Made by a program: the position numbers and the translations under genes
NCBI GenBank assembly: GCA_032622095.1
Contig: CP136069.1
Location: 8,882,036-8,946,035 of the forward strand
DNA from: Siphonodentalium dalli
Taxonomy: Eukaryota > Mollusca > Scaphopoda > Gadilida > Siphonodentaliidae
Length of the DNA: 64,000 nt
Direction: 5' to 3'
In this document: piece by piece, positions 1 to 64,000 of the stretch
Numbering within the stretch: position 1 is the stretch's first letter
How the letters are laid out: the number at the start of each line of letters is the position of its first letter
Notes under the pieces: model-generated
What the model was told of the DNA's origin: nothing
What the model saw: the letters and a program-made list of their open reading frames with translations, nothing else
The model's database searches: none

Positions 1-3000
1 ATATGAAACATTCAAGAAAAGTGAGTGTCAATATAAAACATTCAAGAAAAGTGAGTGTCAATATGAAACATTCAAGAACAGTCAGTGTCAATATGAAACA
101 TTCAAGAAAAGTGAGTGTCAATATGAAACATTCAAGAAAAGTGAGTGTCAATATGAAACATTCAAGAAAAGTCAGTGTCATATGAAACATTCAAGAAAAG
201 TGAGTGTCAATATGAAACATTCAAGAAAAGTCAGTGTCAATATGAAACATTCAAGAAAAGTCAGTGTCAATATGAAACATTCAAGAAAAGTCAGTGTCAA
301 TATGAAACATTCAAGAAAAGTCAGTGTCAATATGAAACATTCAAGAACAGTCAATGTCAATATGAAACATTCAAGAAAAGTGAGTGTCAATATGAAACAT
401 TCAAGAAAAGTGAGTGTCAATATGAAACATTCAAGAAAAGTGAGTGTCAATATGAAACATTCAAGAAAAGTCAGTGTCAATATGAAACATTCAAGAAAAG
501 TCAGTGTCAATATGAAACATTCAAGAAAAGTCAGTGTCAATATGAAACATTCAAGAAAAGTGAGTGTCAATATGAAACATTCAAGAAAAGTGAGTGTCAA
601 TATGAAACATTCAAGAAAAGTCAGTGTCAATATGAAGCATTCAAGAAAAGTCAGTGTCAATATGAAACATTCAAGAAAAGTCAGTGTCAATATGAAACAT
701 TCAAGAAAAGTCAGTGTCAATATGAAACATTCAAGAAAAGTGAGTGTCAATATGAAACATTCAAGAAAAGTCAGTGTCAATATGAAACATTCAAGAAAAG
801 TCAGTGTCAATATGAAACATTCAAGAAAAGTCAGTGTCAATATGAAGCATTCAAGAAAAGTGAGTGTCAATATGAAACATTCAAGAAAAGTCAGTGTCAA
901 TATGAAACATTCAAGAAAAGTGAGTGTCAATATGAAACATTCAAGAAAAGTCAGTGTCAATATGAAACATTCAAGAACAGTCAGTGTCAATATGAAACAT
1001 TCAAGAAAAGTGAGTGTCAATATGAAACATTCAAGAAAAGTGAGTGTCAATATGAAACATTCAAGAAAAGTCAGTGTCAATATGAAACATTCAAGAAAAG
1101 TCAATGTCAATATGAAACATTCAAGAAAAGTGAGTGTCAATATGAAACATTCAAGAACAGTCAGTGTCAATATGAAACATTCAAGAAAAGTGAGTGTCAA
1201 TATGAAACATTCAAGAAAAGTGAGTGTCAATATGAAACATTCAAGAAAAGTGAGTGTCAATATGAAACATTCAAGAAAAGTGAGTGTCAATATGAAACAT
1301 TCAAGAAAAGTCAGTGTCAATATGAAACATTCAAGAAAAGTGAGTGTCAATATGAAACATTCAAGAACAGTCAGTGTCAATATGAAACATCAAGAAAAGT
1401 GAGTGTCAATAGAAACATTCAAGAAAAGTGAGTGTCAATATGAAACATTCAAGAAAAGTGAGTGTCAATATGAAACATTCAAGAAAAGTCAGTGTCAATA
1501 TGAAACATTCAAGAAAAGTGAGTGTCAATATGAAACATTCAAGAAAAGTGAGTGTCAATATGAAACATTCAAGAAAAGTCAGTGTCAATATGAAACATTC
1601 AAGAAAAGTGAGTGTCAATATGAAACATTCAAGAAAAGTCAGTGTCAATATGAAACATTCAAGAACAGTCAGTGTCAATATGAAACATTCAAGAAAAGTG
1701 AGTGTCAATATGAAACATTCAAGAAAAGTGAGTGTCAATATGAAACATTCAAGAAAAGTCAGTGTCAATATGAAACATTCAAGAAAAGTCAATGTCAATA
1801 TGAAACATTCAAGAAAAGTGAGTGTCAATATGAAACATTCAAGAAAAGTCAGTGTCAATATGAAACATTCAAGAACAGTCAGTGTCAATATGAAACATTC
1901 AAGAACAGTGAGTGTCAATATGAAACATTCAAGAAAAGTGAGTGTCAATATGAAACATTCAAGAAAAGTGAGTGTCAATATGAAACATTCAAGAAAAGTG
2001 AGTGTCAATATGAAACATTCAAGAAAAGTCAATGTCAATATGAAACATTCAAGAACAGTGAGTGTCAATATGAAACATTCAAGAAAAGTGAGTGTCAATA
2101 TGAAACATTCAAGAAAAGTGAGTGTCAATATGAACATTCAAGAAAAGTCAGTGTCAATATGAAACATTCAAGAAAAGTCAGTGTCAATATGAAACATTCA
2201 AGAAAAGTCAGTGTCAATATGAAACATTCAAGAAAAGTCAGTGTCAATATGAAACATTCAAGAAAAGTCAGTGTCAATATGAAACATTCAAGAAAAGTGA
2301 GTGTCAATATGAAACATTCAAGAAAAGTGAGTGTCAATATGAAACATTCAAGAAAAGTGAGTGTCAATATGAAACATTCAAGAAAAGTCAGTGTCAATAT
2401 GAAACATTCAAGAAAAGTGAGTGTCAATATGAAACATTCAAGAAAAGTGAGTGTCAATATGAAACATTCAAGAAAAGTCAATGTCAATATGAAACATTCA
2501 AGAAAAGTCAATGTCAATATGAAACATTCAAGAAAAGTGAGTGTCAATATGAAACATTCAAGAAAAGTCAATGTCAATATGAAACATTCAAGAAAAGTCA
2601 GTGTCAATATGAAACATTCAAGAAAAGTCAGTGTCAATATAAAACATTCAAGAAAAGTCAGTGTCAATATGAAACATTCAAGAACAGTCAGTGTCAATAT
2701 GAAACATTCAAGAACAGTCAGTGTCAATATGAAACATTCAAGAACAGTCAGTGTCAATATGAAACATTCAAGAAAAGTCAGTGTCAATATGAAACATTCA
2801 AGAAAAGTCAATGTCAATATGAAACATTCAAGAAAAGTCAGTGTCAATATGAAACATTCAAGAACAGTCAGTGTCAATATGAAACATTCAAGAAAAGTCA
2901 GTGTCAATATGAAACATTCAAGAAAAGTCAATGTCAATATGAAACATTCAAGAAAAGTCAGTGTCAATATGAAACATTCAAGAAAAGTGAGTGTCAATAT

Positions 3001-4677
3001 GAAACATTCAAGAACAGTCAATGTCAATATGAAACATTCAAGAAAAGTCAATGTCAATATGAAACATTCAAGAAAAGTCAGTGTCAATATGAAACATTCA
3101 AGAAAAGTCAATGTCAATATGAAACATTCAAGAAAAGTCAGTGTCAATATGAAACATTCAAGAAAAGTCAGTGTCAATATGAAACATTCAAGAAAAGTCA
3201 GTGTCAATATGAAACATTCAAGAAAAGTCAGTGTCAATATGAAACATTCAAGAAAAGTCAATGTCAATATGAAACATTCAAGAAAAGTCAGTGTCAATAT
3301 GAAACATTCAAGAAAAGTCAATGTCAATATGAAACATTCAAGAAAAGTCAGTGTCAATATGAAACATTCAAGAAAAGTGAGTGTCAATATGAAACATTCA
3401 AGAACAGTCAATGTCAATATGAAACATTCAAGAAAAGTCAATGTCAATATGAAACATTCAAGAAAAGTCAGTGTCAATATGAAACATTCAAGAAAAGTCA
3501 ATGTCAATATGAAACATTCAAGAAAAGTCAGTGTCAATATGAAACATTCAAGAAAAGTCAGTGTCAATATGAAACATTCAAGAAAAGTCAATGTCAATAT
3601 GAAACATTCAAGAAAAGTCAGTGTCAATATGAAACATTCAAGAAAAGTCAGTGTCAATATGAAACATTCAAGAAAAGTCAGTGTCAATATGAAACATTCA
3701 AGAAAAGTCAGTGTCAATATGAAACATTCAAGAAAAGTCAATGTCAATATGAAACATTCAAGAAAAGTCAGTGTCAATATGAAACATTCAAGAAAAGTCA
3801 ATGTCAATATGAAACATTCAAGAAAAGTCAGTGTCAATATGAAACATTCAAGAAAAGTCAGTGTCAATATGAAACATTCAAGAAAAGTCAGTGTCAATAT
3901 GAAACATTTAAGAAAAGTGAGTGTCAATATGAAACATTCAAGAACAGTCAGTGTCAATATGAAACATTCAAGAAAAGTCAATGTCAATATGAAACATTCA
4001 AGAAAAGTCAGTGTCAATATGAAACATTCAAGAACAGTCAGTGTCAATATGAAACATTCAAGAAAAGTCAATGTCAATATGAAACATTCAAGAAAATTCA
4101 ATGTCAATATGAAACATTCAAGAAAAGTCAATGTCAATATGAAACATTCAAGAAAAGTCAGTGTCAATATGAAACATTCAAGAAAAGTGAGTGTCAATAT
4201 GAAACATTCAAGAAAAGTCAGTGTCAATATGAAACATTCAAGAAAAGTCAGTGTCAATATGAAACATTCAAGAAAAGTCAGTGTCAATATGAAACATTCA
4301 AGAAAAGTCAATGTCAATATGAAACATTCAAGAAAAGTCAGTGTCAATATGAAACATTCAAGAAAAGTCAGTGTCAATATGAAACATTCAAGAAAAGTCA
4401 GTGTCAATATGAAACATTCAAGAAAAGTGAGTGTCAATATGAAACATTCAAGAAAAGTCAATGTCAATATGAAACATTCAAGAAAAGTCAGTGTCAATAT
4501 GAAACATTCAAGAAAAGTCAATGTCAATATGAAACATTCAAGAAAAGTCAGTGTCAATATGAAACATTCAAGAAAAGTCAGTGTCAATATGAAACATTCA
4601 AGAAAAGTCAATGTCAATATGAAACATTCAAGAAAAGTCAGTGTCAATATGAAACATTCAAGAAAAGTCAGTGTAAT
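1..4677 (+). repeat. Array zone rich in the GTGAG unit variant, with single-base deletions
   Basis: In this leftmost zone a large share of units carry AAAAGTGAGTG instead of AAAAGTCAGTG, and the GAGCAG form is absent. All five single-base deletions of the whole array lie here. GTGAG fades out after about 5.4 kb. It reappears only in the short proximal blocks after each interlude (25.8-26.1 kb and 30.7-31.4 kb). The zone therefore has its own turnover history, and exchange with the central array looks limited. Confidence 0.8.
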
Positions 4678-7600
4678 ATGAAACATTCAAGAAAAGTCAG
4701 TGTCAATATGAAACATTCAAGAAAAGTCAGTGTCAATATGAAACATTCAAGAAAAGTCAATGTCAATATGAAACATTCAAGAAAAGTCAGTGTCAATATG
4801 AAACATTCAAGAAAAGTCAGTGTCAATATGAAACATTCAAGAAAAGTCAGTGTCAATATGAAACATTCAAGAAAAGTGAGTGTCAATATGAAACATTCAA
4901 GAAAAGTCAGTGTCAATATGAAACATTCAAGAAAAGTCAGTGTCAATATGAAACATTCAAGAAAAGTCAGTGTCAATATGAAACATTCAAGAAAAGTCAA
5001 TGTCAATATGAAACATTCAAGAAAAGTCAGGGTCAATATGAAACATTCAAGAAAAGTCAATGTCAATATGAAACATTCAAGAGCAGTCAGTGTCAATATG
5101 AAACATTCAAGAAAAGTCAATGTCAATATGAAACATTCAAGAAAAGTCAATGTCAATATGAAACATTCAAGAAAAGTCAGTGTCAATATGAAACATTCAA
5201 GAAAAGTCAGTGTCAATATGAAACATTCAAGAAAAGTCAGTGTCAATATGAAACATTCAAGAAAAGTCAGTGTCAATATGAAACATTCAAGAAAAGTCAA
5301 TGTCAATATGAAACATTCAAGAAAAGTCAGTGTCAATATGAAACATTCAAGAAAAGTCAATGTCAATATGAAACATTCAAGAAAAGTCAGTGTCAATATG
5401 AAACATTCAAGAAAAGTGAGTGTCAATATGAAACATTCAAGAAAAGTCAGTGTCAATATGAAACATTCAAGAAAAGTCAATGTCAATATGAAACATTCAA
5501 GAAAAGTCAGTGTCAATATGAAACATTCAAGAAAAGTCAATGTCAATATGAAACATTCAAGAAAAGTCAGTGTCAATATGAAACATTCAAGAAAAGTCAG
5601 TGTCAATATGAAACATTCAAGAAAAGTCAGTGTCAATATGAAACATTCAAGAAAAGTCAGTGTCAATATGAAACATTCAAGAAAAGTCAATGTCAATATG
5701 AAGCATTCAAGAAAAGTCAGTGTCAATATGAAACATTCAAGAAAAGTCAATGTCAATATGAAACATTCAAGAACAGTCAGTGTCAATATGAAACATTCAA
5801 GAAAAGTCAATGTCAATATGAAACATTCAAGAATAGTCAGTGTCAATATGAAACATTCAAGAAAAGTCAATGTCAATATGAAACATTCAAGAAAAGTCAG
5901 TGTCAATATGAAACATTCAAGAAAAGTCAATGTCAATATGAAACATTCAAGAAAAGTCAATGTCAATATGAAACATTCAAGAAAAGTCAGTGTCAATATG
6001 AAACATTCAAGAAAAGTCAATGTCAATATGAAACATTCAAGAAAAGTCAGTGTCAATATGAAACATTCAAGAACAGTCAATGTCAATATGAAACATTCAA
6101 GAAAAGTCAGTGTCAATATGAAACATTCAAGAAAAGTCAATGTCAATATGAAACATTCAAGAACAGTCAGTGTCAATATGAAACATTCAAGAACAGTCAG
6201 TGTCAATATGAAACATTCAAGAAAAGTCAATGTCAATATGAAACATTCAAGAAAAGTCAGTGTCAATATGAAACATTCAAGAACAGTCAGTGTCAATATG
6301 AAACATTCAAGAAAAGTCAGTGTCAATATGAAACATTCAAGAAAAGTCAATGTCAATATGAAACATTCAAGAAAAGTCAATGTCAATATGAAACATTCAA
6401 GAAAAGTCAGTGTCAATATGAAACATTCAAGAACAGTCAGTGTCAATATGAAACATTCAAGAAAAGTCAGTGTCAATATGAAACATTCAAGAACAGTCAA
6501 TGTCAATATGAAACATTCAAGAAAAGTCAATGTCAATATGAAACATTCAAGAACAGTCAGTGTCAATATGAAACATTCAAGAAAAGTCAATGTCAATATG
6601 AAACATTCAAGAAAAGTCAGTGTCAATATGAAACATTCAAGAACAGTCAGTGTCAATATGAAACATTCAAGAAAAGTCAGTGTCAATATGAAACATTCAA
6701 GAAAAGTCAATGTCAATATGAAACATTCAAGAACAGTCAGTGTCAATATGAAACATTCAAGAAAAGTCAGTGTCAATATGAAACATTCAAGAAAAGTCAG
6801 TGTCAATATGAAACATTCAAGAAAAGTCAGTGTCAATATGAAACATTCAAGAAAAGTCAGTGTCAATATGAAACATTCAAGAAAAGTCAGTGTCAATATG
6901 AAACATTCAAGAAAAGTCAGTGTCAATATGAAACATTCAAGAAAAGTCAGTGTCAATATGAAACATTCAAGAAAAGTCAGTGTCAATATGAAACATTCAA
7001 GAAAAGTCAGTGTCAATATGAAACATTCAAGAAAAGTCAGTGTCAATATGAAACATTCAAGAAAAGTCAGTGTCAATATGAAACATTCAAGAAAAGTCAG
7101 TGTCAATATGAAACATTCAAGAACAGTCAGTGTCAATATGAAACATTCAAGAAAAGTCAGTGTCAATATGAAACATTCAAGAAAAGTCAGTGTCAATATG
7201 AAGCATTCAAGAACAGTCAGTGTCAATATGAAACATTCAAGAAAAGTCAGTGTCAATATGAAACATTCAAGAACAGTCAGTGTCAATATGAAACATTCAA
7301 GAACAGTCAGTGTCAATATGAAACATTCAAGAAAAGTCAGTGTCAATATGAAACATTCAAGAAAAGTCAGTGTCAATATGAAACATTCAAGAAAAGTCAG
7401 TGTCAATATGAAACATTCAAGAACAGTCAGTGTCAATATGAAACATTCAAGAACAGTCAATGTCAATATGAAACATTCAAGAACAGTCAATGTCAATATG
7501 AAACATTCAAGAAAAGTCAGTGTCAATATGAAACATTCAAGAACAGTCAATGTCAATATGAAACATTCAAGAACAGTCAATGTCAATATGAAACATTCAA

Positions 7601-7980
7601 GAACAGTCAATGTCAATATGAAACATTCAAGAAAAGTCAGTGTCAATATGAAACATTCAAGAAAAGTCAGTGTCAATATGAAACATTCAAGAAAAGTCAG
7701 TGTCAATATGAAACATTCAAGAACAGTCAATGTCAATATGAAACATTCAAGAACAGTCAATGTCAATATGAAACATTCAAGAACAGTCAATGTCAATATG
7801 AAACATTCAAGAAAAGTCAGTGTCAATATGAAACATTCAAGAACAGTCAATGTCAATATGAAACATTCAAGAACAGTCAATGTCAATATGAAACATTCAA
7901 GAACAGTCAATGTCAATATGAAACATTCAAGAAAAGTCAGTGTCAATATGAAACATTCAAGAAAAGTCAATGTCAATATG

Positions 7981-10900
7981 AAACATTCAAGAAAAGTCAG
8001 TGTCAATATGAAACATTCAAGAAAAGTCAGTGTCAATATGAAACATTCAAGAAAAGTCAGTGTCAATATGAAACATTCAAGAAAAGTCAATGTCAATATG
8101 AAACATTCAAGAACAGTCAATGTCAATATGAAACATTCAAGAAAAGTCAGTGTCAATATGAAACATTCAAGAAAAGTCAATGTCAATATGAAACATTCAA
8201 GAAAAGTCAGTGTCAATATGAAACATTCAAGAAAAGTCAATGTCAATATGAAACATTCAAGAAAAGTCAGTGTCAATATGAAACATTCAAGAAAAGTCAA
8301 TGTCAATATGAAACATTCAAGAAAAGTCAATGTCAATATGAAACATTCAAGAAAAGTCAGTGTCAATATGAAACATTCAAGAAAAGTCAATGTCAATATG
8401 AAACATTCAAGAAAAGTCAGTGTCAATATGAAACATTCAAGAAAAGTCAGTGTCAATATGAAACATTCAAGAAAAGTCAATGTCAATATGAAACATTCAA
8501 GAAAAGTCAGTGTCAATATGAAACATTCAAGAAAAGTCAGTGTCAATATGAAGCATTCAAGAACAGTCAGTGTCAATATGAAACATTCAAGAAAAGTCAG
8601 TGTCAATATGAAACATTCAAGAAAAGTCAGTGTCAATATGAAACATTCAAGAGCAGTCAGTGTCAATATGAAACATTCAAGAAAAGTCAGTGTCAATATG
8701 AAACATTCAAGAAAAGTCAGTGTCAATATGAAACATTCAAGAAAAGTCAGTGTCAATATGAAACATTCAAGAAAAGTCAGTGTCAATATGAAACATTCAA
8801 GAAAAGTCAATGTCAATATGAAGCATTCAAGAAAAGTCAGTGTCAATATGAAACATTCAAGAAAAGTCAGTGTCAATATGAAACATTCAAGAAAAGTCAG
8901 TGTCAATATGAAACATTCAAGAAAAGTCAGTGTCAATATGAAACATTCAAGAGCAGTCAGTGTCAATATGAAACATTCAAGAAAAGTCAGTGTCAATATG
9001 AAACATTCAAGAAAAGTCAGTGTCAATATGAAACATTCAAGAAAAGTCAATGTCAATATGAAACATTCAAGAAAAGTCAGTGTCAATATGAAACATTCAA
9101 GAAAAGTCAGTGTCAATATGAAACATTCAAGAAAAGTCAATGTCAATATGAAGCATTCAAGAACAGTCAGTGTCAATATGAAACATTCAAGAAAAGTCAG
9201 TGTCAATATGAAACATTCAAGAGCAGTCAGTGTCAATATGAAACATTCAAGAACAGTCAGTGTCAATATGAAACATTCAAGAGCAGTCAGTGTCAATATG
9301 AAACATTCAAGAACAGTCAGTGTCAATATGAAACATTCAAGAACAGTCAGTGTCAATATGAAACATTCAAGAAAAGTCAGTGTCAATATGAAACATTCAA
9401 GAAAAGTCAGTGTCAATATGAAACATTCAAGAAAAGTCAGTGTCAATATGAAACATTCAAGAACAGTCAGTGTCAATATGAAACATTCAAGAACAGTCAA
9501 TGTCAATATGAAACATTCAAGAACAGTCAATGTCAATATGAAACATTCAAGAAAAGTCAGTGTCAATATGAAACATTCAAGAACAGTCAATGTCAATATG
9601 AAACATTCAAGAACAGTCAATGTCAATATGAAACATTCAAGAACAGTCAATGTCAATATGAAACATTCAAGAAAAGTCAGTGTCAATATGAAACATTCAA
9701 GAAAAGTCAATGTCAATATGAAGCATTCAAGAACAGTCAGTGTCAATATGAAACATTCAAGAAAAGTCAGTGTCAATATGAAACATTCAAGAAAAGTCAA
9801 TGTCAATATGAAACATTCAAGAAAAGTCAGTGTCAATATGAAACATTCAAGAAAAGTCAGTGTCAATATGAAACATTCAAGAAAAGTCAATGTCAATATG
9901 AAGCATTCAAGAACAGTCAGTGTCAATATGAAACATTCAAGAAAAGTCAGTGTCAATATGAAACATTCAAGAGCAGTCAGTGTCAATATGAAACATTCAA
10001 GAACAGTCAGTGTCAATATGAAACATTCAAGAGCAGTCAGTGTCAATATGAAACATTCAAGAACAGTCAGTGTCAATATGAAACATTCAAGAGCAGTCAG
10101 TGTCAATATGAAACATTCAAGAACAGTCAGTGTCAATATGAAACATTCAAGAGCAGTCAGTGTCAATATGAAACATTCAAGAACAGTCAGTGTCAATATG
10201 AAACATTCAAGAACAGTCAGTGTCAATATGAAACATTCAAGAAAAGTCAGTGTCAATATGAAACATTCAAGAAAAGTCAGTGTCAATATGAAACATTCAA
10301 GAAAAGTCAGTGTCAATATGAAACATTCAAGAACAGTCAGTGTCAATATGAAACATTCAAGAACAGTCAATGTCAATATGAAACATTCAAGAACAGTCAA
10401 TGTCAATATGAAACATTCAAGAAAAGTCAGTGTCAATATGAAACATTCAAGAACAGTCAATGTCAATATGAAACATTCAAGAACAGTCAATGTCAATATG
10501 AAACATTCAAGAACAGTCAATGTCAATATGAAACATTCAAGAAAAGTCAGTGTCAATATGAAACATTCAAGAAAAGTCAGTGTCAATATGAAGCATTCAA
10601 GAACAGTCAGTGTCAATATGAAACATTCAAGAACAGTCAATGTCAATATGAAACATTCAAGAAAAGTCAGTGTCAATATGAAACATTCAAGAAAAGTCAG
10701 TGTCAATATGAAACATTCAAGAAAAGTCAGTGTCAATATGAAACATTCAAGAAAAGTCAGTGTCAATATGAAACATTCAAGAAAAGTCAGTGTCAATATG
10801 AAACATTCAAGAAAAGTCAGTGTCAATATGAAACATTCAAGAGCAGTCAGTGTCAATATGAAACATTCAAGAACAGTCAGTGTCAATATGAAACATTCAA

Positions 10901-11700
10901 GAAAAGTCAGTGTCAATATGAAGCATTCAAGAACAGTCAGTGTCAATATGAAACATTCAAGAAAAGTCAGTGTCAATATGAAACATTCAAGAACAGTCAG
11001 TGTCAATATGAAACATTCAAGAACAGTCAGTGTCAATATGAAACATTCAAGAAAAGTCAGTGTCAATATGAAACATTCAAGAAAAGTCAGTGTCAATATG
11101 AAACATTCAAGAAAAGTCAGTGTCAATATGAAACATTCAAGAACAGTCAGTGTCAATATGAAACATTCAAGAACAGTCAATGTCAATATGAAACATTCAA
11201 GAACAGTCAATGTCAATATGAAACATTCAAGAAAAGTCAGTGTCAATATGAAACATTCAAGAACAGTCAATGTCAATATGAAACATTCAAGAACAGTCAA
11301 TGTCAATATGAAACATTCAAGAACAGTCAATGTCAATATGAAACATTCAAGAAAAGTCAGTGTCAATATGAAACATTCAAGAAAAGTCAGTGTCAATATG
11401 AAACATTCAAGAAAAGTCAGTGTCAATATGAAACATTCAAGAACAGTCAATGTCAATATGAAACATTCAAGAACAGTCAATGTCAATATGAAACATTCAA
11501 GAACAGTCAATGTCAATATGAAACATTCAAGAAAAGTCAGTGTCAATATGAAACATTCAAGAACAGTCAATGTCAATATGAAACATTCAAGAACAGTCAA
11601 TGTCAATATGAAACATTCAAGAACAGTCAATGTCAATATGAAACATTCAAGAAAAGTCAGTGTCAATATGAAACATTCAAGAAAAGTCAATGTCAATATG
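7981..11700 (+). repeat. Higher-order repeat, copy 1 (3,720 bp, 124 units)
   Basis: The order of unit variants starting at 7981 recurs at 11701, 15061 and 18931. The landmark is three GAAAAG/GTCAG units, one GAAAAG/GTCAA, one GAACAG/GTCAA, then alternating GTCAG and GTCAA. The match extends left to about 7201, paired with 10921 at the same 3,720-bp offset. Within the copy, blocks starting with an AAGCATT/GAACAG unit (9151, 9721, 9901) form a smaller nested repeat of about 570-750 bp. Confidence 0.85.
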
Positions 11701-14700
11701 AAACATTCAAGAAAAGTCAGTGTCAATATGAAACATTCAAGAAAAGTCAGTGTCAATATGAAACATTCAAGAAAAGTCAGTGTCAATATGAAACATTCAA
11801 GAAAAGTCAATGTCAATATGAAACATTCAAGAACAGTCAATGTCAATATGAAACATTCAAGAAAAGTCAGTGTCAATATGAAACATTCAAGAAAAGTCAA
11901 TGTCAATATGAAACATTCAAGAAAAGTCAGTGTCAATATGAAACATTCAAGAAAAGTCAATGTCAATATGAAACATTCAAGAAAAGTCAGTGTCAATATG
12001 AAACATTCAAGAAAAGTCAATGTCAATATGAAACATTCAAGAAAAGTCAATGTCAATATGAAACATTCAAGAAAAGTCAGTGTCAATATGAAACATTCAA
12101 GAAAAGTCAATGTCAATATGAAACATTCAAGAAAAGTCAGTGTCAATATGAAACATTCAAGAAAAGTCAGTGTCAATATGAAACATTCAAGAAAAGTCAA
12201 TGTCAATATGAAACATTCAAGAAAAGTCAGTGTCAATATGAAACATTCAAGAAAAGTCAGTGTCAATATGAAGCATTCAAGAACAGTCAGTGTCAATATG
12301 AAACATTCAAGAAAAGTCAGTGTCAATATGAAACATTCAAGAAAAGTCAGTGTCAATATGAAACATTCAAGAGCAGTCAGTGTCAATATGAAACATTCAA
12401 GAAAAGTCAGTGTCAATATGAAACATTCAAGAAAAGTCAGTGTCAATATGAAACATTCAAGAAAAGTCAGTGTCAATATGAAACATTCAAGAAAAGTCAG
12501 TGTCAATATGAAACATTCAAGAAAAGTCAATGTCAATATGAAGCATTCAAGAAAAGTCAGTGTCAATATGAAACATTCAAGAAAAGTCAGTGTCAATATG
12601 AAACATTCAAGAAAAGTCAGTGTCAATATGAAACATTCAAGAAAAGTCAGTGTCAATATGAAACATTCAAGAGCAGTCAGTGTCAATATGAAACATTCAA
12701 GAAAAGTCAGTGTCAATATGAAACATTCAAGAAAAGTCAGTGTCAATATGAAACATTCAAGAAAAGTCAATGTCAATATGAAACATTCAAGAAAAGTCAG
12801 TGTCAATATGAAACATTCAAGAAAAGTCAGTGTCAATATGAAACATTCAAGAAAAGTCAATGTCAATATGAAGCATTCAAGAACAGTCAGTGTCAATATG
12901 AAACATTCAAGAAAAGTCAGTGTCAATATGAAACATTCAAGAGCAGTCAGTGTCAATATGAAACATTCAAGAACAGTCAGTGTCAATATGAAACATTCAA
13001 GAGCAGTCAGTGTCAATATGAAACATTCAAGAACAGTCAGTGTCAATATGAAACATTCAAGAACAGTCAGTGTCAATATGAAACATTCAAGAAAAGTCAG
13101 TGTCAATATGAAACATTCAAGAAAAGTCAGTGTCAATATGAAACATTCAAGAAAAGTCAGTGTCAATATGAAACATTCAAGAACAGTCAGTGTCAATATG
13201 AAACATTCAAGAACAGTCAATGTCAATATGAAACATTCAAGAACAGTCAATGTCAATATGAAACATTCAAGAAAAGTCAGTGTCAATATGAAACATTCAA
13301 GAACAGTCAATGTCAATATGAAACATTCAAGAACAGTCAATGTCAATATGAAACATTCAAGAACAGTCAATGTCAATATGAAACATTCAAGAAAAGTCAG
13401 TGTCAATATGAAACATTCAAGAAAAGTCAATGTCAATATGAAGCATTCAAGAACAGTCAGTGTCAATATGAAACATTCAAGAAAAGTCAGTGTCAATATG
13501 AAACATTCAAGAGCAGTCAGTGTCAATATGAAACATTCAAGAACAGTCAGTGTCAATATGAAACATTCAAGAGCAGTCAGTGTCAATATGAAACATTCAA
13601 GAACAGTCAGTGTCAATATGAAACATTCAAGAACAGTCAGTGTCAATATGAAACATTCAAGAAAAGTCAGTGTCAATATGAAACATTCAAGAAAAGTCAG
13701 TGTCAATATGAAACATTCAAGAAAAGTCAGTGTCAATATGAAACATTCAAGAACAGTCAGTGTCAATATGAAACATTCAAGAACAGTCAATGTCAATATG
13801 AAACATTCAAGAACAGTCAATGTCAATATGAAACATTCAAGAAAAGTCAGTGTCAATATGAAACATTCAAGAACAGTCAATGTCAATATGAAACATTCAA
13901 GAACAGTCAATGTCAATATGAAACATTCAAGAACAGTCAATGTCAATATGAAACATTCAAGAAAAGTCAGTGTCAATATGAAACATTCAAGAAAAGTCAG
14001 TGTCAATATGAAACATTCAAGAAAAGTCAGTGTCAATATGAAACATTCAAGAACAGTCAATGTCAATATGAAACATTCAAGAACAGTCAATGTCAATATG
14101 AAACATTCAAGAACAGTCAATGTCAATATGAAACATTCAAGAAAAGTCAGTGTCAATATGAAACATTCAAGAAAAGTCAATGTCAATATGAAGCATTCAA
14201 GAACAGTCAGTGTCAATATGAAACATTCAAGAAAAGTCAGTGTCAATATGAAACATTCAAGAGCAGTCAGTGTCAATATGAAACATTCAAGAACAGTCAG
14301 TGTCAATATGAAACATTCAAGAGCAGTCAGTGTCAATATGAAACATTCAAGAACAGTCAGTGTCAATATGAAACATTCAAGAACAGTCAGTGTCAATATG
14401 AAACATTCAAGAAAAGTCAGTGTCAATATGAAACATTCAAGAAAAGTCAGTGTCAATATGAAACATTCAAGAAAAGTCAGTGTCAATATGAAACATTCAA
14501 GAACAGTCAGTGTCAATATGAAACATTCAAGAACAGTCAATGTCAATATGAAACATTCAAGAACAGTCAATGTCAATATGAAACATTCAAGAAAAGTCAG
14601 TGTCAATATGAAACATTCAAGAACAGTCAATGTCAATATGAAACATTCAAGAACAGTCAATGTCAATATGAAACATTCAAGAACAGTCAATGTCAATATG

Positions 14701-15060
14701 AAACATTCAAGAAAAGTCAGTGTCAATATGAAACATTCAAGAAAAGTCAGTGTCAATATGAAACATTCAAGAAAAGTCAGTGTCAATATGAAACATTCAA
14801 GAACAGTCAATGTCAATATGAAACATTCAAGAACAGTCAATGTCAATATGAAACATTCAAGAACAGTCAATGTCAATATGAAACATTCAAGAAAAGTCAG
14901 TGTCAATATGAAACATTCAAGAACAGTCAATGTCAATATGAAACATTCAAGAACAGTCAATGTCAATATGAAACATTCAAGAACAGTCAATGTCAATATG
15001 AAACATTCAAGAAAAGTCAGTGTCAATATGAAACATTCAAGAAAAGTCAATGTCAATATG
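11701..15060 (+). repeat. Higher-order repeat, copy 2 (3,360 bp, 112 units)
   Basis: It carries the same variant order as copy 1 from 11701 to about 13440, paired with 7981-9720. After that it differs by whole-unit insertions and deletions: the nested block starting with an AAGCATT/GAACAG unit recurs at 12871, 13441 and 14191. All length differences are multiples of 30 bp, as expected from unequal exchange in register. Confidence 0.85.
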
Positions 15061-18000
15061 AAACATTCAAGAAAAGTCAGTGTCAATATGAAACATTCAA
15101 GAAAAGTCAGTGTCAATATGAAACATTCAAGAAAAGTCAGTGTCAATATGAAACATTCAAGAAAAGTCAATGTCAATATGAAACATTCAAGAACAGTCAA
15201 TGTCAATATGAAACATTCAAGAAAAGTCAGTGTCAATATGAAACATTCAAGAAAAGTCAATGTCAATATGAAACATTCAAGAAAAGTCAGTGTCAATATG
15301 AAACATTCAAGAAAAGTCAATGTCAATATGAAACATTCAAGAAAAGTCAGTGTCAATATGAAACATTCAAGAAAAGTCAATGTCAATATGAAACATTCAA
15401 GAAAAGTCAATGTCAATATGAAACATTCAAGAAAAGTCAGTGTCAATATGAAACATTCAAGAAAAGTCAATGTCAATATGAAACATTCAAGAAAAGTCAG
15501 TGTCAATATGAAACATTCAAGAAAAGTCAGTGTCAATATGAAACATTCAAGAAAAGTCAATGTCAATATGAAACATTCAAGAAAAGTCAGTGTCAATATG
15601 AAACATTCAAGAAAAGTCAGTGTCAATATGAAGCATTCAAGAACAGTCAGTGTCAATATGAAACATTCAAGAAAAGTCAGTGTCAATATGAAACATTCAA
15701 GAAAAGTCAGTGTCAATATGAAACATTCAAGAGCAGTCAGTGTCAATATGAAACATTCAAGAAAAGTCAGTGTCAATATGAAACATTCAAGAAAAGTCAG
15801 TGTCAATATGAAACATTCAAGAAAAGTCAGTGTCAATATGAAACATTCAAGAAAAGTCAGTGTCAATATGAAACATTCAAGAAAAGTCAATGTCAATATG
15901 AAGCATTCAAGAAAAGTCAGTGTCAATATGAAACATTCAAGAAAAGTCAGTGTCAATATGAAACATTCAAGAAAAGTCAGTGTCAATATGAAACATTCAA
16001 GAAAAGTCAGTGTCAATATGAAACATTCAAGAGCAGTCAGTGTCAATATGAAACATTCAAGAAAAGTCAGTGTCAATATGAAACATTCAAGAAAAGTCAG
16101 TGTCAATATGAAACATTCAAGAAAAGTCAATGTCAATATGAAACATTCAAGAAAAGTCAGTGTCAATATGAAACATTCAAGAAAAGTCAGTGTCAATATG
16201 AAACATTCAAGAAAAGTCAATGTCAATATGAAGCATTCAAGAACAGTCAGTGTCAATATGAAACATTCAAGAAAAGTCAGTGTCAATATGAAACATTCTA
16301 GAAAAGTCAGTGTCAATATGAAACATTCAAGAACAGTCAGTGTCAATATGAAACATTCAAGAACAGTCAGTGTCAATATGAAACATTCAAGAAAAGTCAA
16401 TGTCAATATGAAACATTCAAGAAAAGTCAGTGTCAATATGAAACATTCAAGAAAAGTCAATGTCAATATGAAGCATTCAAGAACAGTCAGTGTCAATATG
16501 AAACATTCAAGAAAAGTCAGTGTCAATATGAAACATTCAAGAAAAGTCAGTGTCAATATGAAACATTCAAGAACAGTCAGTGTCAATATGAAACATTCAA
16601 GAAAAGTCAGTGTCAATATGAAACATTCAAGAAAAGTCAGTGTCAATATGAAGCATTCAAGAAAAGTCAGTGTCAATATGAAGCATTCAAGAAAAGTCAG
16701 TGTCAATATGAAGCATTCAAGAAAAGTCAGTGTCAATATGAAGCATTCAAGAAAAGTTAGTGTCAATATGAAACATTCAAGAAAAGTCAGTGTCAATATG
16801 AAACATTCAAGAACAGTCAGTGTCAATATGAAGCATTCAAGAAAAGTCAGTGTCAATATGAAACATTCAAGAAAAGTCAGTGTCAATATGAAGCATTCAA
16901 GAACAGTCAGTGTCAATATGAAACATTCAAGAAAAGTCAGTGTCAATATGAAACATTCAAGAACAGTCAGTGTCAATATGAAGCATTCAAGAAAAGTCAG
17001 TGTCAATATGAAACATTCAAGAAAAGTCAGTGTCAATATGAAACATTCAAGAAAAGTCAGTGTCAATATGAAACATTCAAGAAAAGTCAGTGTCAATATG
17101 AAACATTCAAGAAAAGTCAGTGTCAATATGAAACATTCAAGAACAGTCAGTGTCAATATGAAGCATTCAAGAAAAGTCAGTGTCAATATGAAACATTCAA
17201 GAAAAGTCAGTGTCAATATGAAACATTCAAGAAAAGTCAGTGTCAATATGAAACATTCAAGAACAGTCAGTGTCAATATGAAGCATTCAAGAAAAGTCAG
17301 TGTCAATATGAAACATTCAAGAAAAGTCAGTGTCAATATGAAACATTCAAGAACAGTCAGTGTCAATATGAAACATTCAAGAGCAGTCAGTGTCAATATG
17401 AAGCATTCAAGAACAGTCAGTGTCAATATGAAACATTCAAGAGCAGTCAGTGTCAATATGAAGCATTCAAGAACAGTCAGTGTCAATATGAAGCATTCAA
17501 GAGCAGTCAGTGTCAATATGAAGCATTCAAGAACAGTCAGTGTCAATATGAAGCATTCATGAACAGTCAGTGTCAATATGAAGCATTCAAGAACAGTCAG
17601 TGTCAATATGAAACATTCAAGAGCAGTCAGTGTCAATATGAAACATTCAAGAACAGTCAGTGTCAATATGAAACATTCAAGAGCAGTCAGTGTCAATATG
17701 AAACATTCAAGAACAGTCAGTGTCAATATGAAGCATTCAAGAACAGTCAGTGTCAATATGAAACATTCAAGAGCAGTCAGTGTCAATATGAAACATTCAA
17801 GAACAGTCAGTGTCAATATGAAACATTCAAGAGCAGTCAGTGTCAATATGAAACATTCAAGAACAGTCAGTGTCAATATGAAACATTCAAGAGCAGTCAG
17901 TGTCAATATGAAACATTCAAGAACAGTCAGTGTCAATATGAAACATTCAAGAGCAGTCAGTGTCAATATGAAACATTCAAGAAAAGTCAGTGTCAATATG

Positions 18001-18930
18001 AAACATTCAAGAACAGTCAGTGTCAATACGAAACATTCAAGAACAGTCAGTGTCAATATGAAGCATTCAAGAACAGTCAGTGTCAATATGAAACATTCAA
18101 GAGCAGTCAGTGTCAATATGAAACATTCAAGAACAGTCAGTGTCAATATGAAACATTCAAGAGCAGTCAGTGTCAATATGAAACATTCAAGAACAGTCAG
18201 TGTCAATATGAAGCATTCAAGAGCAGTCAGTGTCAATATGAAACATTCAAGAACAGTCAGTGTCAATATGAAGCATTCAAGAGCAGTCAGTGTCAATATG
18301 AAACATTCAAGAACAGTCAGTGTCAATATGAAACATTCAAGAAAAGTCAGTGTCAATATGAAACATTCAAGAGCAGTCAGTGTCAATATGAAACATTCAA
18401 GAGCAGTCAGTGTCAATATGAAACATTCAAGAACAGTCAATGTCAATATGAAACATTCAAGAACAGTCAATGTCAATATGAAACATTCAAGAAAAGTCAG
18501 TGTCAATATGAAACATTCAAGAACAGTCAATGTCAATATGAAACATTCAAGAACAGTCAATGTCAATATGAAACATTCAAGAAAAGTCAGTGTCAATATG
18601 AAACATTCAAGAAAAGTCAGTGTCAATATGAAACATTCAAGAAAAGTCAGTGTCAATATGAAACATTCAAGAACAGTCAATGTCAATATGAAACATTCAA
18701 GAACAGTCAATGTCAATATGAAACATTCAAGAACAGTCAATGTCAATATGAAACATTCAAGAAAAGTCAGTGTCAATATGAAACATTCAAGAACAGTCAA
18801 TGTCAATATGAAACATTCAAGAACAGTCAATGTCAATATGAAACATTCAAGAACAGTCAATGTCAATATGAAACATTCAAGAAAAGTCAGTGTCAATATG
18901 AAACATTCAAGAAAAGTCAATGTCAATATG
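15061..18930 (+). repeat. Higher-order repeat, copy 3 (3,870 bp, 129 units)
   Basis: It matches copy 4 at a constant 3,870-bp offset, including rare private changes. The GAAAAGTTAG unit at 16741 pairs with 20611, the AAGCATTCATGAAC unit at 17551 with 21421, and the unit ending CAATACG at 18030 with 21900. The match begins near 14641 (paired with 18511) and breaks at 18421 (paired with 22291). Differences are few, for example ATTCTAG at 16291 and AATAAG at 19379, so the duplication is recent. Confidence 0.9.
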
Positions 18931-21900
18931 AAACATTCAAGAAAAGTCAGTGTCAATATGAAACATTCAAGAAAAGTCAGTGTCAATATGAAACATTCAA
19001 GAAAAGTCAGTGTCAATATGAAACATTCAAGAAAAGTCAATGTCAATATGAAACATTCAAGAACAGTCAATGTCAATATGAAACATTCAAGAAAAGTCAG
19101 TGTCAATATGAAACATTCAAGAAAAGTCAATGTCAATATGAAACATTCAAGAAAAGTCAGTGTCAATATGAAACATTCAAGAAAAGTCAATGTCAATATG
19201 AAACATTCAAGAAAAGTCAGTGTCAATATGAAACATTCAAGAAAAGTCAATGTCAATATGAAACATTCAAGAAAAGTCAATGTCAATATGAAACATTCAA
19301 GAAAAGTCAGTGTCAATATGAAACATTCAAGAAAAGTCAATGTCAATATGAAACATTCAAGAAAAGTCAGTGTCAATAAGAAACATTCAAGAAAAGTCAG
19401 TGTCAATATGAAACATTCAAGAAAAGTCAATGTCAATATGAAACATTCAAGAAAAGTCAGTGTCAATATGAAACATTCAAGAAAAGTCAGTGTCAATATG
19501 AAGCATTCAAGAACAGTCAGTGTCAATATGAAACATTCAAGAAAAGTCAGTGTCAATATGAAACATTCAAGAAAAGTCAGTGTCAATATGAAACATTCAA
19601 GAGCAGTCAGTGTCAATATGAAACATTCAAGAAAAGTCAGTGTCAATATGAAACATTCAAGAAAAGTCAGTGTCAATATGAAACATTCAAGAAAAGTCAG
19701 TGTCAATATGAAACATTCAAGAAAAGTCAGTGTCAATATGAAACATTCAAGAAAAGTCAATGTCAATATGAAGCATTCAAGAAAAGTCAGTGTCAATATG
19801 AAACATTCAAGAAAAGTCAGTGTCAATATGAAACATTCAAGAAAAGTCAGTGTCAATATGAAACATTCAAGAAAAGTCAGTGTCAATATGAAACATTCAA
19901 GAGCAGTCAGTGTCAATATGAAACATTCAAGAAAAGTCAGTGTCAATATGAAACATTCAAGAAAAGTCAGTGTCAATATGAAACATTCAAGAAAAGTCAA
20001 TGTCAATATGAAACATTCAAGAAAAGTCAGTGTCAATATGAAACATTCAAGAAAAGTCAGTGTCAATATGAAACATTCAAGAAAAGTCAATGTCAATATG
20101 AAGCATTCAAGAACAGTCAGTGTCAATATGAAACATTCAAGAAAAGTCAGTGTCAATATGAAACATTCAAGAAAAGTCAGTGTCAATATGAAACATTCAA
20201 GAACAGTCAGTGTCAATATGAAACATTCAAGAACAGTCAGTGTCAATATGAAACATTCAAGAAAAGTCAATGTCAATATGAAACATTCAAGAAAAGTCAG
20301 TGTCAATATGAAACATTCAAGAAAAGTCAATGTCAATATGAAGCATTCAAGAACAGTCAGTGTCAATATGAAACATTCAAGAAAAGTCAGTGTCAATATG
20401 AAACATTCAAGAAAAGTCAGTGTCAATATGAAACATTCAAGAACAGTCAGTGTCAATATGAAACATTCAAGAAAAGTCAGTGTCAATATGAAACATTCAA
20501 GAAAAGTCAGTGTCAATATGAAGCATTCAAGAAAAGTCAGTGTCAATATGAAGCATTCAAGAAAAGTCAGTGTCAATATGAAGCATTCAAGAAAAGTCAG
20601 TGTCAATATGAAGCATTCAAGAAAAGTTAGTGTCAATATGAAACATTCAAGAAAAGTCAGTGTCAATATGAAACATTCAAGAACAGTCAGTGTCAATATG
20701 AAGCATTCAAGAAAAGTCAGTGTCAATATGAAACATTCAAGAAAAGTCAGTGTCAATATGAAGCATTCAAGAACAGTCAGTGTCAATATGAAACATTCAA
20801 GAAAAGTCAGTGTCAATATGAAACATTCAAGAACAGTCAGTGTCAATATGAAGCATTCAAGAAAAGTCAGTGTCAATATGAAACATTCAAGAAAAGTCAG
20901 TGTCAATATGAAACATTCAAGAAAAGTCAGTGTCAATATGAAACATTCAAGAAAAGTCAGTGTCAATATGAAACATTCAAGAAAAGTCAGTGTCAATATG
21001 AAACATTCAAGAACAGTCAGTGTCAATATGAAGCATTCAAGAAAAGTCAGTGTCAATATGAAACATTCAAGAAAAGTCAGTGTCAATATGAAACATTCAA
21101 GAAAAGTCAGTGTCAATATGAAACATTCAAGAACAGTCAGTGTCAATATGAAGCATTCAAGAAAAGTCAGTGTCAATATGAAACATTCAAGAAAAGTCAG
21201 TGTCAATATGAAACATTCAAGAACAGTCAGTGTCAATATGAAACATTCAAGAGCAGTCAGTGTCAATATGAAGCATTCAAGAACAGTCAGTGTCAATATG
21301 AAACATTCAAGAGCAGTCAGTGTCAATATGAAGCATTCAAGAACAGTCAGTGTCAATATGAAGCATTCAAGAGCAGTCAGTGTCAATATGAAGCATTCAA
21401 GAACAGTCAGTGTCAATATGAAGCATTCATGAACAGTCAGTGTCAATATGAAGCATTCAAGAACAGTCAGTGTCAATATGAAACATTCAAGAGCAGTCAG
21501 TGTCAATATGAAACATTCAAGAACAGTCAGTGTCAATATGAAACATTCAAGAGCAGTCAGTGTCAATATGAAACATTCAAGAACAGTCAGTGTCAATATG
21601 AAGCATTCAAGAACAGTCAGTGTCAATATGAAACATTCAAGAGCAGTCAGTGTCAATATGAAACATTCAAGAACAGTCAGTGTCAATATGAAACATTCAA
21701 GAGCAGTCAGTGTCAATATGAAACATTCAAGAACAGTCAGTGTCAATATGAAACATTCAAGAGCAGTCAGTGTCAATATGAAACATTCAAGAACAGTCAG
21801 TGTCAATATGAAACATTCAAGAGCAGTCAGTGTCAATATGAAACATTCAAGAAAAGTCAGTGTCAATATGAAACATTCAAGAACAGTCAGTGTCAATACG

Positions 21901-22290
21901 AAACATTCAAGAACAGTCAGTGTCAATATGAAGCATTCAAGAACAGTCAGAGTCAATATGAAACATTCAAGAGCAGTCAGTGTCAATATAAAACATTCAA
22001 GAACAGTCAGTGTCAATATGAAACATTCAAGAGCAGTCAGTGTCAATATGAAACATTCAAGAACAGTCAGTGTCAATATGAAGCATTCAAGAGCAGTCAG
22101 TGTCAATATGAAACATTCAAGAACAGTCAGTGTCAATATGAAGCATTCAAGAGCAGTCAGTGTCAATATGAAACATTCAAGAACAGTCAGTGTCAATATG
22201 AAACATTCAAGAAAAGTCAGTGTCAATATGAAACATTCAAGAGCAGTCAGTGTCAATATGAAACATTCAAGAGCAGTCAGTGTCAATATG
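18931..22290 (+). repeat. Higher-order repeat, copy 4 (partial, 3,360 bp)
   Basis: It is a near-identical copy of 15061-18420, as shown by the shared rare variants listed for copy 3. It ends at 22290, where the array passes into a block shared only with 27191-29834 (see the 4,870-bp duplication). It has private changes near 21951 (CAGAGTC) and 21990 (ATATAAAAC). Confidence 0.85.
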
Positions 22291-24966
22291 AAACATTCAA
22301 GAACAGTCAGTGTCAATATGAAACATTCAAGAAAAGTCAGTGTCAATATGAAACATTCAAGAGCAGTCAGTGTCAATATGAAACATTCAAGAAAAGTCAG
22401 TGTCAATATGAAACATTCAAGAAAAGTCAGTGTCAATATGAAACATTCAAGAAAAGTCAGTGTCAATATGAAACATTCAAGAGCAGTCAGTGTCAATATG
22501 AAACATTCAAGAGCAGTCAGTGTCAATATGAAACATTCAAGAGCAGTCAGTGTCAATATGAAACATTCAAGAGCAGTCAGTGTCAATATGAAACATTCAA
22601 GAAAAGTCAGTGTCAATATGAAGCATTCAAGAACAGTCAGTGTCAATATGAAACATTCAAGAGCAGTCAGTGTCAATATGAAACATTCAAGAAAAGTCAG
22701 TGTCAATATGAAACATTCAAGAACAGTCAGTGTCAATATGAAACATTCAAGAACAGTCAGTGTCAATATGAAACATTCAAGAACAGTCAGTGTCAATATG
22801 AAGCATTCAAGAACAGTCAGTGTCAATATGAAACATTCAAGAGCAGTCAGTGTCAATATGAAACATTCAAGAGCAGTCAGTGTCAATATGAAACATTCAA
22901 GAAAAGTCAGTGTCAATATGAAACATTCAAGAAAAGTCAGTGTCAATATGAAGCATTCAAGAACAGTCAGTGTCAATATGAAACATTCAAGAAAAGTCAG
23001 TGTCAATATGAAACATTCAAGAAAAGTCAGTGTCAATATGAAACATTCAAGAACAGTCAGTGTCAATATGAAACATTCAAGAAAAGTCAGTGTCAATATG
23101 AAACATTCAAGAAAAGTCAGTGTCAATATGAAACATTCAAGAAAAGTCAGTGTCAATATGAAACATTCAAGAAAAGTCAGTGTCAATATGAAACATTCAA
23201 GAAAAGTCAGTGTCAATATGAAACATTCAAGAGCAGTCAGTGTCAATATGAAACATTCAAGAACAGTCAGTGTCAATATGAAACATTCAAGAAAAGTCAG
23301 TGTCAATATGAAACATTCAAGAAAAGTCAGTGTCAATATGAAACATTCAAGAAAAGTCAGTGTCAATATGAAGCATTCAAGAGCAGTCAGTGTCAATATG
23401 AAACATTCAAGAGCAGTCAGTGTCAATATGAAACATTCAAGAAAAGTCAGTGTCAATATGAAACATTCAAGAGCAGTCAGTGTCAATATGAAACATTCAA
23501 GAGCAGTCAGTGTCAATATGAAACATTCAAGAAAAGTCAGTGTCAATATGAAACATTCAAGAAAAGTCAGTGTCAATATGAAACATTCAAGAGCAGTCAG
23601 TGTCAATATGAAACATTCAAGAAAAGTCAGTGTCAATATGAAACATTCAAGAAAAGTCAGTGTCAATATGAAACATTCAAGAAAAGTCAGTGTCAATATG
23701 AAACATTCAAGAAAAGTCAGTGTCAATATGAAACATTCAAGAAAAGTCAGTGTCAATATGAAACATTCGAGAAAAGTCAGTGTCAATATGAAACATTCAA
23801 GAAAAGTCAGTGTCAATATGAAACATTCAAGAAAAGTCAGTGTCAATATGAAACATTCAAGAAAAGTCAGTGTCAATATGAAACATTCAAGAAAAGTCAG
23901 TGTCAATATGAAACATTCAAGAAAAGTCAGTGTCAATATGAAACATTCAAGAAAAGTCAGTGTCAATATGAAACATTCAAGAAAAGTCAGTGTCAATATG
24001 AAACATTCAAGAAAAGTCAGGGTCAATATGAAGCATTCAAGAAAAGTCAGTGTCAATATGAAACATTCAAGAAAAGTCAGTGTCAATATGAAACATTCAA
24101 GAAAAGTCAGTGTCAATATGAAACATTCAAGAAAAGTCAGTGTCAATATGAAACATTCAAGAAAAGTCAGTGTCAATATGAAGCATTCAAGAACAGTCAG
24201 TGTCAATATGAAACATTCAAGAAAAGTCAGTGTCAATATGAAGCATTCAAGAAAAGTCAGTGTCAATATGAAGCATTCAAGAAAAGTCAGTGTCAATATG
24301 AAGCATTCAAGAAAAGTCAGTGTCAATATGAAACATTCAAGAGCAGTCAGTGTCAATATGAAACATTCAAGAAAAGTCAGTGTCAATATGAAGCATTCAA
24401 GAAAAGTCAGTGTCAATATGAAGCATTCAAGAAAAGTCAGTGTCAATATGAAACATTCAAGAGCAGTCAGTGTCAATATGAAGCATTCAAGAAAAGTCAG
24501 TGTCAATATGAAGCATTCAAGAAAAGTCAGTGTCAATATGAAGCATTCAAGAGCAGTCAGTGTCAATATGAAACATTCAAGAAAAGTCAGTGTCAATATG
24601 AAGCATTCAAGAAAAGTCAGTGTCAATATGAAGCATTCAAGAAAAGTCAGTGTCAATATGAAACATTCAAGAGCAGTCAGTGTCAATATGAAACATTCAA
24701 GAGCAGTCAGTGTCAATATGAAACATTCAAGAAAAGTCAGTGTCAATATGAAACATTCATGAACAGTCAGTGTCAATATGAAACATTCAAGAAAAGTCAG
24801 TGTCAATATGAAGCATTCAAGAGCAGTCAGTGTCAATATGAAACATTCAAGAAAAGTCAGTGTCAATATGAAACATTCAAGAAAAGTCAGTGTCAATATG
24901 AAACATTCAAGAAAAGTCAGTGTCAATATGAAACATTCAAGAAAAGTCAGTGTCAATATGAAACAT

Positions 24967-25516
24967 ATAAACCGTAAATTCACATTAGGATGATGTTGTA
25001 ATTTTACGATAGTTTTTCTGTCATAATATTACGATCATTTTGTAAATATACGATCACATTTGTAAATGTCAGAATAAGTTGATCTCGTAATTTTACGACA
25101 GTTACTGATGGTCCAATTGCTGCCAACAGTTTCTGTCGTAATATTACGATGAATTTTTTTTGAGTGATGATCATTTACATATACCAGTATGATTTTTTTA
25201 ATTACGGTTAACTAATCATCTAATCCTACGAAAGATTAACAAGCGGGCGCAAATTACGTTTACGTATCATCAAATTAGCACCTTGTTAGTTATTGGACTT
25301 GTTGAACAATCAGATACATGTATGTTTGTGCGAGCAAAACCAGTGCAATGTCACTAATATCACCATGGTTAAGTGGTCCTGTTGATGTGCTATGGCGTTG
25401 GAGGGTCCTGCTAAATTGCTACGATGTTGGTAGTGCAAACTGATGCTGTTAAGAAATGGACCGCTATTTTTTTCGAAACCTGTTATTTTCGCGGTGTTTG
25501 CAAAATCCGAGTGAAT
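24967..25516 (+). other. Interlude 1 inside the array: trapped flank plus left inverted repeat
   Basis: Unique sequence entered from a truncated unit (AAACAT, then ATAAACCG) and left through TCGAAGAACAG back into the array. Its first part, to about 25358, resembles nothing else here and has five copies of a short motif like TAATTTTACGA, TAATATTACGA or TAAATATACGA (25000-25152). Its last part (25359-25500) is the left inverted repeat of the array-bearing element. I read the first part as former host flank caught in a duplication. Short ORFs on both strands (for example 25310-25546 minus) are not convincing genes. Confidence 0.85.
25359..25500 (+). repeat. Left inverted repeat of array-bearing element (duplicate)
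   Basis: This stretch runs from ATCACCATGGTTAAGTGG to TTTTCGCGGTGTTTG. Read inward, it matches the reverse complement of 31987-32130, sharing GTTAAGT, TTGCTA-GATGTTG, AAACTGATG-TGT and TTTTCGCGGTGTTTG, with scattered mismatches. It is the same sequence as 30229-30370. A diverged version begins the relative at 41822. Confidence 0.75.
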
Positions 25517-28500
25517 CGAAGAACAGTCAGTGTCAAAATGAAACATTCAAGAAAAATCAGTGTCAATATGAAACATTCGAGAAAAGTCAGTGTCAATATG
25601 AAGCATTCAAGAAAAGTCAGTGTCAATATGAAGCATTCAAGAAAAGTCAGTGTCAATATGAAACATTCAAGAAAAGTCAGTGTCAATATGAAGCATTCAA
25701 GAAAAGTCAGTGTCAATATGAAACATTCAAGAAAAGTCAATGTCAATATGAAACATTCAAGAAAAGTCAGTGTCAATATGAAGCATTCAAGAAAAGTCAG
25801 TGTCAATATGAAACATTCAAGAAAAGTGAGTGTCAATATGAAGCATTCAAGAAAAGTCAGTGTCAATATGAAACATTTAAGAAAAGTCAGTGTCAATATG
25901 AAGCATTCAAGAACAGTCAGTGTCAATATGAAACATTCAAGAAAAGTCAGTGTCAATATGAAACATTCAAGAAAAGTCAGTGTCAATATGAAGCATTCAA
26001 GAAAAGTCAGTGTCAATATGAAGCATTCAAGAAAAGTCAGTGTCAATATGAAGCATTCAAGAAAAGTCAGTGTCAATATGAAACATTCAAGAACAGTCAG
26101 TGTCAATATGAAACATTCAAGAAAAGTGAGTGTCAATATGAAACATTCAAGAGCAGTCAGTGTCAATATGAAGCATTCAAGAACAGTCAGTGTCAATATG
26201 AAACATTCAAGAGCAGTCAGTGTCAATATGAAGCATTCAAGAACAGTCAGTGTCAATATGAAGCATTCAAGAGCAGTCAGTGTCAATATGAAGCATTCAA
26301 GAACAGTCAGTGTCAATATGAAGCATTCAAGAACAGTCAGTGTCAATATGAAGCATTCAAGAACAGTCAGTGTCAATATGAAACATTCAAGAGCAGTCAG
26401 TGTCAATATGAAACATTCAAGAACAGTCAGTGTCAATATGAAACATTCAAGAGCAGTCAGTGTCAATATGAAACATTCAAGAACAGTCAGTGTCAATATG
26501 AAGCATTCAAGAACAGTCAGTGTCAATATGAAACATTCAAGAGCAGTCAGTGTCAATATGAAACATTCAAGAACAGTCAGTGTCAATATGAAACATTCAA
26601 GAGCAGTCAGTGTCAATATGAAACATTCAAGAACAGTCAGTGTCAATATGAAACATTCAAGAGCAGTCAGTGTCAATATGAAACATTCAAGAACAGTCAG
26701 TGTCAATATGAAACATTCAAGAGCAGTCAGTGTCAATATGAAACATTCAAGAAAAGTCAGTGTCAATATGAAACATTCAAGAACAGTCAGTGTCAATACG
26801 AAACATTCAAGAACAGTCAGTGTCAATATGAAGCATTCAAGAACAGTCAGTGTCAATATGAAACATTCAAGAGCAGTCAGTGTCAATATGAAACATTCAA
26901 GAACAGTCAGTGTCAATATGAAACATTCAAGAGCAGTCAGTGTCAATATGAAACATTCAAGAACAGTCAGTGTCAATATGAAGCATTCAAGAGCAGTCAG
27001 TGTCAATATGAAACATTCAAGAACAGTCAGTGTCAATATGAAGCATTCAAGAGCAGTCAGTGTCAATATGAAACATTCAAGAACAGTCAGTGTCAATATG
27101 AAACATTCAAGAAAAGTCAGTGTCAATATGAAACATTCAAGAGCAGTCAGTGTCAATATGAAACATTCAAGAGCAGTCAGTGTCAATATGAAACATTCAA
27201 GAACAGTCAGTGTCAATATGAAACATTCAAGAAAAGTCAGTGTCAATATGAAACATTCAAGAGCAGTCAGTGTCAATATGAAACATTCAAGAAAAGTCAG
27301 TGTCAATATGAAACATTCAAGAAAAGTCAGTGTCAATATGAAACATTCAAGAAAAGTCAGTGTCAATATGAAACATTCAAGAGCAGTCAGTGTCAATATG
27401 AAACATTCAAGAGCAGTCAGTGTCAATATGAAACATTCAAGAGCAGTCAGTGTCAATATGAAACATTCAAGAGCAGTCAGTGTCAATATGAAACATTCAA
27501 GAAAATTCAGTGTCAATATGAAGCATTCAAGAACAGTCAGTGTCAATATGAAACATTCAAGAGCAGTCAGTGTCAATATGAAACATTCAAGAAAAGTCAG
27601 TGTCAATATGAAACATTCAAGAACAGTCAGTGTCAATATGAAACATTCAAGAACAGTCAGTGTCAATATGAAACATTCAAGAACAGTCAGTGTCAATATG
27701 AAGCATTCAAGAACAGTCAGTGTCAATATGAAACATTCAAGAGCAGTCAGTGTCAATATGAAACATTCAAGAGCAGTCAGTGTCAATATGAAACATTCAA
27801 GAAAAGTCAGTGTCAATATGAAACATTCAAGAAAAGTCAGTGTCAATATGAAGCATTCAAGAACAGTCAGTGTCAATATGAAACATTCAAGAAAAGTCAG
27901 TGTCAATATGAAACATTCAAGAAAAGTCAGTGTCAATATGAAACATTCAAGAACAGTCAGTGTCAATATGAAACATTCAAGAAAAGTCAGTGTCAATATG
28001 AAACATTCAAGAAAAGTCAGTGTCAATATGAAACATTCAAGAAAAGTCAGTGTCAATATGAAACATTCAAGAAAAGTCAGTGTCAATATGAAACATTCAA
28101 GAAAAGTCAGTGTCAATATGAAACATTCAAGAGCAGTCAGTGTCAATATGAAACATTCAAGAACAGTCAGTGTCAATATGAAACATTCAAGAAAAGTCAG
28201 TGTCAATATGAAACATTCAAGAAAAGTCAGTGTCAATATGAAACATTCAAGAAAAGTCAGTGTCAATATGAAGCATTCAAGAGCAGTCAGTGTCAATATG
28301 AAACATTCAAGAGCAGTCAGTGTCAATATGAAACATTCAAGAAAAGTCAGTGTCAATATGAAACATTCAAGAGCAGTCAGTGTCAATATGAAACATTCAA
28401 GAGCAGTCAGTGTCAATATGAAACATTCAAGAAAAGTCAGTGTCAATATGAAACATTCAAGAAAAGTCAGTGTCAATATGAAACATTCAAGAGCAGTCAG

Positions 28501-29836
28501 TGTCAATATGAAACATTCAAGAAAAGTCAGTGTCAATATGAAACATTCAAGAAAAGTCAGTGTCAATATGAAACATTCAAGAAAAGTCAGTGTCAATATG
28601 AAACATTCAAGAAAAGTCAGTGTCAATATGAAACATTCAAGAAAAGTCAGTGTCAATATGAAACATTCAAGAAAAGTCAGTGTCAATATGAAACATTCAA
28701 GAAAAGTCAGTGTCAATATGAAACATTCAAGAAAAGTCAGTGTCAATATGAAACATTCAAGAAAAGTCAGTGTCAATATGAAACATTCAAGAAAAGTCAG
28801 TGTCAATATGAAACATTCAAGAAAAGTCAGTGTCAATATGAAACATTCAAGAAAAGTCAGTGTCAATATGAAACATTCAAGAAAAGTCAGGGTCAATATG
28901 AAGCATTCAAGAAAAGTCAGTGTCAATATGAAACATTCAAGAAAAGTCAGTGTCAATATGAAACATTCAAGAAAAGTCAGTGTCAATATGAAACATTCAA
29001 GAAAAGTCAGTGTCAATATGAAACATTCAAGAAAAGTCAGTGTCAATATGAAGCATTCAAGAACAGTCAGTGTCAATATGAAACATTCAAGAAAAGTCAG
29101 TGTCAATATGAAACATTCAAGAAAAGTCAGTGTCAATATGAAGCATTCAAGAAAAGTCAGTGTCAATATGAAGCATTCAAGAAAAGTCAGTGTCAATATG
29201 AAACATTCAAGAGCAGTCAGTGTCAATATGAAACATTCAAGAAAAGTCAGTGTCAATATGAAGCATTCAAGAAAAGTCAGTGTCAATATGAAGCATTCAA
29301 GAAAAGTCAGTGTCAATATGAAACATTCAAGAGCAGTCAGTGTCAATATGAAGCATTCAAGAAAAGTCAGTGTCAATATGAAGCATTCAAGAAAAGTCAG
29401 TGTCAATATGAAGCATTCAAGAGCAGTCAGTGTCAATATGAAACATTCAAGAAAAGTCAGTGTCAATATGAAGCATTCAAGAAAAGTCAGTGTCAATATG
29501 AAGCATTCAAGAAAAGTCAGTGTCAATATGAAACATTCAAGAGCAGTCAGTGTCAATATGAAACATTCAAGAGCAGTCAGTGTCAATATGAAACATTCAA
29601 GAAAAGTCAGTGTCAATATGAAACATTCATGAACAGTCAGTGTCAATATGAAACATTCAAGAAAAGTCAGTGTCAATATGAAGCATTCAAGAGCAGTCAG
29701 TGTCAATATGAAACATTCAAGAAAAGTCAGTGTCAATATGAAACATTCAAGAAAAGTCAGTGTCAATATGAAACATTCAAGAAAAGTCAGTGTCAATATG
29801 AAACATTCAAGAAAAGTCAGTGTCAATATGAAACAT

Positions 29837-30386
29837 ATAAACCGTAAATTCACATTAGGATGATGTTGTAATTTTACGATAGTTTTTCTGTCATAATATT
29901 ACGATCATTTTGTAAATATACGATCACATTTGTAAATGTCAGAATAAGTTGATCTCGTAATTTTACGACAGTTACTGATGGTCCAATTGCTGCCAACAGT
30001 TTCTGTCGTAATATTACGATGAATTTTTTTTGAGTGATGATCATTTACATATACCAGTATGATTTTTTTAATTACGGTTAACTAATCATCTAATCCTACG
30101 AAAGATTAACAAGCGGGCGCAAATTACGTTTACGTATCATCAAATTAGCACCTTGTTAGTTATTGGACTTGTTGAACAATCAGATACATGTATGTTTGTG
30201 CGAGCAAAACCAGTGCAATGTCACTAATATCACCATGGTTAAGTGGTCCTGTTGATGTGCTATGGCGTTGGAGGGTCCTGCTAAATTGCTACGATGTTGG
30301 TAGTGCAAACTGATGCTGTTAAGAAATGGACCGCTATTTTTTTCGAAACCTGTTATTTTCGCGGTGTTTGCAAAATCCGAGTGAAT
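29837..30386 (+). other. Interlude 2, identical by eye to interlude 1
   Basis: Same 550-bp sequence as 24967-25516 at an offset of 4,870 bp, with no difference that I can see. It again contains the five TTACGA-type motifs and ends in the left inverted repeat (30229-30370). The identity over non-repetitive DNA shows that the 4.87-kb duplication is very young or kept homogeneous. Confidence 0.9.
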
Positions 30387-31836
30387 CGAAGAACAGTCAG
30401 TGTCAAAATGAAACATTCAAGAAAAATCAGTGTCAATATGAAACATTCGAGAAAAGTCAGTGTCAATATGAAGCATTCAAGAAAAGTCAGTGTCAATATG
30501 AAGCATTCAAGAAAAGTCAGTGTCAATATGAAACATTCAAGAAAAGTCAGTGTCAATATGAAGCATTCAAGAAAAGTCAGTGTCAATATGAAACATTCAA
30601 GAAAAGTCAATGTCAATATGAAACATTCAAGAAAAGTCAGTGTCAATATGAAGCATTCAAGAAAAGTCAGTGTCAATATGAAACATTCAAGAAAAGTGAG
30701 TGTCAATATGAAGCATTCAAGAAAAGTCAGTGTCAATATGAAACATTCAAGAAAAGTCAGTGTCAATATGAAGCATTCAAGAACAGTCAGTGTCAATATG
30801 AAACATTCAAGAAAAGTCAGTGTCAATATGAAACATTCAAGAAAAGTCAGTGTCAATATGAAGCATTCAAGAAAAGTCAGTGTCAATATGAAGCATTCAA
30901 GAAAAGTCAGTGTCAATATGAAGCATTCAAGAAAAGTCAGTGTCAATATGAAACATTCAAGAACAGTCAGTGTCAATATGAAACATTCAAGAAAAGTGAG
31001 TGTCAATATGAAGCATTCAAGAAAAGGGAGTGTCAATATGAAGCATTCAAGAAAAGTCAGTGTCAATATGAAGCATTCAAGAAAAGTCAGTGTCAATATG
31101 AAGCATTCAAGAAAAGTCAGTGTCAATATGAAGCATTCAAGAACAGTCAGTGTCAATATGAAACATTCAAGAAAAGTCAGTGTCAATATGAAACATTCAA
31201 GAAAAGTCAGTGTCAATATGAAACATTCAAGAAAAGTCAGTGTCAATATGAAACATTCAAGAACAGTCAGTGTCAATATGAAACATTCAAGAAAAGTGAG
31301 TGTCAATATGAAGCATTCAAGAAAAGTGAGTGTCAATATGAAGCATTCAAGAAAAGTGAGTGTCAATATGAAGCATTCAAGAAAAGTCAATGTCAATATG
31401 AAGCATTCAAGAAAAGTCAGTGTCAATATGAAGCATTCAAGAACAGTCAGTGTCAATATGAAACATTCAAGAAAAGTCAGTGTCAATATGAAGCATTCAA
31501 GAAAAGTCAGTGTCAATATGAAACATTCAAGAAAAGTCAGTGTCAATATGAAACATTCAAGAAAAGTCAGTCTCAATATGAAGCATTCAAGAACAGTCAG
31601 TGTCAATATGAAGCATTCAAGAACAGTCAGTGTCAATATGAAACATTCAAGAACAGTCAGTGTCAATATGAAACATTCAAGAAAAGTCAGTGTCAATATG
31701 AAACATTCAAGAAAAGTCAGTGTCAATATGAAACATTCAAGAAAAGTCAGTGTCAATATGAAACATTCAAGAAAAGTCAGTGTCAATATGAAACATTCAA
31801 GAAAAGTCAGTGTCAATATGAAACATTCAAGAACAG

Positions 31837-31986
31837 ATATACTTTGAAATAAATATAAAATCGGTTGCGCTGGTGCTTATGAATATCGGTTTGCAGCAGT
31901 CAACAACCTATTATTAAAATAGTTTATAACATATATGTTTTTAATGTTTTGTACACAAAACGACTTCTACTAGATTCGTTATTAGC
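31837..31986. other. Spacer between array end and right inverted repeat
   Basis: AT-rich sequence with no ORF. It holds short matches to the same place in the unexpanded relative (AGATATAC right after the last unit; TATTATTAAAA followed by ACATATAT), so it belongs to the element rather than to the host. Confidence 0.55.
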
Positions 31987-32130
31987 CAAACACCGCGAAA
32001 ATGACAACTTTAGATAAAATAACCATACACTATCTTCACAACATCAGTTTCCCTCACCAGCATCATAGCAGTTCATCGTGGCCAAACAACATCATAGCAA
32101 ATTAGCATGACTACTTAACAGGGGTGACTA
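31987..32130 (-). repeat. Right inverted repeat of array-bearing element
   Basis: Begins CAAACACCGCGAAAATGACAA and ends CTTAACAGGGGTGACT. Its reverse complement aligns with 30229-30370 along its length with mismatches. The same landmarks, in diverged form, close the relative at 42264-42365 (CCAAACACTGCAAAAATA, ACAACATCAGTTTGCCC, CATCATAGCAACTCAG, CTTAACCAGGG). Confidence 0.75.
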
Positions 32131-33142
32131 TAATGTAGTCATTAACGATGTGTTCCGCGTGAACCAATCAAGTGCGCAATGATGCACATAACATTAACAA
32201 TCGAACACTTTTATCGAAATTTGGTTTATGATCAACATACCAAGTGTGAATGTGTAGTTGTTTGTGATGTGCTGACGTTAAACTTTTACTTCGGATTCAA
32301 TCTATTTTCAGGGGGTACGCGGGCATAATTCCATTTGCACCCTCTCTTGCAACCCAGTGATCAGGCCTAATAGCCTATATATTCACAAACCATTATATAT
32401 ACACTGTATGAGAACATTCCGATATTGGAACCTGAAAATTGCATATGATATATCCTAACATATAGTGGTCCAACTCCAGACAAACACACATGGCTACGGA
32501 CAAGAGACCAGGACCATAGTTGTTCGGCTCGGTGTGAGAAAATTTTGAAAACTAAACGAGAAAATCTCAAATCCTAGCATCTAGACTGGCCTCAATCTTT
32601 CCTAGTGTTGGAAATTTCAAACCTCATACTCACCCTTAGGCTGGGAAATTCTCCAACTGATGACCATTCCGCCAACAAATTGTTTGAAAATCAAACTTCA
32701 AGAACATTTTCAACCTAGTGTAACGTTGGTGTGAAATTTCTAACTAATGTTGTGACAGGTATTAAATTTCCAACTGTCCGTGTTCACAACCCACTGTAAG
32801 CCGATATTGAGGATGCGTATACCCTGCCTTAAATGGTATACATGGCTTCAAATAATAGGCTGATACGCGAATTTAATGGCGACAAATTTTGCTATTTGAT
32901 GGCTTATATACTGGGCCATTTTAGCCCTTTTTGTCCTTGCTCGGGTCTCCTTCTGTTATGCAGGCGTTATACGTTGTCCTTGGCATAGAGTATAATATAT
33001 AGCTGGCAGGACCCTTTTCTGTAATGTGGTGCAGTTTGGTCGATTACTATTCAGAAAATGGATGAAAATAGATGGTTTTCAAGTGTGAAATCTACATGTA
33101 TGTCCTTCATCACACATTTTCTTAACTGTATGGAATTAAGTA
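32131..33142. other. Non-coding stretch with a dispersed GGAAATTT-type repeat
   Basis: No convincing gene. From about 32460 to 32800 there is a sequence with spaced GGAAATTTC, GAAATTTCTAAC and AAATTTCCAAC motifs. Similar motif-rich stretches occur at 34890-35110, 35570-35840 and 48750-49030, the last in the opposite orientation, so this looks like an old dispersed repeat. The ORF at 32367-32570 (minus) shows nothing recognisable. Confidence 0.4.
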
Positions 33143-33533
33143 TCCACCCCATCTGTTAACTGGCGTTCAGTATTCAACCCATTTGTTAACTGGGATGCAG
33201 TAGTCACCCCTATGTTAACTGGCATTCAGTTTGGACCACTTCTGTCAGCTGGCATTCAGTATTCAGCACCTCTGTTAACTGATATTCAGTAGTCACCCCA
33301 TCTGTTAACTAGCAATTAGTATTCACCACATATATTAACTGGCATTCAGTATTCACACCTTCTGTTAACTTGCAATCAGTATTCACCCCATCTGTTAACT
33401 GGCATTCAGTATATGTACCCCTTCTGTTAACTGGCATCCCGTACACAATATGTTAACTTGCCATCAATATTCACCCCCTATGTTAACTGGCATTCAGCTT
33501 TCACCCACACTGTTGACTGGTATTCATAATTCA
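33143..33533 (+). repeat. Second minisatellite, about 30-bp degenerate unit, about 13 copies
   Basis: Degenerate tandem copies of a unit reading roughly TCTGTTAACTGGCATTCAG followed by TATTCACCCC. Unit length drifts between about 27 and 33 bp and copies differ at several positions, so the array is much older than the giant one. It is 1.3 kb from the end of the giant array but unrelated in sequence. Confidence 0.9.
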
Positions 33534-33763
33534 GGGGAAAGTAAATTAAATTGATAACAAAGTATTACCTTTGATTTTGAGATAACCTGTTATAACATGA
33601 ACGTTTACAGAAGATATCTTCGACACAATTACTTATCTTTCATTATACATATATTATCGATATTAGATCGTTGTTATTACCGGGGGTTCATTAAAAATGA
33701 CGTTTTGTCTCCCTTTAATTCCGACAACGAATCGTTAGGATGATACGTTAAATACATGTTATG

Positions 33764-34130
33764 TACTTGTTCGGGTGCGTGAAACAGATAAGTTAGTATT
33801 CAGGTGCTATGTAAACTGGGTGAATGTATCATTCTACTAACATCACCGAAAACATAAAGCAAATCGACCGTACCATTCCATAGAAAACATTGTCTAAACT
33901 ATGCTAAATTGTAAATATTTACTACTGGAATCGGGATGCTTCTGTCGGCGATGAACTATCGAAAACGATTTCGCCATCGACATTCACTGAATTTAATTAA
34001 TATATAAGAATGACGGTGTGTGTTGTCAATATAGATAACATATATATATATATATAAATAACTACTTTGAACAAGAGTATTCTCCATTTATATTTTATCA
34101 CCATACCGGAATGTTTCACATCACTTTAAC
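33764..34130 (+). repeat. Dispersed repeat A, copy 1
   Basis: Starts ACTTGTTCGGGTGCGTGAAA and ends at TTTCACATCACTTTAAC. Its reverse complement is present at 48124-48480 with similar length and many shared blocks (GATAAGTTAGTA, GCATTCTACTAACATC, TTGTAAATATTTAC, TTAATTAATATATAAGAATG, AATAACTACTTTGA). The distal part (34060-34128) can be read as a peptide with FEQEYS and FHITL, which recurs in the other copies. Confidence 0.75.
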
Positions 34131-36099
34131 GAAAACCATATGTTCCAGAATATGAACGGAAACAGTGCGTTATTAACGAGATTTTGTTGTTAATATATTT
34201 GTCATGTGCAAATAGACATTAGTTCACGACATATGTTCCTCGACATTACGCGATAACATCTTGTTTAGTTGTTGTGGAAATGCCACGTATAATTCTTCGA
34301 TTTGTCATGCGAGAATAGAGGATCTCATTAGAACCACATGGTACACCTCACTCTCAATAAATACCCAGTGGCGCCCCACCAGTCACCAATCTGTTTCAGA
34401 GTTCCAAAGAAGATTCCTGCAGGTGAGTGGAGTTTTATTTCAAATTCTTTTTTTTAGTGTAGGGAAACTTTTATAGAAGTTCTTTTTCAAGTAAGCACAT
34501 TTATTGTCAATGACAAAAGTGTTAGTTCTTTATAAAAAAGGGTCTAACTCCGTCAAAAAGCACCGAACCATGACAAACTTCTAACTTATCTAACAACTTG
34601 GGGTAGGGTTTAGGACTGTTTTAGTCTACAATGTAGGGCGTGCAGTTATAAACTCCATAAAACTTGAACTATGCAATTGGGACCCGGAGTAAGTTGTGAG
34701 AGTACAGTACATGTAGTACGTTATATTAGTTACATTGAAAGACAAACATTCTCCTAAAAATCAACCTAATTTGAACGTGGCGACAGGGAGGTTGTTGGTC
34801 ACCCCAATTTGGTAAAAAAAATTCAAAGGTTGCATGAAATGTCATGTCATGTCATGCCAACATTATTTGCAAATTTTACACAACTATTGGTTGAAATTGT
34901 TCTCATTGTTTGATTTTCCAACCAGTGGGGTATTTGTTCTTTTTAGACCAACAGTAGCATAAATTTCTTACTTTTGGTTGGTTGGTCTGAAATTTTCTAA
35001 ACTTTTAGGTGGATGTCAGGTTGGAAATTTCTAAACAGTTGAAAAGCTTGAAGTGCTAGTTGAAAAGTTCCATTCTAACCAGGGGGTGGTGCAAATATAA
35101 TTCCACAGACATGGTTCAATGGGAGGTACATTGGAAATGTCAAGGTGGACTCCAGTCATCCTCTCCCACACTCCTCGTGGACTCTATTGCCATGTCCATG
35201 CGCTATATATCTTACTAACATCGCGGTGATCAACATATAGGCTGATAAGTACATTTAATACTCTCATAAGGACTTCATATCCCTCAAAAATACATATTCA
35301 GGTCGTAGAAATTTAGAAATATCTGGTCCCGACTTTTCTTCAGCCTGGATCAATAATGAGCGTTCGATCTTTGCTATTGTTTTTCTGATATGGTACACAT
35401 AAATTGCATTTGTCCGAATATGTCGCACATTCGGGCGTTAATTTTAAAACACATGGTCAATATTGCTATGACATTGTCAATGTTTGTCACAGGACACGTA
35501 CATGGACTTGACAACAGGGTATGACGAGGGGGAGATCGGGTTCGAGTGATCAATCTAAAACCCCAACTTTGGCCAAATCTTTCAATAGTTGGAAATTTCA
35601 TGCCAAACACAACATTTGTTGGAAATTTTACAGTAACTGTATATGTTGGAATTATTCTGTTATTTTGATTTTTCGACCAGTATTTAATATGAAATATGTT
35701 GTTTAAACATAAAAAATATTTAAAAAAAAATCCTATTTGTGTCAAATGTTTGGTCTGAACTGGGCATCAGTCGGTAATTTCCCAACTTTAGAGGGTGCAG
35801 AAAGAAATTGTCCAAGAGGTACCACAAGGTACCAACTTCAACCCGTAGGGCTGGAACTGGAATGTTAATGTCTTCGGAAAAATCTGTCTGTAAAATGTTT
35901 ACAATATTTAAAATAAACATAGCATGGGAGTTGTTGGTACATGAGAGGCGATGGACGTGTCCTTGAGAAACTTCTCATTGATGAAGAATATGGCAATCAT
36001 CTACTTTTGCAGATAATTCCAACCACATCGATAATGCCATTCCAAAAAAAAAAAAATGGAAGACGAATATAAAGTCTGAAGTAATTTATGCATAAGTAT
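34131..36099. other. Non-coding stretch between dispersed repeats
   Basis: No supported gene. Two further GGAAATTT-type stretches lie here (34890-35110 and 35570-35840). An AT run and a short A run at 36045 are present. The ORFs at 34261-34476, 35374-35745, 35521-35706 and 35997-36215 have no recognisable domains and unremarkable composition. Confidence 0.4.
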
Positions 36100-36215
36100 G
36101 ATGTTTCGTTATGGATATACCAGTTATGATAATGACCACTTTGTGGAAGAGCATTCTCTATTCTCATCAAATTTACACAGCGAAGGGATCCATATAACTT
36201 TAACCTATGGCACAC
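36100..36215 (+). repeat. Dispersed repeat A, diverged fragment (copy 3)
   Basis: ATAATGACCACTTTGTGGAAG to CATATAACTTTAACC parallels AATAACTACTTTGAACAAG to CACATCACTTTAAC of copy 1. The resemblance is clearest when both are translated: the frame reads HFVEEHS and then GIHITL here, against YFEQEYS and then GMFHITL in copy 1. Confidence 0.45.
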
Positions 36216-36252
36216 TTCCGTATTTCATGATCAGGAATTATCAGCCTTTTAC

Positions 36253-36386
36253 ATGTGCCATCAGAACCCCAGGAAACCATTGATAATATGGGAGACCCTT
36301 GCTGAAAACAGACATCAAGAGAGACAGCTCAAACACATCGCGTACACATTGTCATTGAATAAGACTACAATCATCAATAACATACA
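36253..36386 (+). pseudogene. Non-LTR retrotransposon C-terminal remnant, left part
   Basis: A short open frame whose residues (LIIWETLAENRHQERQLKHI and on) have the look of the region before the C-terminal zinc knuckle of a LINE ORF2. It runs into a MITE at 36387, and the knuckle itself lies on the other side of that MITE in the same orientation. Assigning both parts to one old LINE is inference. The upstream reverse transcriptase is absent. Confidence 0.35.
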
Positions 36387-36942
36387 ACCTTACTCATATT
36401 TAAATTTGCGCAGTACTATTTTTCGCGCACCCATCGGCGCGCGAATTTAAAACTGAGCGAAAAATAGTACGACTCCCAAGTTTAATCTAAACCATAGTCC
36501 ATAAAAGAGTGCTATGTTGCTGAGTTTACATATATTATGAATGGTTGAATAGACAATTGTGCCAACACATATATACATTCGGCTAACCGCTATCAAGACC
36601 ATTGCTCACAATTAAAGCGACATATCATGGTAACCTAGACATTGTTGAAATGCTTGTATAAGCAAAATGCTGATAGTCCAGGTCATGTATGTTGTCACTA
36701 GTTTATTGTCTACATGATGTAAATCCGCCGCGATGGTGTTCATACACATATACTATCTATGGCAATGACTAAGAGCCGAAACTGTCATCAGCTCCAAGAT
36801 ATATAAGAAAATATCACTGAAATATTACGAAAATAGTTTTCTCAGTTTTGAATTCGCGCAGTTATAGGTGCGCGAATTTAAAGTGCGCGAATTCAAAACT
36901 GAGTGAAAAATAGTACTGCGCGATTTTAAATAGGAGTAAGGT
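36387..36942. mobile_element. MITE with about 45-bp terminal inverted repeats (556 bp)
   Basis: Left end ACCTTACTCATATTTAAATT then GCGCAGTACTATTTTTC. The right end, reverse complemented, reads ACCTTACTCCTATTTAAAAT then CGCGCAGTACTATTTTTC. Inner copies of GCGCGAATTTAAA and AAAACTGAG-GAAAAATAGTAC make further inverted repeats at 36421-36470 and 36838-36920, so both ends are themselves foldbacks. It has no coding capacity. The target duplication is unclear. It splits a LINE-like remnant. Confidence 0.8.
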
Positions 36943-37174
36943 ATGTCGTTCATGTGGCGAAAACTATCAGAATGAACTGAAGCATGTTCTTATCGCGTGT
37001 CATTCCCTGGTATTGGTGTACATCAGAAATACATATTGGGACTTGATCGTCAACAAGTATGGAGTGGACATTTACGTATTCGTAAGCCACCTAACTGATG
37101 ATCAGTTCGAGTCACCCATATTATGGAATGTTGGTATGTGTGCAGACTCTGACCTGTTACCAATCTATATCTAA
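36943..37174 (+). pseudogene. Non-LTR retrotransposon C-terminal remnant with CCHC knuckle, right part
   Basis: The frame beginning at the MITE edge contains VCRSCGENYQNELKHVLIAC, a C-x2-C-x9-H-x4-C pattern like the C-terminal zinc knuckle of LINE ORF2 proteins. Aromatic and basic residues follow (NTYWDLIVNKYG), then a stop at 37172-37174. The family cannot be named from this fragment. It presumably formed one frame with 36253-36386 before the MITE inserted. Confidence 0.45.
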
Positions 37175-37184
37175 CTTCATATCG

Positions 37185-37424
37185 TACTTAGTGCGGTCAT
37201 GTAGAAAAATTATTTATGATCATTATTTAAATAGAGCCACATTTACTATTAAAATGGATCATCAACCCTTAAAATATTTATCAACAACTCAGTATAATAA
37301 TCCGAAAATTCAGAGGTGGATGTTGTGTTTATCAGCTTATAATTGTATTATAGAATATCTGCCAGGTAGTGAACATTGTTTTACAAAGACGGGAACTTCA
37401 GGCCCCAAAAATACAAGCAGGTAA
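37185..37424 (+). pseudogene. Ty3/gypsy-type RNase H fragment
   Basis: The open frame includes FTIKMDHQPLKYL, then KIQRWMLCLSAY and IEYLPGSEH. These are the order and spacing typical of the RNase H domain of Ty3/gypsy pol (D-H-x-x-L, then a tryptophan, then YxPG). Only about 70 residues are recognisable; the reverse transcriptase, integrase and LTRs are not seen, so this is a dead fragment. It directly follows the LINE-like fragment, so the stretch is a junkyard of old insertions. Confidence 0.7.
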
Positions 37425-38463
37425 ACACGTACATATATGCATATAATTAAATAGCGTTATTTGTTATAAATATTGCGGACTCCAACAGTCCAACTCCTTG
37501 TACGCATAAAATGCGCTAATACATAATTATTTAATATAATGTAGGATAACGTTTTGTGGCCGACATTCAATGTCGGCCATTTAGTCAGTCCGCCCGTCCG
37601 TCCGTTTGCGTCTGTTTTCCGCGAGTGATTTTTATGTCTCACCTGGATGCCATAATTTGTGTATACTATATTTAATATGCAAAATACACATATGATAACG
37701 CGGAAATATGTAAACTATAGGAATTGATGCGCCCGATGCGATCTCGGTGGATTCCGATACCTCCCGCTAACAACAAGGGCACCTCCGATGTTTATATTAA
37801 CAATACAACCTGTCTACGACTGTTGTTGAATTTATAGTTGTAAATGTTGGGCTTTGTAAGTGTATACCATCGTGTAAGCAATTCATGATATTCAGGATTC
37901 TCTACAATTTTATTTACACTATTTTTATTTTTGACTGGCTAAAACTGCTCCTACGGCAGACTGTCTGTTCATCATTGGCATTATATAAGCCTCCGGTGAG
38001 CAAGGCGGGGTACCTTGTCTGTGGGCCCAGGACACTGTGGCATCACCTGCTCATTCTGTATATGGGCTCTATAAAGCAGATTTATTAAGTAGAATACCTG
38101 AGACAGAAGCACAAATGTCTGACAACAATATATATATACATACTAAGTGTTGTCATCACTAAATCCAGCATTCTGATTGGTCGACGCCCACGTGGCTAGT
38201 TGCAATTATTTCTCGGTGAATGCGCAACAGCTAATAACTACAAGCTCATAACAACATCAATACGTCATTTGGGTTTGGAAAGACGAACGCGTAATGTTTT
38301 GGGCGCATTTGTATTCGCGCAGGATTGACTTAATAAATCATCGGGTTCCAATTGTTCCTGTTAACTTTTGCCAAGGGTGCTATGGGATATTTTGGGCTGG
38401 TTTTGTCACGATACACTTTTCGATTTAAATACATTTACACAAGTGGCTTTATCGCTAAATGTA
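37425..38463. other. Non-coding stretch with one perfect hairpin
   Basis: No supported gene. A 23-nt palindrome lies at 37557-37579 (TGGCCGACAT, TCA, ATGTCGGCCA), followed by CCGT repeats at 37597-37612. The hairpin, TTAG and CCGT order is loosely like the ends of the Helitron-like elements further right, but I would not call an element from it. The ORF at 37885-38088 has no recognisable domain. Confidence 0.4.
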
Positions 38464-38489
38464 TCTATATATATATATAACCCGTCGTC

Positions 38490-38530
<41 letters not shown>

Positions 38531-39187
38531 ATAACTCGGTCACGCTTTTGGCGCGTTTATAACTTTTCAAACATGCGTCCAATGTGGCCCAAATTTGTAC
38601 CCCGACCTATCGTGTGTCATAAAAGGTGACTCACCAAATTTCACGCCGATTGGTTAAAGTAAACCTGAGACCTAACATGCTCCCCAAATGCAGCATTTGC
38701 ACTCAAGTAGACACTTTTTCTTATGACGTTAGTCGAAATGACGTCATTGACGTCGAACGCAAACCAACACTTGCTTTGCTATTGTAGGCGAAACTTCCAT
38801 GCGCTCTACCAAAGCGTTGTAAAGAATGCTCTATTTGATACGAAAGTTGTGCATTGAATGTGGAATCGAACGAGTACCGGTATACTCGGAAGATGGCGAA
38901 TGGACACAGTCTGGCCTCCCGCCAGTGGGTACCGCGAACTCAGTTAGAAAAATCACATTCCCGAGCCGGGACTAATAGTACAGAGTAAACACTACTGTTG
39001 ACGCTAATTAATGCTCTTTTAGTCTTTCGGTTGAGTGCAAATCTGATACAAAAAATGTTTAAAAGATCAAAATGTGCGCGAAGCGCACAAAGTTAAAGAT
39101 CATATAATGTGCGCGAGGCTCACAAGGGGCTATAGGCCCCTCACCACAAAATAAAGGTTCCGAATTGAGCCTGTTTCAGTTAGTATA
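38464..39187 (+). mobile_element. Helitron-like non-autonomous element, copy a (3' truncated)
   Basis: Begins A|TCTATATATA, then ACCCGTCGTCTG, a TG run (38491-38530), then TATAACTCGGTCACGCTTTTG and about 600 bp shared with copies at 53753, 55491, 57496 and 58666. The shared blocks include CACCAAATTTCACGCCGATTGG, GACGTCATTGACGTCGAACG, GAAGATGGCGAATGGACA and AATGTGCGCGAAG. It stops at TTCAGTTAGTATA, where CACTG of the next element begins. The 5' TC after A fits Helitrons; no Rep/helicase gene is present. Confidence 0.65.
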
Positions 39188-39660
39188 CACTGTAAAAATA
39201 GGTGTTTAGGATCTCAACACAATCTTAAACGCAATACCGTTACAGTTTTCACACGCGTCCACGCATTTATTTTCTAAATGGAATGTTTATTATCTAAACG
39301 TCACGTTTTTAATGAATAAATGTCAAATATGTTTAGAAAATAAACAAATGTGTTTAAGGAATAAACACATAGTGTTAACATGGCGTTTAGTTTCTAAACA
39401 TATTGATGTGTTTATTACCTAAACACCACGTTTGTGTCATTAAACACATATAATGTTTTGGAAATAAACGCATTATAATAACATGCCATTTAGGTTATAA
39501 ACATAATAATGTGTTTAGCTGATGTGTTTATGTGTTTAGGTTAAAAACACATCGGGGCGTTTATGGGGTTGTTCCACTTTACACACACATGGACACGTTT
39601 ATAAGACGAAATATGTTTATAAAATAGAATGTGTTTATTCAAGTAACATATTTAACAGTA
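39188..39660. repeat. Subterminal GTGTTTA repeats, left end of the CACTG element
   Basis: About 400 bp with a dozen or more GTGTTTA, TGTTTAG or TAAACAC motifs in both orientations. In plant CACTA elements such clusters are transposase binding sites; a similar role here is inference. The right end (53600-53752) has a shorter cluster. Confidence 0.6.
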
Positions 39661-40165
39661 ACAGGATAGTAAAATTTACATATGTTTAACAGCTACAGAC
39701 AAAACATAATTAAAATTATACATTCTCACAGTTCAATAGTTGTATACATATTTTCAGGCTGATTTTGATGTTAGGTCTAAAAAATAGTCATGTTTCCGCT
39801 AACAGACGGGGACAAAATTAGGGGGGGGGGGGGGTAAATAATATTTTATTTTTTTTAACATTCATATATGGATTATATTCATCTGTTTTTCCAAGGGACT
39901 TGTAATAAACATAGGGTGCTAAATAAGCACTGTAATGGTGGGATTTTAACACAAATGATCCTAACTACATGTACCTGTATTCGGGGCCAGAAAATATAAT
40001 CAGAGATAATAAAGGAAATTTTAATTAGGTTTTTGCATTTATTAATTTTTTCACGGGTTAGTACAATAGTAGCGGCGAATGTCCGGAAATATCACTATTT
40101 TTTTTTACCTTAGCAGTAATGCATTAGGAAAATTTATACGTTTCTCAATATTCTTGAGACCTTAA
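39661..40165. other. Non-coding stretch with a G run
   Basis: No gene or recognisable element. A long G run lies near 39821-39834, flanked by T-rich sequence. Confidence 0.4.
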
Positions 40166-40502
40166 AGGGGTAATGTATACTAAATCCAGTAATTTTTGGG
40201 ACCATCTCCTTTTATACTCAACAGATTATGTGTAAGAAATGAATGAATTTGAGCCATGTATTAGTGCAAAATCCACTCATATGCTCTATGAACGATGCAA
40301 ATAACATGGTAATTATAATGAATATGAATACATGACTCATTTTAATTATAATTATCATGATGTTTGCATTGTTATTAGAACACATGAGTGTATTTTGCGC
40401 TCATCCATGGCTCTAATTTATTCATTTGTTCCATTGATTCTGTTATAAAAGGAGATGATCCTATAAAATGCCAGATTTAGGGTACACTGGTACAGTCCCC
40501 CT
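40166..40502. mobile_element. Foldback MITE with TTAA target duplication (337 bp)
   Basis: Flanked by TTAA at 40162-40165 and 40503-40506. The left arm AGGGGTAATGTATACTAAATC continues through ACCATCTCCTTTTATA, GAATGAATTTGAGCCATG and CAAAATCCACTCATATG. The right arm is its imperfect inverted copy (about 130 bp each). TTAA is the target of piggyBac-type transposases. Half-copies of the same family occur at 48029-48123 and 49475-49590. Confidence 0.8.
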
Positions 40503-41821
40503 TTAAAAAAAACAAAAAAAAACAGCTTGCCTACACAAAGTCCAAAACGAATTGCTACAAAGTAATCTACCGGGTATCTATAATTCCAAAATGTTTGCTG
40601 CCTTGCACCTAATACAACTGAGTTATTCCAATAGTTCTCTGTGGTAATGTCAAAATGTGCTATTTTCCATGACTGCTCATAGTACTGGTGTATACAAATT
40701 ATGTTTCACATAGATATTAACACATTAAAAGACTGCATTATAAACATATTTAATATGTTGCTATAATTTCTACATACTAATGACCTAACGATAGATGTGT
40801 CGTAATTCGGTCTGGAGCCATGAATATATCCTTGAAAATTCAGCACAAAAGCATATGAAAATAGGCATAACATTGTAGATGGTGCCATAAGTTATTCAAT
40901 TAAATATACGGATGGCCTTTGCGCTGTGTATTGTGTTATAAATCTTTGGTTAAAATTGAAGCCAGATTATTTATAACATACCGATAAGGCGCTCACTAAT
41001 CCTCGTCACTCAAGATATTTCAATATTGATTGGTCACAGTAAATCACTCTCGGAAAAAAATTGCCACTTTGTTCATTATTTTGCTTATCAAACACTAATT
41101 ATGTCATGTATATAAACAAATGCTTAGTTCACACAAAGTGTGTTTTGTGGGTAATATCGCATTCATACTATCATTATAGTGTACTATTATAGTATATTCA
41201 TGAGTAAATTCATAATATGGTAACTTATTTGTCTAAATTATAACCTACAACCATGGCCATCAGTACCGTTAAAATGTTAAATATATCAACTTTTCTAAAT
41301 ATATAAGATTGAGAATAGAAAGCAGCAACAATATATCTTTAGCACCAAAAGATGAGTTGTCAAAACAGAGAAAGCTGTTTGTGACAAAACAATGGCATAC
41401 CTAGCCAGTACTATTGTTCTGAACATGCAGAGCTACAACAGTTATTCCCATTGATTTCATGATTTGTTAACCCTCCATAACTGGAGCCTCGCAAATATAA
41501 GAGAATACATTGGCCTAACAACATTTACATTGACCTTGTAAGCCAGTGCTTTCTCTCAAATATGTAAGACCCTCTATGGGATCCGGACTCACATTTATAA
41601 GAGAATGCACTGGCACAGGATCTTAAGTGCTGCACCAGCGCAGATCCCATCATAAAAGGATTAAAAATAGATACTCCTCATAATCAAGAAACTCCAACTA
41701 TTCATGTGGTGGATCCCACAGAAAAATGTTAAATCAGATGCAGTCTCAGATACTGTGCTGCAGATTGATTGTTATAAGGCCACATATACATATCAGTTCA
41801 TAATGCATATACCAAAGCCTG
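40503..41821. other. Non-coding stretch within the CACTG element
   Basis: I see no gene. The ORF at 40706-40888 (minus) has no recognisable domain. Two similar sentences of sequence around 41485-41530 and 41560-41610 (AAATATAAGAGAATACATTGG-type and ATTTATAAGAGAATGCACTGG-type) suggest a small old duplication. Confidence 0.35.
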
Positions 41822-42365
41822 TGACTCGCCCTCTGGTCCTGTTAATTTGCTATGATTTTGGATGATCTTGCTGAATTGATTTGGTGCTGGTAGAAATAAA
41901 TGATGCTGTTAAGAAAATGAATTATTTTACCTAAGTTATCATTTTTGCTGTTCATGATTTAACGAATCGAAGAAAAGCAGTTGTGTGTGTTTAAAACATT
42001 CAAGATATACATGTATATTGCGAAATATTTTAACAATTGATGTGTTGGTTGTTGCAAATAGACCATAATCAAGATGGCTGGCTATTCATATCATTTTACA
42101 AATACCAGCACAGGCATTATTAAAACATATATTAAGTAGTTTCATTTCCTTGACCATTTTTCTGTAGTCCAGTTCATATATACCGGTATATATATAGCAA
42201 AATTTAACATCATCGGATATTTAGTAGACACTGTTTTTTCTCAAATCGCTTAATAGAGTACTTAACCAAACACTGCAAAAATAAATAATGGTACTTTTTC
42301 TTACAACATCAGTTTGCCCTTCTAACATCATAGCAACTCAGCAGAACCACTTAACCAGGGATGTG
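41822..42365 (+). mobile_element. Unexpanded relative of the array-bearing element (single repeat unit)
   Basis: The left half has GGTCCTGTTAATTTGCTATG, then TGATGCTGTTAAGAAA and AACGAATCGAAGAAAAGCAG, paralleling GGTCCTGTTGATGTGCTATG, TGATGCTGTTAAGAAA and GTGAATCGAAGAACAGTCAG of the array element. The right half has ATTATTAAAACATATAT, CCAAACACTGCAAAAATA, ACAACATCAGTTTGCCC and CTTAACCAGGG, paralleling the array element's right end. Between them, where the array would be, stands one unit equivalent: TCGAAGAAAAGCAG (41967-41980) to AAAACATTCAAG (41993-42004), then ATATAC as after the array. Its own two ends are inverted copies of each other. It is thus the same kind of element before, or without, repeat expansion. 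Confidence 0.8.
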
Positions 42366-42388
42366 TAGGTATGTACATCAATTGGCAT

Positions 42389-42718
42389 TCACTCGAGCAT
42401 CAGACGTTTTTCATATTTCTTGACAAATGTTGTGAAGTTAGAAGATTTTTGCTCTGTAAACTGACATTTCAGAACAAATTGTTGCAAAAGCCCTAACATA
42501 CACTGATAAATTTTTGGATATGACAGATGACCAACATAATAAATGGCCAAGAGGCAGAGAACAGCTTCATATGGGTCATTACTATGCAACCAAGTCCGAA
42601 CACCATCGCCTACAACAGCTGCTCCCTCCATCTCTCCACTGTCCTCCGAAAGAAAGAGCACTAATTTTGGGGCTGTCTGATGATCTGTTTTTGTTTCTTT
42701 ATCCAATGCTTCAGACAT
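42389..42718 (-). CDS. 3' exon of an unknown spliced gene inside the CACTG element
   Basis: An open frame ending in a TGA stop at 42389. Its second half (APKLVLFLSEDSG, then DPYEAVLCLLAIYYVGHLSYP and LLQQFVL) resembles the C-terminal end of a large family of uncharacterised animal proteins that end in a hydrophobic F/Y-x-L-x-YP block (recognised by pattern only). An AG acceptor that keeps frame with the upstream exon lies at about 42703 (TCTGAAG then CATTGG); another, at CCATTCTAG upstream, would hit a stop if joined to that exon. It may be the last exon of the gene whose other exons are at 43023-43274 and 43969-44082. The function is unknown. It could be element cargo or an accessory gene of the transposon. 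Confidence 0.45.
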   Translation of the reverse strand: MSEALDKETKTDHQTAPKLVLFLSEDSGEMEGAAVVGDGVRTWLHSNDPYEAVLCLLAIYYVGHLSYPKIYQCMLGLLQQFVLKCQFTEQKSSNFTTFVKKYEKRLMLE

Positions 42719-43022
42719 TACACCCTAGAATGGAAGACACATTCTAATTAATATTTGTGGTTTTAAGGACTTAGTCCATAATAATAAATGTTTAAATGTG
42801 CTCAATCCGATCTGACACTCATAAATTACTATTTCTTTGGCTTCGGGGGTAAAAACTATTTGACTCGGGACGAGGAACCTACCCATCAACGCTCCGACCA
42901 GTATTGGGGTTCTGCTGTGTCAGACAGTAGATAGAAAAGGATTTCATTTATACACACTAAAAATATTTACAATAGCAGTCGGCTGATCACAGAATACCTT
43001 ACCTACGTCAAATTATACTTAC
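42719..43022. other. Intron-like gap of the unknown gene
   Basis: Lies between candidate exons on the minus strand, with a GTAAGT donor at its 5' side and an acceptor in or just before the last exon. No other feature is seen. Confidence 0.4.
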
Positions 43023-43274
43023 ATTTCTGTCCATCTTCATTTGCACTTTCCACAACTAGAGACGTGCATGGTCCCTCACTTGTTATATCAGGCACATGAA
43101 CGGGTACATTTGGTTTTGTATCAGATTCACTGTGCCATGTCTCAGATTCTGTCAGACAGAGAATCGTGGCCCCTTTGAACAACTTCAGTTCATCGAAGTC
43201 TTCGATCTCTGTTCCATCAGATTCTAATACGAATCTAATCAACGTTGTATTTGAATAGCCAAACTTCTTCAGAA
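43023..43274 (-). CDS. Internal exon of the unknown gene (ubiquitin-like/CIDE-N-like segment)
   Basis: Acceptor TTTTCTTCCAG lies just upstream and donor AAAT|GTAAGT at its end. It encodes LKKFGYSNTTLIRFVLESDG and continues TEIEDFDELKLFKGATILCL. The VLESDGTEI-DFDEL pattern followed by a short hydrophobic strand recalls CIDE-N/PB1-like ubiquitin-fold domains (V-L-E-x-D-G-T). The exon joins in frame to 43969-44082: that exon ends with one base of a codon and this one starts with the other two. Matching phases make real splicing more likely than chance ORFs. A multi-residue acidic and polar tail follows (SESDTKPNVP). Confidence 0.55.
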
Positions 43275-43968
43275 CTGGAAGAAAACAACTTGAAATATTA
43301 CCTGATAGGAAGAAAGAAGGTTTTGGATACTGAATCTGCTAAATAGAATATGTATCCAAATTTGTCACTTTGTGTTGGATTTGTATTAATCCAGTAAATT
43401 CATTGTTTTATTCAAATTATGGACAAATTATATTCAGTGGGTGACATTTTCCTTAGTCTGAGATGTTGACCCATTACCTAAGGCTGACAATAGCACATCA
43501 CACAACTGTTCAGAACTGACCTATTTATGACAGTGTTTCTGTGTTGCATTAAGGCATTTGATTAGTTATTGGCACAATGCAAACTTCCATTGCCCAAATA
43601 CTAGTAGAGTGTTGCATGGATATAAATATTGTGTGTGCATGTTAGTGTAGCCCACGCAAATGTGTATATATAGGCGGCTATGACCTGCCATGGTCGAGAA
43701 ATAACAGTTGGTTATATCATCATGCGTGGGAAAGGGAGCCCCTCTATGTCCATATACGCGGCAAAGCTTTCACTTAACCTAACCCGAAGCATGCACTTCC
43801 GCCCACGATTATGTTTTAATTACCGGCATGATAAGTAAATCTGATTCATGACTTCAAGGATAGACCTACATGTAAACCTCTTTGTTTGTATAATACAGCA
43901 TTTCCACGTAGAAAACAAACTTGCACAGTGTACGCGTACATGCAGATTGTAAAATAAGTTATTGTTAC
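43275..43968. other. Intron-like gap of the unknown gene
   Basis: A candidate intron from donor GTAACA to acceptor TTCTTCCAG, about 694 bp. Its sequence has no ORF or element that I recognise; the ORF at 43820-44170 is the upstream exon read through its donor. Confidence 0.45.
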
Positions 43969-44082
43969 CTTTTTGTTGAAATGAATCTATGGCATTTGCA
44001 ATAATGACTTTCTTCACATTTCGTGCACCATTCCAGACCTTGAAGCAATCAATGGACTCCATACCCAAATTGTCTGTAATTC
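43969..44082 (-). CDS. Upstream exon of the unknown gene
   Basis: Bounded by acceptor TATTTTAG and donor AAAAAG|GTAACA. It reads ITDNLGMESIDCFKVWNGAR and continues NVKKVIIANAIDSFQQK without stops, and the end phase fits the next exon. No domain is recognised. The start of the gene is not found. A GTAACA donor also follows a small open stretch at 53035-53108 near the right end of the transposon, which could be a first exon, but that is speculative. The intervening 9 kb includes the transposase gene on the same strand. Confidence 0.5.
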
Positions 44083-44533
44083 CTAAAATAATAAGATATA
44101 TTTTATGTACTCTGCATACCGGATGTAAAGGTTCATGTAAATGAGAAAAAAGTTTATCCAGGGAAAACACCAGTAATCAATTAATCCTTTGCCAATAGGT
44201 CTACACATTTCAAATCTAGTAATTTTTATGTGGTTTGTCAGGGTTTGTGAGTAATTTTTATGTGGTTTGTAAAGAAATGCGGGTGAGTGCACCTTTCAGT
44301 TATTTCCCCTTTATTTGTATGCTACATTTTCAAATTGTTAAAAATCTTGTGACAAATTTATTGTCATATTGTAATCATGAAATAGAATATCCTTACTAAC
44401 CGGCTGTATTTCAGAGTTTACTGGCCAACAACATTTGTAGTGACTAAGGCGTGGCTGGCAAGCAATATGCAGCTTTAATATATGCTGTCTAGACTACATG
44501 TATCTATAGAGTCAAAGTCACAAAACTGTGCTA

Positions 44534-44763
44534 CAGTAATGCTCTAGTAATCGACTTCTTAACCACAGCAGAATTATGGGAAACTTTTCAGGATTTAGTC
44601 GGAAATATGGCTTGTTGCCATTCAAGCAACTCTCTCAGGGAGAGCTTTCCGATTAATGGCAACAAGCCATATTTCCGACTAAATACTAAAAAGTTTCCCA
44701 TAATTCTGCTGTGGTTAAGAATTTCTGCTTTGGTTAAGAAGTCGATTACTTAGAGCATTACTG
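44534..44763. mobile_element. Mariner/Tc1-type foldback MITE, copy 1 (230 bp)
   Basis: Flanked by TA on both sides (44532-44533 and 44764-44765), with ends CAGTAATGCTCTA and TAGAGCATTACTG. The arms are almost fully complementary (ATCGACTTCTTAACCACAGC, GGATTTAGTCGGAAATATGG, CTTGTTGCCATT), so the whole element folds into one hairpin. TA duplication plus CAGT ends points to a Tc1/mariner transposase acting in trans. The right arm has an extra short duplication (TTCTGCTTTGGTTAAGAA) near 44730. Confidence 0.9.
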
Positions 44764-46018
44764 TACATGACCATAAATTAAATAAGGAACTTACCCGTTG
44801 ATTTTCATAATTCTTTTTGTTCATAGAGTATGCAAGTGTGTCGGCTTGTTTAAATGATTAAATGATAAAATATAATTTGATTGCAGAAGTTTATGATTCA
44901 AGTGTTACCATATCACATAAAGGAAGAAAATCACCATTTGAAGGACTAATTTTCCAAATTTACCCAATTTATGACAATACTAGTACATGTATATGTAAAT
45001 GCTGCCTAGAATGTAACAATCATGTAATACATAGTAGTTGAAGTAAATTGAAATGGCATGATGTACCGGTACTGTTTTTAGGCCTAAACAAAAATAGTGA
45101 TGTTTTTATTTTAAACATGCTTAGGAATATACATGCACATGTATTCATGCTGAAATTACTGATATCATATGACACAATGAGCGTATGACATTACGCCAGG
45201 TATTGGAACTCTGGAAGCGGTGGTAGTATTTTAATTAAAACTGATCGTGACATTAATCACAAGTTGAACTGGCAACTTTTTGTTTTTGTTTTTGAGTTTA
45301 TTTATCTTTTAAAAATTTGTAGGGGTCCCGATGTCTGGACCAGGGTGGGTAACCGGAAACATCACTGGTTTTCTTAGGCCAAACAGGACATATTCCATAT
45401 GTATAAAGATGTTTACTTCTCAATTTTGTTGGGACAGTGCTAAGAAATTTAAATAGTTGTCAACTTTGTTTGAAATTCTAGCGAGAATACACACTCGGAC
45501 CGATCTATATGTAACACTAAAAGTTGGATGTCGGTATGGCTGTAGGCCGGAGCTAACATTCAACGTGCATGGTCGATGTGTTCCATTTATTATATAGAGT
45601 ACACTTTATTTAGTTTTTACTGAAATGCTCCGGATTATGAATGACCACACATGGTGCTGCACATTGCACGCTAGCTCCAACCTCCAACAGTTACATGTAC
45701 ATCTAGATGAACAGAGGAAGTGATCAAACCCGACATTGCTAGGACACACGGCGGAAAGCCTGTGTAATCGTTACCTCAGGCGGTATAAATTTAGAAACTC
45801 TAACTTAGTGTATCGTGATATGTATCATATCGTTGATCATGTATCGTGACTTGTATCATACATGTATCATGACCAAAGTTGAAAAAAGAATATGTTACAC
45901 AGATATAGTACATGTATAAGGAGAATCACTGAACTTGATGTACATAATGACATGTGGTAAATGTGTATTTCATATGCGTGTTACGGTACTGTTACCATCC
46001 ATATACTGGCCCACCATA
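44764..46018. other. Non-coding stretch within the CACTG element
   Basis: No gene seen. A short local repeat of TGTATCGTGA and TGTATCAT words lies at 45808-45875. ACATGT palindromes are frequent. Confidence 0.35.
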
Positions 46019-46231
46019 CAGTAATGCCCTAAGTAATCGACCTCTTAACCAAAGCAGAATCATGGGTAACTTTTCGGGATTTAGTCGGAAATATGGCTTG
46101 TTGCCAGTCATAGGAAAGCTCTCGCCGAGAGCTTTCCAGTGAATGACAACAAGCCATATTTCCTACTAAATCCTGAAAAGTTACCCATAATTCTGCTTTG
46201 GTTAAGAGGTCGATTACTTAGGGCATTACTG
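46019..46231. mobile_element. Mariner/Tc1-type foldback MITE, copy 2 (213 bp)
   Basis: Same family as 44534-44763. TA at 46017-46018 and 46232-46233, ends CAGTAATGCCCTAAG and CTTAGGGCATTACTG, with arms complementary through the centre GAAAGCTCTCGCCGAGAGCTTTCC. The ORFs on either strand here (45954-46142 and 46108-46341) share peptide words only because the element is a hairpin. Confidence 0.9.
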
Positions 46232-46400
46232 TAGGTTTTTCCACAAGAAAATTCCAGCAAAAATTTTGTGCAAACTTTCGAGTGTATGAACATACCCTTA
46301 GGCATGGACTGGTATGCTATTACAAATGAGAAATAGATCAATTATTATACCATTTTATAAACTGGCAATTGGCAGTTTGAATGGAAACTTGTAGTAACTA

Positions 46401-46557
46401 CAGTATTGCCAAAGTAATTGACCCCTTAACCACAGCAGAGTTATGAGTAATTTTTCAGGATTTAGTTGGAAATATGGCTTCTTGTCATTCATCGGAAAGC
46501 TCTCGGCGAGAAATAATTATGCTGTGGTTAAGGAGTCAATTATTTAGGGCATTACTG
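46401..46557. mobile_element. Mariner/Tc1-type MITE, copy 3, right arm deleted (157 bp)
   Basis: TA at 46399-46400 and 46558-46559, ends CAGTATTGCC and GGGCATTACTG. The left arm is complete up to GGAAAGCTCTCGGCGAG, but about 50 bp of the right arm are missing before AATAATTATGCTGTGG. Both termini are still present. Confidence 0.85.
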
Positions 46558-46559
46558 TA

Positions 46560-47429
46560 GTTGGCAGCCTACTTACTACAGGGACTCAAGGCCTTCATTA
46601 ATAAGTCGTGTCATATAAATGCATGGGCCTGGAACTCGGACTAAACACTAGCATCTCCATCCCAAAATCTTAGCTAGTTTTAGTACGAGAAGACTTGGAC
46701 TAGTAAATAGTATGTTATTGTAAAGTTCATATGCCTTGTTATGTAAACAAAAGCCAGGTTCTGTGACTGTTTTGGTTTCTGTTTACATAACTAAGCATAC
46801 TAAATTGACAATAGCATACTATTTAGTTTTAATGGCTGTGACTATTTTAACAACAATACCCACCGCGAAGGCCATCCGTGCCTTTAATGAAATGTGAAAA
46901 ATATATTTTATCGCATTGTTTACATAAATGTGAACTCGTTTGACCTCGCGAAGTGACAGTGTGAAATAAATTGTACACAAACCAAGGTTACTCATAATTG
47001 CGTGGCATAATGTATGCGCAATTTAACATGAAAGTTTGATTAGAACATTATGACCATAAGATATGACTCTTTCTGATATATATACATGTACTAGTAGTAC
47101 ATATACATGTACTAGTAGTACATGTATCATGTATTGATTTGTTGGGTAAAATCGATTAAAACTGACAAAAAATCTCCCCACTGGATCTTGGCATAAAGTC
47201 TGCCATAGAAAGATATATACACAGGACTTTGATGTAAAACAGCATTATCCCAACCGATTTCAACATAAATTCAGAGTCCTAGATAAAGAACGTTTGTCTT
47301 ACATGTACTTCTGTGCGAAAAGCTGAAAACTGCTTTACAGGGAGTAATTGAATGCTTGTCATATAATTTTGCTTATAAAAATAGGTTGATTAAAAACTTT
47401 AATTAAAATAATAGACTTACTAGTATTAA
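46560..47429. other. Non-coding stretch with a fragment of the AGGTACG-type MITE
   Basis: 46838-46895 (ATACCCACCGCGAAGGCC, CGTGCCTTTAA) matches the right end of the MITE at 47430-47927, so a remnant of a second copy ends here. 47080-47128 holds two tandem copies of a 21-bp stretch containing ACATGTACTAGTAGTAC. No gene is seen. Confidence 0.5.
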
Positions 47430-47927
47430 AGGTACGTGAGGCCTTAGTTGTCGAAAATATTCATATTTGTTCTAATCACCGTAAACAGAAAAACATTAAA
47501 ACGCATACAGTTTCGTTCATATATACCATGACCATCGCGTAAACAGCATGTTATCATAAAGATTTACTATGTTTTACCTAAGCAAGAGCCTGATTGTGTT
47601 ACAGAAGACAGCACAATGATGCTGGCTAATCACACACAAATGGCATAAACGCTCTTTATTCGTTCCATATCAGGAATTCACCAACAAAAAAAGAACGCTC
47701 TTTATGTTTACCATCATAATATAAACAAACACCAGAAAAGTAACTTTTTATGCTTTTGTTTACATAACAATGGTCAAAGATATGACAATAACATACTGTT
47801 TATGCGATATTTCTTATTTGTATACGGACAAAGTCTGTCTACATTTTGTTGTTCTTTCTGTTTGTGGCGGTTTTTGATGGGTGGAAATATTTTCACAGGA
47901 TACCCACCGCCAAGGCCAACCGTACCT
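47430..47927. mobile_element. MITE with TTAA target duplication (498 bp)
   Basis: TTAA at 47426-47429 and 47928-47931. The ends are AGGTACGTGAGGCCTTAG and, on the other strand, AGGTACGGTTGGCCTTGG. Inside, words such as TTGTTTACATAACAATGG resemble those of 46730-46800, which leads into the remnant at 46838. There is no coding capacity. It is a different family from 40166-40502 despite the same TTAA target. Confidence 0.75.
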
Positions 47928-48123
47928 TTAAGTACTATGTCTCAGAAAGATGCACTGAAGTGAACTTATTGCCTTGAATTAATACATAAATCCATATACC
48001 ACTGCATGTAACAAATTTGTAGGTTTAAAGGGAAACATACTGTACACTACCGGTACATCCGGCCTTTTATGGGACCATCTCATTTTATACTCAACAGAAT
48101 ATATGCGACAAGTCAATGAATTT

Positions 48124-48480
48124 AAAGTGATATGAAACACCCCGGTAGGGTGATCAAATAGAAATTGAGAATAATCTTGCTCAAAGTAGTTATTTGTTGC
48201 GAATATTAATCCAAATTCACGGTACACACCGTCATTCTTATATATTAATTAAATTCAATGACTCTCTATGGCGAACTCATTTGTGTTATATTATCGCCGA
48301 TAGTTACGTCCCGAATCTAGATGTAAATATTTACAATTGGGCGTAGTTCAGACGATGTTTTCTAATGAGTGGTATGGTAGATTTCTTTGAAAATTTCGGG
48401 GATGTTAGTAGAATGCTACACTCCCCAGGTTGGCATAGCGCCTGAGTACTAACTTATCAATTTCACGCACCCGAACAAGT
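48124..48480 (-). repeat. Dispersed repeat A, copy 2 (minus strand)
   Basis: The reverse complement matches 33764-34130 throughout with point changes and small indels. On the minus strand it reads NNYFEQDYSQFLFDHPTGVF then HITL, paralleling NNYFEQEYS and FHITL in copy 1. The frame is open for 82 codons (47979-48227), but no start context or domain is recognised. Confidence 0.75.
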
Positions 48481-48497
48481 CCATAATATGTCTTTAA

Positions 48498-49471
48498 GGG
48501 TGCATTTACATTGCTATAGAAATGTACACAGATCTACACGCAGACAGTGTAAACGGGTTGATATAGAAATGCACACAGAAAGAAAACGGTATTAGTTCGT
48601 GTGACCAAAAATCGTGACCGCTACACGTCACGGTCAACGCCCATATATTGCGACAGGCAAATCAGTTTTGATTAATTGTTACTCGGGCTTGGCGAATGTT
48701 TTCGTTGTCATTTCAACCCGTGTATTTCGAATATTGAACACGGATAGGGACGTGGCAACTTGTGCAACGGTTGGATATTTCATACCTGACACAACATTAG
48801 TTGTAATTTCCAAACCAACAATAGATTAAAAATGATCTTGCAGTTTGATTTTCAAACATTTTATTTGGGGGGAGGGTATGGTTTTCGGACCAATATTTGC
48901 ATAATTTCCTACTTTTTATCAAAATTTTGGACTGGAATGGCCATCAGCTGGAAATGTTTCCAACCTTATCATAGGGGCGGGTGTAATGTTGGAAATGTCC
49001 AACACTTGGAAAGATTGTGTCCTGGTCCCTCCCCGTGGCCAGTCATCATCATCATATTTATTGTCTAACAGCTATATATAAAAACTGCATGTAATTTAAG
49101 AAAACATTATTGTCCTACATTGGTTAACATTGTCATTGGAATTGTCATCAGTTGAAAATTTTACTACATTTGGTCAAATAAAGGGTGTTGTAGGGTAACT
49201 GCATGATTTTCATTCTTTCTTCGAACCATTATCAAGTGGTATAAGGATACACTTTAAATACATGCGGCACATACCAAATCGCTGTTATCTGCTGATAGTT
49301 GATACATTTTCATGTCTGGCCTAAACTGACACGACTCGCGGTGAATTGTCAATTACCAGAGTACAGATCAGAGCGCGTTCACTATTGGTAATCATGTTGT
49401 GATCACAGTAATGCGCGACACGTGACTTTATACAGATCTATATACATTTCTATAGCAATGTAAATGCACCC
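48498..49471. mobile_element. PIF/Harbinger-type MITE with TAA target duplication (974 bp)
   Basis: TAA at 48495-48497 and 49472-49474. The ends are GGGTGCATTTACATTGCTAT then AGAAATGTACACAGATCTAC, and on the other strand GGGTGCATTTACATTGCTAT then AGAAATGTATATAGATCTGT. A TWA target and GGG/CCC ends are characteristic of PIF/Harbinger. The interior (about 48730-49030) is a GGAAATTT-type dispersed repeat. No transposase is seen. Confidence 0.8.
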
Positions 49472-49654
49472 TAAGCCATGGATGAGTGCAAAATACACTT
49501 GTGTTGCATACTAGTATAATCTGTTCAATATAAAATGAGAATTAGGAGATGGTCCCATAAATGGCCAGATTTAGTGTAAACAGTACCCCTATAGATTTGA
49601 AGATTGCTGTACTGGTAAATGTTGATTGACCAAAGCGAGTTGATAACTGAACAC

Positions 49655-52168
49655 TCATAAAATTGTTGGGGCTTGGCTGAATATATTCATCAAATACATT
49701 TTGCCATTAAATTTGTGAGCAGAAAGTACCCACCTATTCTTCAAATCCAAATGTTTGACTAAATCAGATTCACCTGATGACACACAGTAAGACATCAAAT
49801 GAGGAACAAATTGTTCAATCAACAAATCTTGAACAATAAAATATTTGGTATCGTTTGATACAATAATTGTTTTGATCAGCGCAAAATCAGACATTCCAAA
49901 TTCATCACAACCTTTAACAATAACACATCCAGCACGATATTCAATCCCATGAATATTTACTTTATTTGTTGAATACACTACTTCCTGTGATGCAAGTTCA
50001 GGAAATCGAACCAATGCAGGTATTATCTCTGGAAAAACATTTTCCATAATAATTTCATCTCCTTCTCCCACAACATCTCCAGTGTAAAGGAAATTTGCGT
50101 TTTTTGACCCATTCGGTCCAAGTTGGGCATGGCACATCATAAGTTGGTGTTTTGTGGCCAACGATTTTGGTAAATTTTTGAAGCATTTCCACTTGAATCC
50201 TTTGAAGAAAGCATGCTTTCCTTCGAAGCGCATACACCAATGATGTCGGAGTGGTCCAAATTTCAACATCTGCATAGGCAGGTGCAGAAGATAGTGCATT
50301 TTTGGTGTAACTGAAGCATGAGGATATTCATGTTGGAATTGTACATGATGAGATGCTATAAGTTGTTCCAGGTAGCCCACTGTCGACAACGTTACTTCGG
50401 GTGCTAACACAATGAAAGTTAGTTGTATCAGTTGGAGAAATAAATTCCACTTTGTGTAGCCCTCTGGTATCTTTTTCCCCAGTATGAAAGGTAATATTTT
50501 GCACAGAGTCATTACTGCACCCGATGTTTGTTTAATCTTGGTTTCTGACAGCAAACTTTGTTTTTCAATGCGGCATGGTCTGTCAACTTCAAGATATGAG
50601 TAGCTGAAGGCTGATAGTTGTGAATTGAACCAGTCCATAGTGAAAAACTTTTCATCAATGACACAACAGTACAGCATTAATTTCAGTTCATATGGAATAA
50701 CACCTTCCAACAAAAGATGCATAGGGTCTTGAAGAATGCATTGACATACGTCGAACATGGGAATGTCATTCAGAAAACTCTTGTTATTGATCCCCCAATG
50801 CTTACTCCAATATATCCGAGTTTTTTTTGACAAGGACGCCAATTGATCACACCGTTGCTTATGTTCATCGATTGTCCTCATTATACATTGTTTTTCTATT
50901 GCCACTGGTTTCATTAGTTGTTTTGTAATATCACAATTTCTACACGGCCGATTTGCAAACCCAACTCCTTCTTTGAATCCACCAAGCCAGTGGGCTGCCG
51001 GTGTGTCAGCACAAATAGCCAGTAGAGAACCCTTTATTATCTCATTATTATTGTTTACACAGATATTTATGCCTTCCGTTGACAAAACTTTAACAGTATC
51101 AACAAAATCTTTCAGTAGAATTCCAGTTCCATATTTTCGAACATCCTTTGTCTTACTCACCGCAAGAAGTTGAATGCTCGTTAACTTAGATCGGTATTTT
51201 GGAGGAATATTCACAAGCGTGAAGTAAAATACAGTTATTTTGTGTCTTTTTACATTAGTTCCAATTGGATTCACAATCTCAATGTCATCTGTATACAAAA
51301 GAATCTGCAGAGCCTTAATGTCCTTTCCAAATAAATTGTGCTGAGAAATATAACTGCCATCACAGAAGTCACTCATTGTGTTAACGTTAGTGTGAGATGA
51401 TCCTATAGAGAGCCAAACCTCCGGTAGTGAGAGAAAATTTTCCAGATTTTTCCGGAAAGGAACAACATATCCATAATTAAGTTTCTGAATTATTTTCCCA
51501 TTGACACGATGCATATGATGACCAAGAATAATTTCCTCAGGTTCGAGATAGCCAAAATGTTCCTTATAAAATTTGAGACGCTTATATTGAGTTTCCAAAC
51601 CTTCGAAGCAGTCATCAGTTCTAACATCCATTATGGTGTGACTGTCATTAATACCACGTTGCTCAAGTTCAGATGTGATCCGCTGTTTGAAAGCACTGAT
51701 ATGATGAGACATGAGCTCTGGTGTGGTTGAAATGACACTTTGTAGTGCTTCCTGTGAAAGTTTGTGTTTTGTTTCCAAAGATAACAGATAGGCAGCACTG
51801 TATGAAATTAAACAGTTTGGTTGAAGCAAGTTATTTGGCATATGCATGTCACTAGGAAGATTGTCATTATATTCTTCTGCCTCGTCGAACATAACTGAAT
51901 CACTTGTGCTTGTCAGAGAATCAATCACAGAAGAGTGCCTTCGTTTCATATGCATTTTAAAAGCTGGCCAACTTTTCGTAGTGTAAGCACACGATTCAAC
52001 TGTACAATTAACAATGAACATCTTATCAAATTTATGAAAGCGAACAACATGATAAAAAAATTGTCTATAACAACACATAGTGCATTTGAAGACATTCATT
52101 TTGAGAATTCTAATTGATCTATTGTTGAACTTGAAATTATTGATAAGATTCAATGAGATTTCACTCAA
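49655..52168 (-). CDS. EnSpm/CACTA-like transposase with N-terminal C2H2 finger
   Basis: An 837-codon uninterrupted frame. Met24 (base 52099) is a likely start, since MNVFKCTMC opens the finger region; a C-x4-C-x12-H-x4-H finger lies at residues 55-78. The core shows YTDDIEIVNPIG (about 292-303), a C-A-D-T-P-A-A-H block with a CRNC pair (386-412) and DPMHLLLEGV (481-490). It ends with KMHYLLHLPMQMLKFGPLRH and an FEGKHAFFK block (623-656). These match the layout of CACTA/EnSpm transposases (Transposase_21 and DUF4218-like regions). D294 or D295, D388 and E488 are my candidates for the catalytic triad; this is inference. There is no frameshift or stop, so it may be active, recently active or domesticated. 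Its position within CACTG ends favours a transposon gene. Confidence 0.75.
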   Translation of the reverse strand: MSEISLNLINNFKFNNRSIRILKMNVFKCTMCCYRQFFYHVVRFHKFDKMFIVNCTVESCAYTTKSWPAFKMHMKRRHSSVIDSLTSTSDSVMFDEAEEYNDNLPSDMHMPNNLLQPNCLISYSAAYLLSLETKHKLSQEALQSVISTTPELMSHHISAFKQRITSELEQRGINDSHTIMDVRTDDCFEGLETQYKRLKFYKEHFGYLEPEEIILGHHMHRVNGKIIQKLNYGYVVPFRKNLENFLSLPEVWLSIGSSHTNVNTMSDFCDGSYISQHNLFGKDIKALQILLYTDDIEIVNPIGTNVKRHKITVFYFTLVNIPPKYRSKLTSIQLLAVSKTKDVRKYGTGILLKDFVDTVKVLSTEGINICVNNNNEIIKGSLLAICADTPAAHWLGGFKEGVGFANRPCRNCDITKQLMKPVAIEKQCIMRTIDEHKQRCDQLASLSKKTRIYWSKHWGINNKSFLNDIPMFDVCQCILQDPMHLLLEGVIPYELKLMLYCCVIDEKFFTMDWFNSQLSAFSYSYLEVDRPCRIEKQSLLSETKIKQTSGAVMTLCKILPFILGKKIPEGYTKWNLFLQLIQLTFIVLAPEVTLSTVGYLEQLIASHHVQFQHEYPHASVTPKMHYLLHLPMQMLKFGPLRHHWCMRFEGKHAFFKGFKWKCFKNLPKSLATKHQLMMCHAQLGPNGSKNANFLYTGDVVGEGDEIIMENVFPEIIPALVRFPELASQEVVYSTNKVNIHGIEYRAGCVIVKGCDEFGMSDFALIKTIIVSNDTKYFIVQDLLIEQFVPHLMSYCVSSGESDLVKHLDLKNRWVLSAHKFNGKMYLMNIFSQAPTIL

Positions 52169-53034
52169 TGTTTAATTATTTCTTTAAAAATTCACAAAAT
52201 ATAAAAGATTACTACCATCTATTTCATGTAAAACTAGGGACAGCACAATATTTTGTCTTGAATCTAAGTTGATGCAATGATGGTTTGAAATTAAAATTTA
52301 ATGTGGTTCAAATCAAAGCCCAAAATTATATATTTATAATATAATTATATACCACACATTACCATAATATTTCTACAGAATTTTAGTTTACATGTAATTG
52401 TTCAGTGTTGTTATGTCAGTGTTGATGTTCAGTTATAGTCAATATGAATTTTCAAAAATATAGATAAAAAACTTGAAAAAGTAACAGAATAAACATGCCA
52501 TACATGTACTATGATTATACTAGTAGCCTACTAATATATCGGTAAAACATTTAAGTACATGTGCAATAGTATTATTAGTGCATGTACATGTAACAATCAT
52601 GTACCGTGGCCTACATGTACGGTACATGTAAATATTAGTCTCAAGACTAAACTTAAACATTAAAATTTAAATACAAGTTAAAAATCATATGTATACAATC
52701 TTTATACTCTTAGTAGATTTATTTGCATAATATAAATCAAGCTGTGAAAATTAGGTAAATTCTCTAAATTAGTCCTTACATGTACTGTATGATATGAATT
52801 TCTAAGTTAATACTAAAATTGTGATATGAATCTGTCACTTCACCGACCAATCTCACTCTCAGTCGCAGAGCAGTAATGGCCGTCAGTCACTTTCACTTTC
52901 AGTTTGACTGAGTGACTTGAACTTACTTGACTTGTTTTCGATAGGTTTTAAAAGTAAATCAACCGCAGTTGCAAATAAAATGTACTTACGAAATTCAGAA
53001 AGTGTCCAAGAATTGGAATATTACTGTTACCTTG
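52169..53034. other. Leader region between transposase and right transposon end
   Basis: Very AT-rich, with many ACATGT palindromes (52495-52640) and no ORF. It is probably the promoter and 5' leader or intron side of the leftward transposase gene. Confidence 0.35.
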
Positions 53035-53108
53035 TTGTGGAAATGAACAAACCGACACAAACTCTGATCAACGACTGAATGCCGACATCATTCTTGAACT
53101 TCATCTTT
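53035..53108 (-). other. Possible first exon of a leftward transcript
   Basis: On the minus strand a short open stretch starting ATGAAGTTCAAG ends at ACAACAAG|GTAACA, a good donor. GC-rich sequence (GCGCATGCGCCGCGG) lies just upstream at 53129-53144, as a promoter might. No matching acceptor is proved. It could belong to either leftward gene of the transposon or be a chance site. Confidence 0.25.
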
Positions 53109-53752
53109 GAATAACGTGATGCCAACACGCGCATGCGCCGCGGAATCAAAATCTGTGGATCGGTGCTATGAAATCGCGGAATCAAATTACCTAAACGCCA
53201 ATATATATGTCAATGGGTCTGACTGGTTAAACGCATCGTTTGTTTTGGTGTCGTATAACAATTAAAGAAGAATATGGCCGAACAAGGCAATCGTTGTTAT
53301 CGACATACAATAATGCTGTCACATGCAGGGATTCTAGGGGCTCCTATGTCCGTCATGTCCCGCAGGCTATTTTATCGCATATGAAGCGGGTGGGGTAATA
53401 AAATGAATAAACATTCGCCGTAATCAACACCCAGATCCTGGTGGGGGTTTTCCCCCGATTTTCTGCAATAAAAACATTTATGTGTACACAATCAGCAGGT
53501 TTAATTTATGTCTAGACTAAGCATTGAGAATTTCTACAATCCATGTAGCCAATACATTAGATTTGTTTTATACACTGTATGGAAAATGACCTATGCCTTT
53601 GCAACAAGTTAAACACTTTGTTGCTATACACCTATACATAAACACATTGGTATAATACATCAAAATATGAAACGTGCCGTTTAGATTCCAAACATTTAAT
53701 AAACAGCTAAATGCCTATTAAACACATATAACGTCAATTACTATTTACAGTG
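53109..53752. other. Right end of the CACTG element
   Basis: No ORF of note. From about 53605 there are TAAACAC and GTGTTTA words leading to the terminal TTTACAGTG, mirroring the left end. Confidence 0.5.
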
Positions 53753-55490
53753 TGTGTGTGTGTATCTGTGTATCTGTGTGTGGTATAACTCGGTCACGCT
53801 TTTGGCGCGTTTATAACTTTTAATCATTCGTCCAATGTGGCCCAAATTTGTACCACTGCCTACAGTCTGTCATAAAAGGTGACTCACCAAATTTCACGCC
53901 GATTGGTCCGAGCAAACCTGAGATCTAACATGGTCCCCAAATGCAGTATCTGCACTCAAGTATACACTATTTCTTATGACGTTTGTCCAAATGACGTCAT
54001 TGACGTCGAACGCAAACCAACACTTGCTTTGATATTGTAGGCGAAACTTCCATGCGCTCAACCAAAGCTTTGTTGGAAATAAGCGCTAACTTAATGTGTC
54101 AGTTCAGGTAAATTGTGAATTTAGATAACGAATGTTGATTTTGTGCATGTATAGTGGAAGTGCATGTATAGTGGGGTGTAGTCAAGACTCGAACGTTCTA
54201 CCGTCGTTGGGACAGGCGGATGTAGTGGGGTGCAGAGTCAAGACTCGAACGTTCGTCGTTGGGCATGGGTACTAATTATAATATGGTATTTTGATTCTAT
54301 TTTAATTTGCCAGTTGGGTTTGAACATAAGTAAATAATGCTGTATTTGATACGAAAGTTGTGCCTTGAGTGTGGTATCGAAGGAGTACCAGCATACACGG
54401 AAGATGGCGAATGGACAGTCTGACCTCCCGCCAGTGGGTACCGTGAACTCAGTAAATTCGCCAAACTCAGTTAGAAAAATCACATTCTCGGGACAGGCCT
54501 AGGAATAGGGCCTACAGTGTAAGCAATACTGCCGACGCTAATTAATGTTCTTTTAATCTTTCGATTGAGTGCAAATCTGATAAAAGAATAAATGTTTAAA
54601 AGATCACAATGTGCGCGAAGCGCACGCAGTTTAAATTCATATAATGTGCGCGAAGCTCACTAAGGGGCTGCCGACCCCTCCCCCGCTAAATAAAGGTTCC
54701 GAATAGAGCCTGTTTCAGTTAGTAGGCCCTATAGATAAAGTAGAATATCTTGATTGTTGCGTTCCATATGTGCATGCATATACGTGGGTTGGGGAGATGA
54801 TGATGGGGGCAAAAATACAGTTTTATTGAAATAAAGTTTTCATACAAATGGGCCGCGCAATGCATGGCGTGTGATCATTTTAAAATGTGCTGCAAGCTCC
54901 CTATATGTGCGCGAAGCTCACGCAGTTCAAGATCATATATAATGTGCGTGATGCGCAGAAAGGGGCTGAAGACCCCTCCCCGCTGAATAAAGTCTCCCGA
55001 ATTGAGCCTGTTTCAGTATAGATAAAGTACAATATTTTGATTGTTGCGTTCCATATGTGCATGCATATACATGGGTTGGGGAATTGGGGGTGGGGGTAAA
55101 AAATACAATTTTATTGAAAAGTGTTCATACAAATGGACCGCACAGTGCAGGCGTGTGATAATTAGGCGGCATGCGGAATACAGGTTCCAAAGTGGGTCCG
55201 TTCAAAATGTGCAACAAGCTCCCAAATGAAGGCTCCTGAATTGAGTATGTTTCAGTTGGTGAATAGTAGTATTTAAATAATATACTGATTTTGTTTCGTT
55301 CAATATGTGCATGCGCATATGTAGACTGGGTGTGTAGAAATACAGTTTTAGTGAAATAAAGTGTTCCAACGCGCATCCAGTAACAAAAAAAGAGAAGCAT
55401 GACAATGCCATGTGTCCATGAAAGCGGACACTATAGAAAATGACAAAGAACATTTATATACCCGTCATTTTGTGACGGGCAACCCCCTAG
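53753..55490 (+). mobile_element. Helitron-like non-autonomous element, copy b (5' truncated at the TG run)
   Basis: Starts directly in the TG run, then TATAACTCGGTCACGC and the shared body. About 300-bp segments ending in TTGTTGCGTTCCATATGTGC, CATGCATATA and TACAGTTTTATTGAA are repeated inside (to about 54840, 55120 and 55360). The 3' end has hairpin CCCGTCATTTTGTGACGGG (55461-55479), seven bases, then CTAG followed by T. Hairpin, short spacer and CTRR before T is the Helitron 3' signature. Small minus-strand frames (54238-54483 and 55682-55915, the latter in copy c) share FTEFTVPTGGRSDC only because the copies are homologous. Confidence 0.7.
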
Positions 55491-56605
55491 TCTATATATA
55501 TAAAACCCGTCGTCTGTGTGTGTGTGTGTGTATCTGTGTGTGTGTGTATAACTCGGTCACGCTTTTGGCGCGTTTATAACTTTTCAACCATGCGTCCAAT
55601 GTGGCCCAAATTTGTACCACGGCCTATAGTGTATCAGAAAAAAAGGAGACTCACCAAATTTCTCGCCGATTGGTCAAGGTGTCAAGACTCGAACGTTCGT
55701 CGTTGGGAATGGGTGCTAATATGGTATTTTAATTTGCCAGTTGGGTTTGAACATAAGTAAAGAATGCTGTTTTTGATACGAAAGTTGTGCATTGAGTGTG
55801 GAATCGAAGGAGTGCCGGTATACACGGAAGATGGCGAATGGACACAGTCTGACCTCCCGCCAGTGGGTACCGTGAACTCAGTAAATTCGCCGGAACTCAG
55901 TTGGAAAAAGCACATTCCCGGGACAGGCCTAATAATAGGGCATACAGTGTAAACAATACTGCCGACGCTAATTAATGCTCTTTTAATCTTTCGGTTGAGT
56001 GCCTATCTGATACAAGAATAAATGTTTAAAATATCACAATGCGCGAAGCGCACGCAGTTTAAATATATGCATGTTGAATACAGGGTCCGTTTAAAATGTT
56101 CTGCAAGTTCCCTATATGTGCGCGAAGCTCACGCAGTTTAAGATCATATAATGTGCGCGAAGTGCAGAAAGGGGCTGTAGACACCACCCCCTCTAAATAA
56201 AGATTCCGAATTGAGCCTGTTTCAGTTAGTATAGATAAAGTAAAATATTTTGATTGTTGCGTTCCATATGTGCATGCATATACATGGGTTGGGGAGATGG
56301 GGTGGGGGTAAAAATACAGTTTTATTGAAATAAAGTATTCATACAAACGGGCCGCGCAGTGCAGGCGTGTGATCATTAGGCGGCATGCTGAATACAGGTT
56401 CCAAAGTGGGTCCGTTCAAAATGTGCAGCAAGCTCCCGAATGTAGGCTCCTGAATTGACTATGTTTCAGTTGGTGTATAGTATTTAAATAATATACTGAT
56501 TTTGTTTCGTTCAATATGTGCAAGCGCATAATGTGGACTGGGTGTGTAGAAATACAGTTTTAGTGAAATAAAGTGTTCCAACGCGCATTCAGTAACAAAA
56601 CGGAG
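55491..56605 (+). mobile_element. Helitron-like non-autonomous element, copy c (3' truncated)
   Basis: Begins TCTATATATATAAAACCCGT directly after CTAG of copy b. It carries the TG run, the conserved body and two of the GCGTTCCATATG-type segments, and breaks off after CGCGCATTCAGTAACAAAAC. About 150 bp of body expected from copy b, including the 3' hairpin, are missing. Confidence 0.7.
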
Positions 56606-57495
56606 AATTGATTTAGGTACCCCATGGAACCTAAAGCCGCGAAGCCTTTAGAGCCTTTTTAGCGTTATAGAACCACATGAGTTGGTACTCCACAGAGTGC
56701 CAATCGTTGGCTCCATGCTGATTGGGTGAGACCGTGGGTGTGTCAATATCGAGTGCCGTGTGCAAACGATTAAATTAAAGTGAAAAATGGCCGCCCGTCG
56801 ACTCGCGGTCGTAGATCTGTAGGATTATTTCATTTAGCACTATGCAAGGGAGACTTTGTGGTTTTGTACTTAATTGGATGTTTAAACGCGGCAGCATAAT
56901 TTGGAATGTCACATTGTTAAATTTGCCGGTATCAGGGCTGTTTTGTTCTCTGGAGTATCAAATTGCTGGATCTATGCGTAGTACCTAAATACTTCAGAGT
57001 ACCTGTCTTGATATTTTGGTACTTCAGATAATATATAGGGTGTATCATGAAAGCATCTATTTCTTGGCACCTCATATCGTGAGCGTCATGGCTTGGGTGA
57101 CATAAATGCGGGGTGGGTATTATATGCACAATGCCCGGGTAGAACTTAAATAATTATTAGGTAATCCAGAGTACCAACAATTTGGTACTCTAGAGTACCA
57201 AGAAGTTGGTACTCCAGAGTACCAAACATTTTGGTACTCTAGAGTACCTAAACTTTTGGTACTCCAGAGTACCAAAAAGTTGGTACTCCCCCTGGGACAA
57301 AGCTTAGTACCTACGTAGGTACTCTGAAGAACCTATATTTTTAAGAGTGTACGCATGCGTTACAAAGATTACCGTTATTTCGTTAAAGGTACCCTCCGAG
57401 TTTGGATATATTTACGAAATAACGAGGTCCTCACAACTACGGTATTGTTTGAATTTCTAAAGAAATGTACCCACAACGTATGTAATACAAACAAG
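56606..57495. other. Unassigned block between Helitron-like copies, with palindromic repeats
   Basis: It separates a copy that lacks its 3' end from one that lacks its 5' end. It contains many GGTAC words, a tandem palindrome cluster (57160-57330) and no recognisable gene. It could be an inserted element; I could not find convincing ends. Confidence 0.4.
57160..57330. repeat. Tandem palindromic repeat, TTGGTACTCNAGAGTACCAA type
   Basis: About five spaced copies of a near-perfect palindrome (GGTACTCCAGAGTACC or GGTACTCTAGAGTACC) at about 30-35-bp spacing, with short variable A/T linkers. Single degenerate copies lie upstream (about 56685, 56950 and 56980-57020). Confidence 0.85.
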
Positions 57496-58665
57496 GGTGT
57501 GTGTGTATCTGTGTATAACTCGGTCACGCTTTTGGCGCGCTTATAACGGTTCAACCATGCCCGCAATCTAGCTCAAACGGTCTATATTGTGTCGTAAAAG
57601 GTGACTCACAAAATTTGACGCCGATTGGTCAAAGCAAACCTGAGATCTAACATGGTCCTCAAATGCAGTATTTGCACCCAAGTAGACACTATTTCTTATG
57701 ACGTTTGTCGAAATGACGCCATGTGACGTCGTACACAAACCCACACTTGCGTTGCTATTGTATTGACGAAATTTCGATGCGCTCTACCAAAGAGTTGTTG
57801 AAAATGGGCGCTATAAATTAAATTGTCAGATCAGTTTGCCGTGGAAGGGTGTATAGTCGATACTAGAACGTTCTATACCGTCGTTGGAAATTGGTGCTAA
57901 ACGGTCTTATAATATGTCACTTCAGTGTGAATATAAGTAATGGATTGTGTCTTTGTTATGAAAGTTGTGCATTGTGTGTGTAATCGAAGGAGTACATATA
58001 CGGAAGACGACAAATTGATAAATAACGTTTTATATAATCTAAAAAATGGGCGCGAAGTGGGCAAATGGGCCGCAGTGCAAGGGCCTGTGACATTAAGCCT
58101 ATATACGGTGCTGAATAAAAGCTCCCAAGGGGAGCCTGTTTCAAAATATCATAATGTATGTGCGCAAAGCGCACAAAGGGGCTGCAGTCCATTCGGTTGC
58201 TGAATAAAGGCTCTGTTTCAGTTATACTGGACTATATATAATAGTAATACAGAACTATAAGTTGATTTTGTTGCATTCCATATGCGAATGCATATATGTG
58301 GGTGGTAGTATAGAAACTACAGTTTTTCTTTGAAAAAAGTGTTCCCGAGCCACAGGCTCATATATAGCGCAAAAAGGGGACCGTAGGCCTCCCCGCCGCT
58401 GAATAAACGCTCCCAAATGGAGTCTATACAGTAATAAAAATAACATGTTGATTTTGTTGCGTTCCAAATGTGCATGCATATATGTGGGGTAGGGTGGGGG
58501 TAACAAATACAGTTTTAGTTCAATAAAGTGTTCCCACGCGCCTCCGGTGAAAGAGAAGTATGACCAATCCATTGCTAATATAGAAATGATGTGTTCATGG
58601 CCGTGGAGACCAGAAAGTAACGAAGAACATTTATATACCCGTCATTTTGACGGGCAATCCCCTAG
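57496..58665 (+). mobile_element. Helitron-like non-autonomous element, copy d (5' truncated at the TG run)
   Basis: Enters at the TG run like copy b, then TATAACTCGGTCACGC and the shared body. A variant middle (ACTAGAACGTTCTATACC) is shared only with copy e. The 3' end is hairpin CCCGTCATTTTGACGGG (58639-58655), then CAATCC and CTAG before T. Confidence 0.7.
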
Positions 58666-59221
58666 TCTTTATATAAAACCCGTCGTCTGTGTGTGTGTGT
58701 GTGTCTGTGTGTGTATAACTCGGTCACGCTTTTGGCGCCTTTATAACTTTTCAACCATGCGTCCGATGTGGACTAAATTTGTACCACGACCTATAATGTG
58801 TCGTAAAAGGTGACTCACCAAATTTCACGCCGATTGGTCAAAGCAAACCTGAGATCTAACATGGTCCCCAAATGCAGTATTTGCACTCAAGTAGACACTA
58901 TTTCTTATGACGTTTGTCGAAATGACGTCATTTGACGTCGTACGCAAACCCAAACTTGCGTTGCTATTGTATTGACGAAATTTCCATGCGCTCTACCAAA
59001 GCGTTGTTGAAAATGGGCGCTATAAATTAATTGTCAGATCAGGTTGAGTGTGAATATTATAAGTAATGCATGTTGCTTTTGTCGTGGAAGTGCATGTTGA
59101 GTCGAGACTAGAACGTTCTATACCATCGTTAGAAATGGGTGTTAAATGGTCTTATAATATGCCACTTCAGTGTGAATATAAGTAATGGGTTGTGTCTTTG
59201 TTATGAAAGTTGTGCATTGTA
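58666..59221 (+). mobile_element. Helitron-like non-autonomous element, copy e (3' truncated)
   Basis: Begins TCTTTATATAAAACCCGTCG immediately after CTAG of copy d. It follows copy d through GAAAGTTGTGCATTGT and then departs at ATGGGGAATTCC. Confidence 0.65.
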
Positions 59222-62049
59222 TGGGGAATTCCAGCTCTAACCAGGCAATACATTGTATATGGAAATCGATTAGGAGAAAAATAAATATAATGACTGCGTT
59301 GAGAGAGGTGGGATATGGGATAAGGTTATCTTTGATCGGCCATCGTGCAACGATGTTTATTAGCAATATTGATCATTTCATAACTGGTGTTTGTGTAAGT
59401 AATTCTGCTAAATAGCGCGGCTTTTGTTTTACATTTGAACATTATCCTTGCCGTAAATTGTTGGTATATTGTATTGTACCATTGTTCCCTTAAAACATAA
59501 CGCGTGTTCAGGTTAATATATACAATGCAACTAATCGACTTGGGATTCTGGAGTCGACTTTTGGTGAACAATTAGTCGACGTCGACTTATCAACAAATCA
59601 TTTCAACACTACATATATATTATATGATCCCCGAGTCGCGACAGAAGAAATAAGTTAAAATAACATTTACCAGTAAGATAGAAAAAGTGGGTGTGCCCAT
59701 TTCTATATATGACGATAATTTTGGGAGATTGGCGCCACAAGAACATGATGCCACTCATGTTCTAACAAAAATTGAAATGTCGTAACAAAAAATCATTATA
59801 TAAATGATAAACAACCTGTGGACTTCTGACTGTGCAGCAAAAATAAAACACTGCCTATGATTGTGGCTATTGTTTACAAATTTGTCACTCAGCGTCAACA
59901 AAAAAGGGCCAATTTTAATTAATTAAACAGAGATTTGTGACTGATTAAGAATGGAATTGCATTTTTGAAGCATTTGACATATCCAATGATGATTGTCAGT
60001 GATCTGAAAAATGTCATTTGGATCAGAGAAACAGGGCTTTCGTACTGACAATGGACGCGCAAAGGACACACCCACTGGCATAGAGTGAATGTGTTAACAA
60101 GTATTCCTACATTTGTACCTGTCCACTCTTCTTTCATTTTGTGAAACATCCATGATGTGCAGCTTCTCGAAAGAACACAACGTTTAGCCAGAGAGGCAGC
60201 CTTGTATGACATAGAGGTGACCTTGTCAGCCAGAGGCTGCAAAACAAATTGTAGGTCACGTAGGTGTGAATATAATGATATCGAACATATGATCCCATTT
60301 ATTGGTTTTAATGATCACCATCAGGTACCGTACCAGTATGCTCTCAAAATCAAAACATCTAACTTGTACGATAAATGTTAACTTTATGCTTTCATTACAG
60401 CATAGCTGTAATTATTAAAAGTGTTCTCAGAGGAATATGTTTTAAGGAGTGTTCAGACGAGTCTGTTGTGTTGGTCCGTAAATTGTCTTGATCCGATCTG
60501 CTGTCTGCATTAAGCTGTTAACCACACAACGGCGTGCGTTGCGCTATAACGCAGAGCTTCCAATTAATAATTGGAGCTAATAAGTTCGAACTTGGAATAA
60601 ATGCAATATTGCATTCAAATCAATCTACTGGTATCTGTAATAAATTATTTGCATAATAATGTCAAACATGTCAAATCCAAATAACTAAAACTAGATGCTG
60701 ACATGCATACAATTTGATTACCCTTCGCTTCGATGACAACAGATGGATAACTCTAAAATCAAGTGGTAATAATATTCACTTGATTTTAGAGTTACATGTA
60801 TTCATCTTCATCCGCAAGACCGTCCAGTTGATCACATGTTTCTGGGCCACTTATTACTGCAGATCTCGAGAAATAACACACTTCAAAAATAGATATCTGA
60901 TCACTCTGAGTTTTGATGGGTGGGTTCCTCGACTCGAATCAAATATTGTTTACCCCCGGAGCCAAAGAAATAGTAATTTAGGAGTGTCTTATCGGATTGA
61001 GTACCGTTAACAGATGCATCGCAGGTGTCTGAACGCACTGCTGTTATTGTCTGTAGTCTAATTTCAACACTATGTACGCAGCGGACTTGTGGGAACGCTA
61101 CTTTATGCTGATTTGGAATTTCATTTGGGTGATATTTAATTCTGTTTATCTTGGGTAATTACAATGGATCCACTGCTAAATTTGGAAGAAGTTCGGGAGG
61201 GGGGTATTCATATTTATTTTGAGCAAAGTTGAAAATAAAATGAAAAAATAAAATAAAATGAAAAGACACCCACCCGCCCCTGTTTGTTTCTACCATGTCA
61301 CAAGAATCACAGGTATACATTTGTTTAGCATAAGAAGAAGTTTGAACTTAATTGTAATGTACATCATCTAGAGGTGGTACATGTGCATCCTCTTATGGGG
61401 TAAAACTGTCAAAATCATTAAACCGTTCCTTATGCAATATGAATATACATGTACATGTACCAGTAGTCTTTATTTTTACTGTTGATTATCCGTCGAAGAT
61501 TGAGGTGTTCCAACTTAATGCAATTGCATACTGTTACCATTCTGTAGATTAAACTTCCCAATTGTATATCAGTAATCAGTAATAGTTTTACTGAGTCAAT
61601 ATGCTGATGTCACTAATGATCCAGTGGTTTTCATTCGTAACGTAGATAGTTCGTTTCCTCGTCCGCAAACTGGAAATTGGAATAATTTTGACAGCCTGTA
61701 TTTTTCGATATCTGTGAACAACCATACAAATAACATCGCTGAATCTTGTATTTAAATTCACAATATATCCGATTTGTAGCTTGTCGACCATTTTCTGTTG
61801 GTAATTCATGTTAATTTGTGACTAAATTACTATAAAAGACGCCCTGTCGATAACGCGTATTTTCTTTGGAAACTATTTAATTAAAAGACAGGATTGTAGT
61901 TGGCTGGTGAAGCGAAACGAACTTTAAACATTAAAGGGACAAACAATAATTCTATCCTTTAATATTTTTCTATTCATTGGGGGTGTAATATAGTTCCCTC
62001 AACTTGTAAGCAATGTTAACACTAAAAAGTGGCCGTGCAGACACCAGAC
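59222..62049. other. Unassigned, probably non-coding stretch
   Basis: I found no gene that I can support. An 18-bp perfect hairpin lies at 60748-60794. A cluster of GTCGAC words occurs at 59538-59590. The frame at 60157-60381 has CKTNCRSRRC and no further domain; the frame at 61588-61809 (minus) is open for 73 codons and not recognised. Confidence 0.35.
60748..60794. other. Perfect 18-bp stem hairpin
   Basis: TAACTCTAAAATCAAGTG is followed by 11 nt (GTAATAATATT) and the exact inverted copy CACTTGATTTTAGAGTTA. It may be a small foldback remnant or the product of a templated repair event. No transcript context is visible. Confidence 0.85.
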
Positions 62050-63396
62050 AAGATGGCGTTCAATATGGCCGCCTTTTTTTCCAGACCAGTCACTGGATCA
62101 ATTTGATGCATATTATACATACCCTTTTGTGAAGCTAAGATGTATTGCCACGTTTGGAAGGCAAAATTGGAACTCCCCTCCAAGTTGGCCGGCAAAATTG
62201 CAGCCAGAAGTGGAAAATTTGACGTTTTTACGCTAATATCTTATAGATTAGATTATGCTCTATGGAACTGGTTCAGAATTGGGACTTTATTTTGTATTGT
62301 TCAAGTTAAATGATCGTTGGAAATGTGCCACTCATAGGGTCCCAGCCCCTTCCAATCCCTCAAAAATTCGATTTCACAGAACGCGGAAACAAATTGTTTA
62401 TTTTTTCTCAAAATGGCGGCCAAAATGGTAAATATTGACTTGGCATGACATGTAATCGCGTATAAAGTGTGGCTGATAAATAAAATTGGCTATTATGTGT
62501 TATGTGCTTTGAATACTAACAATTATGATGCATGTTGTTACTGGTGTAACTACTGACATTACAAGAACAAATTAGATTTTTCTATCACAAGCTTCACATC
62601 GAAATCGTCAATATAACATCCAGGGAGTGAATATGTGGTCATAGGTGAGGTGCATAGGTATACAAGGAGTTATTTTATTATCACACCATGACCATATATA
62701 GCACTTCTTGTTTTTCGTGATCACACAGTAACTCCCTGTATACCTATTCACCTCACATTTGCCCGCACACAAATTTTAGTATTCAATTTATACAAGATAG
62801 AATAGTCAGTATTATTCATCAACCACAACTCGTAAGCGATTACATGACATGATGGGCAATATTTGGCTTTTTCCATATTTTTATCGCCATTTTTGGCAGC
62901 TAGTTTGAGACGAAGTGACAATTTTGGTTCAGTTGAGTTGGAATATTCATAGGTAATGATATGCCTCACTTACTTTGCTCAGTTCTCTTTATTTCTTGTT
63001 GAACAATGACTAGAACCACAATGGTGATTTTTTATGAAATGTTATACAAGTTCTGTCAAAATCGAATGTTCGAGGTGTAGCAAGGAGCTGGGACCACAAG
63101 AATGTCATATTTCATTACTTCAATGATCAGTTAAGATGAAAAATAACCAAAAAATACAGTCCCAATTGTGAACCAGTACCATACAGTATAAACTGATCTA
63201 GAAGATATTAGCGTAAAATTTTCCACTTCTATCTTCCATTTTGGAAGGGTAGTGCCAATTTTGCCGTAAAAATGTGGCATTTTAACTCCACAAAAACATA
63301 TACATTTGTATACATATGACAAGATATTCTCAGTTTAATTTCCATCAAACTGACTTAGTGACTCGTCTGAAAAAACGGCGGCAATATAGGACGCCG
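62050..63396. mobile_element. Long foldback element with arms of about 500-600 bp
   Basis: Outer ends AGATGGCGTTCAATATGGCC and (other strand) CGGCGTCCTATATTGCCGCC. Imperfectly paired blocks include CAGACCAGTCACT with CAGACGAGTCACT, GTGGAAAATTT with GCTAATATCTT, and TGGTTCAGAATTGGGACT with TGGTTCACAATTGGGACT. Further in are GTCCCAGCCCCTT with GTCCCAGCTCCTT, CATGACATGTAATCGCGTA with CATGTCATGTAATCGCTTA, and at the centre GAGGTGCATAGGTATAC with GAGGTGAATAGGTATAC. The left arm has about 100 bp extra near 62530-62640. No transposase is seen; frames such as 62748-62969 (minus) are unrecognised. Confidence 0.8.
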
Positions 63397-63504
63397 GTAT
63401 GCATCATTGGGGTGGGTGAGTGCAGGAGGGACATATCAGATGAATTATGGTTTTGCTTCATATGTCCGTATTGTATTGTCATATTGCGATAAGAGCATCA
63501 AGTT

Positions 63505-63680
63505 ATGCAGATTATACATTTTAACAAATATACCCGGTTTGTATCCAGGCGATAACCGGGTGTATATATACCCAGTTTATCATGGGTGAAAATATTTTAT
63601 ACATTTTAACGAATATACCCGAGTTTCACCCGGTTGTACCCAGGTGATACCCGGGTGTATTTATAGCGGTTTAACCCAGG
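63505..63680 (+). repeat. Duplicated segment rich in ACCCGGGTGTAT words
   Basis: TTATACATTTTAAC-AATATACCCG occurs at about 63515 and 63598, each followed by CCAGGTGATAACCGGGTGTATAT-like sequence, giving a degenerate duplication of about 85 bp. Similar words (ACCTGGGTGTAT, ATACCCATATG, ACATGGGTAAG) continue to 63900. Confidence 0.6.
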
Positions 63681-64000
63681 TGTATATATTTTACCGAGAT
63701 AACATGGGTCTGGCAGCGTCTTTCTAGCTTTTATCCGTCAACACTTGGGTTAACTAGGGTGATATCCCTATCTGATAGACAAAACACCACGGTAAATCCA
63801 TATAAATTGTTTTTTACCAACCAAGGCATACCTGGGTGTATCAGTGGGTTAACCACGATATACCCATATGTTTACCAGGTGGAGTTTTACATGGGTAAGG
63901 TATCACTCGAATGGTCTGTTCTAAAAAAAGACAAACATAATAAAACATTATAAATAAAATCAATATTAATTGATAGAAGCCTTTCCGGACAGGGGTCTTC

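What the first reader, a model, noticed from the sequence alone, without database searches (positions are those of the whole stretch)
30229..42365. Expanded and unexpanded forms of one element: a transposon seeding a giant satellite array
The flanks of the giant array (30229-30382 left, 31837-32130 right) match, in the same order and orientation, the left and right halves of 41822-42365. There the whole array is replaced by one repeat-unit equivalent (41967-42004). The window therefore shows what looks like an ancestral single-unit state 10 kb from a copy expanded to about 1,000 units. Tandem-repeat-bearing MITEs are known in bivalves, but expansion of this size next to an unexpanded relative is unusual.
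Basis: partly seen in the sequence, partly recalled or inferred. Interest (0 to 1): 0.85.

Follow-up and report, generated by a model that had tools for sequence, protein, structure and literature searches.

The report
Single transposon unit grown into giant array
A 30-letter stretch that occurs once in most copies of a small jumping element has, in one copy, multiplied into a 142,000-letter tandem array, and sister copies with one, two, three or more units show steps on the way.

Summary
The array is not about 1,000 units: it spans C9:8,771,330-8,913,868, about 4,700 30-bp units at one locus, inside a palindromic non-autonomous transposon with CACC-starting inverted repeats and 5-bp target duplications. 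41822-42365 is a distant, inverted member (15 of 15 comparisons); its 'unit' lies in the opposite arm. The proper unexpanded state is at C9:24.32 Mb and C6:224.65 Mb: sister copies sharing outer flank, with exactly one unit between imperfect 8-bp direct repeats 30 bp apart. Most of about 5,400 family cores elsewhere seem single. A complete pattern list found 13 other loci with tandem cores (units 26-28 or 39 bp); a dimer and a trimer were read inside the element. Another array has a 36-bp unit and spans at least 8.8 kb (C1). Unit-order blocks and internal left flanks show growth by block duplication and exchange. Best reading: repeated minisatellite birth at one site of a transposon, with one runaway case.

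The parts
1..24967 (+). Right-hand part of the main block of the 30-bp array (main block = C9:8,771,330-8,907,002, about 4,522 units, mostly outside the window)
   Evidence: TRF; pattern count and samples; unit parsing
24968..25512 (+). Internal copy 1 of the array's left flank: 3' end of another dispersed repeat (24968-about 25279), a short piece of host-repeat flank, and the left arm of the palindromic element (25361-25512)
   Evidence: Identical to 29838-30382; 5 of 553 positions differ from the true left end at C9:8,770,785
25513..29837 (+). Array block between the two internal left flanks, about 144 units
   Evidence: Lag of 4,870 bp: 176 mismatches in 6,316 bp; unit strings
29838..30382 (+). 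Internal copy 2 of the left flank; element left arm starts at 30231 (CACC), 5 bp before it AATAT
30383..31833 (+). Last array block, about 48 units; the only stretch between the flanks that the finding cites
31834..32126 (+). Right part of the element that holds the array, ending GGGGTG; next 5 bp ACTAT (4 of 5 match the left AATAT)
   Evidence: 97% and 95% identity to L010 and L011; ends
32127..33182 (+). Host-repeat DNA to the right of the element, shared with the unexpanded sister copies L010 and L011
   Evidence: BLASTN: 31799 to about 32670 at 93.0% (L010) and 95.7% (L011); a second piece to 33171 / 33182 at 83.6% and 89.2%
41822..42365 (-). Distant member of the same palindromic family, inverted relative to the array's element, inside a larger young repeat
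   Evidence: Inverted alignment better in 15 of 15; host repeat in 5 other copies
41967..42004 (-).
   Evidence: Alignments

Best explanation
A roughly 480-530 bp palindromic, non-autonomous DNA transposon carries in each arm a short core bounded by imperfect direct repeats. In one copy on C9 the left-arm core (30 bp, from AAGAAAAG to AAGAACAG) was duplicated, most likely by slipped-strand or microhomology-mediated replication between these repeats. The tandem then grew by unequal exchange and block duplication to about 4,700 units, with local homogenisation; at least one event copied the left flank into the array. The same core has been tandemised in other copies too. Shown: one ancestral unit, one giant derived array, the unit boundaries, block duplications, internal left ends, a dimer, a trimer and longer arrays at the same core elsewhere. 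Inferred: slippage as founding step, the exchange or repair pathway, and why this copy ran away.
For: L010 (C9:24.32 Mb) and L011 (C6:224.65 Mb) share the element and right outer flank and have exactly one unit. Of 19 loci aligned over the core, 17 (L010, L050 and L051 among them) show one; L001 and L019 do not align there. Unit length equals the spacing of the direct repeats in L011, and the array's A/C variant at unit position 15 (716 A, 381 C of 1,098) is the one mismatch between them. One locus: 4,391 forward and 0 reverse matches, 30.8 per kb against 26.7-32.7 in seven samples. Block repeats of unit order score up to 110, against 7-10 in 5 shuffles. All four combinations at 5 of 6 pairs of variant sites tested. 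An exact dimer (L089) and trimer (L090) at the same core in other copies; 13 loci in the complete list; a 36-bp array on C1.
Against: The founding repeats are short (7 of 8 bp), and L010 and L011 carry them without expansion, so they do not suffice. The first array unit has AAGAACAG where the sisters have AAGAAAAG, so the 5' boundary has changed. No intermediate was seen in the C9 array's own lineage; the dimer and trimer belong to another subfamily. The array is known from one assembly without reads, and the near-exact 4,870-bp duplication could hide an assembly error. The left outer flank matches the sisters only for about 85 bp next to the element and 178 bp of L011 further out; about 1 kb of L011 between was not found, another repeat lies there. 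One of six variant-site pairs (19/21) shows only three combinations.
Confidence: 0.8

Rival explanations
1. Collapse: the ancestral element carried an array, and the single-unit copies are contracted forms.
For: Tandem arrays contract readily; a passage in PMC5139131 describes shrinkage to a monomer in the clam element DTC84. Copies with 2, 3 and more units exist and could be steps downwards as well as upwards.
Against: 5,595 core matches genome-wide with up to 3 mismatches, of which about 150-180 are units of the C1 array (26 per 1,556 bases), against 13 loci with tandem cores of that subfamily type. The 100 places listed (exact matches on C1 and part of C2 only) lie far apart; one is the end unit of the C1 array. 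The four other copies of the C9 host repeat have one unit each. Few rare variants in the array (41 of 32,940 positions) suggest youth.
Confidence: 0.05
2. Rolling-circle amplification: units were excised as extrachromosomal circles, amplified and reinserted at this site, rather than growing by exchange.
For: Compatible with long near-identical blocks. Review and paper passages name this route (PMC12628747; PMC4079207).
Against: No piece of the 30-bp array on the reverse strand anywhere. Internal left flanks need duplication that includes single-copy flank, which a circle of units alone does not give. Several lags (112, 124, 129, 236 units) suggest repeated local duplications.
Confidence: 0.2
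3. Assembly artefact: the array, or its internal left flanks and the 4,870-bp duplication, is inflated or misjoined.
For: The two internal flank copies are identical over 553 bp, with 5 mismatches between 23,600 and 26,000 at that lag; no reads available.
Against: The array is not a perfect copy: variants change along it. The true left flank differs from the internal copies at 5 of 553 positions, four changed on the true left end and one on the internal copies, as expected of separate DNA.
Confidence: 0.1
4. The array is a pre-existing satellite into which the transposon inserted, or which a transposon captured.
For: Review passages give capture as one model for miDNA4 (PMC12628747).
Against: The unit is part of the element in copies without array, and the array lies exactly between the unit's own boundaries. 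No 30-bp array was found outside this locus, though short ones on the forward strand are not excluded.
Confidence: 0.02

Closest known systems
miDNA4, a Tc1/mariner MITE of Xenopus tropicalis carrying a satellite (Scalvenzi and Pollet 2014; seen only as passages of two reviews, PMC12628747 and PMC9659126)
   Same: Non-autonomous inverted-repeat transposon whose internal motif exists as single monomer or as array of variable number; short flanking direct repeats proposed to drive expansion.
   Different: Here one locus carries about 4,700 units with sister copies that show the prior state in shared flanking DNA; target duplication is 5 bp (5 of 10), not the TA of Tc1/mariner (recalled).
Tetris / TIR-220, foldback transposon of Drosophila virilis (PMC4079207, passages)
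   Same: Palindromic non-autonomous element whose internal repeats grew into satellite-like arrays.
   Different: Tetris arms carry tandem repeats of about 220 bp and assembled arrays reach 66 copies; here the precursor is one 30-bp unit and the array about 4,700 units.
FRA16B / FRA10B AT-rich minisatellite expansions in humans (PMC9714581, passages)
   Same: Short AT-rich unit (33 and about 42 bp) at one locus, for FRA16B expanded to as many as 2,000 repeats.
   Different: The usual FRA16B allele holds 7-12 repeats and expansion varies between people; here the prior state is one unit in paralogous transposon copies, and variation between individuals is unknown.
pearl-family MITEs with internal repeats in bivalves, e.g. 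DTC84 and CvA (PMC5139131, passages)
   Same: Inverted-repeat elements with satellite-like core repeats.
   Different: Short arrays (up to six monomers); no sequence comparison was made here.
Ogre-derived satellites of Lathyrus sativus (PMC7004042, passages)
   Same: Long arrays arising from tandem subrepeats within a transposable element.
   Different: LTR retrotransposon with existing short arrays; long arrays predominantly in primary constrictions.

Membership tests
Non-autonomous TIR DNA transposon (MITE / foldback type) | Terminal inverted repeats | tested here: met
   L011 aligns to its own reverse complement over nearly its full length (score 276); 10 of 14 copies examined anchor both ends on CACCCCTGGTCAAGTGG with up to 5 substitutions; L008, L070, L010 and L011 did not
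Non-autonomous TIR DNA transposon (MITE / foldback type) | Target-site duplication of fixed length | tested here: met
   5 bp exact in 5 of 10 anchored copies, 0 of 90 mispaired controls. The array's own element: AATAT / ACTAT, 4 of 5
Non-autonomous TIR DNA transposon (MITE / foldback type) | High copy number and short length | tested here: met
   5,595 core matches, about 150-180 of them from the C1 array; 16 copies measured 451-536 bp
Non-autonomous TIR DNA transposon (MITE / foldback type) | No transposase gene of its own | not tested
   The length makes one unlikely; no ORF or family search of the element was run
Transib superfamily (CAC-starting TIR, 5-bp TSD; recalled) | Related autonomous element with Transib transposase | not tested
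   TIR start and TSD length are compatible; no transposase was sought
Tc1/mariner MITE such as miDNA4 | TA target duplication (recalled) | tested here: not met
   Exact 5-bp duplications in 5 of 10; exact 2-bp matches 2 of 10
Satellite DNA (multi-locus) | Arrays of the 30-bp unit at many loci | tested here: not met
   4,391 forward and 0 reverse matches; density fits one locus
Minisatellite (single locus, short unit, variant repeats) | Locus-specific tandem array with interspersed variant units | tested here: met
   30-bp unit, 40 distinct types among 1,098 parsed 30-bp units, five common variable positions
Minisatellite (single locus, short unit, variant repeats) | Length variation between individuals | not testable with these tools
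   One assembly only

The most novel reading that the evidence does not exclude
The element carries a recurrent satellite-birth site. The same arm core stands in tandem at 15 loci or more: the C9 array (30 bp, about 4,700 units), a C1 array (36 bp, at least 8.8 kb), and 13 loci with units of 26-28 or 39 bp, from exact dimer and trimer to a span of 1.6 kb. The homologous core of the opposite arm is a 47-bp array at C9:148.92 Mb. Four unit classes (27-28, 30, 36, 39 bp) are most simply separate births. The palindrome and the direct repeats around the core would be the cause, and thousands of single-unit copies would be built-in controls. Against proof: the searches were aimed at this core, other sites of the element were not searched equally, and 28-bp loci may descend from one dimer by transposition.
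Probability: 0.5. Interest if true: 0.7.

Novelty: new member of a known kind. Interest (0 to 1): 0.58.

Why it matters
How a tandem array starts is usually inferred after the fact, since the founding site is erased. Here the before state survives in sister copies that share flanking DNA, the founding repeats can be read, copies with two, three and more units exist in the same genome, and the extreme case is 142 kb long with unit-order marks of its growth. Which sequence features make a single-copy stretch expand can thus be tested by comparing thousands of copies of one element within one genome.

Tried and rejected
Rejected: 41822-42365 as the ancestral form (inverted, 15 of 15). The spacer in the array as a short element bounded at 29838: the same repeat continues upstream in 9 of 9 relatives examined and at the true left end, so 29838 is a rearrangement breakpoint, with (by eye) one extra base and no clear microhomology. 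Coding function: long open frames run through the array (up to 6,771 aa on the minus strand) because the unit is 30 bp and free of stops in some frames; five 29-bp units and the inserts interrupt them, so I take them as mechanical; coding was not tested otherwise. Multi-locus 30-bp satellite.

For that reason I raised the hot-spot reading from 0.35 to 0.5, the main explanation from 0.78 to 0.8 and interest from 0.52 to 0.58.

Led nowhere or incomplete: the organism was not identified. The far end of the C1 array was not read; it lies between 18,594,154 and 18,596,000, and only about 1.6 kb of that array was read. No copy closer than about 78% to the arm of the C1 element appeared among the 40 candidates scored, so its before state is not shown. 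Of the 13 loci two were read. The superfamily was not determined. Topic searches on minisatellite birth gave no paper that I opened; the model of slippage at non-contiguous repeats (Taylor and Breden; Haber and Louis) is recalled.
Full report
WHAT WAS CHECKED. The finding pairs an expanded element (30229-32130) with an unexpanded one (41822-42365). TRF reads one 30-bp array from base 1 to 31833, so the array starts outside the window. It contains two non-array stretches, 24968-25512 and 29838-30382, identical to each other. The cited left flank 30229-30382 is part of the second. A third copy, differing at 5 of 553 positions, is the true left end at C9:8,770,785-8,771,337. The array therefore spans C9:8,771,330-8,913,868: 142,539 bp, or 141,449 bp of units after removing the two inserts, about 4,715 units. 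A pattern of 34 bases with up to 2 mismatches matches 4,391 times on the forward and 0 times on the reverse strand of the 2.23-Gb genome; the list shows only the first 100 places, all at this locus. Seven samples of the array (46.4 kb together) give 26.7-32.7 matches per kb, against 30.8 if all 4,391 lie here. So I take it as one locus; a short array elsewhere on the forward strand is not excluded. A 6-kb sample and four 1.5-kb samples along the main block are array throughout.

THE ELEMENT. Array flanks and relatives define a palindromic element of about 480-530 bp. Ten of 14 copies examined could be anchored at both ends on CACCCCTGGTCAAGTGG; 5 of these 10 have an exact 5-bp duplication, against 0 of 90 mispaired controls. 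It is thus a real transposon, probably moved by an unseen autonomous partner (inference). The array's own copy has AATAT and ACTAT at its ends.

41822-42365 belongs to the family (scores 191 and 262, against at most 68 in 100 shuffle trials), but the inverted orientation scores better against 15 of 15 copies. The five other close copies (99.0-99.3%) exist because a larger young repeat carries the element, over about 2.5 kb including flanks.

THE TRUE UNEXPANDED STATE. The right half of the array's element finds two near copies, 97% and 95% identical. Both continue into the same outer DNA on the right: 93.0% over 874 columns (L010) and 95.7% over 877 (L011), then a further piece at 83.6% and 89.2%. 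On the left they share about 85 bp next to the element, where another repeat then lies at the array locus. A further 178 bp of L011 matches beyond that repeat, but about 1 kb of L011 in between was not found. L011 reads, between the same boundaries as the array, GAATCGAAGAAAAGTCAGTGTCAATATGAAACATTCAAGAACAGATATAC: one unit. L010 also has one unit, with a small deletion beside it. L050 and L051, two copies of the same host repeat on C4 whose element appears split by an insertion of about 5.8 kb, also have one. Of 19 loci aligned over the core, 17 (L010, L050 and L051 among them) show one core; L001 and L019 do not align there. L081, which shares the 3' repeat AAGAACAG, also reads as single. A 26-base family core matches 2,520 + 3,075 times with up to 3 mismatches. 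About 150-180 of these are units of the C1 array below (26 per 1,556 bases read), none are in the C9 array of the window, and some belong to the loci. The 100 places listed, exact matches on C1 and part of C2, lie far apart, and one is the end unit of the C1 array.

HOW IT PROBABLY BEGAN. In L011 and L010 the unit lies between AAGAAAAG and AAGAACAG, starting 30 bp apart. The spacing equals the unit length, and their single mismatch (A/C) is the commonest variant within the array (position 15: 716 A, 381 C, 1 T of 1,098 units). L050 and L051 have AAGAACAT at the 3' side, one match fewer. This fits slipped-strand duplication between imperfect direct repeats. It is inference: both sisters have the repeats without expansion, and no intermediate of this lineage was seen.

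HOW IT GREW. In 1,098 parsed units from the window and the left end, 5 positions vary commonly and 41 of 32,940 positions carry other variants. All four combinations occur at 5 of 6 position pairs tested; pair 19/21 has three. Parts of units have therefore been exchanged, or the same changes recurred. Unit-order blocks recur at lags of 129, 124, 236 and 112 units, scores 110, 87, 65 and 65, against 7-10 in 5 shuffles. A 4,870-bp lag has 176 mismatches in 6,316 bp. The internal left flanks begin inside a neighbouring repeat, at a near-palindrome, with array before them. Behind them 3 of the first 6 units, one of a rare type, equal those of the true left end. So a segment reaching from the left flank into the array was duplicated. 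Of the 5 differences between true and internal left flank, comparison with 9 relatives (four sites) and with L010 and L011 (the fifth) puts 4 on the true left end and 1 on the internal copies. Unit composition shifts along the array, as local homogenisation would give.

RECURRENCE. A pattern demanding two cores in tandem gives 3,170 forward matches; the sampled density (1,027 in 46.4 kb) predicts about 3,150 for the C9 locus. It gives 186 reverse matches, of which the 100 listed all lie at C1:18,585,389-18,592,873. That is a second array with a 36-bp unit (43.4 copies at 96% in the 1.55 kb read). It lies next to an arm of the same family and, at the end that was read, has the same core boundary. 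It reaches at least 18,594,154 and ends before 18,596,001. A narrower pattern, for the commonest core type, gives 72 matches, all listed, at 13 loci: C1:92.17 Mb (13 matches, span 767 bp), C2:30.30 and 31.18 Mb (1 each), C3:191.00 Mb (1) and 191.05 Mb (10), C4:19.23 Mb (1), C5:55.79 Mb (3, 39-bp unit), C5:202.87 Mb (2), C5:209.39 Mb (20, span 1.6 kb), C7:18.39 Mb (4) and 142.03 Mb (1), C8:30.22 Mb (12, 27-bp unit) and 140.66 Mb (3); the remaining units are mostly 28 bp, a few 26. Two of the 13 were read: C2:30.30 Mb is an exact dimer and C5:202.87 Mb an exact trimer of 28 bp, within the arm of the element (scores 500 and 617 against family copy L067). In the opposite arm, C9:148.92 Mb has 47-bp units, about 15 plus 3; L020 has 29 bp by 9 in its terminal repeat. 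TRF over 35 family loci (29 distinct; 6 were refetched) found arrays of five or more units within the element in 2 of 29, L020 and L045; L067 has two 12-bp arrays outside its element. Unit classes of 27-28, 30, 36 and 39 bp are most simply separate births; some of the 28-bp loci may be copies of one tandem-bearing element. Whether the core exceeds other sites is open, because I searched the core on purpose.

COMPARISON. Single-monomer and array forms of a MITE-borne satellite with flanking microhomology are described for miDNA4 (review passages). Foldback-derived arrays are known from Tetris (up to 66 copies; passages). A short AT-rich unit grown to as many as 2,000 repeats is known from FRA16B (passages). 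So the kind is known. Unusual are the size from a single unit, the surviving sister copies with shared flank, and the graded series at one site in one genome. My topic searches showed no report of this family in their listings, but the organism is unknown and most subscription papers are not held.

LIMITS.

Noticed in passing
33131-33533: A second 30-bp minisatellite (13.5 copies) in the host repeat 1.3 kb from the array; two C4 copies of that repeat (L012, L013) hold at least 14.6 and about 20.3 copies (the L012 stretch starts at the locus end).
   Followed up: partly
L087:1492-3045 (C1:18.585 Mb): 36-bp array, 8.8-10.6 kb, next to an arm of the same family at the same core.
   Followed up: partly
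L045:2424-3644 (C9:148.92 Mb): 47-bp array in the opposite arm of a family copy, interrupted by an insertion of about 320 bp.
   Followed up: partly
L020:1669-1928: Terminal repeat of a family copy with nine tandem 29-bp units.
   Followed up: no
genome-wide: Family cores are uneven between strands (2,520 forward, 3,075 reverse); the C1 array explains only about 150-180 of the excess of 555, and tandem loci some more. The rest is unexplained.
   Followed up: partly
49655-52168 (minus): 837-aa open frame with weak Plavaka and Transposase_21 matches (E 0.0009 and 0.005, both below the curated cut-offs); perhaps a transposase gene.
   Followed up: no
4668-24983 (minus): A 6,771-aa open frame runs through the array because the unit is 30 bp and lacks stops in that frame; taken as mechanical.
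   Followed up: partly
24968 and 29838: Rearrangement breakpoint inside a dispersed repeat at a near-palindrome (TTTACGGTTAAACCGTAAA at the true left end), with one extra base at the junction.
   Followed up: partly
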